This document shows positions 1 to 64,000 of a stretch of 64,000 nt of DNA, piece by piece; within the stretch, counting starts at the first letter, position 1, and every line of letters begins with the position of its first letter. The notes under the pieces were generated by a model. It saw only the letters and a program-made list of their open reading frames with translations, was not told the DNA's origin and searched no databases. This DNA is from Starkeya sp. ORNL1 (GTDB taxonomy: Bacteria > Pseudomonadota > Alphaproteobacteria > Rhizobiales > Xanthobacteraceae), in the NCBI RefSeq assembly GCF_012971745.1, contig NZ_CP048834.1, forward strand, positions 2,852,001 through 2,916,000, written 5' to 3'. Both the position numbers and the translations under genes were made by a program.

Positions 1-1037
1 CTGTCGCCCCGGTCCGGCTTTCAAGGGACGAACTGGCAGCCCTCGCCGTACGCGCCCTCGCAGCGCAAGGCATGCCGGAGCCGGATGCGATCGACGCGGC
101 GGAGATACTGGTGCTGGCCGATCTGTTCGGCGTCTCGACCCACGGCGTCGACCGCATCCCGGTCTATAGCGAGCGGCTGCGCATCGGCGGCATCAAGGCG
201 CTCCCGAGCGTCGCGGTCGAACGCAGCGCACCCTCGCTGCTGCGCGTCGACGGCGACAACGGCATCGGGCCGCTGATCGGCCGGCGCGCGCTGCGCGCCA
301 CCATGGAGCTGGCGCGCGAGACCGGGTTGGCCGCGGCCTTCGTGCGTGGCAGCAATCATTTCGGCCCGATCATCTCCTACGCGCACATCGCCGCCGCGGC
401 AGGCTTCGCCACCATCATCGCCACCAATGCAACGACGACGATTGCCCCCTCTGGCGGCAAGGAGGCGAAGCTCGGCAATAACCCCCTGGGGCTCGGCGTT
501 CCCAATCCGGGCGGCGATCCCGTGATCCTCGACATGGCCATGAGCGTGGTCGCCCGGGCCAAGGTCCGTCTCGCGGCGGACAAGGGCGAAGCCATTCCGC
601 CAAGCTGGGCCACCGACCGCGATGGGCGCCCGACCACTGATCCGACTGCCGCGCTCCATGGCTTCCTGCAACCGATCGGCGGCTACAAGGGCTATGGCCT
701 CGCCTTGATGGTCGATCTGTTCGCGGGATTGATGTCGGGTGCGGCCTATCTGAACCATGTGAGTTCATGGGCGGACGCACCCGAGGCGCCGCAGAATCTC
801 GGCCACATCTTCATCCTGTTCGACACCAACCGGTTGGGACGGCCGGATTGGCTCGGCCCGCTGGTCGAGGACTTCACCGCGATACTGCACGCCACGCCGC
901 CGGCCGATCCGGCCCGGCCGGTGCTGGTGCCGGGCGAGACCGAGTATCGCGCCTTCCATCAACGCAGCCGCGACGGCATCGAACTGCCCGCGGCATTGCA
1001 CGCCAAGCTGACGGCCCTCGCGGGCAAACGAAACTGA
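1..1037 (+). CDS. Ldh2-family malate/L-lactate-type dehydrogenase, 5' partial
   Basis: The reading frame is open from base 3 and the homologous N-terminus (VRLSRDELAALAVRAL) lies upstream of the first ATG at 72, so the gene begins before the window. The family is NAD(P)-dependent oxidoreductases acting on 2-hydroxy acids such as malate, lactate or ureidoglycolate. Visible family signatures are GVSTHGVDRIPVYSERL near the N-terminus, the NHFG segment (GSNHFGPIISYA), GNNPLGLGVP and IGGYKGYGLALMVD. It is followed 100 bp downstream by a TctB-TctA-TctC transporter set on the same strand, which suggests that it oxidises the imported hydroxy acid. The substrate cannot be read from the sequence. A second paralogue lies at 19606-20697. 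Confidence 0.9.
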   Translation, partial: VAPVRLSRDELAALAVRALAAQGMPEPDAIDAAEILVLADLFGVSTHGVDRIPVYSERLRIGGIKALPSVAVERSAPSLLRVDGDNGIGPLIGRRALRATMELARETGLAAAFVRGSNHFGPIISYAHIAAAAGFATIIATNATTTIAPSGGKEAKLGNNPLGLGVPNPGGDPVILDMAMSVVARAKVRLAADKGEAIPPSWATDRDGRPTTDPTAALHGFLQPIGGYKGYGLALMVDLFAGLMSGAAYLNHVSSWADAPEAPQNLGHIFILFDTNRLGRPDWLGPLVEDFTAILHATPPADPARPVLVPGETEYRAFHQRSRDGIELPAALHAKLTALAGKRN

Positions 1038-1138
1038 GTGGGTCACTCGGAACTGACATGCGGAGTATCTGACAATCCGGTTTGGCAGTGTCTCACGCCT
1101 GAGCGCCGGCCAAATCCTCAACGCTGGACAACGCCACA

Positions 1139-1594
1139 ATGACAACCAGCATTCTCAGGAACAAAGACTTTCTCGGCGGGTGCCTGCTGATCGCCATCGG
1201 CGCGGCCGCCGCCTTCATCGCGCGCGACTACAGCTTCGGCACGCCGCGCCAGATGGGGCCGGGCTTCCTGCCCACCACCCTGTCCTTCGTGCTGATGGGC
1301 CTCGGCCTCGCCATCGCGCTCAAGGCGGCGCGTACCGGCGAGTTGCTGGAGGGCGCCGGAGCGCTACGCCCGATCATCGTCGTGCTCGGCGGCGTCGTCC
1401 TGTTCTCGCAGACGCTGGAGCCGCTCGGCCTGGTGCTGTCGTCCTTCATCCTGGTGATGGTCGCCTGCGCCGCCCACACCCCGTTCCGCTTAAAGGAATC
1501 GCTGCTGCTGTCGGTCGGACTGACGGTCGGCGTGGTGGTGCTGTTCGCCTATGCGCTCGGCGTGCCGTTCTCCCTCTGGCCGTGGAGCGAGTGA
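1139..1594 (+). CDS. Tripartite tricarboxylate transporter TctB-family small membrane subunit
   Basis: This 151-residue protein has about four hydrophobic segments, which is the TctB size and topology. The family signature RQMGPGFLPTTLSFVLMGLG sits after the first membrane segment. TctB is the small inner-membrane subunit of a secondary transporter that works with a periplasmic binding protein (TctC) and a large channel subunit (TctA). Its TGA stop overlaps the ATG of the next gene (TGATG at 1592-1596), showing translational coupling to tctA. Order here is B-A-C, whereas the second set at 20.8 kb is C-B-A. Confidence 0.9.
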   Translation: MTTSILRNKDFLGGCLLIAIGAAAAFIARDYSFGTPRQMGPGFLPTTLSFVLMGLGLAIALKAARTGELLEGAGALRPIIVVLGGVVLFSQTLEPLGLVLSSFILVMVACAAHTPFRLKESLLLSVGLTVGVVVLFAYALGVPFSLWPWSE

Positions 1595-3099
1595 TGGACA
1601 TCTTTTCAAACCTCGCCCTCGGCTTCGAAGTCGCGCTCTCGCCCGAACGGCTGCTCTATTGCTTCGTCGGCGTGCTGCTCGGCACCTTCATCGGCGTGCT
1701 GCCCGGCGTCGGACCTCTGGTCACGATCAGCGTGCTGCTGCCGATCACCTATAATCTCGACCCCTCATCCTCGCTCATCATGCTCGCCGGCATCTATTAC
1801 GGCGCGCAGTATGGCGGCTCGACCACGGCGATCCTCGTCAATCTTCCCGGCGAGTCCTCCTCCGTGGTGACGTGCCTCGACGGCTACCAGATGGCCCGCC
1901 AGGGCCGCGCCGGGCCGGCACTGGCGATCGCCGCCATCGGCTCGTTCATCGCCGGCACGGCGTCGAACCTCGTCGTCGCGGCTTTCGCGCCCGCACTCGG
2001 CGCCTGGGCGCTCACCTTCGGCTCGCCGGAATATTTCTCGATCATGGTGCTGGGCCTGCTGACGGCGGCGGTCCTGGCGCACGGCTCGATCCTGAAATCG
2101 ATCAGCATGATCGTGCTCGGCCTGCTGCTCGGTCTGTCCGGCACCGACGTCACCTCCGGCACCTACCGCTTCACCTTCGGCATAGCGGAACTCAGCGACG
2201 GTCTGGACTTCGTGGTCATCGCCATGGGGGTGTTCGGCCTCGCCGACATCATCGCCAATATCCAGCGGCCGGAGACGCGCGAGATCTTCTCCGCGAAGAT
2301 CAGCAACCTGATGCCGAGCCGGGCGGACCTCAAGGCGAGCGCGGCACCGATCGCGCGGGGCACCCTGCTCGGCTCGGTCCTCGGCATCCTGCCGGGCACC
2401 GGAACGACCATCAGCTCGTTCCTGTCCTATGCGCTCGAGAAAAAGGTCTCGCGTCATCCCGAACGCTTCGGGAAAGGCGCGATCGAAGGCGTGGCAGGGC
2501 CGGAATCGGCCAACAATGCCGCGGCCCAGACCGCCTTCATCCCGACGCTGACGCTCGGCATCCCGCACAACGGCACCATGGCGCTGATGCTCGGCGCGCT
2601 GACCATGTTCGGCATCTCTCCCGGTCCACAAGTGATGACCTCGCACCCCGATCTGTTCTGGGGCCTCGTCGCCTCGATGTGGATCGGCAATCTGATGCTG
2701 GTGATCCTCAACCTGCCCTTGCTCGGCATCTGGGTGAAGATGCTCGCCGTGCCCTACCGGCTGCTCTATCCGGCCATCGTCATCCTCTCCTGCATCGGCG
2801 TCTACACGCTGAACAACAGCTCGGTCTCGATCCTGTTGCTCGCCGTCTTCGGGCTGGTCGGGCTCATCCTGGTGAAGCTCGATTTCGAACCGGCCCCGCT
2901 GCTGCTCGGCTTCATCCTCGGGCCGATGATGGAAGAGAATCTGCGCCGCTCGATGGTGCTCTCCAAGGGCGATCCGACGATCTTCCTGACCCGGCCGCTG
3001 AGCCTGACGGTTCTCCTGATCTCGGCGGCGCTGCTGGGCTCGATGCTGATCCCGATGATCCGCCACAAGAAGGAGGAAGCGATCGCGAGCGACGCGTGA
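1594..3099 (+). CDS. Tripartite tricarboxylate transporter TctA-family large permease
   Basis: The 501-residue polytopic membrane protein is typical TctA length. I chose the ATG at 1594, which overlaps the tctB stop, because the frame open upstream from 1180 is only read-through across tctB. Two internally repeated glycine/proline signatures mark the two halves of the fold: GVLPGVGPLVTI near residue 34 and GILPGTGTTISS near residue 264. Family blocks such as GIYYGAQYGGSTTAILVN and EGVAGPESANNAAAQ are clear. It is known to form the substrate path of the TTT transporter, driven by the ion gradient. Substrate is unknown; TTT members carry citrate, tartrate, phthalate-like aromatics and others. 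Confidence 0.95.
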   Translation: MDIFSNLALGFEVALSPERLLYCFVGVLLGTFIGVLPGVGPLVTISVLLPITYNLDPSSSLIMLAGIYYGAQYGGSTTAILVNLPGESSSVVTCLDGYQMARQGRAGPALAIAAIGSFIAGTASNLVVAAFAPALGAWALTFGSPEYFSIMVLGLLTAAVLAHGSILKSISMIVLGLLLGLSGTDVTSGTYRFTFGIAELSDGLDFVVIAMGVFGLADIIANIQRPETREIFSAKISNLMPSRADLKASAAPIARGTLLGSVLGILPGTGTTISSFLSYALEKKVSRHPERFGKGAIEGVAGPESANNAAAQTAFIPTLTLGIPHNGTMALMLGALTMFGISPGPQVMTSHPDLFWGLVASMWIGNLMLVILNLPLLGIWVKMLAVPYRLLYPAIVILSCIGVYTLNNSSVSILLLAVFGLVGLILVKLDFEPAPLLLGFILGPMMEENLRRSMVLSKGDPTIFLTRPLSLTVLLISAALLGSMLIPMIRHKKEEAIASDA

Positions 3100-3143
3100 C
3101 CATGGACGCCTGAACCAACAGCAAAGAAACAAGGGAGGAACAT

Positions 3144-4112
3144 ATGCTCAAGCTGAAATCACTCGCCATTGCCCTGCTCGTCGCGCTGGCATTGCCCGCG
3201 GCGGCGCAGACCAACTATCCCGACAAGCCGATCCGCCTGGTGCTGCCGTTCCCGCCCGGAGGCGGCACCGACGGCATTGCCCGGGTCGTCGGCGATGCCC
3301 TCGGCAAGCGCCTCGGGCAGCAGATCCTGATCGACAACCGCCCGGGCGCCGGCGGCAACATCGCGTCCGATCTCGTCGCCAAGGCGGCGCCGAATGGCTA
3401 CACGCTGCTCATGGGCTTCAGCACCGCGCTGACGGTCAATCCGGGGCTCTATCCGAACCTGTCCTTCAACGTCCAGAAGGACTTTGTCCCGATCACCGAG
3501 CTGGCCGACGGGCAGTATATACTGGTGGTTCACCCGGACGTTCCGGTAAAATCGGTGGCGGAACTCATCGCCTACGCCAAGGCCAATCCCGGCAAGCTCA
3601 ACTTCGCCTCCGGCGGAACCGGCAGCCCGCTGCATCTCGCGGGCGAGTTGTTCAAGGCTACTGCCGGGGTGAACCTCACCCATCTCGCCTATAAGGGTGG
3701 CGGCCCGGCGGCGACGGCGGTGCTCGGCAACGAGGCCCAGGTGCTGTTCGGCAGCGTCGCCGCCACGCTCCCGCAGATCCAGGCCGGCAAGCTCAGGGCG
3801 CTGGCGACGACCGGGCTCGAGCGGCTGCCGCAGCTTCCGGACGTCCCGACGCTGGATGAGAGCGGCCTGAAAGGGTTCGAGGTGACCACGTGGTACGGCT
3901 TCCTCGCGCCTACGGGGACGCCGCAGCCGATCCTGACCAAGCTCCATGACGAAACCGTCGCGGTGCTGCAGGAGCAGAAGGTCAAGGACGGCCTCGCGCT
4001 TCTCGGGCTTGAGCCCGTCGGCGGCACGCCGCAGGCCTTCGCCGAGCTGATCGCGCGCGAGACCGCCTCCTGGACCAAGATCATCAAGGAAGCCGGCATC
4101 AAGCCGGAGTGA
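3144..4112 (+). CDS. Periplasmic solute-binding protein of the TTT family (Bug/TctC)
   Basis: The 322-residue protein starts with a clear Sec signal peptide (hydrophobic core LAIALLVALALPAAA, cleavage after AQ near residue 22). Then comes the family start YPDKPIRLVLPFPPGGGTD and the loop YKGGGPAATAVLGNE. The ATG has a strong site GGGAGGAA 5 bp upstream. Bug proteins bind carboxylates in the periplasm and deliver them to the TctA/TctB complex encoded immediately upstream. It ends the B-A-C operon; the next gene is convergent. The ligand is not predictable from sequence alone. Confidence 0.93.
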   Translation: MLKLKSLAIALLVALALPAAAQTNYPDKPIRLVLPFPPGGGTDGIARVVGDALGKRLGQQILIDNRPGAGGNIASDLVAKAAPNGYTLLMGFSTALTVNPGLYPNLSFNVQKDFVPITELADGQYILVVHPDVPVKSVAELIAYAKANPGKLNFASGGTGSPLHLAGELFKATAGVNLTHLAYKGGGPAATAVLGNEAQVLFGSVAATLPQIQAGKLRALATTGLERLPQLPDVPTLDESGLKGFEVTTWYGFLAPTGTPQPILTKLHDETVAVLQEQKVKDGLALLGLEPVGGTPQAFAELIARETASWTKIIKEAGIKPE

Positions 4113-4147
4113 GGCGACTGCAGCGGAAATGGCTCGTTTTTACCGTC

Positions 4148-4170
4148 ATGGCCGGGCTTGTCCCGGCCAT
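4148..4170. repeat. Dispersed palindromic repeat, possible bidirectional terminator
   Basis: A 9-bp perfect stem ATGGCCGGG / CCCGGCCAT is separated by CTTGT. It lies between two convergent genes (TctC and DUF1254). Sequences of this form are recognised as dispersed repeats in Bradyrhizobium-type genomes; a terminator role is inferred from position only. Confidence 0.55.
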
Positions 4171-4331
4171 CTCGGCCTCTGATGCACTGTCCGGAATCGA
4201 GATCCCGGCCGCAAGGCGGGTGTCACCGGAGACCGACAATTGCTCGCCGTCGCGATCTGAAGGTCTGACCAGGCGCCTTGAGTGGAGAGTCACCGCTGCT
4301 TGCCGGACCAAACGGACGAGGCTGATACCTT

Positions 4332-5345
4332 CTACGATGCAGGCTGCGCTTCCGGCATCTTCCAGGTGCCGTTCAGGATCGCGGCTCGGGGACGGTAGAG
4401 CCGAAATGTGTAATTCCACCCTTGCGTAATCGGCAGGCAATTCGCGATCTTGCCGTCGCAACCGCCGAACTGGATGTCGATCGCACCATCAGCGCTCTTC
4501 TTGCCGGTAATGCTGTTGACCGAATAGGCGTCGTAGTCGTTCTTCTCGAAGAAGCCCTTGTCGTTGTAAACGCTGATGGACCAGAAAGCGTCGACGGGGA
4601 CATCCTTGACCCTGAGCTTGTAGACCGTCTTGCCGTCGTTTTTGGCCGGGGTCACCGACGGGTAGGAGGCATCCTTGTCGGGGTTGCCGCCCCAGCCGGC
4701 TGCCGTTCCGATCAGGTGCATGACCGGATCGACCTTTCCCTTCGGACCGAAAGCGTTGGTGAAGCTGCCCGATGCGGCGGACAGCGCTTCGAGCGCGTCA
4801 CGGATCTTCTTCTGTTGAGCCAGGTCCCAGTTCGGGGCCTCGAACTTGCCGACCGACTTCTGCTGCACCTTCAGCGCATCTTGCAAAGCGTGAACCTGCG
4901 CGAGGTCCCTGGTGTCGTTGGGATCGACAAGGATACGGACCGCAACGAACACATAGCGAGTGCCGACCTTATCCCTGGTGAGCGTCGTACGGCCCGGCTT
5001 GTAGACCACCATCGGGGTGTAATGGTCTTCGTTGATGATCTGCATCGAGATGAAGCGCTTGCCGGCATCGGGAAGGGTTATGGTCACCGGGCCGGCGTCG
5101 AGGTCGAAGAGCGCCTGCGAATAGAGCGTATCCCGGTTCATCCGGACCACAGGCTGCTTGTCGATCGGCGTCGGCGTCCGGTTATGGACGAACTTGCCGA
5201 GGCCACCTGCGTCGACCGTTTTGCTCATATAGAAATCGGTCTCGGCTCGCTTGAAGTTGTCGACGTTGACAGGAGCCGGCTGTGAGGACGCCGCGCAAGG
5301 CGCGAGAACCAGGAAACTCAGGCTGTAGACCAAAATTATTCGCAT
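4332..5345 (-). CDS. Exported DUF1254/DUF1214 domain protein
   Basis: The 337-residue product starts with a signal peptide (IILVYSLSFLVLAPCAASS). I chose the ATG at 5345 rather than an ATG five codons upstream because GAGGTG lies 8 bp before it. A DUF1254 domain follows (VRMNRDTLYSQALFDLDAGP, then QIINEDHYTPMV) and a C-terminal DUF1214 domain (DVPVDAFWSISVYNDKGFF, then NYTFRLYRPR). Proteins with this pair are widespread in alphaproteobacteria and their activity is not established. It is convergent with the TctC gene and co-directional with the acid phosphatase upstream, 128 bp away. Confidence 0.88.
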   Translation of the reverse strand: MRIILVYSLSFLVLAPCAASSQPAPVNVDNFKRAETDFYMSKTVDAGGLGKFVHNRTPTPIDKQPVVRMNRDTLYSQALFDLDAGPVTITLPDAGKRFISMQIINEDHYTPMVVYKPGRTTLTRDKVGTRYVFVAVRILVDPNDTRDLAQVHALQDALKVQQKSVGKFEAPNWDLAQQKKIRDALEALSAASGSFTNAFGPKGKVDPVMHLIGTAAGWGGNPDKDASYPSVTPAKNDGKTVYKLRVKDVPVDAFWSISVYNDKGFFEKNDYDAYSVNSITGKKSADGAIDIQFGGCDGKIANCLPITQGWNYTFRLYRPRAAILNGTWKMPEAQPAS

Positions 5346-5473
5346 TGAACGGCACCTCATTGGCGTCTTTGATTCATTTGCTCATCGGGGCAAGATCGAA
5401 TGGGTCCGCGCCCGTGCTTCGGCTGATCGTCAGCTGTGATCCGCCTAGCAAGGAATGCCCGGTGCCGGGCCCG

Positions 5474-6307
5474 TTACCGTGCGGACAGTGCAGCAGCCTC
5501 CGCGGCGCATTCGGCGACCGAGGGCACCGACTTCGCCTTCGCGTCTTCGACTTCCGCTTTGGCGGCCTGGAGGTCGGCGAGGAAAGTCGGTTCGGTTTGC
5601 AGCCGTGCGACCGTCGCCGCGCCCATGATCCGCCCGGCATCGACGTCGCTCTGCCAATGCGCGTCGCAAATGACGCGGCTCTGCCCGAATTCGAGGCCGC
5701 GCTTCAGCAGGGCATCCGCGCGCTCGGGATTGATCTGCGCGAAGACGAGAGCCCAGCCCCAGCCCGCAGCCGTGTGCCCGGACGGGTAGGAGCCGTCCTC
5801 GCGCAGGATCGCCTCCTGATCCGCCCGACAGGTCGCTTCGTTGTGAACCACGAAAGGGCGGACCCGGTTGTACCTGTTCTTCACGCCATAGGTGGAGAGG
5901 CCGAAATCCGACAGCATCTTCTGCATCATCGCGTAGAGGCGCGGGGTCTGCTCGCTGTCGATCCGGACACCCATCGCGCAGGAGAAATTGTCGGCGGCCT
6001 GCGGAAAGGCGAGATCGGCGTCGGTACGGGCGAGCTTCCAGCGCTCGGTGTTTCGTAATGGGATCGTCGCCCTGCGTGCTTCCTCGTCCCGGGCCAGCGC
6101 GGCGGAATTCGCCTCGGGCGGCGGGCCGAGCAGGACCAGACTGTTCGGCAGGTCGGACCGCTTCAGATAGCCCGGAGCGATCTTGAAATGCGGGTCGGTG
6201 ACATTGGGCTGGGCTTCGCCCGCCTGCGCCACGGCCTGCCCGCAGAATGCGAGCAGCGCAAGCAGGGAAACATGGGCGGCCCGCAGCGTGGTCCCGGTCC
6301 TCGACAT
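5474..6307 (-). CDS. Class A non-specific acid phosphatase (PAP2 superfamily)
   Basis: A 277-residue exported protein: signal peptide residues 1-28 (LLALLAFCGQAVAQA), then the three-part phosphatase signature. The K-x6-RP part is at 143-151 (KNRYNRVRP), PSGH at 175-178 and SR-x5-H-x3-D at 210-221 (SRVICDAHWQSD). The histidines 178 and 217 are the expected catalytic residues. It should hydrolyse phosphomonoesters in the periplasm. ATG 6307 was chosen for AAGGA 7 bp upstream; an ATG at 6325 would add six residues. The nearest neighbour on the same strand is the DUF1254 gene. Confidence 0.9.
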   Translation of the reverse strand: MSRTGTTLRAAHVSLLALLAFCGQAVAQAGEAQPNVTDPHFKIAPGYLKRSDLPNSLVLLGPPPEANSAALARDEEARRATIPLRNTERWKLARTDADLAFPQAADNFSCAMGVRIDSEQTPRLYAMMQKMLSDFGLSTYGVKNRYNRVRPFVVHNEATCRADQEAILREDGSYPSGHTAAGWGWALVFAQINPERADALLKRGLEFGQSRVICDAHWQSDVDAGRIMGAATVARLQTEPTFLADLQAAKAEVEDAKAKSVPSVAECAAEAAALSAR

Positions 6308-6682
6308 TCCCAGTCCTTTCAACATGGCCAAACTCATGAAGGCCCCGGTCAGAACCGATATGAGCCGCGACGGCGGGCCCGTGCCGGGTCACGTCGTACG
6401 AGAACCCGCCCTGCGATAATCGACATGGAGCGCCCGGTAGCCGGCTTTCAACGTCCCTGCCCTGCCGGTCCCACCGGCATGCGCGAGCGTTCCGGTTCGC
6501 TGCCGTACGCGATCGCAGCCCGATCGGCCGGCGAATGTCTTTGTGAGCATTTCGCGCACGGCCCGCCTGCCCGTCTTGCCATTTCGCGCCAATCACGCGC
6601 AGCTGTTTCCCCCCGCCGGTCGCGAATCCTCCGAGATTCGGCTCTGTGAAAAGCGTCAACGCGGTGATCGCGGCGAGGTCCG
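6308..6682. other. Intergenic region between divergent phosphatase and AraC genes
   Basis: 375 bp separate two divergent starts. Open frames here are uninterrupted in several phases but have no recognisable protein character. It should hold promoters for both genes; I could not assign -35/-10 elements with confidence. Confidence 0.4.
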
Positions 6683-7684
6683 ATGGCTGATATCCCTTTG
6701 ACGCGCGGCCAGTTCCTGCTGCCCTTCGTCAGCATCCTCGACGATATCGGCGCCCCCACGGAGACGCTCCTGGAGCGATCCCGGCTGCCATCGTCCCTGG
6801 CCGAAAAGAGCGACCTCTATTTGCCGCTCCTGCCGGCGCTGCGCTTCGTCGAAACCGCGCAAAGAGCCCAGGGCATCGCGGATTTCGGCTTTCTCGCTGC
6901 CCAGCGGCTGCATTTCTCCCATATGAGGGAAAAGACACGGGCCCTGATCGCGCATTCACCCACGCTGCTCGTCGCGCTCCGGCACGCCTGCTATTGGGCG
7001 TCGCGGGAAGACACGATTCTGAGCATGTGGATCGAACACGCCGCCGATCATGTGCGGGTCTGCAGCCGGCTCGCCGGCACGGGCGGACTGCTGCATCTGA
7101 AATACGCGCAATGGATCCAGAATATTTTCTCGATCTACATTATCCGGCAATTCGCAGGGCCCGACTGGATGCCCACGGCGATCGCCTTCGAATCGTCTTA
7201 TGCGCCGAGCCCGGCCACGCGGTCCTGCTGGCCGAATGTGCGGTTTCTGTCGGGCCAGCATGCCGCCTGGATCAGCCTGCCGATCGCGCTCCTTAGCCTC
7301 CCCAACCGTTCGACCACCTCTTTTGCGCCGCCGCGCGACAATGAGGACGGTCCTTCCGCCTACGACATCGTCGATCTGCTCAAGCTCATGTTGCCGGCCT
7401 ATCTGGATGAGGGAACAACGGCTCTTGCCGACGTCGCCGAGATCGCGGGCGTCAGCACGCGGACGCTTCAACGCAAGCTCGCCCATGTCGGACTGTCCTA
7501 TTCGGACATACTCGACACCGTCAGGTACGAGAATGCGAGCCGGCTGCTGCGCGACACCGATTGCAGGATCATCGACGTCGCCTTTTCCTCAGGCTATGCC
7601 GACCCTGCGCATTTCAGCCGCGCTTTCCGACGTATCTCAGGCGTGACGCCGCGACAGTTTCGTGAGCAATCGCGGCGCGGCTAA
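6683..7684 (+). CDS. AraC-family transcriptional regulator
   Basis: 333 residues with the layout of the OruR/ArgR-type AraC branch: an N-terminal ligand-sensing domain of about 200 residues (from PLTRGQFLLPFVSILDDIG) and a C-terminal pair of helix-turn-helix motifs. The first HTH reads LADVAEIAGVSTRTLQRKLA and the second is in DVAFSSGYADPAHFSRAFRR, ending GVTPRQFREQ, the usual family tail. It is divergent from the acid phosphatase and convergent with the MmgE/PrpD genes, so its target may be either. The inducer is unknown. Confidence 0.92.
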   Translation: MADIPLTRGQFLLPFVSILDDIGAPTETLLERSRLPSSLAEKSDLYLPLLPALRFVETAQRAQGIADFGFLAAQRLHFSHMREKTRALIAHSPTLLVALRHACYWASREDTILSMWIEHAADHVRVCSRLAGTGGLLHLKYAQWIQNIFSIYIIRQFAGPDWMPTAIAFESSYAPSPATRSCWPNVRFLSGQHAAWISLPIALLSLPNRSTTSFAPPRDNEDGPSAYDIVDLLKLMLPAYLDEGTTALADVAEIAGVSTRTLQRKLAHVGLSYSDILDTVRYENASRLLRDTDCRIIDVAFSSGYADPAHFSRAFRRISGVTPRQFREQSRRG

Positions 7685-7777
7685 GCGTATTTCGCCTCGC
7701 GCCACCGACCGCCCAACCGACTGCTTGAACCGGGATAAGCGGGATGACGGTCCGGTTTGGGATTCCGCCTCCGGCTC

Positions 7778-9181
7778 TCAGCGACCGAGGCAGGCGGTGA
7801 GGTCCGCGGTGTCCGGCAGATCGTCCAGGCGCCAGACGATGTCCACGATCCGCTGCGCCTTGTCGGTTGGCCAGTCGGCATAGGCGCAGCAATCCAGGAA
7901 CTTCGCGACGACTTCATCGTCGCTCATCGGGTTGGACTGGCTGCCCTTGCCATAGTCGCGGCGGTCCGAAACTACGGTGCCGTCGTCGAGTTCGAGCTCG
8001 CCGAAAGTGGTCACGATCGAATAGCCCGCCGCACGGGCCTCCGCCTCGCTGAAGGTCTGGTAGTCGATCAGCTCGATGAGCCGCTGGATCGGGGCGCTTT
8101 CCACATATTCATCGGTGAAGTCACGCAGGCCCAGCCGCCGGTCCTGCAGCAGCGCAGCGATGCAGAACTCCAGGCTGAACTTGCCCTCAAGCTCGGTCTT
8201 CGGCCGATGATGCAGCAGCGTGCGATGGATGTTCTCGCTGGTCCGCACCATGATCCTGCGCACCTTGGCGGGATCGATGTCGTACCGGGTGGCGAGATCG
8301 AGGAAAACGGTCATGGCCGGGTGGCCGAGGCTCCCGGTCGGCCACGGCTTCAGCCAGATGCCGCGATCGACGAACGACCAGGGAGCGCCAAGACGGCCGA
8401 CGATCCGCTCCGGCTGCCAGCCCCCGCCATAGGCCTGGAAGAAGCCGCGCTTCGCTTCCAGTATGATCGGCGACGCGGTGAAGCCGGCCGCCGTGAGATC
8501 GTAGGCGACGATCCCGCCCTCGGCAGAGCGGCCCGCATGGTACGGCTTCGTCATGGTGCCGAAGTTTTCCTGCAAGCCGGCGGCGGAGCTTGCCGCGATG
8601 CCGAGCGCGGTACCGATCGTGGCCGCGGGAGCGCCTTCGAACACCGAAACGGCGACCGCGGCACCGAGCAGGCCGCATGTCCCGGTGGAGTGGAAGCCGT
8701 TCAATATGTGTTCCGGAGCGGTGGCGTCGAACAGCTTGCACGCCACCTCGACGCCGACCTGGTAGGCATGCAGCAGCTCCCGGCCGCTGCGCATGCGGCC
8801 GGAAGTCTCCGCCTTGGCCAGCAAGGCCGAGAGCACCGGCGCGGTCGGGTGGATGCCCTGGAACTTGCCGGTGGCCGCCTGCATCGTGTCGTCATAATCG
8901 TCGGCATGGGTCGCCGTGCCGTTGGCCAGAGCGGCGAAGCGGGCTGGAAGCCGCTGCGCCGTTCCGATCACCGTCGCGCCCTGCGCCGGGAGGCCGAGGC
9001 CGGCGAGGTAGCCTTGCAGCACCTCGCAGGTCGGCGTGATCGCGCCGACGATCGCCGGCCCGAGCGCATCGAGGATCGACTTCCTGCCGAGGTGGTTCAC
9101 CTCGGCAGGAATGTCCCCGAATGTCGTGCCGACGGCGAAGTCGGCCACGGCCGCGGTCAAGCCGCGGGAAACATCGGTCAT
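7778..9181 (-). CDS. MmgE/PrpD family protein (2-methylcitrate dehydratase-like), copy 1
   Basis: 467 residues, normal for the family, which includes 2-methylcitrate dehydratase (PrpD) and cis-aconitate decarboxylase-like enzymes. Family segments include ATHADDYDDT, HPTAPVLSALLA, FHSTGTCGLLGAAVA, MTKPYHAGRSAEGG and SEFC-like LEFCIAALL. The ATG has GGGAGG 8 bp upstream. It lies 36 bp downstream of a second family member on the same strand (9218-10615), so the two form an operon. Its substrate is probably a hydroxy-tricarboxylate or related dehydration substrate, but this is inference from the family and the neighbouring transporters. Confidence 0.9.
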   Translation of the reverse strand: MTDVSRGLTAAVADFAVGTTFGDIPAEVNHLGRKSILDALGPAIVGAITPTCEVLQGYLAGLGLPAQGATVIGTAQRLPARFAALANGTATHADDYDDTMQAATGKFQGIHPTAPVLSALLAKAETSGRMRSGRELLHAYQVGVEVACKLFDATAPEHILNGFHSTGTCGLLGAAVAVSVFEGAPAATIGTALGIAASSAAGLQENFGTMTKPYHAGRSAEGGIVAYDLTAAGFTASPIILEAKRGFFQAYGGGWQPERIVGRLGAPWSFVDRGIWLKPWPTGSLGHPAMTVFLDLATRYDIDPAKVRRIMVRTSENIHRTLLHHRPKTELEGKFSLEFCIAALLQDRRLGLRDFTDEYVESAPIQRLIELIDYQTFSEAEARAAGYSIVTTFGELELDDGTVVSDRRDYGKGSQSNPMSDDEVVAKFLDCCAYADWPTDKAQRIVDIVWRLDDLPDTADLTACLGR

Positions 9182-9217
9182 GTCAGCCTCCCGGCGTCTG
9201 GTGGTGGCCGGTGCGGC

Positions 9218-10615
9218 TCAGGCCGCCTTCACCAGCGCGTCGGATCCCGACATGATCGCGGTGAGATCCCGCACGCGGATGGACGGCAGATTGCGCATGG
9301 CGTCGATCACCTTCGCGGTGACGGCCTCGCCGACGATCGGCGTCATCAGGCGGATCGCCTTGGTCTCCACCTCCTCGCGCGCCATCGGATTGTCCGGCGT
9401 GCCGCGGGTCGCCGGGGTGTGATGGGCGATCGTCCGCCCGTCCTTCAGCCGGATCTCGATCCGCGCCTGCCGCGGCGGCGGCGTGCGGGTCATCTCGGCA
9501 TTGGGAACGAGGGTTATCTTCTCGCGGACGGCGAGCACGCGCGGATCCTTCATGCGCTCATAGTCGTGCGAGGATTCGAGCGTGACGTCGCCATCCACCA
9601 GCATCAGCGCGACGAGGTGCTGGAGACAGATCTCCGGCATGTGCCGGTTGCTGATGATCTTGGTCTCCTTGTCGGGGAGGATCGCGTCGATGGCGACGAT
9701 GTCGTCAGGGGCGAAGCGGTACTCCTTCAGCAGCGCCTGGGACGAATCCAGCGCCGGCTGGATCGGCGAGCCGACGGTCCATTTCTTGATCATCGCCCGC
9801 ATGATCTCGTAGTCGCGGCCGAGCCCGCGTACCATCTCGGCACGATCCGGGTTCGGCGACATGCAGTCGAAGAAATTGTGCTGGCCATGGAACGGATCGC
9901 TGCCGCCAGTGAAGCCGCAGGCGACCAGCAGCGCGGCATTGGCGGCATTGCGCGCCGGGTTGCCGCCGAACACGAACGCCTTCTCGCAATGTTCGGGATC
10001 GCGCATCCAGCAGGTGACGCCCGCGGTCTGCTGCACCGCATAGGACAGCGCATAGCGGACATGCTGGGCATCGAAACTGCGCAGCGCCGCGCAGCCGGCA
10101 GTACCGCCGAACAGGCCGCCAATGCTGTGCGGGCTGTGGAACGCGTTATCGAGCAGTGCCTCGTCGAGCGCCATGGTTAGCCGGCAGCCGATATCATAGC
10201 CGAGCACGACCGCCCGCAGGAAATCCTCGCCGCTGCGGTCGAGCAGTTCGGCGGTGGCCAGGATCGGAGGCACGATGGCGCAGCCCGGATGCATCCGCGC
10301 CAGATAGTGCGAATCATCGGTCTCGCCGGCGCCGGCGATCATGCCGACGGCGAACGAGGCATGGACCACTGGCGCGCGGGCATCGGTGAAGCCCACGGTG
10401 CAGTCCGGCCGTCCGCCTTCCGAACGCATGACCTCCAGACCGACCTTGCCCGGCTTGAGCCGGGTGCCGACCGCGATCGCCGCGAGCGTATCGAGAATGT
10501 GGTGCTCGGCCTTCTCCACCACCTCCGGCGGGAGGGGGCGTGCCAGCGCGCCGGCGATGTATTCGCTCAGTTCGCGCATCATCGGCTCGATCACGATTTC
10601 ACCTTGTGTCGTCAT
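9218..10615 (-). CDS. MmgE/PrpD family protein, copy 2
   Basis: 465 residues. I chose the ATG at 10615 because GGGCAGG lies 5 bp upstream; a longer open frame to 10660 adds 15 residues of no family character. Segments DDSHYLARMHPGCAIVPPIL, NAFHSPHSIGGLFGGTAG and FGGNPARNAANAALLV follow the family pattern. It is only distantly similar by eye to copy 1, so the two may act as partners or on different stereoisomers rather than being a recent duplication. Divergent from it, 176 bp away, is a GntR regulator that probably controls this operon. Confidence 0.88.
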   Translation of the reverse strand: MTTQGEIVIEPMMRELSEYIAGALARPLPPEVVEKAEHHILDTLAAIAVGTRLKPGKVGLEVMRSEGGRPDCTVGFTDARAPVVHASFAVGMIAGAGETDDSHYLARMHPGCAIVPPILATAELLDRSGEDFLRAVVLGYDIGCRLTMALDEALLDNAFHSPHSIGGLFGGTAGCAALRSFDAQHVRYALSYAVQQTAGVTCWMRDPEHCEKAFVFGGNPARNAANAALLVACGFTGGSDPFHGQHNFFDCMSPNPDRAEMVRGLGRDYEIMRAMIKKWTVGSPIQPALDSSQALLKEYRFAPDDIVAIDAILPDKETKIISNRHMPEICLQHLVALMLVDGDVTLESSHDYERMKDPRVLAVREKITLVPNAEMTRTPPPRQARIEIRLKDGRTIAHHTPATRGTPDNPMAREEVETKAIRLMTPIVGEAVTAKVIDAMRNLPSIRVRDLTAIMSGSDALVKAA

Positions 10616-10791
10616 ATCCTGCCCTTTCCACTTTTGCACTTTTGCTGCATAAAATGGCATCTCGGCCGAGAGCGCAAGAGGGTTACCAAACGGTTTGCCA
10701 AACGACGTGCGAAGTGAGAGGCAATGAGGGGGCAGCGCGCTTCCTTCGCGAAAGGCAAGCGGAACAGGGTTTCTCGACGGACGTGACGAAG

Positions 10792-11697
10792 ATGCAGAAG
10801 ACCATCGACCGACCGAGACGGGACATCACGGACGAGCTTGCGGCGCGGATCCTCGCGCACATCCGCGAGAGCAGCCTGCAGTACGGTGCCCACCTGCCGG
10901 CGCAGGAGCTTGCCGATCGCTTCAATGTCTCGCGCTCGCCGGTCACGCAGGCATTGCGGGTGCTGACGGAGAAGCAGATCCTCTCGCACGTGGCGAACCG
11001 CGGCTTTTACGTCGCGGCGGCGGCGGTGCCGCAAGCATCCGATGTCGGCCTGTCGGAAACCGCCAGCCTCAGCGGCATCTATTTCCAGATGGCGAAGGAC
11101 CGGCTGCGCGGTGACCTGGAAGACCAGGTCTCCGAACGGGCGCTGCGCCAGCGCTACAATCTGAGCCGCGGCGAGGTCAGCGAACTGCTCGACCGGGCGG
11201 CCCAGGAAGGCTGGGTGGAGCGCCGCCCGGGCTATGGCTGGAGCTTTTCGCCCGTACTGACGACGCCGCTCGCCCTGGAACAGAGCTATCGCGTGCGCCT
11301 GGCGCTGGAGCCGGCGACATTGCTCGAACCGACCTTCTATCTGCCCCGCGCCCTCGCCGAGAAGGAACGCGAGCGCGAACGCCAGCTGATTGCCGGCGAG
11401 ATCGAGACCATCTCCCCGGATGCGCTCTATGAGCGCGGCGTGCGCTTTCACGAGACGCTCGCGGAGGCCTCGCAGAACCCGTTCTTTCTCGATGTGTTGC
11501 GCCGCATCAACCGGATGCGCCGCCTGTTCACCTATCAGGCGATGGAAGACCGCAAGCGCTATTACGGCCAGGTCCGCGACCACATCCGCATCCTCGATTT
11601 GCTGATCGAGAACCGCAATGTCGAGGCCGCCGACCTGATGCGGCGGCACATCGAGCGCGTGCTGCGCAATGTGAGGAAGATCAAACCGAAGCTGTGA
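10792..11697 (+). CDS. GntR-family regulator with two winged-helix regions and a C-terminal FCD-like domain
   Basis: 301 residues from the ATG at 10792 (an in-frame GTG lies at 10783; the open frame from 10540 crosses the intergenic space). Residues 5-80 form a winged helix with the GntR helix-turn-helix (LPAQELADRFNVSRSPVTQALRVL). A second region of similar form follows at about 95-165 (SERALRQRYNLSRGEVSELL, then GWVERRPGYGWSF). The C-terminus is helical and FCD-like (ALYERGVRFHETLAEAS, RDHIRILDLL, MRRHIERVL). It is divergent from the MmgE/PrpD pair and upstream of the amidohydrolase, and probably controls both. The duplicated DNA-binding region is unusual for the family. Confidence 0.85.
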   Translation: MQKTIDRPRRDITDELAARILAHIRESSLQYGAHLPAQELADRFNVSRSPVTQALRVLTEKQILSHVANRGFYVAAAAVPQASDVGLSETASLSGIYFQMAKDRLRGDLEDQVSERALRQRYNLSRGEVSELLDRAAQEGWVERRPGYGWSFSPVLTTPLALEQSYRVRLALEPATLLEPTFYLPRALAEKERERERQLIAGEIETISPDALYERGVRFHETLAEASQNPFFLDVLRRINRMRRLFTYQAMEDRKRYYGQVRDHIRILDLLIENRNVEAADLMRRHIERVLRNVRKIKPKL

Positions 11698-11750
11698 GCA
11701 ACGTGGCTGCACAGCTGCCGCGGAAACAAGAAATATTGGGAGGAAGACGC

Positions 11751-12635
11751 ATGGACGGCAGGCACAGTGCTCCGACGTTCAAGGTTCCGGCAGGCGCCTG
11801 CGACTGCCACATGCATGTGTTCGGCCCACTCGACCGCTATCCGCCCTCGCCCACCCGCAGCTACACGCCGCGGGAGGCGAGCCTTGCCGACTATGACCGC
11901 ATGACAGCCGTCGTCGGCCTGCAGCGCCTGGTGCTGGTCCAGGCCAGCGCCTACGGCACCGACAATTCCTGCCTGCTCGACACGCTGAAGGCTGCCGGAC
12001 CGCGGGCCCGCGGGGTCGCCGTCATCGATGATGCGACCACGGACGCCGAACTCGCGACGCTGAACGCAGCCGGCGTGCGCGGCGTGCGCGTCAATGCGGA
12101 GACGTTCGGGGTGAGCTCGGCGGCCGAGATCGAGCGGATGCTGGCGCCCACGATCGACCGTGTCGGGCCGCTCGGCTGGCATGTCCAGCTCTTCGCGTCG
12201 CTCGCCGCCATCGCCGACCTCGCACCCATGCTGCGCGCCATGGCGCTGCCGCTGGTCATCGATCACATGGGCCTGGCGAAAGGGCCGCTCGGGCCGGATC
12301 AGCCCGGCTTCAATGCCCTGCTGTCGCTGGTCGGGAATGGTGCGTGGGTGAAGGTGTCCGGCGCCTATCGCGTATCGTCCGACGAGCCGTCCTTTCCGGA
12401 CGCCGCGCCGATTGCCAAGGCGCTGATCGTCGCCAATCCCGACCGCATCGTGTGGGGGTCCGACTGGCCGCATACCGGCAAGCACGCCAATGCGCGGCTC
12501 AATGAGACCCCTGTGATCGAATATCGTCCGCTCGACGACGGGGCGCTGCTTTCGCTGCTGGCGACATGGGCGGACGAAGCCACCGTGAAGAAGGTACTCG
12601 CCGACAACCCGGCGGCCCTCTACGGCTTCAGCTGA
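11751..12635 (+). CDS. Amidohydrolase of the 2-pyrone-4,6-dicarboxylate lactonase type
   Basis: 294 residues starting at the ATG at 11751, preceded by GGGAGGAAG; a GTG at 11694 overlapping the gntR stop is less likely. The metal-site motif CDCHMHVFGP lies near residue 22, followed by the barrel segments RLVLVQASAYGTDN, WHVQLFA, PLVIDHMG and the C-terminal GSDWPHT. These match the LigI branch of the amidohydrolase superfamily, which hydrolyses lactones of aromatic breakdown. With the neighbouring MmgE/PrpD and Ldh2 proteins and TTT transporters it fits a carboxylic-acid degradation route. The exact lactone or ester is unknown. Confidence 0.87.
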   Translation: MDGRHSAPTFKVPAGACDCHMHVFGPLDRYPPSPTRSYTPREASLADYDRMTAVVGLQRLVLVQASAYGTDNSCLLDTLKAAGPRARGVAVIDDATTDAELATLNAAGVRGVRVNAETFGVSSAAEIERMLAPTIDRVGPLGWHVQLFASLAAIADLAPMLRAMALPLVIDHMGLAKGPLGPDQPGFNALLSLVGNGAWVKVSGAYRVSSDEPSFPDAAPIAKALIVANPDRIVWGSDWPHTGKHANARLNETPVIEYRPLDDGALLSLLATWADEATVKKVLADNPAALYGFS

Positions 12636-12898
12636 GCGCGCGCAATGTGGTCTTGGCTACCGACCTCGAATGCGATCTGCGCCGCTATGAAATGGCGGCG
12701 CCCTCCGGGGGTCGGCTGACCGGAGAGCGCCGCCTGCCGAGACCCGTGTTGCGTGTCCTGACCCGTGAAGATTGCTTCATTCACAGGACCGACGCTGTGA
12801 CCGCCATCACACTTCTGACGCTTGGACCGTGACGTTCGAGCCGGCAGCCTGCGGTCCCTGCGAACTGATGGATTCCAGGGGCCGCGGCCTTTGATCTT

Positions 12899-14440
12899 TC
12901 ACTGCCAGAAGGGCGTCACGCCGAGGAACTTGCGCCAGGTGCCCTTCAGACGTTTTGCCGCTTCCGCCCTATCGCGCCGCTGCCAACCGGTAATGGCACC
13001 AATGGCTCTGTGGACAGCTATTTCCGACGACCTGCCTTCGATTTCCCTGAGCAGGGATTGAGTGGTGCTGACATCATTGTCGACCCCGAGAAGCTCCTGC
13101 ATCTTGCTCAATTGCCGGAGGAAGTCGTCAGCGTTCTTGTTGGAGTAGAGCGGACGGAAGAACTCGGCATCGTAACGCAGCTTCTTCAACGTAATCCGCA
13201 GCTCGTGCCGAGCCTCCGGCTCGAGGTGCTGGAGATGGCGTCCCTGCTTGAGGGCTTTCTTGTGCAAGCGGGTAAGAGCTCGATCGGCGAAGTCTCGTGA
13301 CGGCTGGGTGAGGGCCGCCAGCGAAGCGACATCTACGTCGTTGCGCCAGGCGCGGCGCGCAATCGCCCGACCAAGGGAAAGCACAAATCGCGTGCTCTCG
13401 ACATTGGCGAGCTGCGATCGGGCGGCCTCATAACTGCTGGCGCGCGAAGGTTCGAGCGCCGACTTGAGCGCGGTAAAATCGATGCTCTCGAGGCCGGCGG
13501 CTTCGATATCGGGAATCGTGCTGGTCGCGAACACATCCCAATTGCGAGCTGGCCCAAGCGTCGCAGCGAGATTCTTGGCGTCGGCGCCAAGCATCTCCAG
13601 TGCAGACGCCGGAACCTCCCTCTTGAAGGCGGAGACGGCTGACCTGAGGCGCCGCAGCGCGACGCGCAGTTGATGTATGCCGTCCGGACCATCGCCTTTT
13701 TCCGCGGCTGCCAGATTGGCCATCAGGTGCTGCAGGCAAGCCGTCAAGATCTTCGCGATGGCCTCGTCCACGATGTCGTCGCTGGCGATGCCGCTGTCGG
13801 AGGCCTTCTTTGCCGTTGGCCGCGTTCCCGATGCCAGCCCGTATCCGCGCTCGGCCTTGCTTTCCGATCCGACACGAAGCGGGGCGCGCTCCAGGAGAGA
13901 CAGCCCAAGTTCATAAAGAGCCCCGGCGTCTCCTGATTTGAGCTCCAGCTCAAGTTCACAGACCGGATCGGCCAGCTCCCCGGCGATCAAGGTTCCCTGG
14001 TCAAAGGCGACTTCGATCGCTGCGTCACCTATTCCGATCATCTGTTGGTGCCGACGGATCTTGGTGGAGAAGACCGGCGACACGCTTTGCAGTTTCTCAG
14101 CCCCAAGATCGAGCTCACCCAATGGAAGCTTCCCGAGTTGAGGGAGAATATCAGCCACGGGCGCTTCTATTTCTCGGCGCTGCATGGGGTTGTGCTCACC
14201 CGGCAGCTTCATCGTCTGGATGAATCGCTTCCCCGAGCGGCGGACCCGGAGCGATGCGCCGCGGCGGGCAAGCGTACAATCGCTGGTGTCGTAGTAGGTG
14301 GCTTCAAGGCGTCGAACCACGAGCTTCGAGCGCGCGTTGCGCACTATCACAGGGTTCGCCATCAGCTGTTTCAGAGTGGCAGGATCGGTCAGGAGCTTCA
14401 GCTCGGTTTCACGGTCCACGCCAGCAGTGGCGGCCGCCAC
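12899..14440 (-). CDS. CYTH-CHAD domain protein
   Basis: An N-terminal CYTH domain begins with the ExExK motif (ETELKL) about ten residues after the GTG that I chose at 14440. The frame is open to 14614, but the extra 58 residues have no family character; a GTG at 14419 is another option. Charged strands RRLEATYYDT, LRVRRSGKRF and REIEAP are typical of the triphosphate tunnel. A C-terminal CHAD domain has the conserved histidines in GIHQLRVALRRLRSAV and HELRITLKKLRYDAEFF. CYTH enzymes act on triphosphates and CHAD domains bind polyphosphate. About 513 residues is normal for this fusion. Neighbours give no functional hint. Confidence 0.88.
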   Translation of the reverse strand: MAAATAGVDRETELKLLTDPATLKQLMANPVIVRNARSKLVVRRLEATYYDTSDCTLARRGASLRVRRSGKRFIQTMKLPGEHNPMQRREIEAPVADILPQLGKLPLGELDLGAEKLQSVSPVFSTKIRRHQQMIGIGDAAIEVAFDQGTLIAGELADPVCELELELKSGDAGALYELGLSLLERAPLRVGSESKAERGYGLASGTRPTAKKASDSGIASDDIVDEAIAKILTACLQHLMANLAAAEKGDGPDGIHQLRVALRRLRSAVSAFKREVPASALEMLGADAKNLAATLGPARNWDVFATSTIPDIEAAGLESIDFTALKSALEPSRASSYEAARSQLANVESTRFVLSLGRAIARRAWRNDVDVASLAALTQPSRDFADRALTRLHKKALKQGRHLQHLEPEARHELRITLKKLRYDAEFFRPLYSNKNADDFLRQLSKMQELLGVDNDVSTTQSLLREIEGRSSEIAVHRAIGAITGWQRRDRAEAAKRLKGTWRKFLGVTPFWQ

Positions 14441-14673
14441 GCTTTGATCCCGAGTCTCATTGCCTTGCACTGCCTGACCTCGACTTTGTGGGCTCAGCCG
14501 GAATCGGGGCTTGCCCCCATGACTGCAAGGAGAACCGATAGCGACCGCGACTGTCATAAAAAAGTAGCACTTGCCCGCGGCGGTCGCATCTGGAGGATCG
14601 GCCATGCAGCGCAACTTGCGCGGCGCCCTGGCGCGAAAGCGAAAGCTCCGGGGATCTTGGCCAGTCCCGCGCC

Positions 14674-15429
14674 TTAAATGCGGGCTTCCTGCAGGCGAAA
14701 GACGCCATACGGCAATGCGGCTTGATCCGTGAAGGCGGATAGCTGCTGTCCCAGCCGTGCATCGAGCACGTTCGGATCGTCCAGCGCCGCCGCGGGGACG
14801 TGGAGGATTTCGACCAGCGGTGCCATCGCCGCGAGTTGCTCGATTGCCCGCTGCTCGCTCGGGAGCGGCATGCTGCGGGTTTCGAACAAGACCGCCAGCA
14901 GGGTTTTCCCGGTCCAGAACGCGCAGTCGACGCGAGCAAAGGACTGTGAGCCGTCCGTCTTCTCGCTCTCCAGGAGAACGTAGGCGTTCGGAAGCGGCAG
15001 GAAAGCCGAGTACGTCCAGTCGCGATAATCGAGAATGCCGCCTCTCGCCGGCAGCCCTGCGGTCGTGAGCTTCGCCTCCAGCGCCTCGCGCCGGGATTCG
15101 ATGCTCCGCTCCAGGAAATCGAAGTAGCTATCGAGAAAGATCTGAAGCGGGCCGGCGAACAGCGGGACGGATCCGGCAAGGCCGGCCTTGCACATCCGGA
15201 TGCGATCCGCATGCGTCGCAAGCTCGCCGGCGCGCTGCGGCTGCAGGCTCAGCCAGCCTTGCGAGTTCAATCGCAAGGCTGGCTGAGCGGGTTCGATGCT
15301 CGCGGCGCTCGGGCCAAGGGTCAGGCCGGATCGGTAAAGGTCCGCGAGCGCATGGCGCGCTGCTGCCGCCGGGTCGCGGATCGCCCCATAGACAAGAGCG
15401 AGGCGCTCGCCCCTCCGCGATCCAGTCAA
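14674..15429 (-). CDS. Hypothetical protein containing a perfect DNA hairpin
   Basis: 251 residues. I do not recognise the family. The sequence has good coding character: an N-terminal basic/alanine-rich part, a central FLDSYFDFLERSIESRREAL helix, then mixed strands (YSAFLPLPNAYVLLES, VDCAFWTGKTLLAVLFE, PLVEILHVPAAAL). The region around residues 48-61 (QPALRLNSQGWLS) is encoded by a perfect 18-bp inverted repeat, which may be an inserted element or may mean that the true start is downstream, for example at the Met codon at 15195. It is 18 bp downstream of the LVIVD-repeat gene's stop on the opposite side, and lies on the same strand. Confidence 0.55.
   Translation of the reverse strand: MTGSRRGERLALVYGAIRDPAAAARHALADLYRSGLTLGPSAASIEPAQPALRLNSQGWLSLQPQRAGELATHADRIRMCKAGLAGSVPLFAGPLQIFLDSYFDFLERSIESRREALEAKLTTAGLPARGGILDYRDWTYSAFLPLPNAYVLLESEKTDGSQSFARVDCAFWTGKTLLAVLFETRSMPLPSEQRAIEQLAAMAPLVEILHVPAAALDDPNVLDARLGQQLSAFTDQAALPYGVFRLQEARI
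15247..15288. repeat. Perfect 18-bp inverted repeat with 6-nt loop inside a coding frame
   Basis: The left arm GCTCAGCCAGCCTTGCGA (15247-15264) and right arm TCGCAAGGCTGGCTGAGC (15271-15288) are exact complements separated by GTTCAA. It lies within the coding frame of the hypothetical protein at 14674-15429. A terminator would not be expected there. Confidence 0.9.
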
Positions 15430-15447
15430 GCCACGCTCCTCACGCTC

Positions 15448-16680
15448 TCAGATATCCGCTTCCAGGCAATACAGCCCGCCGGTCCAGCGCTCGCCGGCAT
15501 AGATGACGCCGCGCTCATCGACATAGATGTCGTTCATCTGCGCGGTCGGGACACGGGAGTTCTCCGGGCCCGGCGGCACGAAATAGGCGATCGTCTCGGG
15601 GCGGTACGGGTCCTTGATGTCGTAGACGCGGATGCCCGCGTTGAAGAAGCACCCGAAGATGACGTCTTCACTCCGGAACGACGGCCCGGGGCGGTTCTCG
15701 TGGATATTGTGGGAGCCGAAGCGCCCGCCCTTATGGCCGTATTCCTCCACCGAAGGGATCGGAAAGGTGCTGATCGGGACGAGATTGGTCTCGAGCCTGG
15801 CGTCGAGCATCCAGGTCAGCTTCGGCCAGTCCTTGGCGTCGTCCTGGATGCACTCGTCGGTGACGACGATCAGCCCGCGATCGAACAGCGGCATCACCGT
15901 GTGGGTGAAGCCCGGATAGGGCGGGTGCGGGTTCCACGCACTGACGACCTTCGGCGAGGATTTGTCCGAGATGTCGAGGATGAAGGCACCGCCGTCGATG
16001 TAGCCGATATAGGCCCGGTCGGGCCGCTCCGGATAGACGTTCGCATTGTGCAGGCGGAACGCGTCGCCGCCGCGGATCACGTCGAGCGGAACCGGGTTGA
16101 GGCGCGGCGGCGGCGGCGCCTCGTCGCCCTCGCGCGTGCCCGGATACCACCAGCGGCCGGCCTCGCGCGGACGGGCGGGATCGCGCACGTCGATGATCAC
16201 GTAGAACTGGTCGTCACGCGGATGGAGCGGTTTGAAGTCCGCGGCGCTGCCGGCGCAGTGGATGAATTCCCCATCGACAAACCAGAGGCAGTGGGCGCCG
16301 CGCGAATACGGGCCCGACATGTCGAAGAACGAGATCGAGCGCGGCTCCTCCGGGATCGAGACGTCGAACAGTTCGACGCCCGCCGGCTGCATGCCGTGCT
16401 TCGCGGTCTGGTAGGCCACGGCGAGAATGTTGCCGCAGACCTCCAGCGAATTGGACCGCATGTTGTTGTGCGGAAGGGTGGTCTGGACCACCACCGCGGG
16501 GCGGCGGGGATCGCTCACATCCACCCCGCTGAAGTTCATCGGCGCGCCCTCATGGGCCAGCCACATGATCCGCCGCCCGTCGGCGGCGATCTGCATGCTC
16601 ATGCCCTCGCCAATACCGCCGAAGCCCCTAAGCACGTCATGTGAAAGAAGCTTCATATTCTTGGAAAGCGCGCCTTCCAT
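15448..16680 (-). CDS. LVIVD-repeat beta-propeller protein
   Basis: 410 residues from the ATG at 16680, which has GGAGG 8 bp upstream; the frame open to 16962 is read-through. Repeats of the form GVDVSDPRRPAVV, GVELFDVSIPEEPRSI, IIDVRDPARPREAG, FILDISDKSSPKVVSAW and IRVYDIKDPYRPETIAYF are LVIVD blades, which fold as a beta-propeller. No signal peptide is visible, so it may be cytoplasmic. The function of such proteins is not established. It is divergent from the GntR gene at 16928, which is 247 bp away and may regulate it. Confidence 0.85.
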   Translation of the reverse strand: MEGALSKNMKLLSHDVLRGFGGIGEGMSMQIAADGRRIMWLAHEGAPMNFSGVDVSDPRRPAVVVQTTLPHNNMRSNSLEVCGNILAVAYQTAKHGMQPAGVELFDVSIPEEPRSISFFDMSGPYSRGAHCLWFVDGEFIHCAGSAADFKPLHPRDDQFYVIIDVRDPARPREAGRWWYPGTREGDEAPPPPRLNPVPLDVIRGGDAFRLHNANVYPERPDRAYIGYIDGGAFILDISDKSSPKVVSAWNPHPPYPGFTHTVMPLFDRGLIVVTDECIQDDAKDWPKLTWMLDARLETNLVPISTFPIPSVEEYGHKGGRFGSHNIHENRPGPSFRSEDVIFGCFFNAGIRVYDIKDPYRPETIAYFVPPGPENSRVPTAQMNDIYVDERGVIYAGERWTGGLYCLEADI

Positions 16681-16927
16681 CCTTGGCCTCCAGGCATGAT
16701 TTCGTTGTGTCGGTGGTCGCGACGAATATACAAAAAATCGGTCACGTGGAAGAATTTTATAAAATCTCTTGACCCTCCCGGGGGCTTGTGGCCTTCTCCG
16801 GAATGAGGGGACGGCGTCTCGCACGCGGAACGAGGGCGGCGACGATGCGTGCTCGGATGCACGCGTCCGACGTTTCCCCGACATCCACGGCCGAGGCCAT
16901 TCGAGACGGACGACACGGGATTCCACG

Positions 16928-17707
16928 ATGGCATCGGGCCAACGGAGCAGCAGCGAGGACAAGAAGCCCGGCTCAATCGCCGAGTTGGCTTATGGGCTGC
17001 TGTATGTCGACATCACCAATGGCCGAATGGCGCCGGGGCAGAAGCTGCTGCCGGCCGAGCTGAGCGAAAAATATTCTGTTGGCCTTAGTCCGTTGCGGGA
17101 TGCCCTCAACCGGCTTTGCGCGAACGGGCTCGCCGTCAAGCGCGAGCAGAAGGGCTTCTTCGTCGCCGATATCGACGAGGCCGAGTTCCTCAAGATCACG
17201 GATGCGCGCCTCGTGGTCGAGGAGGCGGCGCTGCGGCTATCGATCGCCAAGGGCGATCAGCGCTGGGAAGACAGCGTCGTGCTTGCCTTCCATCGGCTCG
17301 CGAAGGTCGCGACCGTCGGCGGCAAGTTCGTGCTGACCCCGGAATGGTCGACGTCCCACCAGGAATTCCATTTCAGCCTGATCGCGGCTTGCGACAATGA
17401 GTGGCTGCTGAGCTTCTGTCACAAGCTCTATGAGCAGACCACGCGCTATCGTGCGCGCCGCCGTCTCATTTCCGCCAAGGGCTCGGTGCCGGTACAGCGC
17501 AATCTCGTGAAGGCGCACCGCGACATCATGGAGCGCTGCCTCGCCCGTGATGCGGATGGTGCCGCCGACCTGCTGGTCAATCACTACCGAAGGACCTTCG
17601 AGCTGGTGATGGGCGGGCGCTACCGCGTCCTCGACAATCCCCGCCGCCTGGTCCTGGAGGTCGAGGCCGGCGATGCCGGGCCGCATCTCGATCTGGTCGA
17701 ATCCTAG
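16928..17707 (+). CDS. GntR-family regulator with FCD domain
   Basis: 259 residues from the ATG at 16928. The N-terminal winged helix (LLPAELSEKYSVGLSPLRDALNRLCANGLAV) is followed by an FCD domain with the expected metal-ligand pattern (DARLVVEEAALRL, HQEFHFSLIAAC, HRDIMERCLARDADGAADLL). Such regulators usually repress catabolic operons and are released by a carboxylate ligand. It lies between the LVIVD gene (divergent) and the aldehyde dehydrogenase-cupin-Ldh2-TTT cluster downstream on the same strand, and is the likely controller of the latter. Confidence 0.9.
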   Translation: MASGQRSSSEDKKPGSIAELAYGLLYVDITNGRMAPGQKLLPAELSEKYSVGLSPLRDALNRLCANGLAVKREQKGFFVADIDEAEFLKITDARLVVEEAALRLSIAKGDQRWEDSVVLAFHRLAKVATVGGKFVLTPEWSTSHQEFHFSLIAACDNEWLLSFCHKLYEQTTRYRARRRLISAKGSVPVQRNLVKAHRDIMERCLARDADGAADLLVNHYRRTFELVMGGRYRVLDNPRRLVLEVEAGDAGPHLDLVES

Positions 17708-17764
17708 TCCACGCCGGCCGCAGCCATTTGGCCGACGCACATTCCATAATGAGTGAGCAAAGCG

Positions 17765-19138
17765 ATGTTCTTCTCGATCAATCCTGCAACCGGCAGTGAG
17801 ATCGCACGATATGAGCCGCACTCAGCGGCCGATATCGATCAGGCGCTGAGCGAGGCCGTCGCCGCCCAGAAGGCGTGGCGCCGGCGCAGCATCACCGATC
17901 GCTGCGCCCAGCTTCGCAAGGTCGCCCAGGCGCTGCGCGCGAACCGGGACGCCTATGCGACCCTGATCACCAGCGAGATGGGCAAGCCGATCCGCGAGGC
18001 CGAGGCGGAGATCGAGAAGAGCGCCTGGACCTGCGACTTCTATGCCGAGCACGCCCCGCGCTTTCTCGCCGACGAGATTGTGGCCAGCAATGCCACCGAG
18101 AGCCGCGTGGTGTTCGATCCCTTGGGGGTCGTGCTCGCCATCATGCCGTGGAACTATCCGTTCTGGCAGTTCTTCCGCTTCCTCGCCCCGGCAATGGCTG
18201 CCGGCAATGGCGCCATCCTGAAGCATGCCGCCAACGTGCCGGGCTGCGCCCTGGCGATCGAGGACGTGCTCGCCAAGGCCGGCGTCCCGCAGGGGCTGTC
18301 GCGTTCGCTGCTCATCCCGTCATCCGCCGTCGCCGGCCTCATCGCCGATGACCGGATAGCCGCGGTGACCCTCACCGGCTCGACGCCGGTCGGCCAGCTC
18401 GTCGCGGCGCAAGCCGGAAAGTACCTCAAGAAGCAGGTGCTGGAACTGGGCGGCACCGATCCGTTCATCGTGCTCGCCGATGCCGACATCGCGCGGGCGG
18501 CGGAATTCGGCGCCCGCGCGCGCTTCCAGAATGCGGGCCAGAGCTGCATCGCGGCGAAGCGCTTCATCGTGGAGGAAGCGGTCGCCGATCCCTTCACGGA
18601 GCTGTTCTCCAAGCACGTGCGGGCGTTGCGAACCGGCGACCCGATGGACCGGGACACCAATGTCGGCCCGATCGCGCGCGCCGATCTGCGCGATGACCTG
18701 CATCGCCAGGTCGTGCAGTCGATCCGGGAAGGCGCGAAGGTCGCGATCGGCGGAGATGCCATCGCTGGCCCCGGCGCCTTCTATGCGCCGACGGTGCTCG
18801 ATCATGTCGAGCTCAACATGACCGCCTGCCGCGAGGAGATCTTCGGGCCGGTCGCTCCGATCATCCGCGTGCGCGACGCTGACGCAGCCGTCGCGGTGGC
18901 CAACGATACCGAATATGGCCTCGGTGCCGCGCTGTGGACGCAGAACATCTCGCGCGCCCACGCACTGTCGCGGGACATCGAAGCGGGTGCGGTGTTCGTC
19001 AACGGTCTCGTCGCGTCGGATGCCCGTCTGCCGTTCGGCGGCATCAAGAAGTCCGGCTACGGACGCGAACTGGGCGTCTTCGGCATTCGGGAATTCACCA
19101 ACATCAAGACCGTGTGGGTCGGTCCGGCGCAGGTCTGA
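17765..19138 (+). CDS. NAD(P)-dependent aldehyde dehydrogenase (succinate-semialdehyde dehydrogenase-like)
   Basis: 457 residues from ATG 17765; an in-frame GTG at 17753 would add four. The catalytic glutamate is in LELGGTDPF (residue about 227) and the catalytic cysteine in AGQSCIAAKR (about 261). The coenzyme segment PWNYPFWQFFRFLAP and the C-terminal block PFGGIKKSGYGRELG are clear. The length (about 455) and the sequence style match the GabD/Sad branch of short succinate-semialdehyde dehydrogenases. It would oxidise an aldehyde made by the neighbouring degradation enzymes to an acid. It is followed 45 bp later by the cupin gene. Confidence 0.92.
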   Translation: MFFSINPATGSEIARYEPHSAADIDQALSEAVAAQKAWRRRSITDRCAQLRKVAQALRANRDAYATLITSEMGKPIREAEAEIEKSAWTCDFYAEHAPRFLADEIVASNATESRVVFDPLGVVLAIMPWNYPFWQFFRFLAPAMAAGNGAILKHAANVPGCALAIEDVLAKAGVPQGLSRSLLIPSSAVAGLIADDRIAAVTLTGSTPVGQLVAAQAGKYLKKQVLELGGTDPFIVLADADIARAAEFGARARFQNAGQSCIAAKRFIVEEAVADPFTELFSKHVRALRTGDPMDRDTNVGPIARADLRDDLHRQVVQSIREGAKVAIGGDAIAGPGAFYAPTVLDHVELNMTACREEIFGPVAPIIRVRDADAAVAVANDTEYGLGAALWTQNISRAHALSRDIEAGAVFVNGLVASDARLPFGGIKKSGYGRELGVFGIREFTNIKTVWVGPAQV

Positions 19139-19183
19139 GCGTCGCAGGCCGGATCCGCCAACCATGAGATGACAGGAGGAAGC

Positions 19184-19606
19184 GTGAGCGCTGACAGCAA
19201 GATTACCGGCGTCGTGCTGCGCCCGGATGAGATCCGCCCCGCCGATCGCGGCGGCGGCGCCAAGACCATTCCCTTGGTTGTCCCCTCATTGGGGGCAAAA
19301 AGCCTGATCAACGGGATCACTATCATCGCCCCCGGGGCCGCGATCCCGCTGCACAGCCACAATTGCGAGGAAAGCGTGATGGTGCTGGAGGGCGACGCGA
19401 TTGCCGAGATCGACGGCGTGCAGCATCGCCTGAAGCCGATGGATACGACCTGGCTGCCGGCCAACCTGCCGCACCGGTTCATCAACGCATCCGACACCCA
19501 GGAAATGAAGATCTTCTGGATCTATGCGGACATTGCCGCGACGCGGACGCTGGTCGAGAGCGGCGAGACGTGCCCGATCGCGGCCGAACATATGAAGAGG
19601 GTGTGA
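19184..19606 (+). CDS. Small cupin-domain protein
   Basis: 140 residues from GTG 19184, which has AGGAGGAAG 2-8 bp upstream; the ATG at 19169 lies before that site. The cupin motif 1 is PLHSHNCEESVMVLEG and motif 2 is WLPANLPHRFINAS, with His/Glu metal ligands. Such small cupins bind metal and act as isomerases, dioxygenases or sensors. Its TGA overlaps the ATG of the Ldh2 gene (TGATG at 19604-19608), so the two are translationally coupled and probably act in the same pathway. Confidence 0.88.
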   Translation: MSADSKITGVVLRPDEIRPADRGGGAKTIPLVVPSLGAKSLINGITIIAPGAAIPLHSHNCEESVMVLEGDAIAEIDGVQHRLKPMDTTWLPANLPHRFINASDTQEMKIFWIYADIAATRTLVESGETCPIAAEHMKRV

Positions 19607-20697
19607 TGGCTGGCAACGCAGCCGAGCTCGCGCGCCCGGTGTCCGGGGATACCGTCCTCCCGGTATCCCGGCTCATCACCTTCTCCGAGCGCGCATTGCG
19701 CTCGCTCGGCGTTCCCGGCGAGGACGCAGGGATCGTCGCCGAACTGCTGGTGGAAGCGGACCTGACGGGGGCCGATGCGCACGGCATTTTCCGCCTGCCG
19801 CAATATGCGAAGATGATCCGCGAGGGCGGCATCGACCCGGCCGCGACGGTGACTGTCCACCGGTCGGCAGCCTCGACCGCGATCGTCGACGGCGGAAATG
19901 GCCTTGGCCATCTGGTCATGAAGAAAGCCGCGGATACCGCGGTCGAGCTGGCGCGCGAGTCGGGGATCGGCTGGGTCGGTACCCGCAATTCCAATCATGC
20001 GGGATCGGCGTCGATCTGGGCCGCCATCCCGGTCGAGCATGGCATGGTCGGTATCTACTCGGCCGTTGCGAGCGCCAATCACATGGCCATCTGGGGCGGC
20101 ACCGAGCCGGCCCTTGGTACCAATCCGCTCGCCATCGGCATGCCCGCGGGCGACGACAACATGCTCATGCTGGACATGGCGACGACGGTCGTCTCCTACG
20201 GGACGATCAAGAAGTACGCCCTGCATGGCAAGACCTTGCCGGAAGGGTGGATGATCGATCGCCGCACCGGCGGATCGCTCACCGACCCGGCGCAGAGCGC
20301 CGAGGGCCTGCTGCTGCCGATCGGCGGCTACAAGGGCAGCGGCCTTGCGCTCATGCTCGGCTTCCTCGGCGGCACGCTGAACGGCGCCGCGATGGGGCTG
20401 GACGTGGTCGACTTCAATGCCGTGAGCAGCCAGCCGACCAATACCGGGCAGTTCATTCTCGCCCTCGACATTGCCCGATTCCGGCCGCGGGCCGAGTTCG
20501 AGAGCGAAGTGCAAAGGCACGCGGAAGCCCTCAAGTCCGGCGCGCGACTGCCGGGCGTCGACGCCATCCGCCTGCCGGGCGAGCAGCGCACCGAGCGCCG
20601 CGAACAGCGCATACGCGACGGCATCAGGATGCCCGTGCCGCTGATCGCGAGGCTCGACGCGCTGGCCGGCGAATTGGGGATCGAACCGCTGCGGTAG
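19606..20697 (+). CDS. Ldh2-family malate/L-lactate-type dehydrogenase, copy 2
   Basis: 363 residues, starting at the ATG that overlaps the cupin stop. Family signatures: GADAHGIFRLPQYAKMIREG, the catalytic-region histidine in TRNSNHAGSASIWA, LGTNPLAIGMPAG and IGGYKGSGLALMLGFLGG. It oxidises a 2-hydroxy acid with NAD(P). The first copy at 1-1037 also lies beside a TTT transporter, so the locus contains two dehydrogenase-transporter pairs. The exact substrate is unknown. Confidence 0.92.
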   Translation: MAGNAAELARPVSGDTVLPVSRLITFSERALRSLGVPGEDAGIVAELLVEADLTGADAHGIFRLPQYAKMIREGGIDPAATVTVHRSAASTAIVDGGNGLGHLVMKKAADTAVELARESGIGWVGTRNSNHAGSASIWAAIPVEHGMVGIYSAVASANHMAIWGGTEPALGTNPLAIGMPAGDDNMLMLDMATTVVSYGTIKKYALHGKTLPEGWMIDRRTGGSLTDPAQSAEGLLLPIGGYKGSGLALMLGFLGGTLNGAAMGLDVVDFNAVSSQPTNTGQFILALDIARFRPRAEFESEVQRHAEALKSGARLPGVDAIRLPGEQRTERREQRIRDGIRMPVPLIARLDALAGELGIEPLR

Positions 20698-20790
20698 GGA
20701 TCAACGCTTGGATGCAAGCGACGATCAAACCGTGGTTTCAGTATCTTATTCAAAAACGACTGGCGGCAAGCCAGACGCAGGAGGACTAGG

Positions 20791-21780
20791 ATGAGGCGGA
20801 AGCTGTTCAATATTACAAAGACCTTGCTCACCCTTGCCGCGCTCGCGCCGGCGCTGAGCATGGCCCATGCAGAAGACTATCCGTCGAAGACCATTCGCAT
20901 CATCGTGCCTGTGCCTCCCGGCGGGCCGACGGACACGGTCGCCAGAATAGTGGCCGACCGGCTCCACACCGCGTGGGGCCAGCCGGTGATCGTGGAGAAC
21001 AAGCCGGGCGGCACCGGCGCGCTGGCGAACCAGACCGTCAACAATGCCAATCCGGACGGCTACACGATCCTGGTCGGGAACGTCTCGACCAATGCAATCA
21101 CCTTTGCAACGGATCCGGAAAAGACCAAGGACATCAAGCTCAAGGGTGTCAGCAACCTGATCCAGGTGCCGGGCATCCTGTCCGCGAATGGCGGCCTGCC
21201 GGTCACTTCGATCCAGGACTTGATCGCCAAGATGAAGTCGGGCGAGCTCAAGGACGTCAAGTACGGCTCGGGCGGCGTCGGCACCTATCCGCAGATCGAC
21301 GCGCTGCGTTTCATGACCAAGAACGGCCTCGAGGCGACCCATATTGCCTACAAGGGCGCGGGCCAGATCCTGCCGGCGTTGCTCGCCAACGAGATACAGC
21401 TCGAGTTCCTCAATGAGGCGAGCGGACTGCCGCTCATCAAGTCCGGCCGGCTGAAAGGCCTCGCCACGACCTGGACGGAACGGCTGCCCGAGTTGCCGGA
21501 CGTGCCGACGATGCAGGAACTGGGTTACGGCGACATCGGAACCTCGGCCTGGCACGGCATGTTCGTGCCGGAAAAGACCCCGGCTGACCGGGTCAACAAG
21601 CTCTACACCGCCGTTGCTGCCATCATGGCGGATCCGGACACCCAGAAGAAGCTCGCCGACCAGTACATCAAGGCGACCCCGAGCAAGTCGCCGGAGGAGT
21701 TCTCCCAGTTCGTCGATTCCGAGCGGGCGAAGTGGGCCAAGATCATCAAGGACAACAACATCGAAGTGGCGCCGCAGTGA
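20791..21780 (+). CDS. Periplasmic solute-binding protein of the TTT family (Bug/TctC), copy 2
   Basis: 329 residues with a signal peptide (LLTLAALAPALSMAHA, cleavage near residue 26), then the family start YPSKTIRIIVPVPPGGPTDT and IAYKGAGQILPALLANE. The ATG follows AGGAGGACTAGG. It binds the imported carboxylate and hands it to the TctB/TctA proteins encoded directly downstream. By eye it is clearly diverged from the copy at 3144, so the two systems probably differ in ligand. Confidence 0.93.
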   Translation: MRRKLFNITKTLLTLAALAPALSMAHAEDYPSKTIRIIVPVPPGGPTDTVARIVADRLHTAWGQPVIVENKPGGTGALANQTVNNANPDGYTILVGNVSTNAITFATDPEKTKDIKLKGVSNLIQVPGILSANGGLPVTSIQDLIAKMKSGELKDVKYGSGGVGTYPQIDALRFMTKNGLEATHIAYKGAGQILPALLANEIQLEFLNEASGLPLIKSGRLKGLATTWTERLPELPDVPTMQELGYGDIGTSAWHGMFVPEKTPADRVNKLYTAVAAIMADPDTQKKLADQYIKATPSKSPEEFSQFVDSERAKWAKIIKDNNIEVAPQ

Positions 21781-21843
21781 GCGCTCGCCGGCGGACGCCC
21801 GGGACTGGTTTCCGGGCGCACGCTCGCGCCAAGGAGGACATCA

Positions 21844-22341
21844 ATGCCGCAAGAAGGGTTTGAACGTCCCACGGGCTCGTCCCGGGGTGTCACGGGCGCC
21901 AACGACAAGCCGCTCTTCCTGTCCGGCCTGGTGTTTCTTGTCATAGGCGTGGCCGGCGTCCTCATCGCCCGGCGCTATCCCATGGGTTCAGTGGGCAATA
22001 TGGGGCCGGGCTATTTCCCCGTGCTGCTCTCCGCCCTGCTGTGCATCATCGGCGTGCTGTCGGTGGTCACCTCGATCATGCGGGCGGGGCGACGCGAGGT
22101 CGCGTCGTGGCCGCTTGTCCCGGCGCTCTCGGTCGCGCTCGGCGTGTTCGTCTTCGGCCTGACGGTCGAGCGCCTCGGCCTGATCATCGCCTCCGTGTTG
22201 CTGCTCGCCTGCATCGGTCACAAGCAGATCCGCACCCGGCCGATCGAATATCTGCTGCTTTCCGTCGCTCTGGTGATCTTCTCCGCCCTGATCTTCGTGA
22301 AGATGCTGGGTCTCCCCCTAAATCTCTGGCCCGAGATTTAA
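21844..22341 (+). CDS. TctB-family small membrane subunit, copy 2
   Basis: 165 residues with four hydrophobic segments and the TctB signature MGSVGNMGPGYFPVLLS. The start is supported by AAGGAGG 7 bp upstream. It lies between TctC (63 bp upstream) and TctA (21 bp downstream) in one operon. Confidence 0.9.
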   Translation: MPQEGFERPTGSSRGVTGANDKPLFLSGLVFLVIGVAGVLIARRYPMGSVGNMGPGYFPVLLSALLCIIGVLSVVTSIMRAGRREVASWPLVPALSVALGVFVFGLTVERLGLIIASVLLLACIGHKQIRTRPIEYLLLSVALVIFSALIFVKMLGLPLNLWPEI

Positions 22342-22362
22342 CCCTCGCTCGGGAAGTGTTTC

Positions 22363-23868
22363 ATGGACATTCTTCAACAGCTCGCGCACGGCTTCGGCAT
22401 TGCGCTAACCATGCAGAACCTCGGCTACTGCCTGCTCGGCTCGGCGATCGGCACGATGGTTGGCGTGTTGCCCGGCATCAGCCCGGTCACCACCATCGCC
22501 ATGCTGCTGCCGCTGACATTCCAGGTGCCGGCGGTCTCCGCGCTCATCATGCTGTCCGGCATCTATTACGGCGCGCATCACGCCGGCTCGACCACGGCGA
22601 TCATGCTGAACATGCCCGGCGAGCCGAGCTCGGTAGTGGTGTGCATGGACGGCCACCCGATGGCGAAGCAGGGACGCGCCGGCATCGCGCTCTGCGTGTC
22701 GGCGATCGGCTCGTTCTTCGCCGGATGCGTGGGCATCATCGTCATCACGCTGTTCTCGCCGCTGCTGTCGGAAGCCGGCCTGCTGTTTGGCGCGCCGGAA
22801 TACACCGCGCTGGTAGCCGTCGCCTTGATGACCGCGTCGGTGATGTCGAACGGATCGGCGCTGTCCACCTTCGGCATGGCGGTGCTGGGGCTCCTGCTCG
22901 GCACGGTCGGAACGGACGTCGGCACGGGATTGGAGCGCTACACGTTCGGCCTCCCGGAACTCGCGGAAGGCGTCGACTTCGTCGTGGTCGCTGTCGGCCT
23001 CTTCGCCTTTGCTGAGGTCACCCAGCACATCAATGCGCCGGAGCGGCGCGGAGCGCTGTCGGTCAAGTTCTCGGAGTTGTTCCCACGGCTGTCGGACCTG
23101 AAACAGGCCTTCCCGGCGATCTTCCGGGGCACCGGCATCGGGGCGGCGCTCGGGATTCTGCCGGGCACCGGCCCGCTGGTCTCCGCCTTCGTCGCGTACG
23201 CCGTCGAGCGGCAAGTGGCAAAGGACAAATCCCGCTTCGGCAAAGGGGCGATCGAAGGCGTCGCCGCGCCCGAGTCCGCCGACAATGCGGCCGCCATGAC
23301 GCATTTTATTCCGATGCTCGGGCTGGGAATCCCCGCCGGGCCGGCAATGGCCATGATGCTGGGCGCGCTGATGATCCAGGGCATCCAGCCCGGCCCTCAG
23401 CTCATGGCCAACCACGCCGACCTGTTCTGGGGCGTAGTCGCCAGCATGTGGATCGGAAATCTGATGCTGCTGATCTTCAACCTGCCGATGGTGGGCGTGT
23501 GGATCAAGCTGCTGACCACGCCTTACCGCTTCCTGTATCCGGGGATCATCCTGTTCTGCTGCATCGGCGTCTATAGCGTGCGGAATTCCGCGTTCGACGT
23601 GCTGATGGCGGCTGGCTTCGGTCTGTTCGGCATGGTGGCGCGCCAGTTCAACTGCTCGCCGGCGCCCCTCGTCCTGGGCCTGGTTCTCGGCCCGATCTTC
23701 GAGGAGAACTTCCGGCGTTCGCTGACCATCTCCAAGGGCGATCCGATGATCTTCCTCGAGCATCCGATCAGCGCGGGGCTGCTGGCCCTGTTCGCCGTGT
23801 TCGTGGTGATCGCCGTGCTGACAGGTGCGCGCACGCAGAAGCATAAGCTCGCGGAGGAAAGCGCCTGA
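22363..23868 (+). CDS. TctA-family large permease, copy 2
   Basis: 501 residues, the same length as copy 1. Family blocks are GVLPGISPVTTIAMLLP, GIYYGAHHAGSTTAIMLN, GILPGTGPLVSAFVAY and EGVAAPESADNAAAM. It forms the membrane channel of the second TTT system. The next gene starts 2 bp after its stop, so the CobW-type GTPase is probably co-transcribed. Confidence 0.95.
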   Translation: MDILQQLAHGFGIALTMQNLGYCLLGSAIGTMVGVLPGISPVTTIAMLLPLTFQVPAVSALIMLSGIYYGAHHAGSTTAIMLNMPGEPSSVVVCMDGHPMAKQGRAGIALCVSAIGSFFAGCVGIIVITLFSPLLSEAGLLFGAPEYTALVAVALMTASVMSNGSALSTFGMAVLGLLLGTVGTDVGTGLERYTFGLPELAEGVDFVVVAVGLFAFAEVTQHINAPERRGALSVKFSELFPRLSDLKQAFPAIFRGTGIGAALGILPGTGPLVSAFVAYAVERQVAKDKSRFGKGAIEGVAAPESADNAAAMTHFIPMLGLGIPAGPAMAMMLGALMIQGIQPGPQLMANHADLFWGVVASMWIGNLMLLIFNLPMVGVWIKLLTTPYRFLYPGIILFCCIGVYSVRNSAFDVLMAAGFGLFGMVARQFNCSPAPLVLGLVLGPIFEENFRRSLTISKGDPMIFLEHPISAGLLALFAVFVVIAVLTGARTQKHKLAEESA

Positions 23869-23870
23869 CC

Positions 23871-25034
23871 ATGCGGATGGGTACGCGCCGGCAGGAGACA
23901 GGCGGCGGCGCGGCGCCGATTCCGATCTACCTGCTCACCGGCTTCCTCGGCAGCGGCAAGACGACCTTGCTCAGGCGCATCATCAACGCGCCTGGGCTGA
24001 GCGACACCGCCCTCATCATCAATGAGTTCGGCGAGGTCGGCCTCGATCAGAAGCTGGTGCAGTCTTCCATCGAGAACGTGCTGCTCATGGAAGACGGCTG
24101 CCTTTGCTGCTCGGTCCGGGGCGACCTGATCGACGTGATCGGCGACCTGTTCACGCGGGTCCGCAATGGCGAGATTCCGCCATTCTCGCGCATCGTGATC
24201 GAGACGACGGGGCTCGCCGATCCGACCATGATCGTCCAGGATCTGGTGACGGCGCGAGGCCTGCGCGGCCGCGTCGATCTGGCCAAGGTGATCGTCACCG
24301 TCGACGGCGTCCTCGGCTCGTCCCAGCTGTCGGAAGCCGACGAGGTCACGGCACAGATTGCCCAGGCGGACCTCTGCGTCATCACCAAATGCGACGTCGC
24401 CGACCTGGGGCAGGTCCATCAGTTGGTCGATGACATAAGGGCGATCAATCCGCTCGCCGAGATCGTGACCGGCGATGACGAAGCCGCCAATCCGTCCGCT
24501 ATCCTCGATTTCAGCGGAACCCGACTGCGGGGAGCCGGGCGCACCGATAGTTTCCGCTGCGATGGCGGCGAAGCCTGCACCCACGATCCCGGCGTGCCCT
24601 GCACCGAACATTCGCTTCGCCGACCGGCGGATGCCAGTAGCGTGCATCGGAACGTCCAATCGTGGTCGATCCGGCATGGTGCGCCGCTGTCGTGGCCGCG
24701 GTTCCGGCAATGGCTCGACCTGCTCTATTCAAGCAGGCCGGCCGACATGCTCCGGCTGAAGGGCATTCTGCGGGTGGCCGGGCGAAGCAGGCCGGTGCTC
24801 GTTCATGGCGTCGGCGCGACCGTGAGCGTCAGCGAAATCGACCAATGGCCGGGCGACGATCGGGTTTCGGAACTGGTCGTCATCGTGACCAATCTGCCGG
24901 CAGAGCAGGTCGGCCAGCTCTTCCGGGCCATCGTCATTGCCGGACTTGAAGCTGGCGACGCGCGCTCGACCGAGCGCGAAGACTCCAATCATCTCGACGC
25001 GGCCAGACCCGCGCGCGCAACTGCGAGCGCGTAG
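23871..25034 (+). CDS. COG0523/CobW-family G3E GTPase
   Basis: 387 residues. Walker A is GFLGSGKTT (24-32), the family metal motif CLCC is at 77-80, Walker B-like IVIETTGLADP follows, and the guanine-specificity segment is TKCDVAD. The C-terminal CobW_C domain (FRQWLDLLYSSRPADMLRLKG) is present. Between the domains lies a Cys/His-rich stretch (CDGGEACTHDPGVPCTEH) that could bind metal. Members deliver Zn, Co or Ni to client proteins. Tight linkage to the TTT operon suggests that a metalloenzyme of this pathway may be its client, which is inference. Confidence 0.9.
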   Translation: MRMGTRRQETGGGAAPIPIYLLTGFLGSGKTTLLRRIINAPGLSDTALIINEFGEVGLDQKLVQSSIENVLLMEDGCLCCSVRGDLIDVIGDLFTRVRNGEIPPFSRIVIETTGLADPTMIVQDLVTARGLRGRVDLAKVIVTVDGVLGSSQLSEADEVTAQIAQADLCVITKCDVADLGQVHQLVDDIRAINPLAEIVTGDDEAANPSAILDFSGTRLRGAGRTDSFRCDGGEACTHDPGVPCTEHSLRRPADASSVHRNVQSWSIRHGAPLSWPRFRQWLDLLYSSRPADMLRLKGILRVAGRSRPVLVHGVGATVSVSEIDQWPGDDRVSELVVIVTNLPAEQVGQLFRAIVIAGLEAGDARSTEREDSNHLDAARPARATASA

Positions 25035-25061
25035 AAGCGAGACGGGGCTGGAGGCGGTCGC

Positions 25062-25937
25062 TCAGAGGAGCTTCTCGAAGAAGGTGTCTGGATATGGATC
25101 GTCGTTGAAACGCTCGATCTCCTTCCAGCCGGTGCTGCGGTAAAGCTGCTGTGCCTCGGGCAGCGCACTGTTCGTATCGAGGCGAAGGCGCGTTATGGAC
25201 AAGTCGCGGGCGATGTCCTCGGCGGCTTTCATGAGACGCCGGGCCAGCCCGAGGCCGCGCGCGGACGGCGCGACCCAAAGCCTCTTGATTTCCGCGACCT
25301 CGCCCCCGGTACCCTTCAGCCCGACGCAACCGATCGGGAGGCCATCCGACGTGGCGACGAGAAACGCGCCGCGCGGACGGATCATGTCGACGGCTTCCGG
25401 ATCGCGGGAAAGCGATACGTCGAAGCCCTGCTCGAAGCGGCGTGCGAGCTCGGCATAATATTCGCCGAGGCAGTATCTGGCGTCGTCGCGTCTCGGGTCC
25501 GTCTCCTCAAGCACGATATGGCTGCGTCCGAGTGCGGAAGCGACAAGATCCATGGCGCGCAGCAGTTCTTCCGGACGGGAATGGCGGGCCAGGAAAGCCT
25601 CGGCCTGAGTGTTGGAGAGCGCCTCATACGCCTGGAATTCGAAGCGGCCGGCCCTGGTCAGCCGAGCGACGCGGCGACGTGCGTCCTCGGGATGCGATAC
25701 GGTCTCGATGAGGCCCTCGTCTTCCAGACCGCGCAGCAGGCGGCTCATCAGGCCGGAGTCGAGACCGAGATACTCGCGGATCGCCGCGACATCGGACTGC
25801 CCGTGCCCAATGGCGTTGAGAACGCGCGCGGTGCCGAGCGGGCGACCGCGCCCGAGAAACGATGTGTCGAGGGCGCCAACCTCCGAGGTGACGGTGCGGT
25901 TGAAGCGGCGGACGCGGGAGATGGGATCGATCGACAT
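25062..25937 (-). CDS. MarR-type regulator fused to GNAT acetyltransferase
   Basis: 291 residues. The N-terminal half is a MarR winged helix (LDSGLMSRLLRGLEDEGLIETVSHPEDARRRVARLT) and the C-terminal half a GNAT domain with the acetyl-CoA loop in LWVAPSARGLGLARRLMKAAEDIA. This fusion is common in proteobacteria; it combines DNA binding with acylation of an unknown small substrate. A perfect inverted repeat sits directly before the start codon, suggesting autoregulation. It converges with the CobW gene. Confidence 0.9.
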   Translation of the reverse strand: MSIDPISRVRRFNRTVTSEVGALDTSFLGRGRPLGTARVLNAIGHGQSDVAAIREYLGLDSGLMSRLLRGLEDEGLIETVSHPEDARRRVARLTRAGRFEFQAYEALSNTQAEAFLARHSRPEELLRAMDLVASALGRSHIVLEETDPRRDDARYCLGEYYAELARRFEQGFDVSLSRDPEAVDMIRPRGAFLVATSDGLPIGCVGLKGTGGEVAEIKRLWVAPSARGLGLARRLMKAAEDIARDLSITRLRLDTNSALPEAQQLYRSTGWKEIERFNDDPYPDTFFEKLL

Positions 25938-25941
25938 GATG

Positions 25942-25957
25942 TCTGACTTTAGTCAGA
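25942..25957. promoter_or_regulatory. Probable MarR operator
   Basis: TCTGAC-TTTA-GTCAGA is a perfect 6-4-6 inverted repeat located 5 bp upstream of the MarR-GNAT start. Its size and spacing fit a MarR dimer site, and the position fits repression of its own gene. Confidence 0.6.
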
Positions 25958-26063
25958 TAAATTGCCGCGTCAATCGAATGGGCTGGAAATCGAAATTCCG
26001 TTACGTCTGACTGGGCGTTGCGACGTGTCCGCATAAGCCGCATCGGCGCGGGGCTGCTGGCCG

Positions 26064-27149
26064 CTATTCTCCGTCGTGCTGGATCCTCGCCAGCCTTTCC
26101 AGGGCTTCCCTCGCGAGCAGCGCGGTCAATTCCGAGGCCGGGAGCGCTCGGCCGAGAGGAGCCCCCTGACCCGACCATAATGGCGTGAAGTCGCTCGATC
26201 CCGACGCTTCCGCGCGAGATCGCAGCGCTGCGAGTGCGCCCGCCGCGAGCGGGAATGCCGGCACGCCCTCGGCCATCGGACCGAGTTCGCGGATGGCTCG
26301 GTTGACGATGGCGCGCGCGGGACGGCCGGTTAGGATATTGGTGATCGCGGTCGGAGTGTTCACCGCCGTCGTCAGTGCCTCCCGATGCAGCGGCAGTACC
26401 TTGGCCTCCGGACAGAACAGATAAGCCGTTCCGATCTGCACCGCTGCTGCACCGAGCGCGAGCGCCGCGGCAATGCCGCGCCCATCGGCGATTCCACCGG
26501 CGGCGATTACCGGCACGCGCACCGCGTCGACCAGTTGGGGCACGAGAGCCAGCGTCCCGATCTGCGTCGCGATATCATCGGTGAGGAACATCCCGCGATG
26601 ACCGCCGGCCTCCAGTCCCTGCGCGATGATCGCATCGCAACCCTTGCCCTCCAGCCAGATGCCCTCGTCCACCGTGGTCGCCGAGGACAGTATCTTCGCG
26701 CCAGTCGCCTTGACCCGATCCAGCAGGTCTTCGCGCGGCAGGCCGAAATGGAAGCTCACGATCTCCGGTTTGAGTTCCACCACAAGATCGCACTGTTCGT
26801 TGCCGAACGGCGCTACGGCCGACGTGGCGGCAGGCGTCCCGGGATCAAGGCCGAACTCGACTTGATACGGCCGCAGCCGCGACGACCAGGCGGCGTAGCG
26901 GTCCGTGTCGGCGAGCGGCGGCGCATGACAGAAGAAGTTCATATTGATCGGCCGCGAGGTGTGCTGCCGCACAATGCCGAATTCGATACGAGCCTGATCG
27001 GCACCAAGCATTGCCGCGGGCAATGAGCCGAGCCCACCGGCATTGGCGACCGCAATCGCCATGGCCGGGGTGGTCGCGCCTGCCATGGGGGCCTGGATGA
27101 TCGGCAGTTCTATCGAGAGGAGGTCAAGCAGGCGACGGTTCGGCCACAT
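26064..27149 (-). CDS. Nitronate monooxygenase family flavoprotein
   Basis: 361 residues from ATG 27149, supported by GAGAGGAAG 6 bp upstream; the frame is open to 27215. It has the 2-nitropropane dioxygenase TIM-barrel pattern: LPIIQAPMAGATTPAMA at the N-terminus, NMNFFCH, QGLEAGGHRGMF (the FMN-phosphate loop and active-site histidine) and PVIAAGGIADGRG, followed by LGAAAVQIGTAYL. It oxidises alkyl nitronates with FMN and oxygen. It stands alone on the minus strand at the edge of the island, which begins 330 bp beyond its start. Confidence 0.9.
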   Translation of the reverse strand: MWPNRRLLDLLSIELPIIQAPMAGATTPAMAIAVANAGGLGSLPAAMLGADQARIEFGIVRQHTSRPINMNFFCHAPPLADTDRYAAWSSRLRPYQVEFGLDPGTPAATSAVAPFGNEQCDLVVELKPEIVSFHFGLPREDLLDRVKATGAKILSSATTVDEGIWLEGKGCDAIIAQGLEAGGHRGMFLTDDIATQIGTLALVPQLVDAVRVPVIAAGGIADGRGIAAALALGAAAVQIGTAYLFCPEAKVLPLHREALTTAVNTPTAITNILTGRPARAIVNRAIRELGPMAEGVPAFPLAAGALAALRSRAEASGSSDFTPLWSGQGAPLGRALPASELTALLAREALERLARIQHDGE

Positions 27150-27478
27150 ATCGAGCTTCCTCTCCCGTATAGCCGCGTGCCGGCCCGATACGATTGCCCC
27201 GGTGTCCTGGGACATGGGAACGAACCTGCAATTTATGCAGGGCTTTCGATCCGCCAGACACGATGCCGCGTTACGCTCGGCTCCTCAGGTCCGTTTCCCG
27301 GAGGTCTCACTATCCGGGATTTCCGATGCGGGCGGCGCATTTTCGTTCGACCGGGCGGGATCAGCCATTCGGGTTGCCAGAACAGCCAGCACCTCCACAG
27401 CGCCGATCTCCGCTCCGAAGCGAACTTGGCGTTGGATTCTCTGGCGTTTTGGGCTTCTCGGGGCGATCACGAGCGAGA

Positions 27479-27496
27479 AAATGGTGCCAGGGACGG
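27479..27496. repeat. Left attachment-site repeat (attL-like) of the 27.5-48.8 kb island
   Basis: The 18 bp AAATGGTGCCAGGGACGG recur exactly at 48832-48849 in the same orientation. They correspond, on the minus strand, to the end of a tRNA acceptor stem plus CCA. A tyrosine integrase gene lies beside the other copy. Together these are the usual marks of a tRNA-targeted integrative element. Confidence 0.75.
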
Positions 27497-27527
27497 AGTC
27501 GAACCGCCGACACTGCGATTTTCAGTC
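27482..27527 (-). other. 3' fragment of tRNA-Phe (anticodon loop to CCA)
   Basis: On the minus strand the sequence runs from an anticodon loop CTGAAAA (GAA anticodon at 27521-27523) through a GTGTC variable loop, T-arm GGCGG-TTCGACT-CCGTC and acceptor CCCTGGC-A-CCA. The 5' half (D-arm and the matching GCCAGGG) is absent: upstream sequence does not pair. It is therefore a displaced 3' end left by integration, not a functional tRNA. Confidence 0.75.
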
Positions 27528-28013
27528 ACCGCGCAATTGCAACAATACCAATACTGTAGCGCCCTCATTACATGGCAAACGCCTTGTAGTCGCCAACAGC
27601 TTAATCATGGAAATGGAAAACTTACATTCGCTACATTTAGGCTTGACGCGCAAGCATCTCCGTGATTTCGTTAAGTCAACAGGTCCCGCGCCGCACTGAG
27701 GTGCAAGAGGACGCGCGGCTTTTACAAGCCGTCGCTGAGCATAATGCTCTCCCGCTACCTCCGACCACTCGGGGGCGAGCGAGGAGAGCCATCTCCTCGC
27801 TCGATTTCATCACGAGCCGGGAGTGCCATCATCGAAATCTGTGAACCATATCCTTGTGCAAACCCGTTTGCACAGGCGCGACTTCCCTTTGCTGACTGAA
27901 GAAGCTTAGGGACAAACTAAAACTCCAAAACGTAGATCTGTATCGGCTGTGCGCGCCCAAGAAGCGCGCTTGCGCGCAGGCCAATTGTGCGTGCAGCCCT
28001 CAAAACAAGGCAC
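27528..28013. other. Left-end non-coding stretch of the island
   Basis: 486 bp of lower GC than the chromosome to the left, with no convincing gene. It holds the perfect palindrome at 27855-27874 and, at 27958-27980, a GCGC-rich hairpin just before the next gene. Confidence 0.4.
27855..27874. promoter_or_regulatory. 20-bp palindrome, operator-like
   Basis: TGTGCAAAC-CC-GTTTGCACA is a perfect 9-2-9 inverted repeat in a gene-free stretch 140 bp upstream of the hypothetical gene at 28014. Spacing fits a dimeric HTH repressor site. There is no T-run, so a terminator is unlikely. Confidence 0.5.
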
Positions 28014-28547
28014 ATGACAATGACGAATGACGAAGCCCTTGGCGCTGTATTCATGCAGTTTGCCAACATCTATATCCTGTGTGACCAACACCCGGTCACT
28101 CTGACCTTTCGCCCCTTTGACCCGCTCAAAGGCTGCGTACGAAAGCAGCTTCGATGCGCATTCGCAAAGTGGGTCGAGCAGATCCCGCCTTTCTTCGAGC
28201 GCCACGGCCACAAGCTGGACATGTCTGATCTGGATCTGCTTGCGTTCGGTTTCATGCGCTACCCGGCACTCGTCGATGCCGTGACCCCGCAGCCGACCGC
28301 TACCGTGGTGGTGTTCAAGCCCGGGAAGCCATTCAAGACGGAGGTCTTCATGGACCTCATGAACAACCACAAGGCCGAGTTGTTGCGCAAATGCCCCAAG
28401 ATCGCCGGCCAGTTCGCCGACTACGCATTCGGCTGCGACGGCAGTGTTGAAGCAATCCTCGCTAGCCCGTTCAGAAGCGGTCAAGTGAGCCCCGCCGATA
28501 TCATCTTTTCGACTCAGGAAACCGCGTTCGATTGGTATTCGAAATAG
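28014..28547 (+). CDS. Hypothetical protein
   Basis: 177 residues from ATG 28014 (AAGG 4 bp upstream); upstream ATG/GTG codons exist to 27987. I recognise no domain. It is a soluble, mixed-charge protein with segments VTLTFRPFDPLKGCVRKQL, MSDLDLLAFGFMRYPALVDAV and KAELLRKCPKIAGQFADYAF. Codon use looks coding. As the first gene inside the island it may be a cargo or regulatory gene. Confidence 0.6.
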   Translation: MTMTNDEALGAVFMQFANIYILCDQHPVTLTFRPFDPLKGCVRKQLRCAFAKWVEQIPPFFERHGHKLDMSDLDLLAFGFMRYPALVDAVTPQPTATVVVFKPGKPFKTEVFMDLMNNHKAELLRKCPKIAGQFADYAFGCDGSVEAILASPFRSGQVSPADIIFSTQETAFDWYSK

Positions 28548-28825
28548 CCAATAAGCGAAGACAGAGACTACCGAACTCGCGATGTCAGAAGTGAGCCGGG
28601 GCGGACGCCGCCCCGGCAATATGCCAAAGACTCACTTTGCTGGGCCGGTGCAAGCCCACCTCTTTCGATGCGGCTAACTTCATCGCGCGGCGTCTGGGCG
28701 CCGCATTCCCCGAAGGGCCACTCACCTCTCCAACTTGGAGGCTTGGCAGACTTCCGCGTTGGCTTTCGACCTTGCCATTGCGCCCTCCCGCACCAGTTCT
28801 GTGGCTCAATCTAAGGAGCGCATGC

Positions 28826-29077
28826 ATGCCGCGATATTTCTTCCACGCCCGCGTCGATGGCGACCTCATCCCGGACCGTGAGGGCTTCGAACTTCGGGAT
28901 GCCGATCAGGCGTGGCGGGCAGCAACGGCCGTGGCGGTCGACTTGGTGGAAGGTGAGAGTGCAGGTGTTGCCCTGTCGATTGTGATCGTGGTCGACGATG
29001 GTGCCGGCAACATCGTGCTGGAGATGCCAGTATCAGAGGCAATCGCTTCCCTCGATTGTCCGCCTCGGTCGAACTGA
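28826..29077 (+). CDS. DUF6894 family small protein
   Basis: 83 residues from ATG 28826, with AAGGAG 8 bp upstream; the frame is open to 28637 but that part lacks family character. The start MPRYFFHARVDGDLIPDREG and the tail VVDDGAGNIVLEMPVSEAI match the short DUF6894 family that is abundant in rhizobia. Its function is unknown. Confidence 0.7.
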   Translation: MPRYFFHARVDGDLIPDREGFELRDADQAWRAATAVAVDLVEGESAGVALSIVIVVDDGAGNIVLEMPVSEAIASLDCPPRSN

Positions 29078-29195
29078 GCCTGACGCGGCTGCTGGCGTCG
29101 GTCGGAGCAAGGTTTCATCGAACGGGCGCGCAGCGAGCAACGCGTTGCGTCGACTCGATTTGCAGTAGAAGTACAGATCAGAAATAGCTGTGTCT

Positions 29196-29224
29196 TTGAC
29201 TTCAACTCAAGATTGTTGTACATT
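29196..29224 (+). promoter_or_regulatory. Predicted sigma-70-type promoter
   Basis: TTGACT (29196-29201) and TACATT (29219-29224) are separated by 17 bp in an AT-rich stretch upstream of the gene at 29341. Both hexamers resemble the vegetative consensus. Confidence 0.5.
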
Positions 29225-29301
29225 TGTTCGTAGAGTTGCGGTGGCGGGTGCCGGTTTTTGGCCCGCGTGAACCCTGCGACTGCGGCTTTACCTGTATCGC
29301 T

Positions 29302-29319
29302 CGGGCCCTTCGGGGCCCG
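29302..29319 (+). promoter_or_regulatory. UUCG-capped hairpin in the mRNA leader
   Basis: CGGGCCC-TTCG-GGGCCCG forms a perfect 7-bp stem capped by a stable UUCG tetraloop, ending 21 bp before the ATG at 29341 and 10 bp before AGGAG. It is either a transcript-stabilising leader element or a terminator/attenuator; no U-run follows. Confidence 0.5.
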
Positions 29320-29340
29320 TCTTCATATCAGGAGCCGCGA

Positions 29341-29949
29341 ATGCCCAAACCCAAGTTCAAAGTGCTAACCAACGAAACTGTCGCGCCGCCAGCGCCAGAC
29401 ACAATCGCTCTCGTGCTGTTCGGCCGCGATGGCGGTGGCAAGCCGCACGCAGCCTCGTTCCTCAGTGCCGATGTCGAAGACGCCACAGCTGCGGCCGAAG
29501 CCATGTCGATGAAGATCTCGGCCATCACGACCGATGCCGTCCGAGAGCTCGCCGTGAAACTGCCGGTCGGCAGGCTCTTTCCCAGCGGCAAGGCGTTCGC
29601 GCCGTTCGTCAAGACCAGCCTCTACGCCGAGTTGTTGGCGGCACTCGGTATCGCTGACGACGTTGACTCGGGCGAAGACCCCGATGCAGCCCACGAGGCG
29701 GCGGCGCCAAAGCTGTATGATTTCAGCGGCTATCAGCTCCCGCCCAGCTGGGGCAACATCAAGCTGGGCAGTTTGGTCCTGGCGACGATCGCCCCGATGG
29801 ATGGCTGGTACGAAGCCCTCATCGCCGAGGTGAAGGACGACGGCCTGTTCGTGCTGAAGTGGCGCGACTGGCCCGAGGAGCCGCCCTTCCTGCGCCGTGC
29901 GCACCAACTCGCCTTGCTGCCGACCGGCAACAGCGCCGCAGCCGCGTAA
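29341..29949 (+). CDS. Hypothetical protein with a Tudor-like C-terminal part
   Basis: 202 residues from ATG 29341, preceded by AGGAG. The N-terminal 100 residues are alanine-rich and of unknown fold. The C-terminal 65 residues (LGSLVLATIAPMDGWYEALI, then DGLFVLKWRDWPEEPPFLR) have the small beta-barrel pattern of Tudor/agenet-like domains. It is followed by a hairpin and then a serine recombinase, with which it often appears to travel; that association is from memory and should be checked. Confidence 0.6.
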   Translation: MPKPKFKVLTNETVAPPAPDTIALVLFGRDGGGKPHAASFLSADVEDATAAAEAMSMKISAITTDAVRELAVKLPVGRLFPSGKAFAPFVKTSLYAELLAALGIADDVDSGEDPDAAHEAAAPKLYDFSGYQLPPSWGNIKLGSLVLATIAPMDGWYEALIAEVKDDGLFVLKWRDWPEEPPFLRRAHQLALLPTGNSAAAA

Positions 29950-29999
29950 CTGCGACCGAGCCGCTGGCGGCGCCGCTGACGCCACTGCGGCCCACTAGG

Positions 30000-30025
30000 C
30001 GGGCGTCGATTGCACCCGACGCCCG
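30000..30025 (+). terminator. Hairpin after the Tudor-like gene
   Basis: CGGGCGTCG (30000-30008) pairs with CGACGCCCG (30017-30025) across an 8-nt loop, 50 bp after the stop at 29949. No long T-run follows, so rho-independent termination is only probable. Confidence 0.45.
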
Positions 30026-30103
30026 TTCCGCTGCCAGCGACGCCGCAGGCGATTGCGCGGCAGACGGCCCATCACCCTCACATCATCAAACTCAGGATCG
30101 AGC

Positions 30104-30700
30104 ATGTTGATCGGATACATGCGCGTGTCGACGGCTGACGACCGGCAGTCCGTGGACCTCCAGCGCGATGCCCTCGTCGCCGCCGGCGTCGATGAACGGC
30201 ACCTCCACCATGACAAGGCATCGGGCGCCAAGGATGATCGCGTCGGCTTGCAGCACTGCCTGGCCTTCCTGCGGCCGGGCGATTGCCTCGTCGTCTGGAA
30301 GCTCGATCGGCTTGGTCGCTCGCTGGTGCACCTCCTCACCATTATCGAGGACCTCAAGCAGCGCGGCATTGCCTTTCGCTCGCTCACCGAACAGATGGAC
30401 ACCACCACCACGCCGCACGGCGAGCTGCTGTTTTCGATCTTCGGCGCCTTGGCGCAGTTCGAACGGGCACTGACGCGGGAGCGGGTAATAGCCGGCCTTG
30501 CCGCCGCCAAGCGCCGGGGCCGACGGGGCGGACGTCCGCGGGCCATCGATGACGAGAAACTGCAGCAGATGATCGCGGCCCTCGAGGCCGGCGCATCGAA
30601 AGCCAGCGTGTGCCGCAGCTTTGGTGTCGCGCGCTCGACCTTAAGCGGCACGCTGGGCCGAACAGCGACCCCGGCGGTGAAGGAAGGAGCGGCGCGATGA
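30104..30700 (+). CDS. Serine recombinase/resolvase
   Basis: 198 residues. The catalytic serine is in GYMRVSTADDRQSVDLQ (Ser about residue 9), with the arginines in VVWKLDRLGRSLVHL and the FGALAQFERALTRERV helix. A short C-terminal HTH (SKASVCRSFGVARSTLSGTL) follows a basic RGRRGGRPRA linker. The size fits Tn3-type resolvases and invertases. It probably belongs to a mobile module of the island. Its stop overlaps the next start (ATGA at 30697-30700). Confidence 0.93.
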   Translation: MLIGYMRVSTADDRQSVDLQRDALVAAGVDERHLHHDKASGAKDDRVGLQHCLAFLRPGDCLVVWKLDRLGRSLVHLLTIIEDLKQRGIAFRSLTEQMDTTTTPHGELLFSIFGALAQFERALTRERVIAGLAAAKRRGRRGGRPRAIDDEKLQQMIAALEAGASKASVCRSFGVARSTLSGTLGRTATPAVKEGAAR

Positions 30701-31030
30701 CCGAGCGCTCCACCATCGCCGAACTGAACGACCTATTGCGCACGACCTTCCTCACCGGCCGAGTGATGTTCACCGAAGGAATCCGTAACTTGCCCAGCGA
30801 AGTGGTCGAAGCGCTGCCGACCAAGGTCCGCACCTACGACCGCTTCACCGACGACGACGATCCCTATGGCGAGCATGACTTTGGCACCTTCGATCAGGAT
30901 GGCGCGGGTCGGGTGTTTTGGAAGATCGACTACTACGAACCGAGCATGACCGCCGGCCGGCAGCGCCGACCCGTCCGACCCCAAGGCGACCCTTCGGGTC
31001 CTGACGGTCATGCTGTCGGAAGAGTACTGA
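30697..31030 (+). pseudogene. Frameshifted DUF3768 family gene
   Basis: The frame opens with MTERSTIAELNDLLRTTF and continues through FDQDGAGRVFWKIDYYEPSM, the DUF3768 pattern, up to about 30955. A tandem CCGGCCGG at 30953-30960 then shifts the frame; in the next phase the expected ending SADPSDPKATLRVLTVML-SEEY resumes and stops at 31030. Removal of one CCGG restores a continuous frame of about 110 residues. The 0-frame product instead reads into unrelated sequence to 31239. A sequencing error is possible but a 4-bp duplication is more likely real. Confidence 0.7.
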
Positions 31031-31365
31031 TGGTCACGTTGCCAGCGTGCCCCAGCAGCCGGCATCTCGCCCGGCACAATCGAGTAGGCCACTTATCCCG
31101 TTCGGTGCCCCGAGGGCTTCTTGACCGGCGCATCGGTGCCGGTGGCTCGGCGCCCGGCGGGGAAAGCGCAAGCAGTTCGCTGACGTCAAGGCTGAACGCG
31201 GCCGCCACCTTGTCCAGAATACCGACCGTCGTCTTGTAGTTCTCGGTTTCGACCCGGCTGACATAGCTCGGGACAACCCCGGCATCGTGAGCAACACCCT
31301 CCTGCGACAGCCCGCGCTCTGCGGATCCGTCTGAGACTCCAGGCAACACGCTTTCGGCCATCCAT
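31008..31365 (-). pseudogene. Frameshifted XRE-family HTH regulator
   Basis: The minus strand encodes MDGRKRVAWSLRRIRRAR from 31365 in one phase, then in another phase LSQEGVAHDAGVVPSYVSRVE and ILDKVAAAFSLDVSELL, together the classical Cro/CI helix-turn-helix. The shift lies in the GCGCGGGCTG run near 31308-31317. Neither phase alone encodes a complete domain. It converges with the damaged DUF3768 gene and overlaps its end by about 20 bp. Confidence 0.6.
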
Positions 31366-31738
31366 GTGCCGCAACTGCGACCAACTTGCCGGGTCTGTCC
31401 AGGACTTTGAATGCGGACCGGTCAGATTGGCTCAAAGCTGCCTGTCCTTTTGGCTCATCGGTAGCCGCCGATGCGCCGACATGAGGCACGGGGCTCGGGC
31501 GCTCGCTTCCAAACAGCTGCCAGACAGTTCTTTCGCGGAACCGGGATGAGGGTCGGCTTTGGCGTTGCTCGTGTATCAGCGCCCCAGTGCGACCGATCTG
31601 CTTCGGTTTCCAGATTGGGCGTCCAGCGTTTGGCGTCAGACCGCTTGTCTAAGCTCTTGGCGCGATACACCGCGGTGTATCGCGCCACGGCCTCATTCGC
31701 GTGCGAGCCTCGGGTGCGATGAGCGTGACTGATCGACG
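31366..31738. other. Gene-poor stretch with a 30-bp palindrome
   Basis: About 370 bp between the damaged regulator and the end of the GH19 gene. Open frames exist on both strands but none has convincing protein character. Its one clear element is the palindrome at 31658-31687. Confidence 0.4.
31658..31687. promoter_or_regulatory. Perfect 30-bp palindrome, TetR-operator-like
   Basis: The half-site TGGCGCGATACACCG (31658-31672) is followed directly by its exact complement to 31687, with no spacer. The core ATACACCG-CGGTGTAT is of the type bound by TetR-family repressors. No TetR gene is present nearby. Confidence 0.6.
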
Positions 31739-32833
31739 TCAGCTCTGCGACGAAGATTCCTTGCGGCAGAAAGCCGGCAGCGCGCCCTTTGCAGCCTTCT
31801 TCTCTTTCGAGCGCTCGACGATCTGCTCCAGGAAGTTGCCGGTGTCGGTCAGCTCGTACAGGGTCGCTTCGTCGAACTGTCCGGTCTGCTCAATATCGCG
31901 ACTCTCCTGGAATCGCCGCAAGGAGTCGCTGACGGTCGCAGCCTTGTCCTGCGAGGACTTCGTCGACTTGTCCGGCTTGTCCTGGGCGGGGAGAAAGCCA
32001 AGCGCGACGAGCTGGTCCTCCCCGGCAATCCGCCCGGGCGATGTTGGATCATCGAGACCCTTGTCGGCACTTTTATCCTGGGCGGACTTGTCGCCGGGCA
32101 GACGCACGAACCGCCGCGCCTGGGCAAGCCAGATACGGGCCTCGTTCAACCCGATCTTGCCGCCGTTCACACGGCGGCGAACCTCGATGAGGTCGTCGCG
32201 GGCGGCCGGAACGTTGATGTTGCGTGAGCTCCAATAGGAGACCGCGGCATAGAAGGCGACGGGCTGCGTTCGCGCGAGCTCGGGGTAGTCTTCAATCGTG
32301 GGCTTGAGGCCCAGCGCTCTGCCACGATCACGGAAGTTATCGCGACCGGTCAGCTGTATCAGCCCCGAGCCGCGAAAGTCCCAGCCGTCCGTTGGACACT
32401 CGTTGCCGAGACGATTGCCGTAGACGCGGTTGGCGATCAGCTGCGGCTTGGCAGCGGCGGCCTCCGCCTCCGCCTCCGTCTTGAAGTATTTCGGAAAGAT
32501 CTGGCGCAGGCGCTTTGGGGAGTAGTTCAGATTCTCCTCCATGTAACGGAAACCGCCGCTCTCGGTCGCAAGCTGCGCAAGGAAATGGTGGATCTCGTTG
32601 GGCGTGTCGATGCCGGCGGCCGCGGCTCGCGACCATTGCGCGATGATGGCCGCGCGGATCTCAGGCTTCGAACGCGGCGAGAATTGCTTCAGCATCTCGT
32701 CGGTGAAGGGCGCTGCCACCACCGACGGCGGCCCGACCGCCTTTTCGGATTTCTTCGTGCCCTGCGCCTCCGCCAAGCCCGCAGCCGAATACACCATCGT
32801 GGCCACAAGAGCCAGCTTCATCACCGTACGCAT
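31739..32833 (-). CDS. Exported GH19 chitinase/lysozyme-like enzyme
   Basis: 364 residues from ATG 32833, with AAGGAGGGG 6 bp upstream. A signal peptide (LALVATMVYSAAGLAEAQ) is followed by a GH19 domain: IHHFLAQLATESGGFRYMEE with candidate catalytic Glu91 and Glu99/100, then NRVYGNRLGNECPTDGWDF and GSGLIQLTGRDNFRDRG. Phage endolysins and chitinases share this fold, so peptidoglycan or chitin is the substrate. After it comes a DKSAQDK-type linker and a peptidoglycan-binding-like region (DQLVALGFLPAQD, TVSDSLRRFQES). It is the last gene of the nine-gene operon of exported proteins. Confidence 0.85.
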   Translation of the reverse strand: MRTVMKLALVATMVYSAAGLAEAQGTKKSEKAVGPPSVVAAPFTDEMLKQFSPRSKPEIRAAIIAQWSRAAAAGIDTPNEIHHFLAQLATESGGFRYMEENLNYSPKRLRQIFPKYFKTEAEAEAAAAKPQLIANRVYGNRLGNECPTDGWDFRGSGLIQLTGRDNFRDRGRALGLKPTIEDYPELARTQPVAFYAAVSYWSSRNINVPAARDDLIEVRRRVNGGKIGLNEARIWLAQARRFVRLPGDKSAQDKSADKGLDDPTSPGRIAGEDQLVALGFLPAQDKPDKSTKSSQDKAATVSDSLRRFQESRDIEQTGQFDEATLYELTDTGNFLEQIVERSKEKKAAKGALPAFCRKESSSQS

Positions 32834-32883
32834 CAAAACCCCTCCTTCCATGCCAAAGCCGTCGTCATGTTGGGTCTGCCGCC

Positions 32884-34119
32884 TCACTCCCCGAGTCCTG
32901 CGGCCTCGAGTTCCGCCTTGCGGCCGCCGAGGCAGGCGTCCTTTGGCAGGAAGGCGCCGTATTTCTGCAGGAACGACCAGAACATCGCCCGCGCATCGTA
33001 TTTGGAGAGATAGGCGCCGAGGGCCCCGTAGAGATCGCCGCAACGCAGCGCCGCGTCGCCCTCGCTGTAGCCCTTGCCGGCCTGCACCGTCTCGAGCATG
33101 GTGCGTGTGTTGCGGTATCGCTGCTCGCTCGACGCCGGAATGAGCTCGATGACCCGCACCTGCCTGCCGTCGGCGACGGCGACGCGCCGTTCGTCAAAGA
33201 TCTCCGTCAGCCCCATCCGGTCGAACTTCGGACTATCGAACTTCATCGCCGGCGCGATCACGGACGGCTGGGCCTCGATCGAAATCAGCACTGGCACCGT
33301 AAAGGGAGTCTGGTTGGCGTCCGTGAACGTGATGCCGGTGCGAATGGGCGTCGCGCCGGTCATAAAGACGACCTCCTCCTCATCGACCAGGCTCTTCTTG
33401 GTGGACCGCGCGTAAAGATCGTTGAGCAGACTCGTAATCGACTCGATCATCGGCAACGCTAGTGTCGGCAGCGGATAGTAGGTGGCCACAGCGCTGGCGC
33501 CGTAGGCCTTGGCCGCCTTCTTGATGAACTCGAAGTCGAGCGAGCGGTCCTCCTGCAGGGAGACTTCCACCGCAATCTTCAGCCGCTGGTTGGGCGCCTT
33601 GACGAGCATGCTGTCGACCAGCGTGCCTCGCCAGCTCGTCTTGTGCACCTCGCTCACGGTCTTCTCGATGAAGAAGAGCTGTTGCTGCTTCGTCCACTGG
33701 AAGGACAGCACTGGCTCCCTTGCGAGCAGCTTGCCGGCGCTGTCGGTGACCGTGATGTTGACGACATAGGTGCCGGCACTGTTGCCGAACCTCGACGGCA
33801 GCGACCTCGCCATCGCCTCGATCAAGAGCTTGAGGCGCTGCTTCTGCTGCGGCGTGCCGATCGAATAGCGCACGGAGCCGTAACCATCACCCTCGGCCAG
33901 TGGCACCGGGGCCGCCGCGGCCTTGTCCTGGGCCGACTTGTCGGTTGCCATCGGCGGCTGCAGCCGCTCGAATTTCTGGTTCAACAGGATCTGCTGCTTG
34001 CCCTTGATCTCAGGCTTGGCCCGCGGTGCATCCTCCCCGGGATCGATCTGCGCGCGCGCCTCGCACGCGAAGACGCAGAGAGCCAGACACACCACCCCAG
34101 TGGAAAGCGTAGATCTCAT
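32884..34119 (-). CDS. Exported hypothetical protein of the caspase operon
   Basis: 411 residues with a signal peptide (TGVVCLALCVFACEARA). No family recognised. After a charged linker with the motif DKSAQDKAA comes a mixed alpha/beta part: TYVVNITVTDSAGKLLA, LSFQWTKQQQLFFIEKTV, and IKIAVEVSLQEDRSLDFE-like strands. A C-terminal segment with paired cysteines near CGDLYGALGAYLSKYD and DACLGG follows. It lies 50 bp upstream of the GH19 gene and 54 bp downstream of the caspase gene, so it is co-transcribed. It could be a scaffold or a binding partner. Confidence 0.7.
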   Translation of the reverse strand: MRSTLSTGVVCLALCVFACEARAQIDPGEDAPRAKPEIKGKQQILLNQKFERLQPPMATDKSAQDKAAAAPVPLAEGDGYGSVRYSIGTPQQKQRLKLLIEAMARSLPSRFGNSAGTYVVNITVTDSAGKLLAREPVLSFQWTKQQQLFFIEKTVSEVHKTSWRGTLVDSMLVKAPNQRLKIAVEVSLQEDRSLDFEFIKKAAKAYGASAVATYYPLPTLALPMIESITSLLNDLYARSTKKSLVDEEEVVFMTGATPIRTGITFTDANQTPFTVPVLISIEAQPSVIAPAMKFDSPKFDRMGLTEIFDERRVAVADGRQVRVIELIPASSEQRYRNTRTMLETVQAGKGYSEGDAALRCGDLYGALGAYLSKYDARAMFWSFLQKYGAFLPKDACLGGRKAELEAAGLGE

Positions 34120-34173
34120 CGTTCGACCCCTCTGTCGGACCTGTGCCTGCGCACGTCAAGAACATGCGATCGC

Positions 34174-36147
34174 TCATTTCTCCCCGACCCCGAAGCAGCG
34201 CTTCGGAGATGCGGGGATCGACGCTGCGACCGGCGCCTCCGTCACCTGAAACGGCACGTCGAGCGTCTTCCAGAACGACCGTCCGTCCGGCGCCGCGCGC
34301 GGCCGCGCGCCAACGCCGTTCCACACCCGGGCGAACTCGTCCTCCAAAGAGGCCGTGCGCGCAGCGCGCGCGCCGTCGCTGGCGAGGAACGCAAAGCTCA
34401 GGTTCTGGGCCTGATCGGAAACGATGATCTTCCAGGCCGCGGCGCCCGCCTGCGCGCTGAGCTCCACCGGCTCGGTCGAGAGTTCCTGGTTGCGCCCGGC
34501 AGGACCCAGCGGACACCAGCCGACCGTGAAATTCGGGCGCAGCAGCAGCACGTCGATCCGCACCTTGCGCGGCTCGCGGCTTTCCACGAACAGCTGCAGC
34601 TTACTGCCCGCGGGAATCTTCGTCGCGGCGATATGGGCACCATCGATCAGCTTCGGCCCGGTCGGCGTCTCGACCAACAGGCGATAGCGCACCTGCGCCG
34701 CGACGCCCGCGCCGCGGCGCTTCCAGTCAACCAGGCGCATCCAGCGCGCGTAGTTGTTGAAGCGCACACTCATCTCGCTGCGCAAGAGCTCACTCTTGCC
34801 TGACGGGAAGCTGCCGCCCACCTCGCGGCCGTCCGCGGTCGCAAGCGTCCATTGGCCATTCTGGAGCGTGACCTTCAGCTCGGCAGCCCCCTCGCTGAGG
34901 TCGGCGAAGTTGCCGAGCCCGTCCACGATCGCCTTACGGTCGAACGGACTGATCTTGCCGCGCGGCGGAACCGCGACCCTGATCTTGCGTCCCGGGATCA
35001 CGTACTCGAATTCGACAGCGGCAAGCACCTCGCTCGTCAGCTGCCGGCCGTCGAGCACCTCCAGCTCGGCGCTGGTGGCGGTCAGGCTCGTCACCTTCGC
35101 CCGCGCCTCGAAATCGGGGCTGCTCACCCAAGGGACCCGGCCGTTGCCGAACAGCTTGAACACCGAGCCTTCAGTGACGCCGAGATCGGAACCCGCGCTC
35201 ATGGTGGCGCGATCGGCGGCAACGCGCTCGGCTTTGACCGAATTCGAGAACGGGCCTTCGCTATCGAAGATTGGCGCGTCGCGATTGCCGAACATGCGCG
35301 GCGTCTGCAGCGCCGCTGCTCTCGGATCGGGCTTCAGCGCCGCGGCAACGCGGTCCATTGCCTCGCCCCACCTGGCCGGCGGCGCGACCTTCTCGTCCGG
35401 CAGCAGCGCGTCGCGCAGCGCGGCCGTGAACACGCCCAGATGCCCGCGGCTAGTCAGGCTGCTTCGCGACGGCTCATGCGCTTCGCTGGCGGTCAGGATC
35501 GCAACCGCGCCGCCGCGCCCGGGAACGCCGCCGCTGCGCAGCGAGAAGACGCCGTCGCGATCGCCGCGCGACGGGGCACTGGCGGCGGGGATCGTCTTCG
35601 TTTCGTCGGCGATGCCAAGGCGGGCGCCGCCGCCCGAAAAGCAGCTGTCGAGGATGAACACGGCCGTGATACCCTTGCCGTTCAGCGCCTCGATCCAACC
35701 GTACATTTCGTCATCGACGATGTCGCGGGGGGGCTGGCCGCCAATCCGTCCGTCATAGGGCACGATCGTCTCGTCGTTCGACTCACCCTGCCCGTCGCTC
35801 TTCAATGCTGAGCCGTGGCCGCTGAAGTACAAGACTGCCAGCGAACCACCCGGCAGCGACAGCAGATGCCGCTTCACGGCGTCGATGATGCCCTGCCGCG
35901 TCGCCTCCGCGTCGGCAAGGACCTTCGTGTTGCCGTCGTTGAAGCCGTAGTAGGAAAGCATCTCCTGCATTAGCACCAGATCGTTCGGTGGGCCCTTCAG
36001 ATCGATGGAGTCCTTGCCCGGGACGACCGTCGCCGGATCGTACTTGCCGACCCCGACGAGGACGGCGTAGCGCTCGGCCGCACGGCTTGCGCCGGAGTGC
36101 AGCAGCAGCGCGGCGAGCAACAGGACAAAGCGGACTGCTCTCGACAT
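34174..36147 (-). CDS. Exported caspase-like protein
   Basis: 657 residues. The signal peptide is residues 1-24 (VLLLAALLLHSGASRAAE). A caspase (C14, p20-type) domain spans about 26-290: YAVLVGVGKYD, catalytic histidine in LYFSGHGS (His111) and catalytic cysteine in FILDSCFSGG (Cys169). Both residues are present, so activity is likely, unlike many pseudo-caspases. The rest (about 300-657) is beta-rich and unassigned, with PVELSAQAGAAAWKIIVSD near the end, possibly an effector-adaptor or C-terminal sandwich domain. It is 13 bp downstream of the propeller-caspase gene. Bacterial caspases cut after Arg/Lys or Asp; its specificity is unknown. Confidence 0.88.
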   Translation of the reverse strand: MSRAVRFVLLLAALLLHSGASRAAERYAVLVGVGKYDPATVVPGKDSIDLKGPPNDLVLMQEMLSYYGFNDGNTKVLADAEATRQGIIDAVKRHLLSLPGGSLAVLYFSGHGSALKSDGQGESNDETIVPYDGRIGGQPPRDIVDDEMYGWIEALNGKGITAVFILDSCFSGGGARLGIADETKTIPAASAPSRGDRDGVFSLRSGGVPGRGGAVAILTASEAHEPSRSSLTSRGHLGVFTAALRDALLPDEKVAPPARWGEAMDRVAAALKPDPRAAALQTPRMFGNRDAPIFDSEGPFSNSVKAERVAADRATMSAGSDLGVTEGSVFKLFGNGRVPWVSSPDFEARAKVTSLTATSAELEVLDGRQLTSEVLAAVEFEYVIPGRKIRVAVPPRGKISPFDRKAIVDGLGNFADLSEGAAELKVTLQNGQWTLATADGREVGGSFPSGKSELLRSEMSVRFNNYARWMRLVDWKRRGAGVAAQVRYRLLVETPTGPKLIDGAHIAATKIPAGSKLQLFVESREPRKVRIDVLLLRPNFTVGWCPLGPAGRNQELSTEPVELSAQAGAAAWKIIVSDQAQNLSFAFLASDGARAARTASLEDEFARVWNGVGARPRAAPDGRSFWKTLDVPFQVTEAPVAASIPASPKRCFGVGEK

Positions 36148-36160
36148 TGACGACGCCCCA

Positions 36161-39100
36161 TCAGTTCGGGAAGAACAGGCCGGGGAACTTCGATGACGTC
36201 GAGAACGTCATCGCATGCTGCTTGCCACAAATGTTTTTTACATCGGCTTTCAGTCGAAGTTCGATGGTGTCCAGTGAAATCCCGTTCTGCGCATCATCCA
36301 CGTTCTTACCGTTGAGGACTTCGAGCAATACGTGCGTAAATGCGCCACCGCCGTTCTTATCCTCGCCCGACGGCTCGCAGCTCGCGACATTCTTTGGGTT
36401 GCGCAAATCTTTTTCCGGCAGCTCGAATGCGGAAGCGCCATCGCCGGTGGCAAGAAACAACGTGGCATCGAACCGATACAAATCGGTAAAGTCAGGCACG
36501 GCTCTGTGCGCGCGAGCAGGGTTGACCTTGTCCGGGAAGACCCGCAGATCGCGGCATGCATCAACGAAAATAATCAGCGGAATCTCGGCATCGAAATCTG
36601 CCGCGCCGAGCCATTCGACGATTTTTGGAATCCCGATGGCCTTGCTGGGAGCATCCTTCACGTCGGTACCGTTCGGCATGAAGAACCAGTAATCGGAGTG
36701 AATCTCCTTCAGCGAGAACCCGTGCCCGGCAAAATACATCAACACAACGTCGCCCGCCTCTACATTCTCGGCGATTTTCTTAAATTCTCCCTGCATGAAG
36801 TCACGCAAGGTCTTATAGTCTGCGCTGGACAACGGGCTCGTTGTCTGCTTGCCGTTCTCCATGACAAGCGTCTTGCCTGGCTCGTTCTGCGGCGCGGTCA
36901 GCAGCGCAAAGCGAGCGACCTTGTAGAAACCTTGGTTCTTCCAGAAATCGAAGAAACGCTGGGCATCTTGATCTGCATATTTGAGGGATGAGTTACGGCT
37001 CCCGTAGTCGCTGATGCCGACCGCGACTCCCCAGATCCGCTTCTGCGGGCACGCGGCCGAATCCGGCCCGGCGTAGGTGAAGTATTGTCCCTCCCGTGCC
37101 CCTTCGAAGTTCACCTCGATCCGAAGGTTCTTGCCTTGATGGCGGAGGCATTCTGGTAGGTCGAACGATGCATCAATCAGCAAGCCGTCGCTCTGCAACC
37201 GGCGACCGTGCTCCTTTGCCGACTCCATTCGGCCGAACCCGTCGATGGCGATCGTCAGGGGTGAACGTTGAGAGGTCGCGTCCGAGCTGCTTGCACGAAT
37301 GCTCAGTCGCACATTGCCGTCGACGATCTTGTCGCCACCTATAATCGCCACCTGCAATTGCGGGCGGCCGGTGTCCGGCGCGACCTCGGCGGTCGTCACG
37401 TTGCGATTGGCTTGCGCGTCGACGAAGACCTTCTGCAGCTCATCCGGCTTGTGCCACTTCTCGTTAAAGCGGCTGAGGGGCTGCACGTCGATCCGCCACG
37501 ATCCGCCGCCCGTCGGGATCGACTGCACCCAGCCCGCGACTTGGCTGCCGCTCGTGAACGAATAGTCAAAGTAACCCTCCGCGGTCCAGGCGATCCAGCT
37601 GCTCAGGTCGGGACGCAGAAACGCGCTCATCACGTTCTGGCCGCTCGACATCCGGTACCATCGCAGGATGCCGTCCGCGTGGGCTGCAATGACGAACTTG
37701 CGATCGCCACTGACGGCTAGCTGATAGGCCTCGTTGCGGATCCGTATGCCGGGAAACGGAGTCTCGGCGATGGTCTTTCCGTTCCACACGTCCTGTTTGT
37801 CGCAGCGCGCATAAAGCAGGCGATGGGTCGTGCCGAGGACGATGTGCCATTGAGTCTCGCCCGATGCCGGATCGAGGAACTGGAACGTCAGCACGCGCTC
37901 GATCGGGCGAAGTCTGAGGAAGCCACCAAGGCTTGCTGTCAACTCAGCGCGTGCCGGGCCGTCGAGGCTGTCCGCATCCTTCGGGAAGGTGATGCCGAGA
38001 CATTGACGCATCTCCTTCGGCTTTTCGCCAAACTTGATCGGCCCGCTCCGATGTGGAGCCAGCGTCTTCAGCAATTCCGCTCGCGACGCGTCCTGATCCG
38101 GGTTTGTCACGCTGACGAACGATGCCGTACTCAACGGCGCCATCAGGTCAAACGCGACGTAGGGGCGCGGTTCGCCCAGAGGACGCAGCATGACGATGCT
38201 GCCGTCGGAATTCGTAACAAGCGCCCCGCGGCTGCCGTTGCGGATGTCGAATGTGGGCCCTTCGAAGAAGCGCGAAACGTGCGGTTGGGCGGGATAGGTC
38301 GACACGTTGCCGGAGGCATCGAAGACGATGAGCGAGGGATCCTGCGTCAGCGCCGCGACGCCGCCGCCAGGGATGGCGCGCAGGTCCGTGGCGACGTTGG
38401 TGCCGAGGCAATGGCGGCTGGGCGACGCGTCCGCGACCGCAGCCCACCGCACCATCATGTTCGCGTAAGGATGGAACCCGGAATCGAGGTAACGAAAGGT
38501 CCTGCAAGGCTGGCCGGCCGGGGGCTGCTGCACGAAGTTGCCGGCCGCGAAAATCGCATCACCGTTCCAGACGAGATGGGCGAAGTAACACACCTCCTCA
38601 CCCAATTGCTCGCCCGGCCTAAGCTTGAAGAGCGGCTGAGCGTTGATCCGGCGATCGGGACCGGTGGCGCGCATGGCCTCGAAATCATAGACATGAACTG
38701 CGCAGGACTCGTTGGCGTCCCTCTCCGTTTGGGCGAGATCGCGGCGCGAGATCGCGACGCGCTTGCCGTCCGGCGAGAAGCTGATCCCCGAGACGCGGCG
38801 CATATCCTGGCGGCCGTCCCTCGTATAGCCGTACGCGGCGACTTCGAAATTCCGGTCATAGAAGACAATGCCGCTGTCGCCGCCGATCACCAGACTGATC
38901 TCCGAATCTCCGTTCGGCGGAACGGCCACCCCGAAGCTGTGGCATTCGCTGCGATCACAATTGCTGAAGAATCCCGCCACAGGCTCCGGCAGCACGTCCT
39001 CGTCGGGCCTCAATGCGTCCGTGTCGATCGGATGGGTCGCTGGGGCACGAGCAGCATCGCGCAGCTTGGTGACGTCCCACACACGCGGCGGCTGTTCGTC

Positions 39101-39625
39101 GGCGAAAAGCGCTACCAGCAGCAGCCGGTCTGCGCTGTCGACCGTGAAGGCCAGCTTGAGTGGGCGCGATGGCAATTGGTCGATGCTGTAGAGGATGCGC
39201 TTGTTGTCGGACCGCTTGAAGAAATACACGCGTGCACTGTCGGCGACGTTTCGCTCGAGCGGCACGCCGAGCGCGATCAGATCACCCGACGGCGACAACG
39301 CAATCGGACGCTGCTTCTGCAGTTCCTCGTCGCGGATCGGCGCGGAGATCAGCACCTCGGTCTGGCCGTAGCGCGAGTTGAGATCGAAGGTCGAGACGCT
39401 GCCGTCCGCGGTCGATGCCAGGACAAAGCGCCCGTCCGGCGACACCGCCAACGTCGACGGCACGCTCGAGAGCGGCGCGGTGAGGCGGATCTCGCCGCGT
39501 GCACGATCCTCGCGGCCCGCCGGCTGCGCCTGGCAGGCCAGCGGCGGCAACGCACCAGCCGCCATAATGACGCCGACGGCGAGTGCGACGAGATGGCGTA
39601 GCCTCAGGACAGACCGCGCGTCCAT
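36161..39625 (-). CDS. Large exported protein: beta-propeller repeats fused to a caspase domain
   Basis: 1154 residues. The N-terminus (LVALAVGVIMAAGALPPLAC) is a signal peptide and perhaps a poor lipobox. Residues about 50-700 contain WD40-like blades (STLAVSPDGRFVLASTADG, PIALSPSGDLIALG, GISFSPDGKRVAISRRD, LAVSGDRKFVIAAHADGILR). A caspase domain occupies about 862-1154: IWGVAVGISDYG, catalytic histidine in LMYFAGHGFS (His968) and catalytic cysteine in FVDACRD (Cys1024). Propeller-caspase fusions are known in bacteria, usually as intracellular sensors. Here the export signal and the operon of exported partners suggest an envelope role. It is the largest gene of the set. Confidence 0.87.
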   Translation of the reverse strand: MDARSVLRLRHLVALAVGVIMAAGALPPLACQAQPAGREDRARGEIRLTAPLSSVPSTLAVSPDGRFVLASTADGSVSTFDLNSRYGQTEVLISAPIRDEELQKQRPIALSPSGDLIALGVPLERNVADSARVYFFKRSDNKRILYSIDQLPSRPLKLAFTVDSADRLLLVALFADEQPPRVWDVTKLRDAARAPATHPIDTDALRPDEDVLPEPVAGFFSNCDRSECHSFGVAVPPNGDSEISLVIGGDSGIVFYDRNFEVAAYGYTRDGRQDMRRVSGISFSPDGKRVAISRRDLAQTERDANESCAVHVYDFEAMRATGPDRRINAQPLFKLRPGEQLGEEVCYFAHLVWNGDAIFAAGNFVQQPPAGQPCRTFRYLDSGFHPYANMMVRWAAVADASPSRHCLGTNVATDLRAIPGGGVAALTQDPSLIVFDASGNVSTYPAQPHVSRFFEGPTFDIRNGSRGALVTNSDGSIVMLRPLGEPRPYVAFDLMAPLSTASFVSVTNPDQDASRAELLKTLAPHRSGPIKFGEKPKEMRQCLGITFPKDADSLDGPARAELTASLGGFLRLRPIERVLTFQFLDPASGETQWHIVLGTTHRLLYARCDKQDVWNGKTIAETPFPGIRIRNEAYQLAVSGDRKFVIAAHADGILRWYRMSSGQNVMSAFLRPDLSSWIAWTAEGYFDYSFTSGSQVAGWVQSIPTGGGSWRIDVQPLSRFNEKWHKPDELQKVFVDAQANRNVTTAEVAPDTGRPQLQVAIIGGDKIVDGNVRLSIRASSSDATSQRSPLTIAIDGFGRMESAKEHGRRLQSDGLLIDASFDLPECLRHQGKNLRIEVNFEGAREGQYFTYAGPDSAACPQKRIWGVAVGISDYGSRNSSLKYADQDAQRFFDFWKNQGFYKVARFALLTAPQNEPGKTLVMENGKQTTSPLSSADYKTLRDFMQGEFKKIAENVEAGDVVLMYFAGHGFSLKEIHSDYWFFMPNGTDVKDAPSKAIGIPKIVEWLGAADFDAEIPLIIFVDACRDLRVFPDKVNPARAHRAVPDFTDLYRFDATLFLATGDGASAFELPEKDLRNPKNVASCEPSGEDKNGGGAFTHVLLEVLNGKNVDDAQNGISLDTIELRLKADVKNICGKQHAMTFSTSSKFPGLFFPN

Positions 39626-39648
39626 TGTTCGGATTTCCCGTTGATCGT

Positions 39649-40233
39649 CTATCTTATCTGTTGCAATCCGAAAGGCGGCTGAGTCGGCGGCCTCCCCATC
39701 TGCTGCGATCCAAAAGGCGGCTGAGTCGGCGGCCTCCCCATCTGCTGCGATCCAAAAGGCGGCTGAGTCGGCGGCCTCCCCATCTGCTGCGATCCAAAAG
39801 GCGGCTGAGTCGGCGGCCCCAACGAGGGTGCCTGAGACGCCGCGAAAGGTGGCTGGCGCAACTGGTCCACGATGAGGGGGACGAGCGGATTCAGCGCGTC
39901 CACAGCAATCACCGGCTGCATCGGGCCGGTCGGCGCACTGGACATCGGCGGCGGCCGCTGCTCATCAGTACCAAATGGCGGCTGAGGCGGCGGCCGCGGC
40001 GAGGGTGCCGGAGACGCCGCGAATGGTGGCTGGCGCGGCTGCGTTGGGTCGGACGGCGCACTGGACATCGGCGGCGGCCGCTGCTCGTCAGTACCAAATG
40101 GCGGCTGCGCCGCGACCTCGCCCGGCCCCTGCCTAACGAGGTCACTTGGCTGCGTCCGCGATTGCGCTATCGCAGCAAACGGAGTGATCGTGACCAGCAG
40201 TAGCCCGGGCAGCGCGCGACAGTATATCATCAT
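39649..40233 (-). CDS. Exported proline-rich repeat protein
   Basis: About 194 residues from ATG 40233 (a GTG at 40257 overlaps the upstream stop). A signal peptide (ALPGLLLVTITPFAAIAQ) is followed by a low-complexity region built of repeats: GTDEQRPPPMSSAP occurs twice, RQPPFAAS twice, and QPPFGSQQMGRPPT about three and a half times at the C-terminus. No enzyme motif. Such chains often span the periplasm or bind partners. It sits between the 110-residue proline-rich gene and the propeller-caspase gene, 23 bp upstream of the latter. Confidence 0.7.
   Translation of the reverse strand: MMIYCRALPGLLLVTITPFAAIAQSRTQPSDLVRQGPGEVAAQPPFGTDEQRPPPMSSAPSDPTQPRQPPFAASPAPSPRPPPQPPFGTDEQRPPPMSSAPTGPMQPVIAVDALNPLVPLIVDQLRQPPFAASQAPSLGPPTQPPFGSQQMGRPPTQPPFGSQQMGRPPTQPPFGSQQMGRPPTQPPFGLQQIR
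39671..39818. repeat. 42-bp tandem repeat, about 3.5 copies, in frame
   Basis: Units starting at 39671, 39713, 39755 and (partial) 39797 have an exact 42-bp period and encode the 14-residue unit QPPFGSQQMGRPPT on the minus strand. The near identity of the units suggests recent expansion and copy-number variability. Confidence 0.9.
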
Positions 40234-40253
40234 GGTGCCTCTGCCTCCCGGCG

Positions 40254-40586
40254 TCACTGCCGCTTGAAAAGATTACGTTGCACCTCCATCAAACCGCCCT
40301 GCGGCAGCTGGCGAAGGCTATCGCGGAACGGCGCACTGCCCTTATCGAGCGTCATGTCGACGATCGGCGCTATCGGAGGTTCCTGCGTACCTATCGGAGG
40401 CTGTGGTGGTGCAGGGTCCGGCGCCGCCCTCAGCACAGGGTACAATGTTGCCTGTGGTGTGAGGTATGGTGGAGGCGGCGGTGCTTCAGTGGGGGAAATG
40501 GGTGGCTGGGCCGGCTGCGCGCGCGCCGGGGCGGCGATAAGGGTCGCCACGATGAGGAAGGCCGCTGGAGAAGTCTGAAAAATCAT
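40254..40586 (-). CDS. Small exported proline-rich protein
   Basis: 110 residues with signal peptide (AAFLIVATLIAAPARAQ) followed by a proline-rich middle (PTEAPPPPPYLTPQ, PPQPPIGTQEPPIAP) and a C-terminus LRQLPQGGLMEVQRNLFKRQ. No family recognised. It resembles the next protein in composition and is coupled to it: its stop overlaps a GTG of the downstream frame. Probably a structural or adaptor component of the same system. Confidence 0.65.
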   Translation of the reverse strand: MIFQTSPAAFLIVATLIAAPARAQPAQPPISPTEAPPPPPYLTPQATLYPVLRAAPDPAPPQPPIGTQEPPIAPIVDMTLDKGSAPFRDSLRQLPQGGLMEVQRNLFKRQ

Positions 40587-40621
40587 CCTCGAGATCCTTC
40601 CAAGCGATTAAGGCGGCACAG

Positions 40622-40861
40622 TTATTTATCCGTGTTCCTAGGTGGCGTTGGACCTGCATATCTTCGTAAGTCGTCTTCAACGACGATTGGGGAGGTGGAA
40701 GCCTTGACCGTATCCTGCAGCATCGGCGTAGTCTTTGCTTTTGGAGGGCTAGTTTCCTTCACTGCAAGTGCGCCTGCTGCGGCTGCCGCCGATATGTTCG
40801 GTGTCTTCAGCACGAAGACACGAAGGACGGTTGTATCCCGGTCCAATCTTGACACCGACAT
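40622..40861 (-). CDS. Small hypothetical protein of the caspase operon
   Basis: 79 residues in the 23-bp to 35-bp gaps between trypsin-like and proline-rich genes, same strand. It has an alanine-rich hydrophobic patch (NISAAAAAGALAV) but no clear signal peptide, and a charged tail. No strong ribosome site is visible. Coding status rests on position and length only. Confidence 0.4.
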   Translation of the reverse strand: MSVSRLDRDTTVLRVFVLKTPNISAAAAAGALAVKETSPPKAKTTPMLQDTVKASTSPIVVEDDLRRYAGPTPPRNTDK

Positions 40862-40884
40862 GTTAATTGCGGCGGCAGCGCCGC

Positions 40885-41892
40885 CTATTTCTTCAGAATA
40901 TGGGCGAACTCCGACGTCAATGTTACATCCTCCCTCCTACAACCATCGCCGGGGCATTTCTCCGAAAACGAACAGGTCAGGCCCGGAACGAAATCAGTTT
41001 CGCCGCGGACCAAAATGCCTTCCGCGAGCAACTGGCCTTGCTTCAGCCTGTCGCTGTTGAGGACCACCGAGCCCGAACTTCCGTGATAGGTATCGAGGTT
41101 CGCCGTCAGATATCTTTTGTGGATCTCGTGAACGTCGGCACCGCCGGCAATTTTGACCGGCAACCCCAGCGGATAGCCGACGACAGTCAGCGCGGTTCCT
41201 TTCCGCGGAGGCGATGTGGTCGTCTTCGTGCGGATATCGACCTGCGGGCCGTTGATGTCGCGATCGACCTCGACGATGCGCCAGTCGCTGTCGCCCGAAT
41301 ACTCACCTGCGATGATCTTGACGCATCGATAGATGCGCTCGCTCGGAATTCCCTTGTCCGGCGCGTCGTTCTCTTCCCTCATATGAAAGCCGAAGACGAA
41401 GGCGGTGTCACTGCATTGCTGGCGGGTCTTGATGCAATGACCGGCCGTCGCCATCCAGCGTTTTCCAACCTTAAACGCCGAGCAATTCCCCGGTAGTGGC
41501 TCGTCCCAAAAGCGCTCTGGAGCAAGACGATTGTTTGCCACCGCGTCCTCCGGCGAGCAGAGCTTTAGGGCGTCTGGGCGGGGTTGCAGGTACCACTTCG
41601 TCTTTTGTTCGTCCGCGCTCTTGAGTTGGCCGCGGGAGACGAGGACCGCCGTCGCCTGCGCCGCCTTGCGCTCATGCTCGGTCAGCACAGGATCGTAGAA
41701 ATTCCTGCGATCATCGCAGCCGTAGATTGGCTTGGCTTCGGTATCCTTCGCAGCCAAAGCCGCGTCGAACCGCCGCTTGAGGGTCGGCTCTAGCACATCG
41801 GGGCAACTCTGCGCCTGGGCCGCGAGCAGCGGCAACATGCACAACGCGGCACAGAGCAACGATAATTTAATGCAACCCGGACCTGGAAACAT
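40885..41892 (-). CDS. Exported trypsin-like serine protease
   Basis: 335 residues. The signal peptide is LSLLCAALCMLPLLAAQAQ. The catalytic triad is visible: histidine in MATAGHC (His152), aspartate in SGDSDWRIVEVD (Asp203) and serine in YHGSSGSVV (Ser273). Several cysteines suggest disulfides, in keeping with a periplasmic or secreted protein. An extra N-terminal region of about 100 residues precedes the protease domain and could be a pro-region. It is the second gene of the operon. A protease plus caspases in one operon suggests a cleavage cascade, which is inference. Confidence 0.85.
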   Translation of the reverse strand: MFPGPGCIKLSLLCAALCMLPLLAAQAQSCPDVLEPTLKRRFDAALAAKDTEAKPIYGCDDRRNFYDPVLTEHERKAAQATAVLVSRGQLKSADEQKTKWYLQPRPDALKLCSPEDAVANNRLAPERFWDEPLPGNCSAFKVGKRWMATAGHCIKTRQQCSDTAFVFGFHMREENDAPDKGIPSERIYRCVKIIAGEYSGDSDWRIVEVDRDINGPQVDIRTKTTTSPPRKGTALTVVGYPLGLPVKIAGGADVHEIHKRYLTANLDTYHGSSGSVVLNSDRLKQGQLLAEGILVRGETDFVPGLTCSFSEKCPGDGCRREDVTLTSEFAHILKK

Positions 41893-41972
41893 TTCATTCG
41901 CCCCTCAACCCATGCTTGCACACGCAACTTTTTCACGCAAGGCCACACTTCTTCGCCAGTTGCGAGCACCGC

Positions 41973-42878
41973 CTAGCGAAGCTCGAGACTGATCGGCAAG
42001 GACAGCGTCGCCTCCGCCTCGGTCGATGCACCGGCGACAGGCCGATGCGCGAGGACCTTCACGCCGGGCAGCTGTGCCTTCTTCGGCTTGGGCGCTTTCG
42101 CAGCGACCGTTGTCAAAGCTCCGAGCGACAGCGAAAAGGAGATCTTGTCTGCGTCGACCGCGATGCGCGACACCGCGAACGACTGTGGCTCGAGCTTGAG
42201 AAAGAACTTCCTGCCGGCGGCCGTCACCGGCAACGTGACCGGCCCCCACAGCTTCGCGATCTCCTTTTTGATGACATCGCAGGTGACATTCGCCTGGAGT
42301 TCGCTCCTCAGGAATTTGCTGGCGACGAATTCAGAAAAGCTCGGAATGGACTTCTCCACCTTGGAAGGCAGAGCCGCCTTCTCCGTGAAATTCACTGACG
42401 GTTCGCCGAACTTCAGGACCGGGCACCAGTCGGAACCGACGTCGAAAGCAAAGTCGATGGTCGCGTCGCCGCTCCGAGCCACCGGGAAGCCGCCGACGGT
42501 CGCGACCAGCTTGAACGGCGCCACGGCGCGCAACGGGAATTGCGTCTGACCGGAGGGTGCAAGCGTGACATTCCCCATCGTCAACGTGCCGTTGTAGCTG
42601 ACCAAGCCGGCGGCAGCTTTGCCCTTTGCCTGAAACCGATACTCGAACTGATTGATCAGTTGCGCGATCTTCTCGAACGGCAAGCTGACGTTGACGGCGA
42701 GCTCTGCCGCCTTGTGCGGAGCCGGCGCGGCGGCCTTGTCACCGGCCGGCGTCTCGGACTGTGATACGCCGCCCCGGGGTTTAACGAGGATCACCCCTTC
42801 GGCGCCATGGATCATAGACATGCCGGCGGCGATCACACAGGCAAGCACGCGCGGCCTCATCCAAACGAACGATGTCAT
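41973..42878 (-). CDS. Exported DUF4403-like protein, first gene of the operon
   Basis: 301 residues from ATG 42878 (AGGGGCC upstream); the open frame to 43187 is read-through. After a signal peptide (VLACVIAAGMSMIHG) comes an alanine/lysine linker (AGDKAAAPAPHKA) and a domain with the amphipathic pattern AVNVSLPFEKIAQLINQFEYRF, VAPFKLVATVGGFPVARSGD and ITYRFDV-like strands, suggestive of a lipid-binding-like DUF4403 fold. The family match is tentative. It heads the nine-gene minus-strand run, with 80 bp to the protease. Confidence 0.55.
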   Translation of the reverse strand: MTSFVWMRPRVLACVIAAGMSMIHGAEGVILVKPRGGVSQSETPAGDKAAAPAPHKAAELAVNVSLPFEKIAQLINQFEYRFQAKGKAAAGLVSYNGTLTMGNVTLAPSGQTQFPLRAVAPFKLVATVGGFPVARSGDATIDFAFDVGSDWCPVLKFGEPSVNFTEKAALPSKVEKSIPSFSEFVASKFLRSELQANVTCDVIKKEIAKLWGPVTLPVTAAGRKFFLKLEPQSFAVSRIAVDADKISFSLSLGALTTVAAKAPKPKKAQLPGVKVLAHRPVAGASTEAEATLSLPISLELR

Positions 42879-43740
42879 GGTGGCCCCTGATTGCTCATCG
42901 TAATACGAAACCCAATGTCGCGCCGCAATCGTCGAGATCCACGAAGCCGCGCTACACGGAAAAGACGCGGTGGCGCCTTCTACAACCGTAGCAAATAAAG
43001 AACGCCGAGCATATGACGGCAAGCCGTCCGCGCGAGCGCCAGTTGGCAAGCGCTGACGACAAGCGTGCCTCCGATAACCCGATGAGGTCCCGCACGCCGC
43101 CGATCGCCTCAGGCCACCGACGACTACCGCCCCCAACCAAGACGAGATTCCAATGGTTCGAATGCGATGCGATTGCGAGCGATCCACTTAACCGCCGCCG
43201 GAGCGGTCGCTTCAGCGAACTCGAAGCGCCGAAGCGGCTTGACCGGAACGGTAACGATGGGAGGAAGCATCGGGACTCGCCGCACCAATTTATCTTCGCC
43301 TGCGAGACGGGCTATCTCCGGCACATCGAGTGGCGATGCGTAGTCCACGCCGGTCCGTTCGGCGAAGCTGGGCACGCTGCAGCCCGTGACTCCACTGCAT
43401 GTCGGCTGCGTGACCGTGGATCAACACGCTTGAAGCACTCCCGTCGGGGCAGTGAAGACGCTTCCCCCAAAGCTCAAGGCGCTGCTGCGTACCGCGGCCG
43501 AACGTACTGTCGAAGGTTTGTTGAGCGTGGGCGGACGCTGCATCGACCTCTTCACGCCGCGCGAATGTGCAAACGAATTTGAGGTCACCTGATATGACCC
43601 AAACCGAGCGAAAAACGCGCTAGGTACGCAGGTGCGTTAGGCGCAGAGCTACAACCAGAGAACTCAATTTTAGGTTGCGATCCCCGCTAGAATCGCTACG
43701 ATCAACGTGCAGACGGCGCACTTCGCACATTACTCTGCTA
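42879..43740. other. Gap upstream of the caspase operon, before the IS5 element
   Basis: About 860 bp that must contain the promoter of the nine-gene operon near its left edge. I could not fix -35/-10 boxes. Near 43124-43375 there is a short coding-like remnant; from 43580 to 43740 the sequence is lower in GC and featureless, ending at the IS element. Confidence 0.4.
43124..43375 (-). CDS. Short coding-like frame, possible lipoprotein remnant
   Basis: 83 residues from a GTG, with good coding character (DVPEIARLAGEDKLVRRVP, PIVTVPVKPLRRFEFAEA). Reading the frame upstream gives a lipobox-like VTGCS and then a stop near 43421, with no start codon. It may therefore be a truncated lipoprotein gene rather than a complete one. 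No family recognised. Confidence 0.35.
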   Translation of the reverse strand: MPSFAERTGVDYASPLDVPEIARLAGEDKLVRRVPMLPPIVTVPVKPLRRFEFAEATAPAAVKWIARNRIAFEPLESRLGWGR

Positions 43741-44560
43741 TTCTGACGTTAGGTGACCGACTCATAACTTCGCAGCCAGATGCGAATTGAAGCGAGCTGG
43801 ATTGAGGCGAGGAAATTGTCGTCTCGCTTGTCGTAGCGGGTGGCGACGGCCCTGAAGTGTTTGAGTTTGTTGAAGAAGCGCTCGACAGCGTTGCGTTGGC
43901 GGTAGAGCCAGGCGTTGAAGGCGAGGGTTTTGACCCTGTTGGGCATGGCGCGAACATTGGCCCATGCGCCGCGCCCAGCCATCTCGTCTCGCAAGGCGTC
44001 GCTGTCATAGGCCCTGTCGGCGAGAAGGATGTTTCCCGGCTCGACCGCGTCCAGCATGTCGGTGGCCGAGCGCCCGTCGTGAGCTTGGCCCTCGGTGAGC
44101 TTCAGGCGGATCGGGCGGCCTTCGGCGTCGACGAGCGCGTGGATCTTGGTGGTCAGGCCGCCGCGCGAGCGACCCATGCAACGGGATCGCTCGTCTTTTT
44201 TTGGCCGTTGGCGGCATGCTGGTGAACGCGGATCGACGAGGCGTCGATCATCTGGATATCGCCATCGTAAGCAGCTGATACGGCTTTCAGAATGCGCGCC
44301 CAGTGGCCGGCCTTGCGCCACCGGTTGAAGCGGTTCACGCAGGTCGTATGAGGGCCATAGCGCGAAGGGATATCGGCCCATGGCGCCCCGGTGCGCAGGC
44401 GCCAGAAGATGCCGTTCAGAACGCGACGGTCATCCACGCGTGCAACCCCGCGCACCTTCGTCGGCAGAAGTGGCTCGATCACCGACCACTCGAAATCCGT
44501 CAGGTCAAATCGCGCCATCTCAACCTCCAAGGCTGAGATCAATGAATCAGAACACCGAGC
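43738..44560. mobile_element. IS5-family insertion sequence
   Basis: About 820 bp containing only a two-phase transposase. Imperfect inverted ends are visible: TTCTGA at 43741 on the left and its complement TCAGAA at 44547-44552 on the right, each with further partial matches. Exact ends and the target duplication could not be fixed by eye. It sits between the caspase operon and the orphan trypsin-like gene. Confidence 0.7.
43749..44518 (-). CDS. IS5-family transposase made by frameshifting
   Basis: The first phase starts at ATG 44518 (GGAGG 7 bp upstream) with MARFDLTDFEWSVIEPLLP and GIFWRLRTGAPWADIPSRYGP. It ends after MIDASSIRVHQHAANGQKK. The second phase carries on with GRSRGGLTTKIHALVDAEG, LADRAYDSDAL and NAVERFFNKLKHFRAVATRYDK, which holds the DDE residues (Asp in IDASS, Asp in ADRAYD, Glu in VERFF). 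The joint is a run of seven A on the minus strand (44196-44202), a classical slippery site. The element therefore looks intact rather than broken. Confidence 0.82.
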
Positions 44561-44622
44561 CGCAGGGAATCCCTTTATGGGTATGTGACCTAGTGCGGCG
44601 CGGCCAAAACGGAAGGTCGGTC

Positions 44623-45951
44623 ATGGCTTGTGTTCCTAGAGCGCTTGTCAGAAGCGCGATACTCTCCACTGTCTCCGTTACTCTAATTCTAGGAAATGCC
44701 GCGAGAGCTGACGACCTTAAGTCAGCCTCCAACTATGCCAGAGAAGAAAATAAGCGCGTTCTCACGGAGATCGTCGCTCAAGCGCAAGAAACGCTCAGGA
44801 CGCTTGATAGACCCGAAGAGGTTGACGATCAAAGAGCACAACGAAATAGGCGAGAACGGACTCAGCCCCGCATAGTGAACGGTCGCGGCACGATAGACTA
44901 TCCTGCAACAGGCGTTGTCTTGAAGGGAGCCGAAGCGCGCACATCGACTGCTTGGTGTTCGGGTACGCTGATCGCACCCGACAAATTCCTTACAGCAGCT
45001 CATTGTATCGCGAAGGACCCTCGACCCGATCAATACCGAATATTCCTACATAGCGCCGGATTTATAAGTGTAAAGACCATCGATTGGCAGAAGGACCTGT
45101 ATCGCTTTCCCAAAGCAGACATCGCTGTACTCACACTAGCTGCTCCTGTGCTAAGAATAACACTCGAATCGATCCTTGGGGAAGAACGACCAATTCATGG
45201 TACATTAGGCACTATCGTCGGTTTCGGGCGCACCGGCGGCTTCAACGAGGATTATGGTGTCAAGCGCGAAGGTTTTATCGAGACCGCGCCCTGTAGAGAA
45301 ACACAGAGTGACATTCCTCTCGTCTGTTGGAATTTCTCAGCCGAGGTTCAGAACGGTACAATAAGATCAAACACCTGCAATGCGGATTCTGGAGGCCCAC
45401 TATTTGTATACGAAGTCACAGGCGGTCGCCAGCTACGCAAAATCGCGGGGGTTACCTCCGGAGGTAGCGCAGACGATTGCTTGCTCGGCGACCAAAGCTA
45501 TGACGTCGACGTGGTCGAGTATGCCAAATGGATCTCAGAAACAGCTCAGTTGGTCGGCGAGCCCGCGCCGGCAGGTCCAGGACCGGCGCTCGTGACGGAA
45601 CGCGACGTCGTGGGGCAAACATCTACTCTGACCCAAGCCCGTCCGGAAATCTCATACCCGTTCCAGGTCCGTGAGGGCATCGGAACTCTGCTGGTCGCCA
45701 TGAACGGCGACGATAACGGCAGAGGACGTAACAACTTCGACCTTTACGTGATCCAAGTGAGTGAGGGCACGGATCGCGTCGTCTGCAGCGAAGAGGGATC
45801 GGGGCAATTTGGCTTTTGCCGGCTGGATGATCCGGCGCCCCGAAACCATTTCTGCGAGATTACGGTGAAGACCCGCAGATCTTCATCGCGGAACCCGCTC
45901 AACGCGTCGAACAACGCGCCGAGGCGGCGATTCCGTAAGTTCCGAAGATAG
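44623..45951 (+). CDS. Exported trypsin-like serine protease with a pre-peptidase-type C-terminus
   Basis: 442 residues from ATG 44623 with GGAAGG 6 bp upstream. A signal peptide (ILSTVSVTLILGNAARA) is followed by a coiled, charged pro-region and an S1 domain. The triad is His127 (TAAHC), Asp166 (KADIAVLTL) and Ser256 (NADSGGPL). Residues about 330-410 (YPFQVREGIGTLLVAMNGDD, NNFDLYVIQVSEGTDRV) resemble the bacterial pre-peptidase C-terminal beta-sandwich. The last 30 residues are Arg/Ser-rich and unlike the rest, so the 3' end may be shifted or truncated. Its lower GC marks it as foreign. The IS5 element lies about 60 bp upstream and may supply or interrupt its promoter. Confidence 0.82.
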   Translation: MACVPRALVRSAILSTVSVTLILGNAARADDLKSASNYAREENKRVLTEIVAQAQETLRTLDRPEEVDDQRAQRNRRERTQPRIVNGRGTIDYPATGVVLKGAEARTSTAWCSGTLIAPDKFLTAAHCIAKDPRPDQYRIFLHSAGFISVKTIDWQKDLYRFPKADIAVLTLAAPVLRITLESILGEERPIHGTLGTIVGFGRTGGFNEDYGVKREGFIETAPCRETQSDIPLVCWNFSAEVQNGTIRSNTCNADSGGPLFVYEVTGGRQLRKIAGVTSGGSADDCLLGDQSYDVDVVEYAKWISETAQLVGEPAPAGPGPALVTERDVVGQTSTLTQARPEISYPFQVREGIGTLLVAMNGDDNGRGRNNFDLYVIQVSEGTDRVVCSEEGSGQFGFCRLDDPAPRNHFCEITVKTRRSSSRNPLNASNNAPRRRFRKFRR

Positions 45952-46236
45952 CGCGCGGATGCAAGAGTACGCGGTGCCCGCCCCTCCGGAGCCCGCTCCA
46001 GGCGCTTCGCGAGTTTACAAGCCTTAGAGATGTCGAGCGGGGGGATCGCTAAGTGGCCCACGCGCTCCAGAGAGTCTTTGGTCGGGACGGCAGGCCACGC
46101 GCCCAGTGTGGATCGCAGACGCCTGACGCGCGTTCGGTCCTCCTCGCGAGCAGCGGCGCGGGTCTCAAAATCCGGCCATACGCCGCTGATGCGCGGGGCT
46201 CTTCGCGGACGATTGAAAGGTGAGTCGAGAGATGGC

Positions 46237-46998
46237 TCAGACATCGGTGCTGGTCCGGGTTGCGCTGCCCTCAATTGGCGGATCGCACACTGCCTCACGT
46301 GGTCCCCACGCGAGCAAATCGGCCACGGCCTCGATGGTCACTTGATCTGAATCAAAAAGGAGGGCCAGCGACTGAATGATCGATGCCGCAAGCTCGAATT
46401 TTATGGTCTTGTTACCCTCGTCTCCGCGGCGAATACGCATTTCGAGCCAACAGGCTGACCCGCGCTGTCGCTTTCGAACCGGAGCATTACGCTTCGCCTC
46501 TTGTATCGTCGTCGATTTCGCGAAGTCCACGAAATTACCGGCCTCAATCGCCTTCAATTGCGCATACCGCAAGAGGGCGGCGTACTCTGATGCCGCCTTC
46601 CTAGCGCGAAGGTCGTCAGGCCGTGTAAGAATTTGAACGCAAAGCAGTTCGGGGTTATGCCTGCCCTTTGAGCCCCTGACGCCAGTCTTCTGTCGGACAT
46701 ACTCGATCGCGGCATCTCTTTCTCGGATAGCCAAGTACAAGGCGTAGGCCGGAGCAAGAGAACTGACTAGCTTAGCTTGCCACTGGTTGAGTTCCTCACC
46801 ACTGACAGCCGCCTTCACACACGCCCCGATCAACAAGTCGAGATGCGTTGCTTCGTCGAAGCCCTGCTCGTCTCGCTGTGAAAGATCCTCGGCGGCCGCT
46901 GCGGGCTCGTTCGACATTTCGGTCGAACCGAAAAGAGCCGCCTTCGGAATCTTTTCCACAGTAATTTTACGTATTTTTTGAGATTCAATCATGGACAT
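46237..46998 (-). CDS. Hypothetical protein, divergent from the integrase module
   Basis: 253 residues from ATG 46998 (a second ATG at 46992). No domain recognised. It is soluble and helical with a basic stretch (RNAPVRKRQRG) and a central block LKAIEAGNFVDFAKSTTIQ. Its low GC matches the next gene. It is divergent from the HTH-integrase genes across an AT-rich 82 bp, so it may be a regulator or cargo of the island. Confidence 0.55.
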   Translation of the reverse strand: MSMIESQKIRKITVEKIPKAALFGSTEMSNEPAAAAEDLSQRDEQGFDEATHLDLLIGACVKAAVSGEELNQWQAKLVSSLAPAYALYLAIRERDAAIEYVRQKTGVRGSKGRHNPELLCVQILTRPDDLRARKAASEYAALLRYAQLKAIEAGNFVDFAKSTTIQEAKRNAPVRKRQRGSACWLEMRIRRGDEGNKTIKFELAASIIQSLALLFDSDQVTIEAVADLLAWGPREAVCDPPIEGSATRTSTDV

Positions 46999-47080
46999 CT
47001 CCGCTTGTCGGCACTCGAAATCGTAATTATGATAACACGTTGATTTTTCGTATATCTTATATCTTAAAAATGTGAGACCA
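46999..47080. promoter_or_regulatory. AT-rich divergent promoter region
   Basis: 82 bp of very low GC between divergent starts at 46998 and 47081, including TTGATTTTTCGTATATCTT. It should drive both genes; precise boxes are not assigned. Confidence 0.4.
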
Positions 47081-47497
47081 ATGACAATGTCTGATGACGT
47101 TCTTCAAGCCCGGAAACCCACGCCCCGGGAGAGCGCCTTGCTTTTAGCGTTGCTTATTAGGCGCAAGGAGGAAGAGAGTGGAAAAGCCTTGACGAGAGTT
47201 CGTGTCGCGGAGATTTCGTTGAGGCGCCTGTGGTTGAGAAATAAGTTAACAGATAATTTCATTTCTGAAGTCAAAGAATGGTTTGAAGACTCCGGATGGG
47301 CACTAATTGAGACAGGAACTACTTACGCAGCTATCAAGATAACTACGATAGACGGGTGGGCACGCCTCTCTTCGAAGCGTCTTGCTGCGGAAATAAATAG
47401 TGTGAGATCCGGAAGGTTCGAATTCTCTAGCATAGAACACTTGCTTCAGCCGACTGACGCCTCGGATGAAGATGGAGATGAGAGCGGAGACGCGTGA
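47081..47497 (+). CDS. Hypothetical winged-helix-like protein upstream of excisionase
   Basis: 138 residues from ATG 47081 (GTG 47072 also in frame). Sequence such as TRVRVAEISLRRLWLRNKL, FISEVKEWFEDSGWALIETG and AAIKITTIDGW is compatible with a small winged helix. Low GC. Its TGA overlaps the next gene's ATG (TGATG at 47495-47499), so it is coupled to the AlpA-like gene. Confidence 0.55.
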   Translation: MTMSDDVLQARKPTPRESALLLALLIRRKEEESGKALTRVRVAEISLRRLWLRNKLTDNFISEVKEWFEDSGWALIETGTTYAAIKITTIDGWARLSSKRLAAEINSVRSGRFEFSSIEHLLQPTDASDEDGDESGDA

Positions 47498-47760
47498 TGG
47501 GCATGCACCGAAGCCCCCCTCGACTTCTGACGTCCCGAGAGGCGGCGGACTATTGCGGAGTTAGCGTCGCTAGGTTCCAGGCCGCCTGCCCGACAGAACC
47601 GGTCTCACTGGGGAGCGGCCCTCGCCACCACAGATACGATGTGCGCGCCATCGACCGCTGGCTCGACGGACTCCAACACCCGGAGTCATCCCAGCATTCA
47701 AACTCATGGCTCGGATTGGTGGAGGCCTGCCGTGTTTCGCGGTCGCGTCAAGGGGATTAA
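47497..47760 (+). CDS. AlpA/excisionase-like HTH protein
   Basis: 87 residues; the MerR-type HTH is LLTSREAADYCGVSVARFQAA, followed by RHHRYDVRAIDRWLDGL, the form used by AlpA and excisionase proteins. Its end overlaps the integrase start by 29 bp, so it is translated with the integrase and probably acts as recombination directionality factor. Confidence 0.75.
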   Translation: MGMHRSPPRLLTSREAADYCGVSVARFQAACPTEPVSLGSGPRHHRYDVRAIDRWLDGLQHPESSQHSNSWLGLVEACRVSRSRQGD

Positions 47761-48799
47761 GCGGGTCCAGGCCAAAGGCCGCGTATATTATTACCATCGC
47801 CGCACAAAGACGCGCATTAAGGCCGCCTTTGGCAGTCCTGAGTTCATCCTTGAGGTGGCGCGTCTGGAGGCTGGCTCCCAGCCAACAGCCCGTCCCGGCA
47901 CGTTGGGCATGCTAATTGACGCATACCGCAAGTCGCCATTTTGGCACGACCTTAAACCCGCGACTCGCATAACCTACGATCGCGCCTTCGAGGTCCTGGC
48001 GCCCTTGCGAGGCATGCCGCTCGTTGAATTTAGAGCGAGTTGGGTCGCGGCTCTTCGTGACGAAGTGAACGACAAGCGAGGACGCTGGATGGCCAAGAAT
48101 GTTCGCGCCGTACTGTCGATCATTGCGGAGTTTGCCCGTGAAAAGGAGTGGCTTAGCGACAATCCGGTCCGGCGAGTTCGTGGACTTCGTCGCGACCAGC
48201 AGAAGCCGCGCCTCAATCGTGGGTGGAAGGAGCAGGAGTGCAGAACGGTAATTGAGGCTGCGCCCGACTACCTCCGACCTGCAATTGCCCTCGCAATGTT
48301 CGCGGGGCTTCGGAAGACGGATGTGCTCACCGTTCGCAAGGATGCGATATCGGACGGTATCCTACGAATGCTAACGTCCAAGAGAGGGATTGAAGTAGCG
48401 ATTCCGGTGCATCCGCAACTGGCTCAGATCCTGGCAAATGCGCCTCGCCACTCTGCCCCCACGGTCGTCGCAAATTCTCGCGGCGAGTCATGGACCGCGA
48501 GTGGCTTCAACTCGACCTTCGGAAAGTTCATCGGCAGGCTTGAGCAGTCTGGTCGGGTGGCCTCTGGGCTCACTATGCACGGTCTGCGGCACACGGTTGG
48601 GCAGCGCTTGCGGGAAGCCGGAGCCGACCTTGACGACATCCGCCGCATCCTTGGACAGCGGACCCTTAGCATGGCGCAGCACTATTCGGACGCGGCGGAC
48701 CGAACGGCCGAGGCTCGACTCACAGTCGCGAAGCTCGACATTTTTGGGGAGAAGCGGGCCGAGAAAATGGAAAACCCGGCCTCGGAACTGGAAAACTGA
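47732..48799 (+). CDS. Tyrosine integrase of the island
   Basis: 355 residues from GTG 47732, supported by GGAGG 6 bp upstream; the longer frame to 47639 overlaps the HTH gene. A SAM-like core-binding domain precedes the catalytic domain, whose residues are Arg in MFAGLRKTDVL, His-x-x-Arg in MHGLRHTVGQRL, and Tyr in AQHYSDAADRT. It stops 33 bp before the 18-bp att core, the usual place for the integrase of a tRNA-targeted element. Confidence 0.93.
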   Translation: MFRGRVKGIKRVQAKGRVYYYHRRTKTRIKAAFGSPEFILEVARLEAGSQPTARPGTLGMLIDAYRKSPFWHDLKPATRITYDRAFEVLAPLRGMPLVEFRASWVAALRDEVNDKRGRWMAKNVRAVLSIIAEFAREKEWLSDNPVRRVRGLRRDQQKPRLNRGWKEQECRTVIEAAPDYLRPAIALAMFAGLRKTDVLTVRKDAISDGILRMLTSKRGIEVAIPVHPQLAQILANAPRHSAPTVVANSRGESWTASGFNSTFGKFIGRLEQSGRVASGLTMHGLRHTVGQRLREAGADLDDIRRILGQRTLSMAQHYSDAADRTAEARLTVAKLDIFGEKRAEKMENPASELEN

Positions 48800-48808
48800 C
48801 TTTGCCAA

Positions 48809-48826
48809 CAATGACCTAAGTCATTG
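48809..48826. repeat. 7-4-7 inverted repeat beside the att core
   Basis: CAATGAC-CTAA-GTCATTG ends 6 bp before the att core at 48832. It could be an integrase arm-binding site or the integrase terminator; both are inferences from position. Confidence 0.4.
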
Positions 48827-48831
48827 AAAAC

Positions 48832-48849
48832 AAATGGTGCCAGGGACGG
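48832..48849. repeat. Right attachment-site repeat (attR- or attP-like)
   Basis: An exact second copy of AAATGGTGCCAGGGACGG, same orientation as the copy at 27479, 33 bp after the integrase stop. Beyond the core the tRNA similarity ends at once (next bases CATCC), so no intact tRNA-Phe is formed here. Confidence 0.75.
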
Positions 48850-49074
48850 CATCCAATTGAGTGTCTTATCATATTGATATATCACGATTATTTGTGAGTT
48901 GCTTTCTGACTATGCCAACTTATGTACCAACAAATGGGAAGGCTGCCTGCCGTTCGGAGCCTCTGAGGCCCTCAGGGCCTCATGCGACCGTCTGTCGCGA
49001 TAGCCAAACATGATTTGAGGCGCCGCAGGCGATCAGCCGCGCGGCGCCCGAACCGTCCGCCACTCTCGCAGCCA

Positions 49075-49845
49075 CTAGTCCTCGTCTTCATCGTCGTCGG
49101 GGGGATTGACGACTGGTTGCAGCGACGTCCCTTGGACCTCCCGCAACAAAAGCTTCAGCGGGGTCTCCGGGTCGCCTTTGAGGATCAGCTTCTCGGAAAA
49201 CATGCCGAGGTGGCGTGCCGCAAGCTCCAACGCTTTGTCGCGATCACGCAGCTTGATCTCGAACCCGCCCCCGGTCCGCTTCACGCCGTCGTACAGGAGC
49301 AGCGCCGATCCCTTGAGCTGGGTGGTGTCGAGGGCAAAAACGACGCCCACGCCGTTCCCTGAGCATTCAGGGCACTGCCGAAGAGGGCCGGCCGTCTCGA
49401 CGTAGCCAAAGCCACCATCGCATTCAGGCGGAGTGCGCTTCTCTTCGACAGCCTGGCTATATGCCGCATCGAATTCGCGCTGCGAGTGCCATTGAAACCC
49501 ATGGTTCTTGCCATGACAGTAGCGGCACGCGATGCGGCGATACTGGATGACGTCATTGACGTCCGCGTTGGCAATATCCCACCAGCGCTTGAGAATGGCG
49601 TCCGATTCAATCTGGGTGCGACGTGCCCGATCGGCCATCGCAATCGAAATTGCGGCTGCGACCTGAACATTTCTGAACAGCCGATGGCCCTGTTCCTGGG
49701 CTGAACGAGGGGCATAACCAGCTCGTTCGGCTGCCTTTTTGCAATTCAAATCAATAAGATACTCGCGAACAAATATCTGTCGTCTGGGCGAGAGCGCTGA
49801 TAGCGCAGCATCGAGTTCGGGGCTTCCATTCTGATGCTTTTTCAC
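49075..49845 (-). CDS. Terminase small subunit-like protein
   Basis: 256 residues from GTG 49845 (GGAG 8 bp upstream; its GTGA overlaps the upstream stop). The N-terminal part has the TerS HTH pattern LSPRRQIFVREYLIDLNCKKAAERAGYA. It then has two CxxC pairs (RRIACRYCHGKN, RQCPECSGNG) forming a likely zinc finger, and a C-terminal acidic tail. TerS recognises pac/cos DNA. No large terminase, portal or capsid gene is nearby, so the host of the packaging function would be a helper phage. Confidence 0.8.
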   Translation of the reverse strand: MKKHQNGSPELDAALSALSPRRQIFVREYLIDLNCKKAAERAGYAPRSAQEQGHRLFRNVQVAAAISIAMADRARRTQIESDAILKRWWDIANADVNDVIQYRRIACRYCHGKNHGFQWHSQREFDAAYSQAVEEKRTPPECDGGFGYVETAGPLRQCPECSGNGVGVVFALDTTQLKGSALLLYDGVKRTGGGFEIKLRDRDKALELAARHLGMFSEKLILKGDPETPLKLLLREVQGTSLQPVVNPPDDDEDED

Positions 49846-50255
49846 TTCAGGGCTCCGTAACGCGCGAGGATTTCGAGGTTTCTGGCAACCAAATCGATGA
49901 TTCTCGGGCCATCTCGTCCGAGATTGCAGGTCGCCAAGGCGGCCAGGACTTCCGCATGGGCTCGCGGAAGGCCGCCTTCGAATTCCGCTACGGCCGATCG
50001 CTCGCAAAAAACGTCGATTTGAGCAGCCGCTCCAGCGACAATTGCGACATTGCGACAGGTGACGCTATCTGCTTGATAATGAACACGTCTCTCCGAGGAG
50101 AGTTCTGCAGCGCCGTCCGCGGAGGTTGCGACGCTTGGCGGGCAGTGGCCGGGTTCGTTCTTGACCCAAGGACGCGGCCGCGCAAACTCGGGCGCACCCG
50201 GCGTGTCAACATTCTGGGTTGTACCGCCCGAAAATACGAAGGGGATATATTCCAT
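49842..50255 (-). CDS. Hypothetical protein between primase and terminase genes
   Basis: 137 residues from ATG 50255, which overlaps the stop of the primase gene (TGATG). Its own stop overlaps the terminase GTG start. No domain recognised; the C-terminal half (AEVLAALATCNLGRDGPRII) is helical. The double coupling shows that it belongs to the same operon. Confidence 0.55.
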   Translation of the reverse strand: MEYIPFVFSGGTTQNVDTPGAPEFARPRPWVKNEPGHCPPSVATSADGAAELSSERRVHYQADSVTCRNVAIVAGAAAQIDVFCERSAVAEFEGGLPRAHAEVLAALATCNLGRDGPRIIDLVARNLEILARYGALK

Positions 50256-52771
50256 CAATGCTGCTCCGCCGAATTGAGACGAATGCAACGGGGCCGTTTC
50301 GACACCTCCGCAATCCAACCGTGATCGACGAGGACCTTTATTGCGTCCTCGGCCATATCCTTGCGGCGCACCTGAGCGGGGCCGCTGTTCATGATGGTGC
50401 GGAACGGAACGTCGCCCTTCTGCCTCCGGAGCCAGTCAAGAAGCGTTGATGCCAGCTCGAGGCGGGGGCTGACCTTGGTGATGCCCCGGAGACGGACAGC
50501 TTCCGTCACGTACCAGCCCATAATCTGTACTGCGCCGTACATAGCGGCTTCGTTGACCTCGTGGGCGCCGAGATCTCCAACGATCGTTAAAACACCGGCA
50601 ATGCGCGCGGCGTTCTCCGCGGCTTTCGTTGCAAATCCCTTGATTGAGCAAAGCGGACCCTCAAGGCCGCACTGAAACTCAATGTGATTGTAGAACTCCT
50701 TCCAAATCTCCGAGGCCTTACGACCGAGCGGGATAGGCCTTGGTGCGAGTTCATTGACAATGAACTGTGGAGGGAGGAGGGGCGGTTCGGCTTCCAGAAG
50801 TCTCAGTAGGTGCCCGCAGTAAGCTTGCACGGCAACATTCACTTCCGGCGGTGTGTCACGATAAGCGCGGCTGCCGGCTATGCTCTCAGGGGCAGCGACA
50901 AGGAAACGGGAGAGCAGCCCCTGATCGCGTAAGGCGGTATCGCCAAGGAATTCGGCACCCCCGCCTGGCTGGATCATAATATGCGCAGAAAGGCGCCGCC
51001 CGTAGAGAATCGAAATGCCATCGGCAGCCCGGATGCGCTTGATCGGCGTGCCGTCCCAAGCCTCCGACAACATCGCGGCCGTGCGGCGGCGATTTTCTTC
51101 GGACATCGAGTGACCACCGAGGAAGGTGCTCCCTTCCGCAGTAAAGATTCCCAGAGATCCACGAGAGCGGGGCATGTTTTTCGTGATGCCGTCTGCCGTC
51201 GCGTCCGCGAAAATCAAAGCCCCATAGAGCGGCTCTTCAGGCTCGGGGCCGAGGCCTGCTAGATTTTCACGGCGTTGATCGAGGCCGATCTTTCCATTGC
51301 TCTCGATTTTCTTTTTTTCTGCCGCCCATGCCGCGTACTCGACCTTCCACCGTGCCATTTCTTTGTCACGCGTTTGCTTCAGAGCGTGCTCCATCTTGAC
51401 GACAGGTTGCAGGGCCAGCCGGTCAGCGCCAGATTTGCGATCCCCGGACTCCGCGATCGTCAAGAAGAAGAGGGACAGCGGCTTGGTTTCCCCGTGCGGA
51501 AGCCGAACGTCCGCATGCGGCTGAGCGGCGAGCGCCGCGGCGGCAAGAACCGATTGTCCCGCCATCGCGGGGGGCACCTGAACCGCCGCAATAATGGCCC
51601 TTGCAGCCGGCGCCAGGACGGAGCCGAGCGCGTCAATCGGGAAGGGCTCTGACGTCTTCACAGTGGGCAAAAGTGGAAGGGGTTTCTCGGCAGGAACGAC
51701 AGGGGCAGCCGACATCTTCCTACCGGATACCCTCCGGTCTTCGTCGGCCATGATGATAGCCTCAGCCAAGGCATCACCCGCGACCGCCAACTCGATATCC
51801 TCGACTGTCGGTCCTCGGGGATTGGCAGCCCCGGCGGAGATCTGCCGCCTCACGACCTTGGCGATCTCGCCCGGCGTCCAGGGTCGTTTCGGAACGCCGT
51901 TGGCCATCTGCATGCCGGCCGCGACGAGTGCCTTCTCGGCTTCGGAGCGTTCGATCTCGCCCGAGCCGATTCTCTGTCCGATCTTGTATGCGGCTGAAGT
52001 AAGTGTGGAGTTCTGGTCTCCGGGCGGGCAGCCGGCGATCCGGTCGCATTCGGCAGCGAGAGCGGCCCGACCCCAGGCGGTAGTGCCCGCAGCGGCGATA
52101 TTGCTCGCTTGTAGCACCCACCGCTCATGCAATCGCTCCGGCTTGCTGCGGTAAGTTCTCGCGCCAACGAGGGGGCAGCACGCTTCCAGGAACGCCCTAA
52201 TCTGCTCTTCCGTAACAGCCGGCAAAGTATCACGATGAATAGAACTTAGATCTTCGGAGTCCCAGAAGTAAGGGGCACCCGACGGATGAATGCCATCGGC
52301 GACGAACTGCTGGCCGTGACCGAGAATCTCGACTTTGCCCAACGTGCCGGTCACGTGATCTTTGCTCGGTTCACCTTCGCAAGCGCGATATGGGATCAAG
52401 AGACGCGCGCTGTTTTCTCTGAAACGATACGGAGCCTGTCCGAGCGTGTCCCTTGCGAGGTTCCAAACAGCGTCGGCTGCCGGCTCGCCATCTACGTCCA
52501 CGTCGATTACGCGCAGCCCGTCGCAAAGGATGCCGGTGTTCAGCGCGTTGGCTGAAACTAAGGCGTCGGTACGAGCGGAAAGCGGAGGGTTGAGCCGCGC
52601 GCGCTTGGTCCACTCGCTGTCGGCGGGAATTTTCTCGTTGGTTTTCACAGGAACCGGACGAAATCCATGCTTCCACAGAGCTTGCCGGTAGGTCTTGACG
52701 CGAAGTGCGTCAGCACCATCGGATGAAAGGTCAACATTTGCTGACAATGAAGGCATAATATCAGGCGTCAT
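50255..52771 (-). CDS. Primase-polymerase / DUF3987 helicase-like replication protein
   Basis: 838 residues. The N-terminal region (about 25-200) has the bifunctional primase-polymerase pattern with the acidic motif RVIDVDVDG near residue 88. The middle and C-terminal part is DUF3987, with a Walker A-like ESGDRKSG near residue 440 and segments YGALIFADATADGI and FTAEGSTFLGGHS. Such proteins start replication of satellites, plasmids and prophages. It is the largest gene of the minus-strand satellite-like operon. Confidence 0.85.
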   Translation of the reverse strand: MTPDIMPSLSANVDLSSDGADALRVKTYRQALWKHGFRPVPVKTNEKIPADSEWTKRARLNPPLSARTDALVSANALNTGILCDGLRVIDVDVDGEPAADAVWNLARDTLGQAPYRFRENSARLLIPYRACEGEPSKDHVTGTLGKVEILGHGQQFVADGIHPSGAPYFWDSEDLSSIHRDTLPAVTEEQIRAFLEACCPLVGARTYRSKPERLHERWVLQASNIAAAGTTAWGRAALAAECDRIAGCPPGDQNSTLTSAAYKIGQRIGSGEIERSEAEKALVAAGMQMANGVPKRPWTPGEIAKVVRRQISAGAANPRGPTVEDIELAVAGDALAEAIIMADEDRRVSGRKMSAAPVVPAEKPLPLLPTVKTSEPFPIDALGSVLAPAARAIIAAVQVPPAMAGQSVLAAAALAAQPHADVRLPHGETKPLSLFFLTIAESGDRKSGADRLALQPVVKMEHALKQTRDKEMARWKVEYAAWAAEKKKIESNGKIGLDQRRENLAGLGPEPEEPLYGALIFADATADGITKNMPRSRGSLGIFTAEGSTFLGGHSMSEENRRRTAAMLSEAWDGTPIKRIRAADGISILYGRRLSAHIMIQPGGGAEFLGDTALRDQGLLSRFLVAAPESIAGSRAYRDTPPEVNVAVQAYCGHLLRLLEAEPPLLPPQFIVNELAPRPIPLGRKASEIWKEFYNHIEFQCGLEGPLCSIKGFATKAAENAARIAGVLTIVGDLGAHEVNEAAMYGAVQIMGWYVTEAVRLRGITKVSPRLELASTLLDWLRRQKGDVPFRTIMNSGPAQVRRKDMAEDAIKVLVDHGWIAEVSKRPRCIRLNSAEQH

Positions 52772-52823
52772 TTGAATTACTCACTCTCAACCGTGCCGAA
52801 CTTCTGGCTTTGGGGAGTAGTTA

Positions 52824-53342
52824 TTATTTTCCTGACTTAAAAATATGAGGACGAGTGCTTTGTAGTGCGCGAATGTCGACCATAAGGTTCCAGGCTCCCA
52901 CGTTCCAATCCGGCACAGGCGGCGCGATCCAGATGGCGGCGTTGCTGCTGTTCGCCCAGGCAATCGCAGCGCTTACGGCTTCAAGCCTTGCCAGTTCTCG
53001 GGACGCGTACACCAAATGGCCGCCTGCACTGAATGCCGTGGCGCGCCAGATGTCGTTAGTAATAGGTTCAACGCGGACGGTGTAGTCCGAGCGCTCGCCG
53101 TCTTCGTTTGGATCAATCCTGATCTCGCTAGGTGGGAGCGCGCCTCGTTCAAATAGGTCGAACAGGTATCCGGCAATTTTCTTCCTCTGGGCGCTGCCGA
53201 ACAAGTAACACCCCACATACTGGGTCGGCCCAATGTGGACGTCCCAGTTTTGGCTAGGGTCAGAGGATCTGATGACTTGAATAAACTCCACCCGCTCTCG
53301 ATAGATGGCGTGGAGTTCTTCAGATTGAAGGAGCCGTCCCAT
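52824..53342 (-). CDS. Hypothetical protein
   Basis: 172 residues from ATG 53342, which overlaps the upstream stop (TGATG). No recognised family. It has a strand-rich middle (YTVRVEPITNDIWRATAF) and an alanine-rich helix. Position within the satellite-like operon is its only functional hint. Confidence 0.5.
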   Translation of the reverse strand: MGRLLQSEELHAIYRERVEFIQVIRSSDPSQNWDVHIGPTQYVGCYLFGSAQRKKIAGYLFDLFERGALPPSEIRIDPNEDGERSDYTVRVEPITNDIWRATAFSAGGHLVYASRELARLEAVSAAIAWANSSNAAIWIAPPVPDWNVGAWNLMVDIRALQSTRPHIFKSGK

Positions 53343-53836
53343 CACGCGCACCGACCGGCAATGAGCGCGCGGACGCTATCCACCACGATCCGCCGACTCT
53401 TGCCGAGCTTTACGGAGGTCACCCGCCCGTCTCGGATCATCGATTGCGCAAGGGTCCGCGAGACCCCAAGAATGCGCATCATCTCGACGGTGCTGATCGT
53501 GGCTCGCCCATGGAACGGGTCCGCGAAGGGCGCCGCGATTGACGCGCGATTGGGATGCGACGGGGTTTTCGGTCCGCGTCCACTATTGGAGTCGGGTGCG
53601 TGGATGGTCATGTCGGCCTCTGAATTGCGAGGCCTGTCTTGCGCTTCGACGCAATACGGCCCCCGGTGAAATGGAGAGAGCTTGGTCGGCTTGCCGTTTG
53701 CCGTCCGCGGTGGACCGAGCTTCCGCGACACCCAGGTCGCGTGCTGGCGCAGTGCTTCATAGGCGGTGACGATCTCGCCCTCGCCGTCGTAGTGCTGGTA
53801 GTCCCGCCAGTTGAAATCGAACCCAAGATCAGCCAT
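53342..53836 (-). CDS. HTH DNA-binding (excisionase-like) protein
   Basis: 164 residues. The C-terminal 50 residues contain an excisionase-type HTH (ISTVEMMRILGVSRTLAQSMIRD) and end in VKLGKSRRIVVDSVRALI. The N-terminal part (WRDYQHYDGEGEIVTAYEAL) is unknown. Together with the next HTH protein it suggests control of replication or excision of the element. Confidence 0.7.
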   Translation of the reverse strand: MADLGFDFNWRDYQHYDGEGEIVTAYEALRQHATWVSRKLGPPRTANGKPTKLSPFHRGPYCVEAQDRPRNSEADMTIHAPDSNSGRGPKTPSHPNRASIAAPFADPFHGRATISTVEMMRILGVSRTLAQSMIRDGRVTSVKLGKSRRIVVDSVRALIAGRCA

Positions 53837-53901
53837 CAGAACGGCGCCCTATCTGCCTCGGGCGCGGGTACGCCCAGAACTGTTGCTGTCCGGACGCAGA
53901 G

Positions 53902-54165
53902 TCAACGCGCCCCGTTGGCGGCCGGAACGCGAACCGGCAGCGCCTTGATGAAGGCTTCCAGGTCAGCAACCAGAATCAGATTCTTTGTGCCAATCTTGCG
54001 GGCCGGAAGCGCTCCGGTCCGCATCGCCTCAAAAAGCGTCGTGCGGCCAATCCCGCTCACCTTGATGGCCTCGAAGACGGTTAGGAAAACCAACACGGGA
54101 ACCTCTATCGTTTCATCGTTCGGAAGCGCACCCGCGCGCCCTTCAACGTCCACAATGATTCGCAC
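53902..54165 (-). CDS. Small HTH (HTH_17-type) protein
   Basis: 87 residues with EAIKVSGIGRTTLFEAMRTG and ARKIGTKNLILVADLEAFIKAL, the excisionase/AlpA-type MerR-like HTH. It is the first gene of the minus-strand operon and a likely regulator of the satellite-like module. Confidence 0.7.
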   Translation of the reverse strand: MRIIVDVEGRAGALPNDETIEVPVLVFLTVFEAIKVSGIGRTTLFEAMRTGALPARKIGTKNLILVADLEAFIKALPVRVPAANGAR

Positions 54166-54527
54166 GGGATTTGCTTTCTAAAGCTTAAAATGGGTTTTCT
54201 TCCATTACTCTTCCGATGATTGAGATTACGTGGCTCGCCCACAATGTAAAAAAACCCACAGCTAATGTCGTGTTATTTCAACGTGTCGACGTTGATCCCA
54301 AACTGCGAAAGGGACGCATGGAAAATAGGTGGGGAAAACGTGGTCAGCTCGTCAATACACGCCGAAGTTCGCGATTCGCGCCGAATCGGTCGACCGAATC
54401 ACGCAAACTGCACAGGCCTCCTGGAGCTTCGAACTAGCAATTCCCTGCAGACCCGGGACATGGACATCGTCATCGATGTCAAATGGCGCAGAATATTGGC
54501 TCTGACGCAGATTTGGTGCAGCGTGGC
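54166..54527. other. Promoter-side gap of the satellite-like operon
   Basis: About 360 bp of lower GC (for example TTTCTAAAGCTTAAAATGGG at 54174) with no convincing gene. It probably holds the promoter and any operator or origin of the minus-strand operon. Confidence 0.35.
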
Positions 54528-54770
54528 TTAGGTGGGATCGATGAGGCGGGCCTGGAGCAGGTCGAGCTTTCCGCGGCCGTACATCTGGCGTTTGACGAAC
54601 TTGAGCTTTGTTATCTGACCTTCGGTCTGTCCGTTCGACGAGTGCGACGCGACGGCGGCGCGGACAGCGGCGATATCCCGGATGACGCCATTTGCGAACG
54701 TCACGACAAGGCTGGCGCGTGCCCGCTTGATCCAGGGGTCGAGATTGGCCTCGGCCTTGCGGCGGATCAT
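54528..54770 (-). pseudogene. ISL3-family transposase C-terminal remnant
   Basis: The fragment keeps the ISL3 transposase end: SSNGQTEGQITKLKFVKRQM followed by YGRGKLDLLQARLI. The N-terminal and catalytic part is missing, so it is a decayed insertion near the right boundary of the foreign DNA. Confidence 0.75.
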
Positions 54771-55651
54771 AAATTGGAAGGCCGCGATGATCTCGCGCGC
54801 GTCGATCAGCAGGGCACTCCTTCTTCTACAGCGGCGACGGTGACGGCCTCGCTCAACCGATCGTGGAGGAGCCGGGCGGTGTCATGCTCTATTTCACGGC
54901 CTCCACCCACCACGTCTCCGCGATACTGACGCGGCATAGTGGCAAGTCTACGCTCGTGCTGGCGCGCGAATGATCACTCGGCCGAGCAGCCGGGTGAGTA
55001 GCGTTGGCCACTCGCGAGGGTGAAACTGCGGGCAAGTCGGATGCTGTAATCCGATGACATAGCGAGCGACCCACAAAGCAGCGACCCGCCGCCCGGTCAG
55101 CCGGTCTATTACTGGCCGGACGGCCACGCTCCCGGGCCAATGGGCACGCGCAATGCCCCCGGCGATTGGGCACCCCACTACTGACCTTAGGGAGCATGCC
55201 AATAGATGCCTAGTCGTGGGTCATGCAAAGACACGAAGCGTGCCCACGCTTCGATGGGCCATTTCCTCAAAGTCAGCGACCTACTTCAATGCCGTCAGGG
55301 CTGACCGCGCTTACGTCGCTCGCCTTCCGATGCCATGTCACCCGCCTGTGCCTGCTGGCGGCTCCTTGATGCTTCGGCTTTATGGCCGGGCGAGAACACG
55401 CCCTCCATCTCGGACGGCTGGTGGATCATTCCGCCGGTCGTGAACGTGAGTTAAGCGGCTAAAGTGCCGGCCGCGCTTGATGCAGAGGTGCGATCGAGGG
55501 GCAATTATGCCCAGGGCCTGCTGATTTTCGGTAGGCCCTGAGGCCATCCCGATATCCTTCAGCGCCAACTCCAGCCAATGCCTGCCACCATAGACCCCGC
55601 AGCCGTGCGTAATGTGCCCACATGACCTTGCGAAACCCGTTGACCTTCCGG
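54771..55651. other. Gene-poor stretch beyond the ISL3 remnant
   Basis: About 880 bp. Open frames occur on both strands, including a 43-residue frame from ATG 54937 (minus), but none is recognisable. It probably holds further decayed mobile DNA. Confidence 0.35.
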
Positions 55652-56770
55652 CTATGTTGCGGATTTCCCATCAATGTAAAATCCCTTGGCGCGCCAACGG
55701 TTGACATACGACAGAGCCGGCTTTTCAAATAAAAGATGGTACAATACACCTCCCCCTAGACCTAGGGCGGTGCACACGGTCATGTTCACAAGCCAGTGAA
55801 GCTCAAAGCGAGCAATGATGTCAGATGTAATCGATATGACTGGACCGTGGATCAAATAGATCGCGTAGGAGGCATTGCCGAGAAGAAGCAGCCAACGAGA
55901 CACTGCAATAGACCCAGATATTTCGATGCGGACTAGACCCGCGATTACAATCGCCATGGCTACTCCAAACCATACTCGCGAAATTCCCTCGACTGCGAAG
56001 AAGCCGACGAGTCCGGCTATACCGACCACCAGCACAACACGCGCCCACACTAACGAGAGAGACCTGACCGTGACTGCCGCGATCATGCCGGCAACGAACT
56101 CGATGTTTATCGGAGCCAGAAACACATTAAGGGTCGCTTGCAGCGCTGGCGGCAAGGTGACCTCAGCTATGGTGATAGGCAGATAGTTGGTCATCCCGAT
56201 CAGGACTACCCAAGCAGCTATCAGCCATTGGAATCTCGGCGTGCAATATGAGAGCAAGAAGATTGCGTAGAACATTACTTCATGAATGAGGGTCCAGGCG
56301 ACCGAAAGTGCCGGCGCTGGCGGCCACTCGGCCGCGATCAACGTGAGGGAGGTGAAAAGACTCCAGTTTTTCTCGGCTCCAAGGCTTGGGAACGAGATGT
56401 AGAGAGCAATGATTGCCAAGACCAGCGGCAGGTATGGCACGTAAATTCGAGTGATTCGCCGCCATGCATATGACGAGGCGGCCGCCAGCCCTCGGCGATC
56501 GTTCGCGTGCGCATGCAGGATTATGAAGCCGCTTAGAACGAAGAAAAAATCGACTCCGAGTTCGCCCCAATCGAGAAATGTCCACCCCGGCGGACGTGCT
56601 TGGCCATGACTTTCGATCAATATGGCGGCGTGGAGAAGCAGGACACCCAACGCCGCTATAGCGCGACCACCTTGCAGAACGGTGATCTTCTCTCGCGTCC
56701 GCCTGGGAGCGGAGAGATGAGACCGTGAGACCCGCGTCTCCGGCGCTGGACCGGTGTTCCATTTTGGCAC
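55652..56770 (-). CDS. Acyltransferase family 3 (OafA/YrhL-type) membrane protein
   Basis: 372 residues with about ten membrane segments. The opening LQGGRAIAALGVLLLHAAIL carries the RxxA...H motif of the family, followed by GVDFFFVLSGFIILHAHANDRRG (FFVLSGF signature) and YAWRRITRIYVPYLPLV. Later blocks VAWTLIHEVMFYAIF and LGNASYAIYLIHGPV fit. These enzymes O-acylate polysaccharides or exopolysaccharide precursors at the membrane. Lower GC than the surroundings suggests transfer. Neighbours give no polysaccharide context. Confidence 0.9.
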   Translation of the reverse strand: MPKWNTGPAPETRVSRSHLSAPRRTREKITVLQGGRAIAALGVLLLHAAILIESHGQARPPGWTFLDWGELGVDFFFVLSGFIILHAHANDRRGLAAASSYAWRRITRIYVPYLPLVLAIIALYISFPSLGAEKNWSLFTSLTLIAAEWPPAPALSVAWTLIHEVMFYAIFLLSYCTPRFQWLIAAWVVLIGMTNYLPITIAEVTLPPALQATLNVFLAPINIEFVAGMIAAVTVRSLSLVWARVVLVVGIAGLVGFFAVEGISRVWFGVAMAIVIAGLVRIEISGSIAVSRWLLLLGNASYAIYLIHGPVISITSDIIARFELHWLVNMTVCTALGLGGGVLYHLLFEKPALSYVNRWRAKGFYIDGKSAT

Positions 56771-57077
56771 GGCCCGGTGCTCTTAGGAGAAAGTGCAAGC
56801 GGCTTCTTGACCGCTATCAAGTTCTGCGGGTTCCGCTGACGCGCCGAACCGCACCGGGTCAATCGGCAAGCTACGGGGCTCGGTGCGCGTGGAGCTGGGC
56901 AAGCATGATTGCAAGCGGCGGTGCGCGCGTCCTTGGTGGAAGCGGTCCTGACGCCCAGGCTTGGCGAAAAGCGATTAGGACGAAACAGTCATGGCGGCAT
57001 TAGGCTCTCAATGCCGCGGTTGATTCGTGGCCGTTCGCTCTGCGCGGACCGCCGGTGGCCGACGCGGGTGGAAGAGA
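56771..57077. other. Intergenic region between divergent genes
   Basis: About 307 bp between the divergent acyltransferase and the small protein gene. I see no gene or clear signal. Confidence 0.35.
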
Positions 57078-57260
57078 ATGAATTCACGTCGGCTTTTAAT
57101 TGTTTCAGCCGTGGCCACGCTCGGGCTGATCGCCGCCATTCTATACATGTCCGGCGCGATCCTCTCGACGAGCGAGGTAACTCTCCAGTGCCCGGGAGGT
57201 TATCATCCTGATTCGACTGGGAAAACCTGTGTGCGGCGGGGGTGGGCACCCGTCCAGTAA
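57078..57260 (+). CDS. Small membrane or exported protein
   Basis: 60 residues from ATG 57078 (GGAAGAG directly upstream). One hydrophobic N-terminal helix (LLIVSAVATLGLIAAILYM) is followed by a short segment with a CPGGYHPDSTGKTC cysteine pair. It is either anchored with the tail outside or exported. Family unknown. Confidence 0.5.
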   Translation: MNSRRLLIVSAVATLGLIAAILYMSGAILSTSEVTLQCPGGYHPDSTGKTCVRRGWAPVQ

Positions 57261-57403
57261 ACGCTCGGCATTAGGCCGAGATTCTCTGCATATTGCGGCG
57301 TGCGTCGGGGATTCTTTAGACCGTGACTACATTGAGTGAAAATTGAACACTCCAGCCCGGCAGCCGTTAGCGGTTTGGGGCTGATATATTTTGGTTGAAG
57401 TAG

Positions 57404-57634
57404 ATGGATCGAGCGGCAGTCATCTCTAAGTTGGAGCGCGTCGAGCGCCACATTTCTGAATGCTCCGTGCAGGTGGCGAAGCAGATTCGGTTGGCGCAAC
57501 AACTTTAACGCGACGGGCCGCGAGCTGAGCCGGCGCGGCGTGTGCTCCAATCATTGGAAAAATCGCTGTTGACGTATGAAGAGGACCGCAGCCGGCTCCT
57601 GAGAGAGTTGGAACGCATGAAGGGCCAAGCCTGA
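57404..57634 (+). pseudogene. Small helical protein gene with an in-frame stop
   Basis: ATG 57404 opens MDRAAVISKLERVERHISEC and reaches TAA at 57506-57508. The same phase continues without a break: LQSLEKSLLTYEEDRSRLL, ending at TGA 57634. The whole frame of 76 codons with one stop matches the short, coiled, Glu/Arg-rich hypothetical proteins common in rhizobia. A single base change (GAA to TAA) would explain it. Confidence 0.6.
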
Positions 57635-57694
57635 TACGCTTTGACGCGCCGGGCCGCCTTGCTCGCCGCTCGACCGGCCGATACTGCCAATCTC

Positions 57695-59035
57695 ATGAGG
57701 TTTAGCAAAGTCAGGGAATTCAGGCTCGGCAGCCGGCTGCCCTGGCGCGCCGATTTCAGGCGCGCGCGTATCCTCTGGTCGTCGCGGCTGCTATGGCGAA
57801 GGCGCAGAGTGTTCCTGCTGGGCGCGGTGGCAGTGGGCCTGGTCTCGATCGGCTTCGCCTATGTCGCTGATGCCGCGCAGGATTATTACCACCGCCTGTT
57901 TGCCTGGAACGCGTACGCGCTGCTCCTGATCACGCCGGCCACCTTCGCGCTGTTCGCATATGCGACCAAGCGCTGGTTCGATGGCGCGCAGGGCAGCGGC
58001 ATACCGCAGGCCATCGCGGCGCGGCGTCACAACGGAGGCGCCCTTGCCGCCAAGTTGCTCGCACCGCGTGTGACCATTGCCAAGATCCTCATGACGACGC
58101 TCGCAATTGCTGCCGGCGCCTCGATCGGCCGCGAGGGGCCGACCGTGCAGATCGGCGCCTCCATCATGTTCCTGGTTGGCTCCTATGCCGGTATTGGCCG
58201 CCAGCCCGGACTGATCCTTGCCGGCTCGGCAGCGGGCATTGCCGGCGCGTTCAATGCGCCGCTGGCCGGCGTACTGTTCGCCATCGAGGAGATGGCGCAA
58301 TCCTATGACCGGCGGCTTTCCAGTCTCGTCGTCGCCGCCGTGGTGATTTCCGGCATCACCACGCTGTTGCTGGTCGGCGACTATAACTATTTCGGCAGCG
58401 TTGACGGCACCGCCAAAGGCTGGAGCCTGTGGATCGCCGTCGTCCTGTGCGCGCTCATCGGTGGGGCGATGGGGGCGGTGTTCTCGCGGCTTCTGGTGTT
58501 CCTCTCCATGGCGCCGCTGCGCTGGCTGGGCTGGATGCGCGCCCGCCCTTTGCTCACCGGCGCGGTGTGCGGCCTGATCGTCGCGGTGCTTGCCATTGCG
58601 ACCGGCGGCTTTGCCGGCGGCAGCGCCTATGCCGAGGCGAAGCTGCTGCTTCAGGGCGGCGCCGACCAGCCCTGGTGGTACGTCCCGGCCAAGCTGGCGG
58701 CGACCGTGCTGTCCTCGGCGAGTGGCATACCGGGCGGGCTGTTCTCGCCCTCGCTCTCGATCGGCGCCAGCCTGGGGGGCAATCTCGGCCATCTTTTGCC
58801 GGAGGTCGATGTCGGCGCGGTGGCGCTGCTCGGCATGGCTGGCTATTTCGCCGCCGTGGTGCAAGCGCCACTCACCGCTTTCATTATCGTGCTGGAGATG
58901 ACCGACGATGCCGGGATGACGGTGCCGCTGATGGCGGTGACCCTGCTCGCTGCCGGCCTGTCGCGGCTGATCACGCCGGAGCCGCTCTATCACGCGCTGT
59001 CGTATGGGTTCGAAGCCCGTAAGCATGTGGCGTGA
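57695..59035 (+). CDS. ClC-family chloride channel/transporter
   Basis: About 446 residues from ATG 57695 (an in-frame TTG/ACG region lies upstream to 57641). All three anion-selectivity signatures are present: GSGIPQ near residue 108, GREGPTVQIG with the gating glutamate near residue 147, and GGLFSPSLSIG in the C-terminal half. The protein is polytopic and lacks CBS domains. It conducts or exchanges Cl-/H+ in the inner membrane. It stands alone; neighbours are unrelated. Confidence 0.93.
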   Translation: MRFSKVREFRLGSRLPWRADFRRARILWSSRLLWRRRRVFLLGAVAVGLVSIGFAYVADAAQDYYHRLFAWNAYALLLITPATFALFAYATKRWFDGAQGSGIPQAIAARRHNGGALAAKLLAPRVTIAKILMTTLAIAAGASIGREGPTVQIGASIMFLVGSYAGIGRQPGLILAGSAAGIAGAFNAPLAGVLFAIEEMAQSYDRRLSSLVVAAVVISGITTLLLVGDYNYFGSVDGTAKGWSLWIAVVLCALIGGAMGAVFSRLLVFLSMAPLRWLGWMRARPLLTGAVCGLIVAVLAIATGGFAGGSAYAEAKLLLQGGADQPWWYVPAKLAATVLSSASGIPGGLFSPSLSIGASLGGNLGHLLPEVDVGAVALLGMAGYFAAVVQAPLTAFIIVLEMTDDAGMTVPLMAVTLLAAGLSRLITPEPLYHALSYGFEARKHVA

Positions 59036-59084
59036 TCATTCCACCTACGATGTGGTTGACCTCGCGCCAAACCAGGCGCGGCGC

Positions 59085-59282
59085 CTACATGAACAAGCGC
59101 CCAAGGCCATTGCACACGAGAACGAAACCGCTGAAGCCGGAAAAGACGATGACAAGTGCGTAGGTGGCCTGGCGCCACTCCGTCGCCAAAAATTTCACCT
59201 GCACTCCCGACTTCTTCGCTCTGCCGAGGATTACCAGCGCAAACGCGAACCCTATGAGTGCGAGACCAACAAGTGTTGTCAT
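59085..59282 (-). CDS. Small two-helix membrane protein
   Basis: 65 residues from ATG 59282 (GGAGG 11 bp upstream). Two membrane helices, LVGLALIGFAFALVILG and TYALVIVFSGFSGFVLVC, are separated by a basic loop. Unknown family. It converges with the ClC gene. Confidence 0.55.
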   Translation of the reverse strand: MTTLVGLALIGFAFALVILGRAKKSGVQVKFLATEWRQATYALVIVFSGFSGFVLVCNGLGRLFM

Positions 59283-59536
59283 GAAAGCATCCTCCACCCT
59301 GATTGACGCATGGATAACTGGCGCTGGCAACTAAAGCGGGCGTCGCGAGAAAACGATGCAATTGCACCGTGGGATTGTCGTTCGTCAGAGCCGCGGCCGA
59401 AGCGTCGCTTGGCTCTATTGCTGGCCGCAGTTGACGTAGCGAGCATCGCATCGCCCTATGCCGTCGGGCGCATGAGGGAGCATTGAATGACATTGCCAGC
59501 GATTGGTCGCCGTCTCATCGCCTTTCGTTAGGCTCG

Positions 59537-60778
59537 ATGCGCATCGCTATCCACACCTTCGGGACCCGCGGCGATGTGCAACCGTATATCGCGCTGGCGC
59601 TCGGGCTGAAGGCGCGCGGCCACGATGTGCAAGTCACGGCACCCGCTCAACATGAGGCGCTCATCACCAAGCGTGGCGTCGGCTTCTTCCCCTTGCCAGG
59701 TGACGTCCTCGCCTTGCTTGACACACCTGAGGGCCGATCTGCAGTGGGGAAAGGCAGCGGGTTTAGCGCCGGATTCAAGCTCTTGAAATATGTCCGGCCC
59801 CTGATGCGTGGCCTGATGGATGAGGAATGGTGGTCCGCACGATTCTTTGGGCCCGATCTTATCATTCACCATCCGAAGTCGATCGCGGCTCCGCACATAG
59901 CGGAGGCATTGAGTAAGCCGCACATTCTCGCCTCGCCGTTGCCAGGCTTTACACCGACCTCAGCCTTTCCCAGCCCCATCGTTCCATTCACCTCACTGGG
60001 GCCGTTCAATCGGATAAGCCATTCGCTCATGATGCACGCGTCGGGCCTACTCTTTGGCGGGATGTTGAGGGATTGGAGGGAGCAGACGCTTGGCGTTCCA
60101 AAGACCGCGCCGAACAAGGCGAGCGCGGGAACGCTCTACGCTTACAGCAGACACGTCGTGCCTATTCCGCCGGATTGGCCCGGGAGGGTCGCGGTCACCG
60201 GCTACTGGTTCCTCGACGAGCCTGCATGGTCGCCGCCTGCGGATCTTGTGGCGTTTCTCGACGCCGGGGAGCCTCCTATCTACTTCGGTTTCGGGAGCAT
60301 GCCTCCGGTCGATCCGGATCGATTGACCGGAGACGTCATCACCGCGCTCACCCGTACGGGAAATCGAGGGGTTCTGGCGATCGGTTCCGGTGCCTTACGG
60401 TCCATCTCGGCCCCAAACGTCTTTGTTTTGTCGGAGGCTCCCCATGGAAGTCTCTTCCCGAGGATGTCGGCTGTCGTTCACCATGGTGGCGCCGGGACGA
60501 CTGCGGCGGCGCTCCGGGCCGGAAAGCCCACGACCATCTGCCCGTTTTTTGGCGATCAGCCGTTCTGGGGGCGACGAATTGATTCCCTTGGAGTCGGGCC
60601 TCGTCCGATAAGCCAACGCACGCTGACGAGCGATCGCCTGGCAGCGGCGCTGGCGGAGATGGACGGAGGAGGCATGCAGGAACGCGCCGCAAGCCTAGGT
60701 TCGAAGATTCGCGAAGAAGACGGCATCGGCGCGGCAATCGGATTTATCGAGCAGGCGGTGACGAGTCGGCGAAGTTAA
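59537..60778 (+). CDS. UGT-type glycosyltransferase (glycosyltransferase family 1/28 type)
   Basis: 413 residues from ATG 59537; the frame is open to 59483. The N-terminal RIAIHTFGTRGDVQPYIALA is the classical start of sterol or macrolide glycosyltransferases, and the donor site motif HHGGAGTTAAALRAG is near residue 320, followed by PFFGDQPFWGRR. It uses a nucleotide sugar to glycosylate a lipid or small molecule; the acceptor is unknown. A hairpin terminator follows. Confidence 0.9.
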   Translation: MRIAIHTFGTRGDVQPYIALALGLKARGHDVQVTAPAQHEALITKRGVGFFPLPGDVLALLDTPEGRSAVGKGSGFSAGFKLLKYVRPLMRGLMDEEWWSARFFGPDLIIHHPKSIAAPHIAEALSKPHILASPLPGFTPTSAFPSPIVPFTSLGPFNRISHSLMMHASGLLFGGMLRDWREQTLGVPKTAPNKASAGTLYAYSRHVVPIPPDWPGRVAVTGYWFLDEPAWSPPADLVAFLDAGEPPIYFGFGSMPPVDPDRLTGDVITALTRTGNRGVLAIGSGALRSISAPNVFVLSEAPHGSLFPRMSAVVHHGGAGTTAAALRAGKPTTICPFFGDQPFWGRRIDSLGVGPRPISQRTLTSDRLAAALAEMDGGGMQERAASLGSKIREEDGIGAAIGFIEQAVTSRRS

Positions 60779-60869
60779 CCGGCGTGAGCGGCACCACCTT
60801 GTTGCCGGCCGCCGCCGCTCTCAGATGTTACGTCCGCGCGAGACTGCCGTGCTCGGCTCCGTTGAATGG

Positions 60870-60893
60870 TGGCGCGGGTCGTAACCCGCGCCA
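60870..60893. terminator. Bidirectional hairpin terminator
   Basis: TGGCGCGGGT (60870-60879) pairs perfectly with ACCCGCGCCA (60884-60893) across CGTA. It lies between the convergent glycosyltransferase and DUF3892 genes. No T-run is visible. Confidence 0.55.
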
Positions 60894-60913
60894 AGGCCCT
60901 GTCAGAGGCAGCG

Positions 60914-61183
60914 CTACAGCGCCAGCAGATTGTTCAACTCCACGCTGTCAGGTTCAGTCTTAAGGTACGCGCGACCGTTGGAACGCCGCGCGACCTCGAC
61001 CCATACGGACTCGCCCGACGGCGCGACCGTCCAAAGCTTATACTGGCTCGTCTGCAGGGCCGTGATTAGGGTATCGATGTCGCGATGCCACCCACCACCG
61101 CCAGGCCCGCCCAATCCCTGGAGCCGGCGATGACGGTCGTTGTTGTCGGGGCGGTGACAGGTCACCTGGAAAGTGTCGGTCAT
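60914..61183 (-). CDS. DUF3892 family protein
   Basis: 89 residues from ATG 61183 (GGGGAA 5 bp upstream). VTCHRPDNNDRHRRLQGLGG, IDTLITALQTSQYKLWTV and VWVEVARRSNGRAYLKTEPD match this short family. Function is unknown. Confidence 0.75.
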   Translation of the reverse strand: MTDTFQVTCHRPDNNDRHRRLQGLGGPGGGGWHRDIDTLITALQTSQYKLWTVAPSGESVWVEVARRSNGRAYLKTEPDSVELNNLLAL

Positions 61184-62456
61184 GGTCTTCCCCAAGCGAG
61201 CCAGGCTTGACCGACGACGAATCCGGACTGTTAATCTGGCTGTTAAGCGCCTGCCCCGTAACCCGGGAGTGGCCGCTTTGGCTTGGTTCGGAAGCTCTGA
61301 GTATCGGGCCGTTCGGGATTTGCGACGCCAGACGATGGATTGCTCAATTGTTGTGACTGGGCTGATGTCGTTTGCAGGATTCCCGGCATCAAGGATGCTG
61401 CGTTCGCTAAACTGTTCCAATCTTATCCTGCAACCACTTGCCTGAAAAACAGGTGTTATCGGGCGGCTGCCCCGCCCGCGCCTCCGCGCCACTCGGCCGG
61501 CTTGGGTTCCTGACCGAAAATCCCTACCGGTTTGCGTGGCTGCCTGAAAACCGCATACGAGGGGATTCTGGTGGCAGGTGTCACTGAGCGCACTGGCGGC
61601 ATCGACTGATATCGAGGTTGTAGCTCAAACGCACCACGGGCGAACGGCTGAAGGGCCTAGCACTCGCACGCGCCGACGCGCGCACCTCCGAACTACCCCC
61701 TCGGTGCCACGGGTATCGCCCGCGTTGCTGTGGTTGTCACTTAGCTGTGAGCCGCCCACTGTAGGAGATGGTATAGATACGTCCGTGTTGCGCTAGGTAC
61801 TGACATCGGCTCGGTGCCTGAAAGCTGACATTCCGATTGGTGACGAGGGCCTGCTCACCTCAATGCGGGGAATGCACTGGTACGCACGTCTCGATCCTCC
61901 ACCGTGCGTTCGCCCCGAGGCCCTATTCTCCCAAATGCGGCGAGCACTGGGATTCTCTGTGACAGCTCCGCGGGTAGATATCGACATTGACGACGGGCCC
62001 CTCACTGGTGAAGTCCGGAGCCTCGCTCAAAGAGGTCTAGGCACAAACTTTCCAGGGGCCGGCCGCTGCTGCCTCCATCGGACGGAACTCAGCAGCCTGT
62101 TCGGGAAATCTCGATGAGCTTGACATATCAATCGGGCGCGCCGCGCTTCGCGGGTAAAAAATCTCCTACGCACGCTGTAACGAAACCGGCGACCGAAACG
62201 TATCCCCACCGATCCCTCCTTACGGGTGCAGCGGATCGGGAGAACGATATGCGTCGCTAACTCAAGGTGAGCCGCCCAAGTACGGGAGGCTGGATGATTT
62301 CCGCACGTTGGCCTTCGCTCGTTCCGGACCAAGGCAAGAGCATCAGCTCCTATGGTCGCGCGCGTTGACGTGTACCCGACTGCCAAGCGGACGAGGTGTT
62401 TCTCTTTGCTCGCCGTCCCGCGGCAAAACAGTTCGTTCCGCAAGTGTTGGATCCAT
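61184..62456. other. 1.27-kb stretch without a convincing gene
   Basis: Open frames on both strands are short and of poor protein character. The phrase GTGAGCCGCCCA occurs twice (near 61747 and 62265) as an imperfect repeat, which suggests decayed mobile or repetitive DNA. The PLP-enzyme promoter must lie near its right end. Confidence 0.35.
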
Positions 62457-63608
62457 ATGGACGACCGGCCGAGAACTATCCTGAAGCCACAGACGATCGC
62501 TGCACGGGCTTTGGGTGCGGGACGCCCGACCACGACGGCTCTCACGCCCCCGATCGATGTGGCAACGACCTACCTGCGCGACGCCGACAACGGCTATAGC
62601 TCGGGCTATGTCTATGGCCGACAGGACAATGCCTCGGTTCAGCAGGCGGAGGCGCAGATCGCGGACATGGAGTTCGCCCGCGAGGCGCTGCTCTTCACCT
62701 CCGGCATGGCCGCCGCGACGATGGTCTTCCTGGCCTTGCCGCCGACGCACATCGTCTGCCCGAACGTCATGTATTGGGGCTTGCGCAGGTGGCTCCAGGA
62801 CGTTCGCCGCTACGGCCATGACGTAACGTTCGTCGACATGTCGAATCTCGACGAGGTGCGAGCCGCGATCATTCCCGGAAAGACCGGCCTGGTCTGGATC
62901 GAGACGCCCAGCAATCCGCTTTGGACGATCACCGACATTGCCGCCGTCGCCGAATGCGCCCACCGCGCGGGCGCACTGGTCTGTGCGGATTCGACCGCCG
63001 CCACCCCCGTGCTGACGCAGCCGCTCGATCTCGGCGCCGATATCGTCATGCACTCCGCGACCAAATATCTGAACGGCCACTCCGACGTAGTCGCCGGCGC
63101 GCTGGCGACGGCGCACCGCACCGAGCTCTGGGAACGGATCCGCAGCGTGCGCAACCAGCATGGCGCGGTGCTCGGGCCATTTGACGCCTGGCTACTGACC
63201 CGCGGGCTGCGCACGCTCGATTTGCGGGTCAAGGAGCAGAGCCGCAGCGCACGCGCGCTTGCCACCCGGCTTGTGGGCCACCCCGCCCTCTCCTCCGTGC
63301 TATATCCCGGTCTTCCTGACCATCCCGGCCGCCAGGTCGCCGCCCGGCAGATGTCGGGCGGCTTCGGCGGCATGCTGTCGGTAAGGGTCAAAGGCGGCGC
63401 GGCCAATGCCGTGGCGGTGGCCGCCAATGTCCATCTCTGGCGGCGGGCGACGTCGTTCGGCGGCATAGAGAGCCTGATCGAGCATCGATCCTCGATCGAG
63501 GGCGACGGTTCCCCCTGCCCCGACGACCTGCTGCGGCTGTCGGTGGGGCTGGAGGATCCGGACGACCTCTATCGCGACCTTTCGCACGCGCTGAACGTTC
63601 TGACCTAG
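62457..63608 (+). CDS. Cys/Met metabolism PLP-dependent enzyme (cystathionine gamma-synthase type)
   Basis: 383 residues from ATG 62457; the frame is open to 62352. Family blocks: IDVATTYLRDADNGYSSGY, the YGRQDN segment, IETPSNPLWTITD, and SATKYLNGHSD with the PLP-binding lysine. The C-terminal SFGGIESLIEHRS is also typical. It catalyses a gamma-elimination or gamma-replacement on sulfur amino acids; which one is unclear. It is 23 bp upstream of the transferase that follows. Confidence 0.9.
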   Translation: MDDRPRTILKPQTIAARALGAGRPTTTALTPPIDVATTYLRDADNGYSSGYVYGRQDNASVQQAEAQIADMEFAREALLFTSGMAAATMVFLALPPTHIVCPNVMYWGLRRWLQDVRRYGHDVTFVDMSNLDEVRAAIIPGKTGLVWIETPSNPLWTITDIAAVAECAHRAGALVCADSTAATPVLTQPLDLGADIVMHSATKYLNGHSDVVAGALATAHRTELWERIRSVRNQHGAVLGPFDAWLLTRGLRTLDLRVKEQSRSARALATRLVGHPALSSVLYPGLPDHPGRQVAARQMSGGFGGMLSVRVKGGAANAVAVAANVHLWRRATSFGGIESLIEHRSSIEGDGSPCPDDLLRLSVGLEDPDDLYRDLSHALNVLT

Positions 63609-63631
63609 CCACGCTGCCCAGGCGCTTACTC

Positions 63632-64000
63632 ATGGACACCATAGCCGTCGCGATCATCTGCAAGACGCCGAGCCCGGGCCAATCCAAGACCCGGCTCTCG
63701 CCGCCCTTGCGTCCCGAGGAGTGCGCGCAGATCTCCTCCTGCTTCATCAGGGACCTGTCGGCCACGATCGCAAGCCTGGAGGCCGACGGCGACGTCGACG
63801 GCTACGCGGTCTATACGCCGCTCGGCACCGAGGACTCGCTGCGCCCCCTGCTTCCCGAGAGCTTCGGCCTCGTCCCGCAGGGCGAAGGGGACCTGGGGCA
63901 ACGCCTCGACCGCGGAATAGCCGACCTGCTGGCGGCCGGACACGCCGGTGCGATTCTGATCAATTCCGACAGCCCGACCTTGCCGCGCAGCATATTGCGC
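63632..64000 (+). CDS. TIGR04282/DUF2064 family transferase, 3' partial
   Basis: The frame opens at ATG 63632 and runs off the window (123 residues seen). MDTIAVAIICKTPSPGQSKT followed by RLSPPL, then YAVYTPLGTEDSL, and GAILINSDSPTLPRS are the nucleotide-sugar/nucleotidyltransferase-like signatures of the selenodomain-associated transferase family. It follows the PLP enzyme by 23 bp on the same strand, so the two may form an operon. Confidence 0.8.
   Translation, partial: MDTIAVAIICKTPSPGQSKTRLSPPLRPEECAQISSCFIRDLSATIASLEADGDVDGYAVYTPLGTEDSLRPLLPESFGLVPQGEGDLGQRLDRGIADLLAAGHAGAILINSDSPTLPRSILR

Follow-up and report, generated by a model that had tools for sequence, protein, structure and literature searches.

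To our knowledge, most bacterial caspases have no assigned function. In Canu, an antiphage defence system that pairs a caspase with a nuclease, as far as the accessible text of PMC12799240 describes it, a MALT1-like caspase is encoded beside genes without assigned function, with a degradative effector downstream; the loci are variable and lie near transposases, and the system sets a precedent for caspase-activated proenzymes. The same part of that paper presents Hachiman and AVAST as trypsin-protease-activated nucleases. Metacaspase operons and fusions of metacaspases to Amidase_2 domains were reported in 2012 (PMC3501461), and the available portion of this report places four such fusions in Beta-, Gamma-, Deltaproteobacteria and Bacteroidetes.

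Here, we compare these systems with a cluster of nine open reading frames in a 64,000-nucleotide stretch of DNA from Starkeya sp. ORNL1 (the window). The coordinates bear out the original prediction of nine genes on a single strand (minus), running from 42878 down to 31739 with gaps of 13–80 bp (from g1 to g9: 80, 23, 35, 20, 23, 13, 54 and 50 bp):

g1, 41973..42878, minus strand: DUF4403 protein, 301 aa, with an N-terminal signal or anchor (PF14356, E 4e-9)
g2, 40885..41892, minus strand: trypsin-like serine protease, 335 aa, with a signal-like N-terminus and H, D and S motifs
g3, 40622..40861, minus strand: small open reading frame, 79 aa, without clear signal peptide; doubtful gene
g4, 40254..40586, minus strand: Pro-rich protein, 110 aa, 21.8% Pro, with a signal-like N-terminus
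g5, 39649..40233, minus strand: Pro-rich repeat protein, 194 aa, 25.3% Pro, with a signal-like N-terminus
g6, 36161..39625, minus strand: WD40-type propeller with a C-terminal caspase domain, 1154 aa (H968/C1024), with a signal-like N-terminus
g7, 34174..36147, minus strand: caspase, 657 aa (H111/C169), with a signal-like N-terminus
g8, 32884..34119, minus strand: protein with a fold without assignment, 411 aa, with a signal-like N-terminus; marker of a wider set of loci
g9, 31739..32833, minus strand: GH19-type wall hydrolase with a C-terminal PG_binding_1-like domain, 364 aa, with a signal-like N-terminus

Promoter-like sites (one, on the plus strand, vs a mean of 2.0 in shuffles) and terminator-like sites (10 vs a mean of 10.7) occur at chance level.

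Profile matches recovered the families that had been predicted from the sequence (DUF4403, trypsin-like, propeller-caspase, caspase and GH19-type), and the His–Cys dyads of both caspases as well as the triad motifs of the protease are kept, as had been claimed. The Pfam scan, which covered eight of the nine proteins and left out g3, assigned g2 to Trypsin_2 (E 1.8e-8; AGHC at 150, DSDW at 201, GSSGS at 271) and found Peptidase_C14 in g6 (E 4.7e-11), which also contains WD40-type repeats, and in g7 (E 2.3e-15). The caspase domain of g7 resembles metacaspases and MALT1; metacaspases typically cleave after Lys or Arg. The GH19 and PG_binding_1 matches of g9 both fall under the Pfam cut-offs, and this protein was assigned by way of a PHROG endolysin family (5.7e-60) and endolysins in the PDB (best E 2.2e-31). 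It carries the ESGG and EEN motifs of the GH19-type domain, whose Glu residues we take to be catalytic. Against DUF4403, g1 scores 36 bits and thus lies above the gathering cut-off of 28.3; yet it is short (301 aa), and since its match spans family positions 3–244 of 425, it probably contains only part of the two-domain TULIP. The available text of PMC6791001 predicts a TULIP or BPI-like lipid-binding fold for this family. No Pfam family matched g8, which has two conserved C-terminal cysteines and a poor predicted structure (mean pLDDT 69.8). The g5 gene holds 42-bp tandem repeats. The GC content of g3 is flat across codon positions (0.55/0.53/0.53), and it may not be a real gene.

Set beside Canu, as far as the accessible text of PMC12799240 goes, g7, g8 and g9 take the places of caspase, partner without assigned function and effector, and the His–Cys dyad is present. 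An Ig-like fold lies C-terminal to the caspase in Canu; in the g7 model the C-terminal half is beta-rich, with the listed alignments spanning mostly residues 23–343. In contrast to the gated MBL-type nuclease described for Canu in that text, the effector here would be a wall hydrolase, and the proteins have signal-like N-termini. Pfam recognised no nuclease or MBL family in the eight cluster proteins scanned (all but g3; g8 without any family). Judged by analogy, the cluster resembles Canu in its apparent logic; that it is not Canu follows from the lack of a recognised nuclease and from the exported look of the proteins. With Hachiman and AVAST it would share a protease that turns on a proenzyme effector; in those systems, according to the same partial source, the protease is fused to defence-associated enzymes and the effector cuts DNA. 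The metacaspase–Amidase_2 proteins likewise combine a caspase domain with a peptidoglycan hydrolase, and a role in cell death was already proposed in the accessible part of PMC3501461; what differs here are GH25 fusions (on rhizobial plasmids and in genome G017), GH19 or GH24 enzymes encoded by separate genes, and g8. Caspase and hydrolase are separate genes in the window; they share one polypeptide in a locus from the window's genus (L010) and in plasmid loci. In the six proteins scanned with PADLOC-DB 2.0.0 (g1, g2 and g6–g9), the matches were limited to profiles of a generic caspase type and to weak ones for proteases.

The original prediction had assigned signal peptides to eight proteins. 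Using a home-made rule instead of SignalP (hydrophobic core, charge, small residues), which was fixed only after the cluster N-termini had been inspected, we find signal-like N-termini in 8/9 cluster proteins vs 6/34 other called genes of the window, for which any start within the first 80 codons was accepted (Fisher p 1.6e-4). With a stricter cleavage motif g1 is also without a site and the count falls to 7/9. Exported caspases were also considered as the novelty itself, an idea we rejected since 35/39 control caspases from across the order also look exported under a looser rule in which every in-frame start was tried. These controls come from 40 caspase loci in 36 genomes, taken from the best-scoring matches listed; a script found the caspase motif in 39 of them. 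With 15 hydrolase queries only (GH19/24/25/VanY), 1/40 control loci gave a lysozyme-type match, a doubtful one of 55 aa that possibly represents only a binding domain. On the strength of these controls, the predicted wall-hydrolase neighbour, and not export, is the special feature of the cluster. The claim that an envelope-located caspase with a lysozyme-like enzyme is undescribed is not borne out as worded: exported-looking caspases are ordinary in the order and metacaspase–amidase fusions are in print (PMC3501461, seen in part). We found no exported caspase–lysozyme system in the accessible open-licence literature.

The cluster lies within a putative mobile element with the following features:

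27483..27527, minus strand: left end, remnant of the 3' half of a tRNA-Phe, overlapping the 18-bp repeat copy at 27479-27496
30104-30700: resolvase, between the two repeats
43749-44381: DDE transposase, between the two repeats
44527-45951: second trypsin-like S1 gene (Pfam), beyond the DDE transposase
47639..48799, plus strand: tyrosine integrase (PF00589, E 1.7e-13), adjoining the right-hand repeat
48832..48849, no strand assigned: right end, second 18-bp repeat copy

The 18-bp repeat is similar, not identical, to the 3' end of the intact tRNA-Phe of this genome, which is located about 105 kb from the remnant, and its 14-base core occurs only at the two repeat sites within the 140 kb searched. 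ARAGORN called a tRNA-Asn at the left end; we rejected this call, since the sequence is the tRNA-Phe 3' remnant. Because of the integrase, the flanking repeats, the tRNA-Phe remnant and the resolvase and transposase inside, the nine genes are probably cargo of an integrative element of about 21 kb. Among 18 different window proteins scanned with Pfam, no transfer genes were recognised.

Searches with g6 and g8 as markers in 121 genomes of relatives found g6 in one (its own) and g8 in two (its own and, at 21% identity, G017). We therefore rejected the possibility that the cluster is common to near relatives. Profile searches with g8 gave 2/397 genomes in the order (own and G237), 1/385 in the class (own) and 3/198 in the family (own, G017 and G888), and a single locus (L006, whose coordinates coincide with those in G888) in the genome_contigs database. 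The g7 profile matched only its own genome among 150 (E 1e-30), and the g6 profile matched 14/150 at E 1e-10, including its own, the rest being partial at 26–33% identity. In sources tagged jgi, lgn or ena we found 24 further g8 proteins (best 7997 candidates scored) and 20 further g7 matches, eight of these at 44–80% identity. Homologues of g7 and g8 were twice listed on contigs of equal size (7740 and 31013 bases, metagenomic), a coincidence from which we infer that the two genes are linked there. Homologues of g9 are abundant (3562 matches), and none of the 120 listed is on a contig that matches those of g7 or g8 homologues in size, where the listing gives just the longest contig per cluster. 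Outside its own genome, we did not encounter the nine-gene order, and with it the series DUF4403/trypsin/Pro-rich/propeller-caspase/caspase/GH19, in any genome covered by the g6, g7 and g8 searches.

Parts of the set do recur together. Apart from the window, g8 was located at three loci, and two of these contain a wall hydrolase by profile. At L006, retrieved with g8, this protein is encoded beside a GH25 enzyme, an S1 trypsin and an S8 subtilisin with a borderline signal peptide. L010 encodes a GH25 protein, a caspase–GH25 fusion, a 252-aa protein, GH75-like and VanY proteins and a distant g8; all of these look signal-like except the GH75-like and VanY proteins. At the third locus (L009), g8 is without clear signal peptide and adjoins a 516-aa protein that gave no match in family searches. 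This neighbour appears lysin-like by eye only.

The caspase–GH25 fusion used as a query matched 213 plasmid records, four over at least 80% of its length; among 297 genomes of the order, no listed match extended into the caspase half. We inspected five of the plasmid loci (L011-L014 and L017, from Rhizobium and Sinorhizobium). A GH25 gene followed by caspase–GH25 was found in 5/5 as well as in L010, with tblastn matches over both halves of the fusion in the plasmid loci; in L014 the fusion is split in two. L013 encodes a relative (43%) of the 252-aa protein of L010, of which L014 holds a piece; L017 gives a weak match to it and also encodes a relative of the GH75-like protein. In the fusions, DxE is missing from the GH25 domain at L010, L011 and L017 and present in that at L012, L013 and L014, and the stand-alone partner retains its D and DxE residues in 6/6 loci. 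Since the query itself contains GH25, these loci attest to the existence of the module and not to its frequency. A g7 query, containing no lysozyme, matched 131 plasmid records, of which two were inspected. On a Rhizobium plasmid (L015), four annotated caspases surround a GH24 lysozyme. A profile search places a WD40 propeller in one of these caspases; one aligns with g7 (27% over 433 residues) and three match parts of g6 weakly. This block is confined to a single plasmid record. The other locus (L016) contains caspases, trypsin-like proteases, a patatin and CHAT, with no lysozyme in its annotation. Several plasmid loci are on plasmids typed as conjugative. Taken together, these comparisons support a recurrent linkage of exported-looking proteases (caspase, trypsin, subtilisin) with predicted peptidoglycan hydrolases, including fusion in a single polypeptide.

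A weaker lead comes from a motif that was picked post hoc, after viewing the sequences: DK[AS]A occurs six times in the 3605 residues of the nine proteins (in g1, g8 and g9) vs none in 12425 control residues. A 7-mer common to g8 and g9 (DKSAQDK) is matched by such sharing in 7/5000 shuffles. At its place near the N-terminus, the motif is retained in two listed g8 homologues (P0002 and P0003) and in none of the other g9 homologues listed.

We tentatively propose, with slightly less than even confidence, that the cluster specifies an exported module in which proteases gate a cell-wall hydrolase. It would be the envelope analogue of systems in which a caspase activates a proenzyme, as in Canu. 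This gated module is the reading we judge best supported by gene anatomy, signal-like N-termini, active-site motifs, mobile context and the recurring pairs of protease and wall hydrolase, all as read from sequence, and both lysis of the own cell and lysis of a neighbor were considered under it. The proteolytic cascade and lytic outcome of the original prediction remain as a proposed mechanism. The trypsin-like enzyme, the caspases or both would be activated by a sensing step that takes place in the periplasm or extracellularly; candidate sensors are the propeller of g6, the TULIP domain of g1 and the Pro-rich proteins. The activated proteases would cleave g8, the GH19 enzyme or both at Lys-rich linkers, and the released GH19 enzyme would cut peptidoglycan. 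The output might be lysis of the own cell upon a breach of its envelope by phage or competitor, or cutting of a neighbor's wall; because the cluster resides on mobile DNA, we infer that a function in conflict is the likeliest use. Against a gated module speak the exact order, which appears not to be conserved, and the other loci, which hold just part of the set. Further points on this side are the restriction of the L015 block to one record, the lack of an annotated lysozyme in L016, the proteins of L009 and L010 without a clear signal peptide, the abundance of GH19 homologues and the poor g8 model.

Instead of forming a cascade, the exported proteases and lysozyme might each act independently to break down other cells or debris. 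Such a nutrient-scavenging or bacteriolytic set accounts for the exported look of most parts, for the match of GH19 and GH25 proteins to phage endolysin families and for the second trypsin-like S1 gene beyond the transposase; however, the caspase–GH25 polypeptide with its tight GH25 partner gene points to coupling, and a mobile island is an unusual site for plain scavenging, so that we consider this set rather unlikely. It is more doubtful still that an ordinary exported caspase cluster came to lie beside a GH19 gene by chance on a mosaic island. Caspases are common in the order (PF00656 in 88/150 genomes) and typically look exported, the complete order has so far been seen nowhere else, the L015 block stands alone and the contigs of the 120 listed GH19 homologues never coincide in size with those of g7 or g8; but chance sits poorly with the similar pairings in loci found by g8 or g7 queries (L006, L010 and L015) and in fusions, and with the one doubtful match in 40 control loci.

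Equally improbable, in our estimate, is a role in envelope maintenance or element transfer, with hydrolase and proteases remodeling the wall to allow growth, repair under stress or passage of DNA. The VanY and GH75-like proteins of L010 fit remodeling and the conjugative plasmids fit transfer, yet no transfer gene was recognised in the 18 window proteins, and the lack of close g6 and g8 homologues in 120 relatives argues against a core function.

Beyond the protease-gated hydrolase itself, one may imagine an immune-like cascade of the envelope on mobile DNA of Rhizobiales, a broader scheme that we regard as distinctly unlikely as a whole. A breach would be detected by a BPI-like TULIP and a WD40 propeller. 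The signal would then pass through cleavage by a trypsin-like protease and the two caspases, perhaps at the DKSAQDK-type linker of g8 and g9, to a lysozyme of exchangeable type (GH19, GH24 or GH25) that would carry out lysis; in the fusions, a sometimes degenerate GH25 would tether the caspase to the wall beside an active GH25 partner. For exported caspases, the recurrent tie to wall hydrolases provides a specific substrate and output that can be put to the test. If true, the proposed module would mean that effector systems switched on by proteases operate in the envelope as well as in the cytoplasm.

The GH25 half of the caspase–GH25 fusion has lost its DxE residues in the g8-related locus from the same genus as the window (L010:1333-3198) and in two of the Rhizobium/Sinorhizobium plasmid loci (L011:8893-10740 and L017 near 8001-9731), and the adjoining stand-alone GH25 retains them in L010, L011 and L017. 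With the caspase g7 as query, Pseudosulfitobacter accounted for 46 of the 131 plasmid records matched. A plasmid locus from this genus (L016) holds a cluster of caspases, trypsin-like proteases, a patatin and a CHAT protein at 73-16195. In the nine-gene cluster of the window, a linker motif picked post hoc, after inspection of the sequences (DK[AS]A), is common to g1, g8 and g9 and occurs six times in the nine proteins versus zero in the controls.

The features outside this cluster are as follows:
Window 44527-45951, plus strand: second trypsin-like S1 protease of the window, beyond the transposase
Window 49075-52771, near the integrase: genes for a small terminase subunit and a Prim-Pol/DUF3987 protein
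G000:C1:2984168-2984243 (contig of the window's own genome): intact tRNA-Phe

Judged by eye, the S1 protease would carry a signal peptide if its start were moved later. A tRNA-Asn called by ARAGORN at 27483-27577 of the window was rejected; this sequence is a remnant of the 3′ half of tRNA-Phe. The intact tRNA-Phe is the end point of a prophage-like stretch of the same genome (L091-L093, ~85000-132000 in window numbering) with tail, terminase and integrase-like genes, called by eye from translations. The genes at 49075-52771 look like those of a phage satellite or other element.
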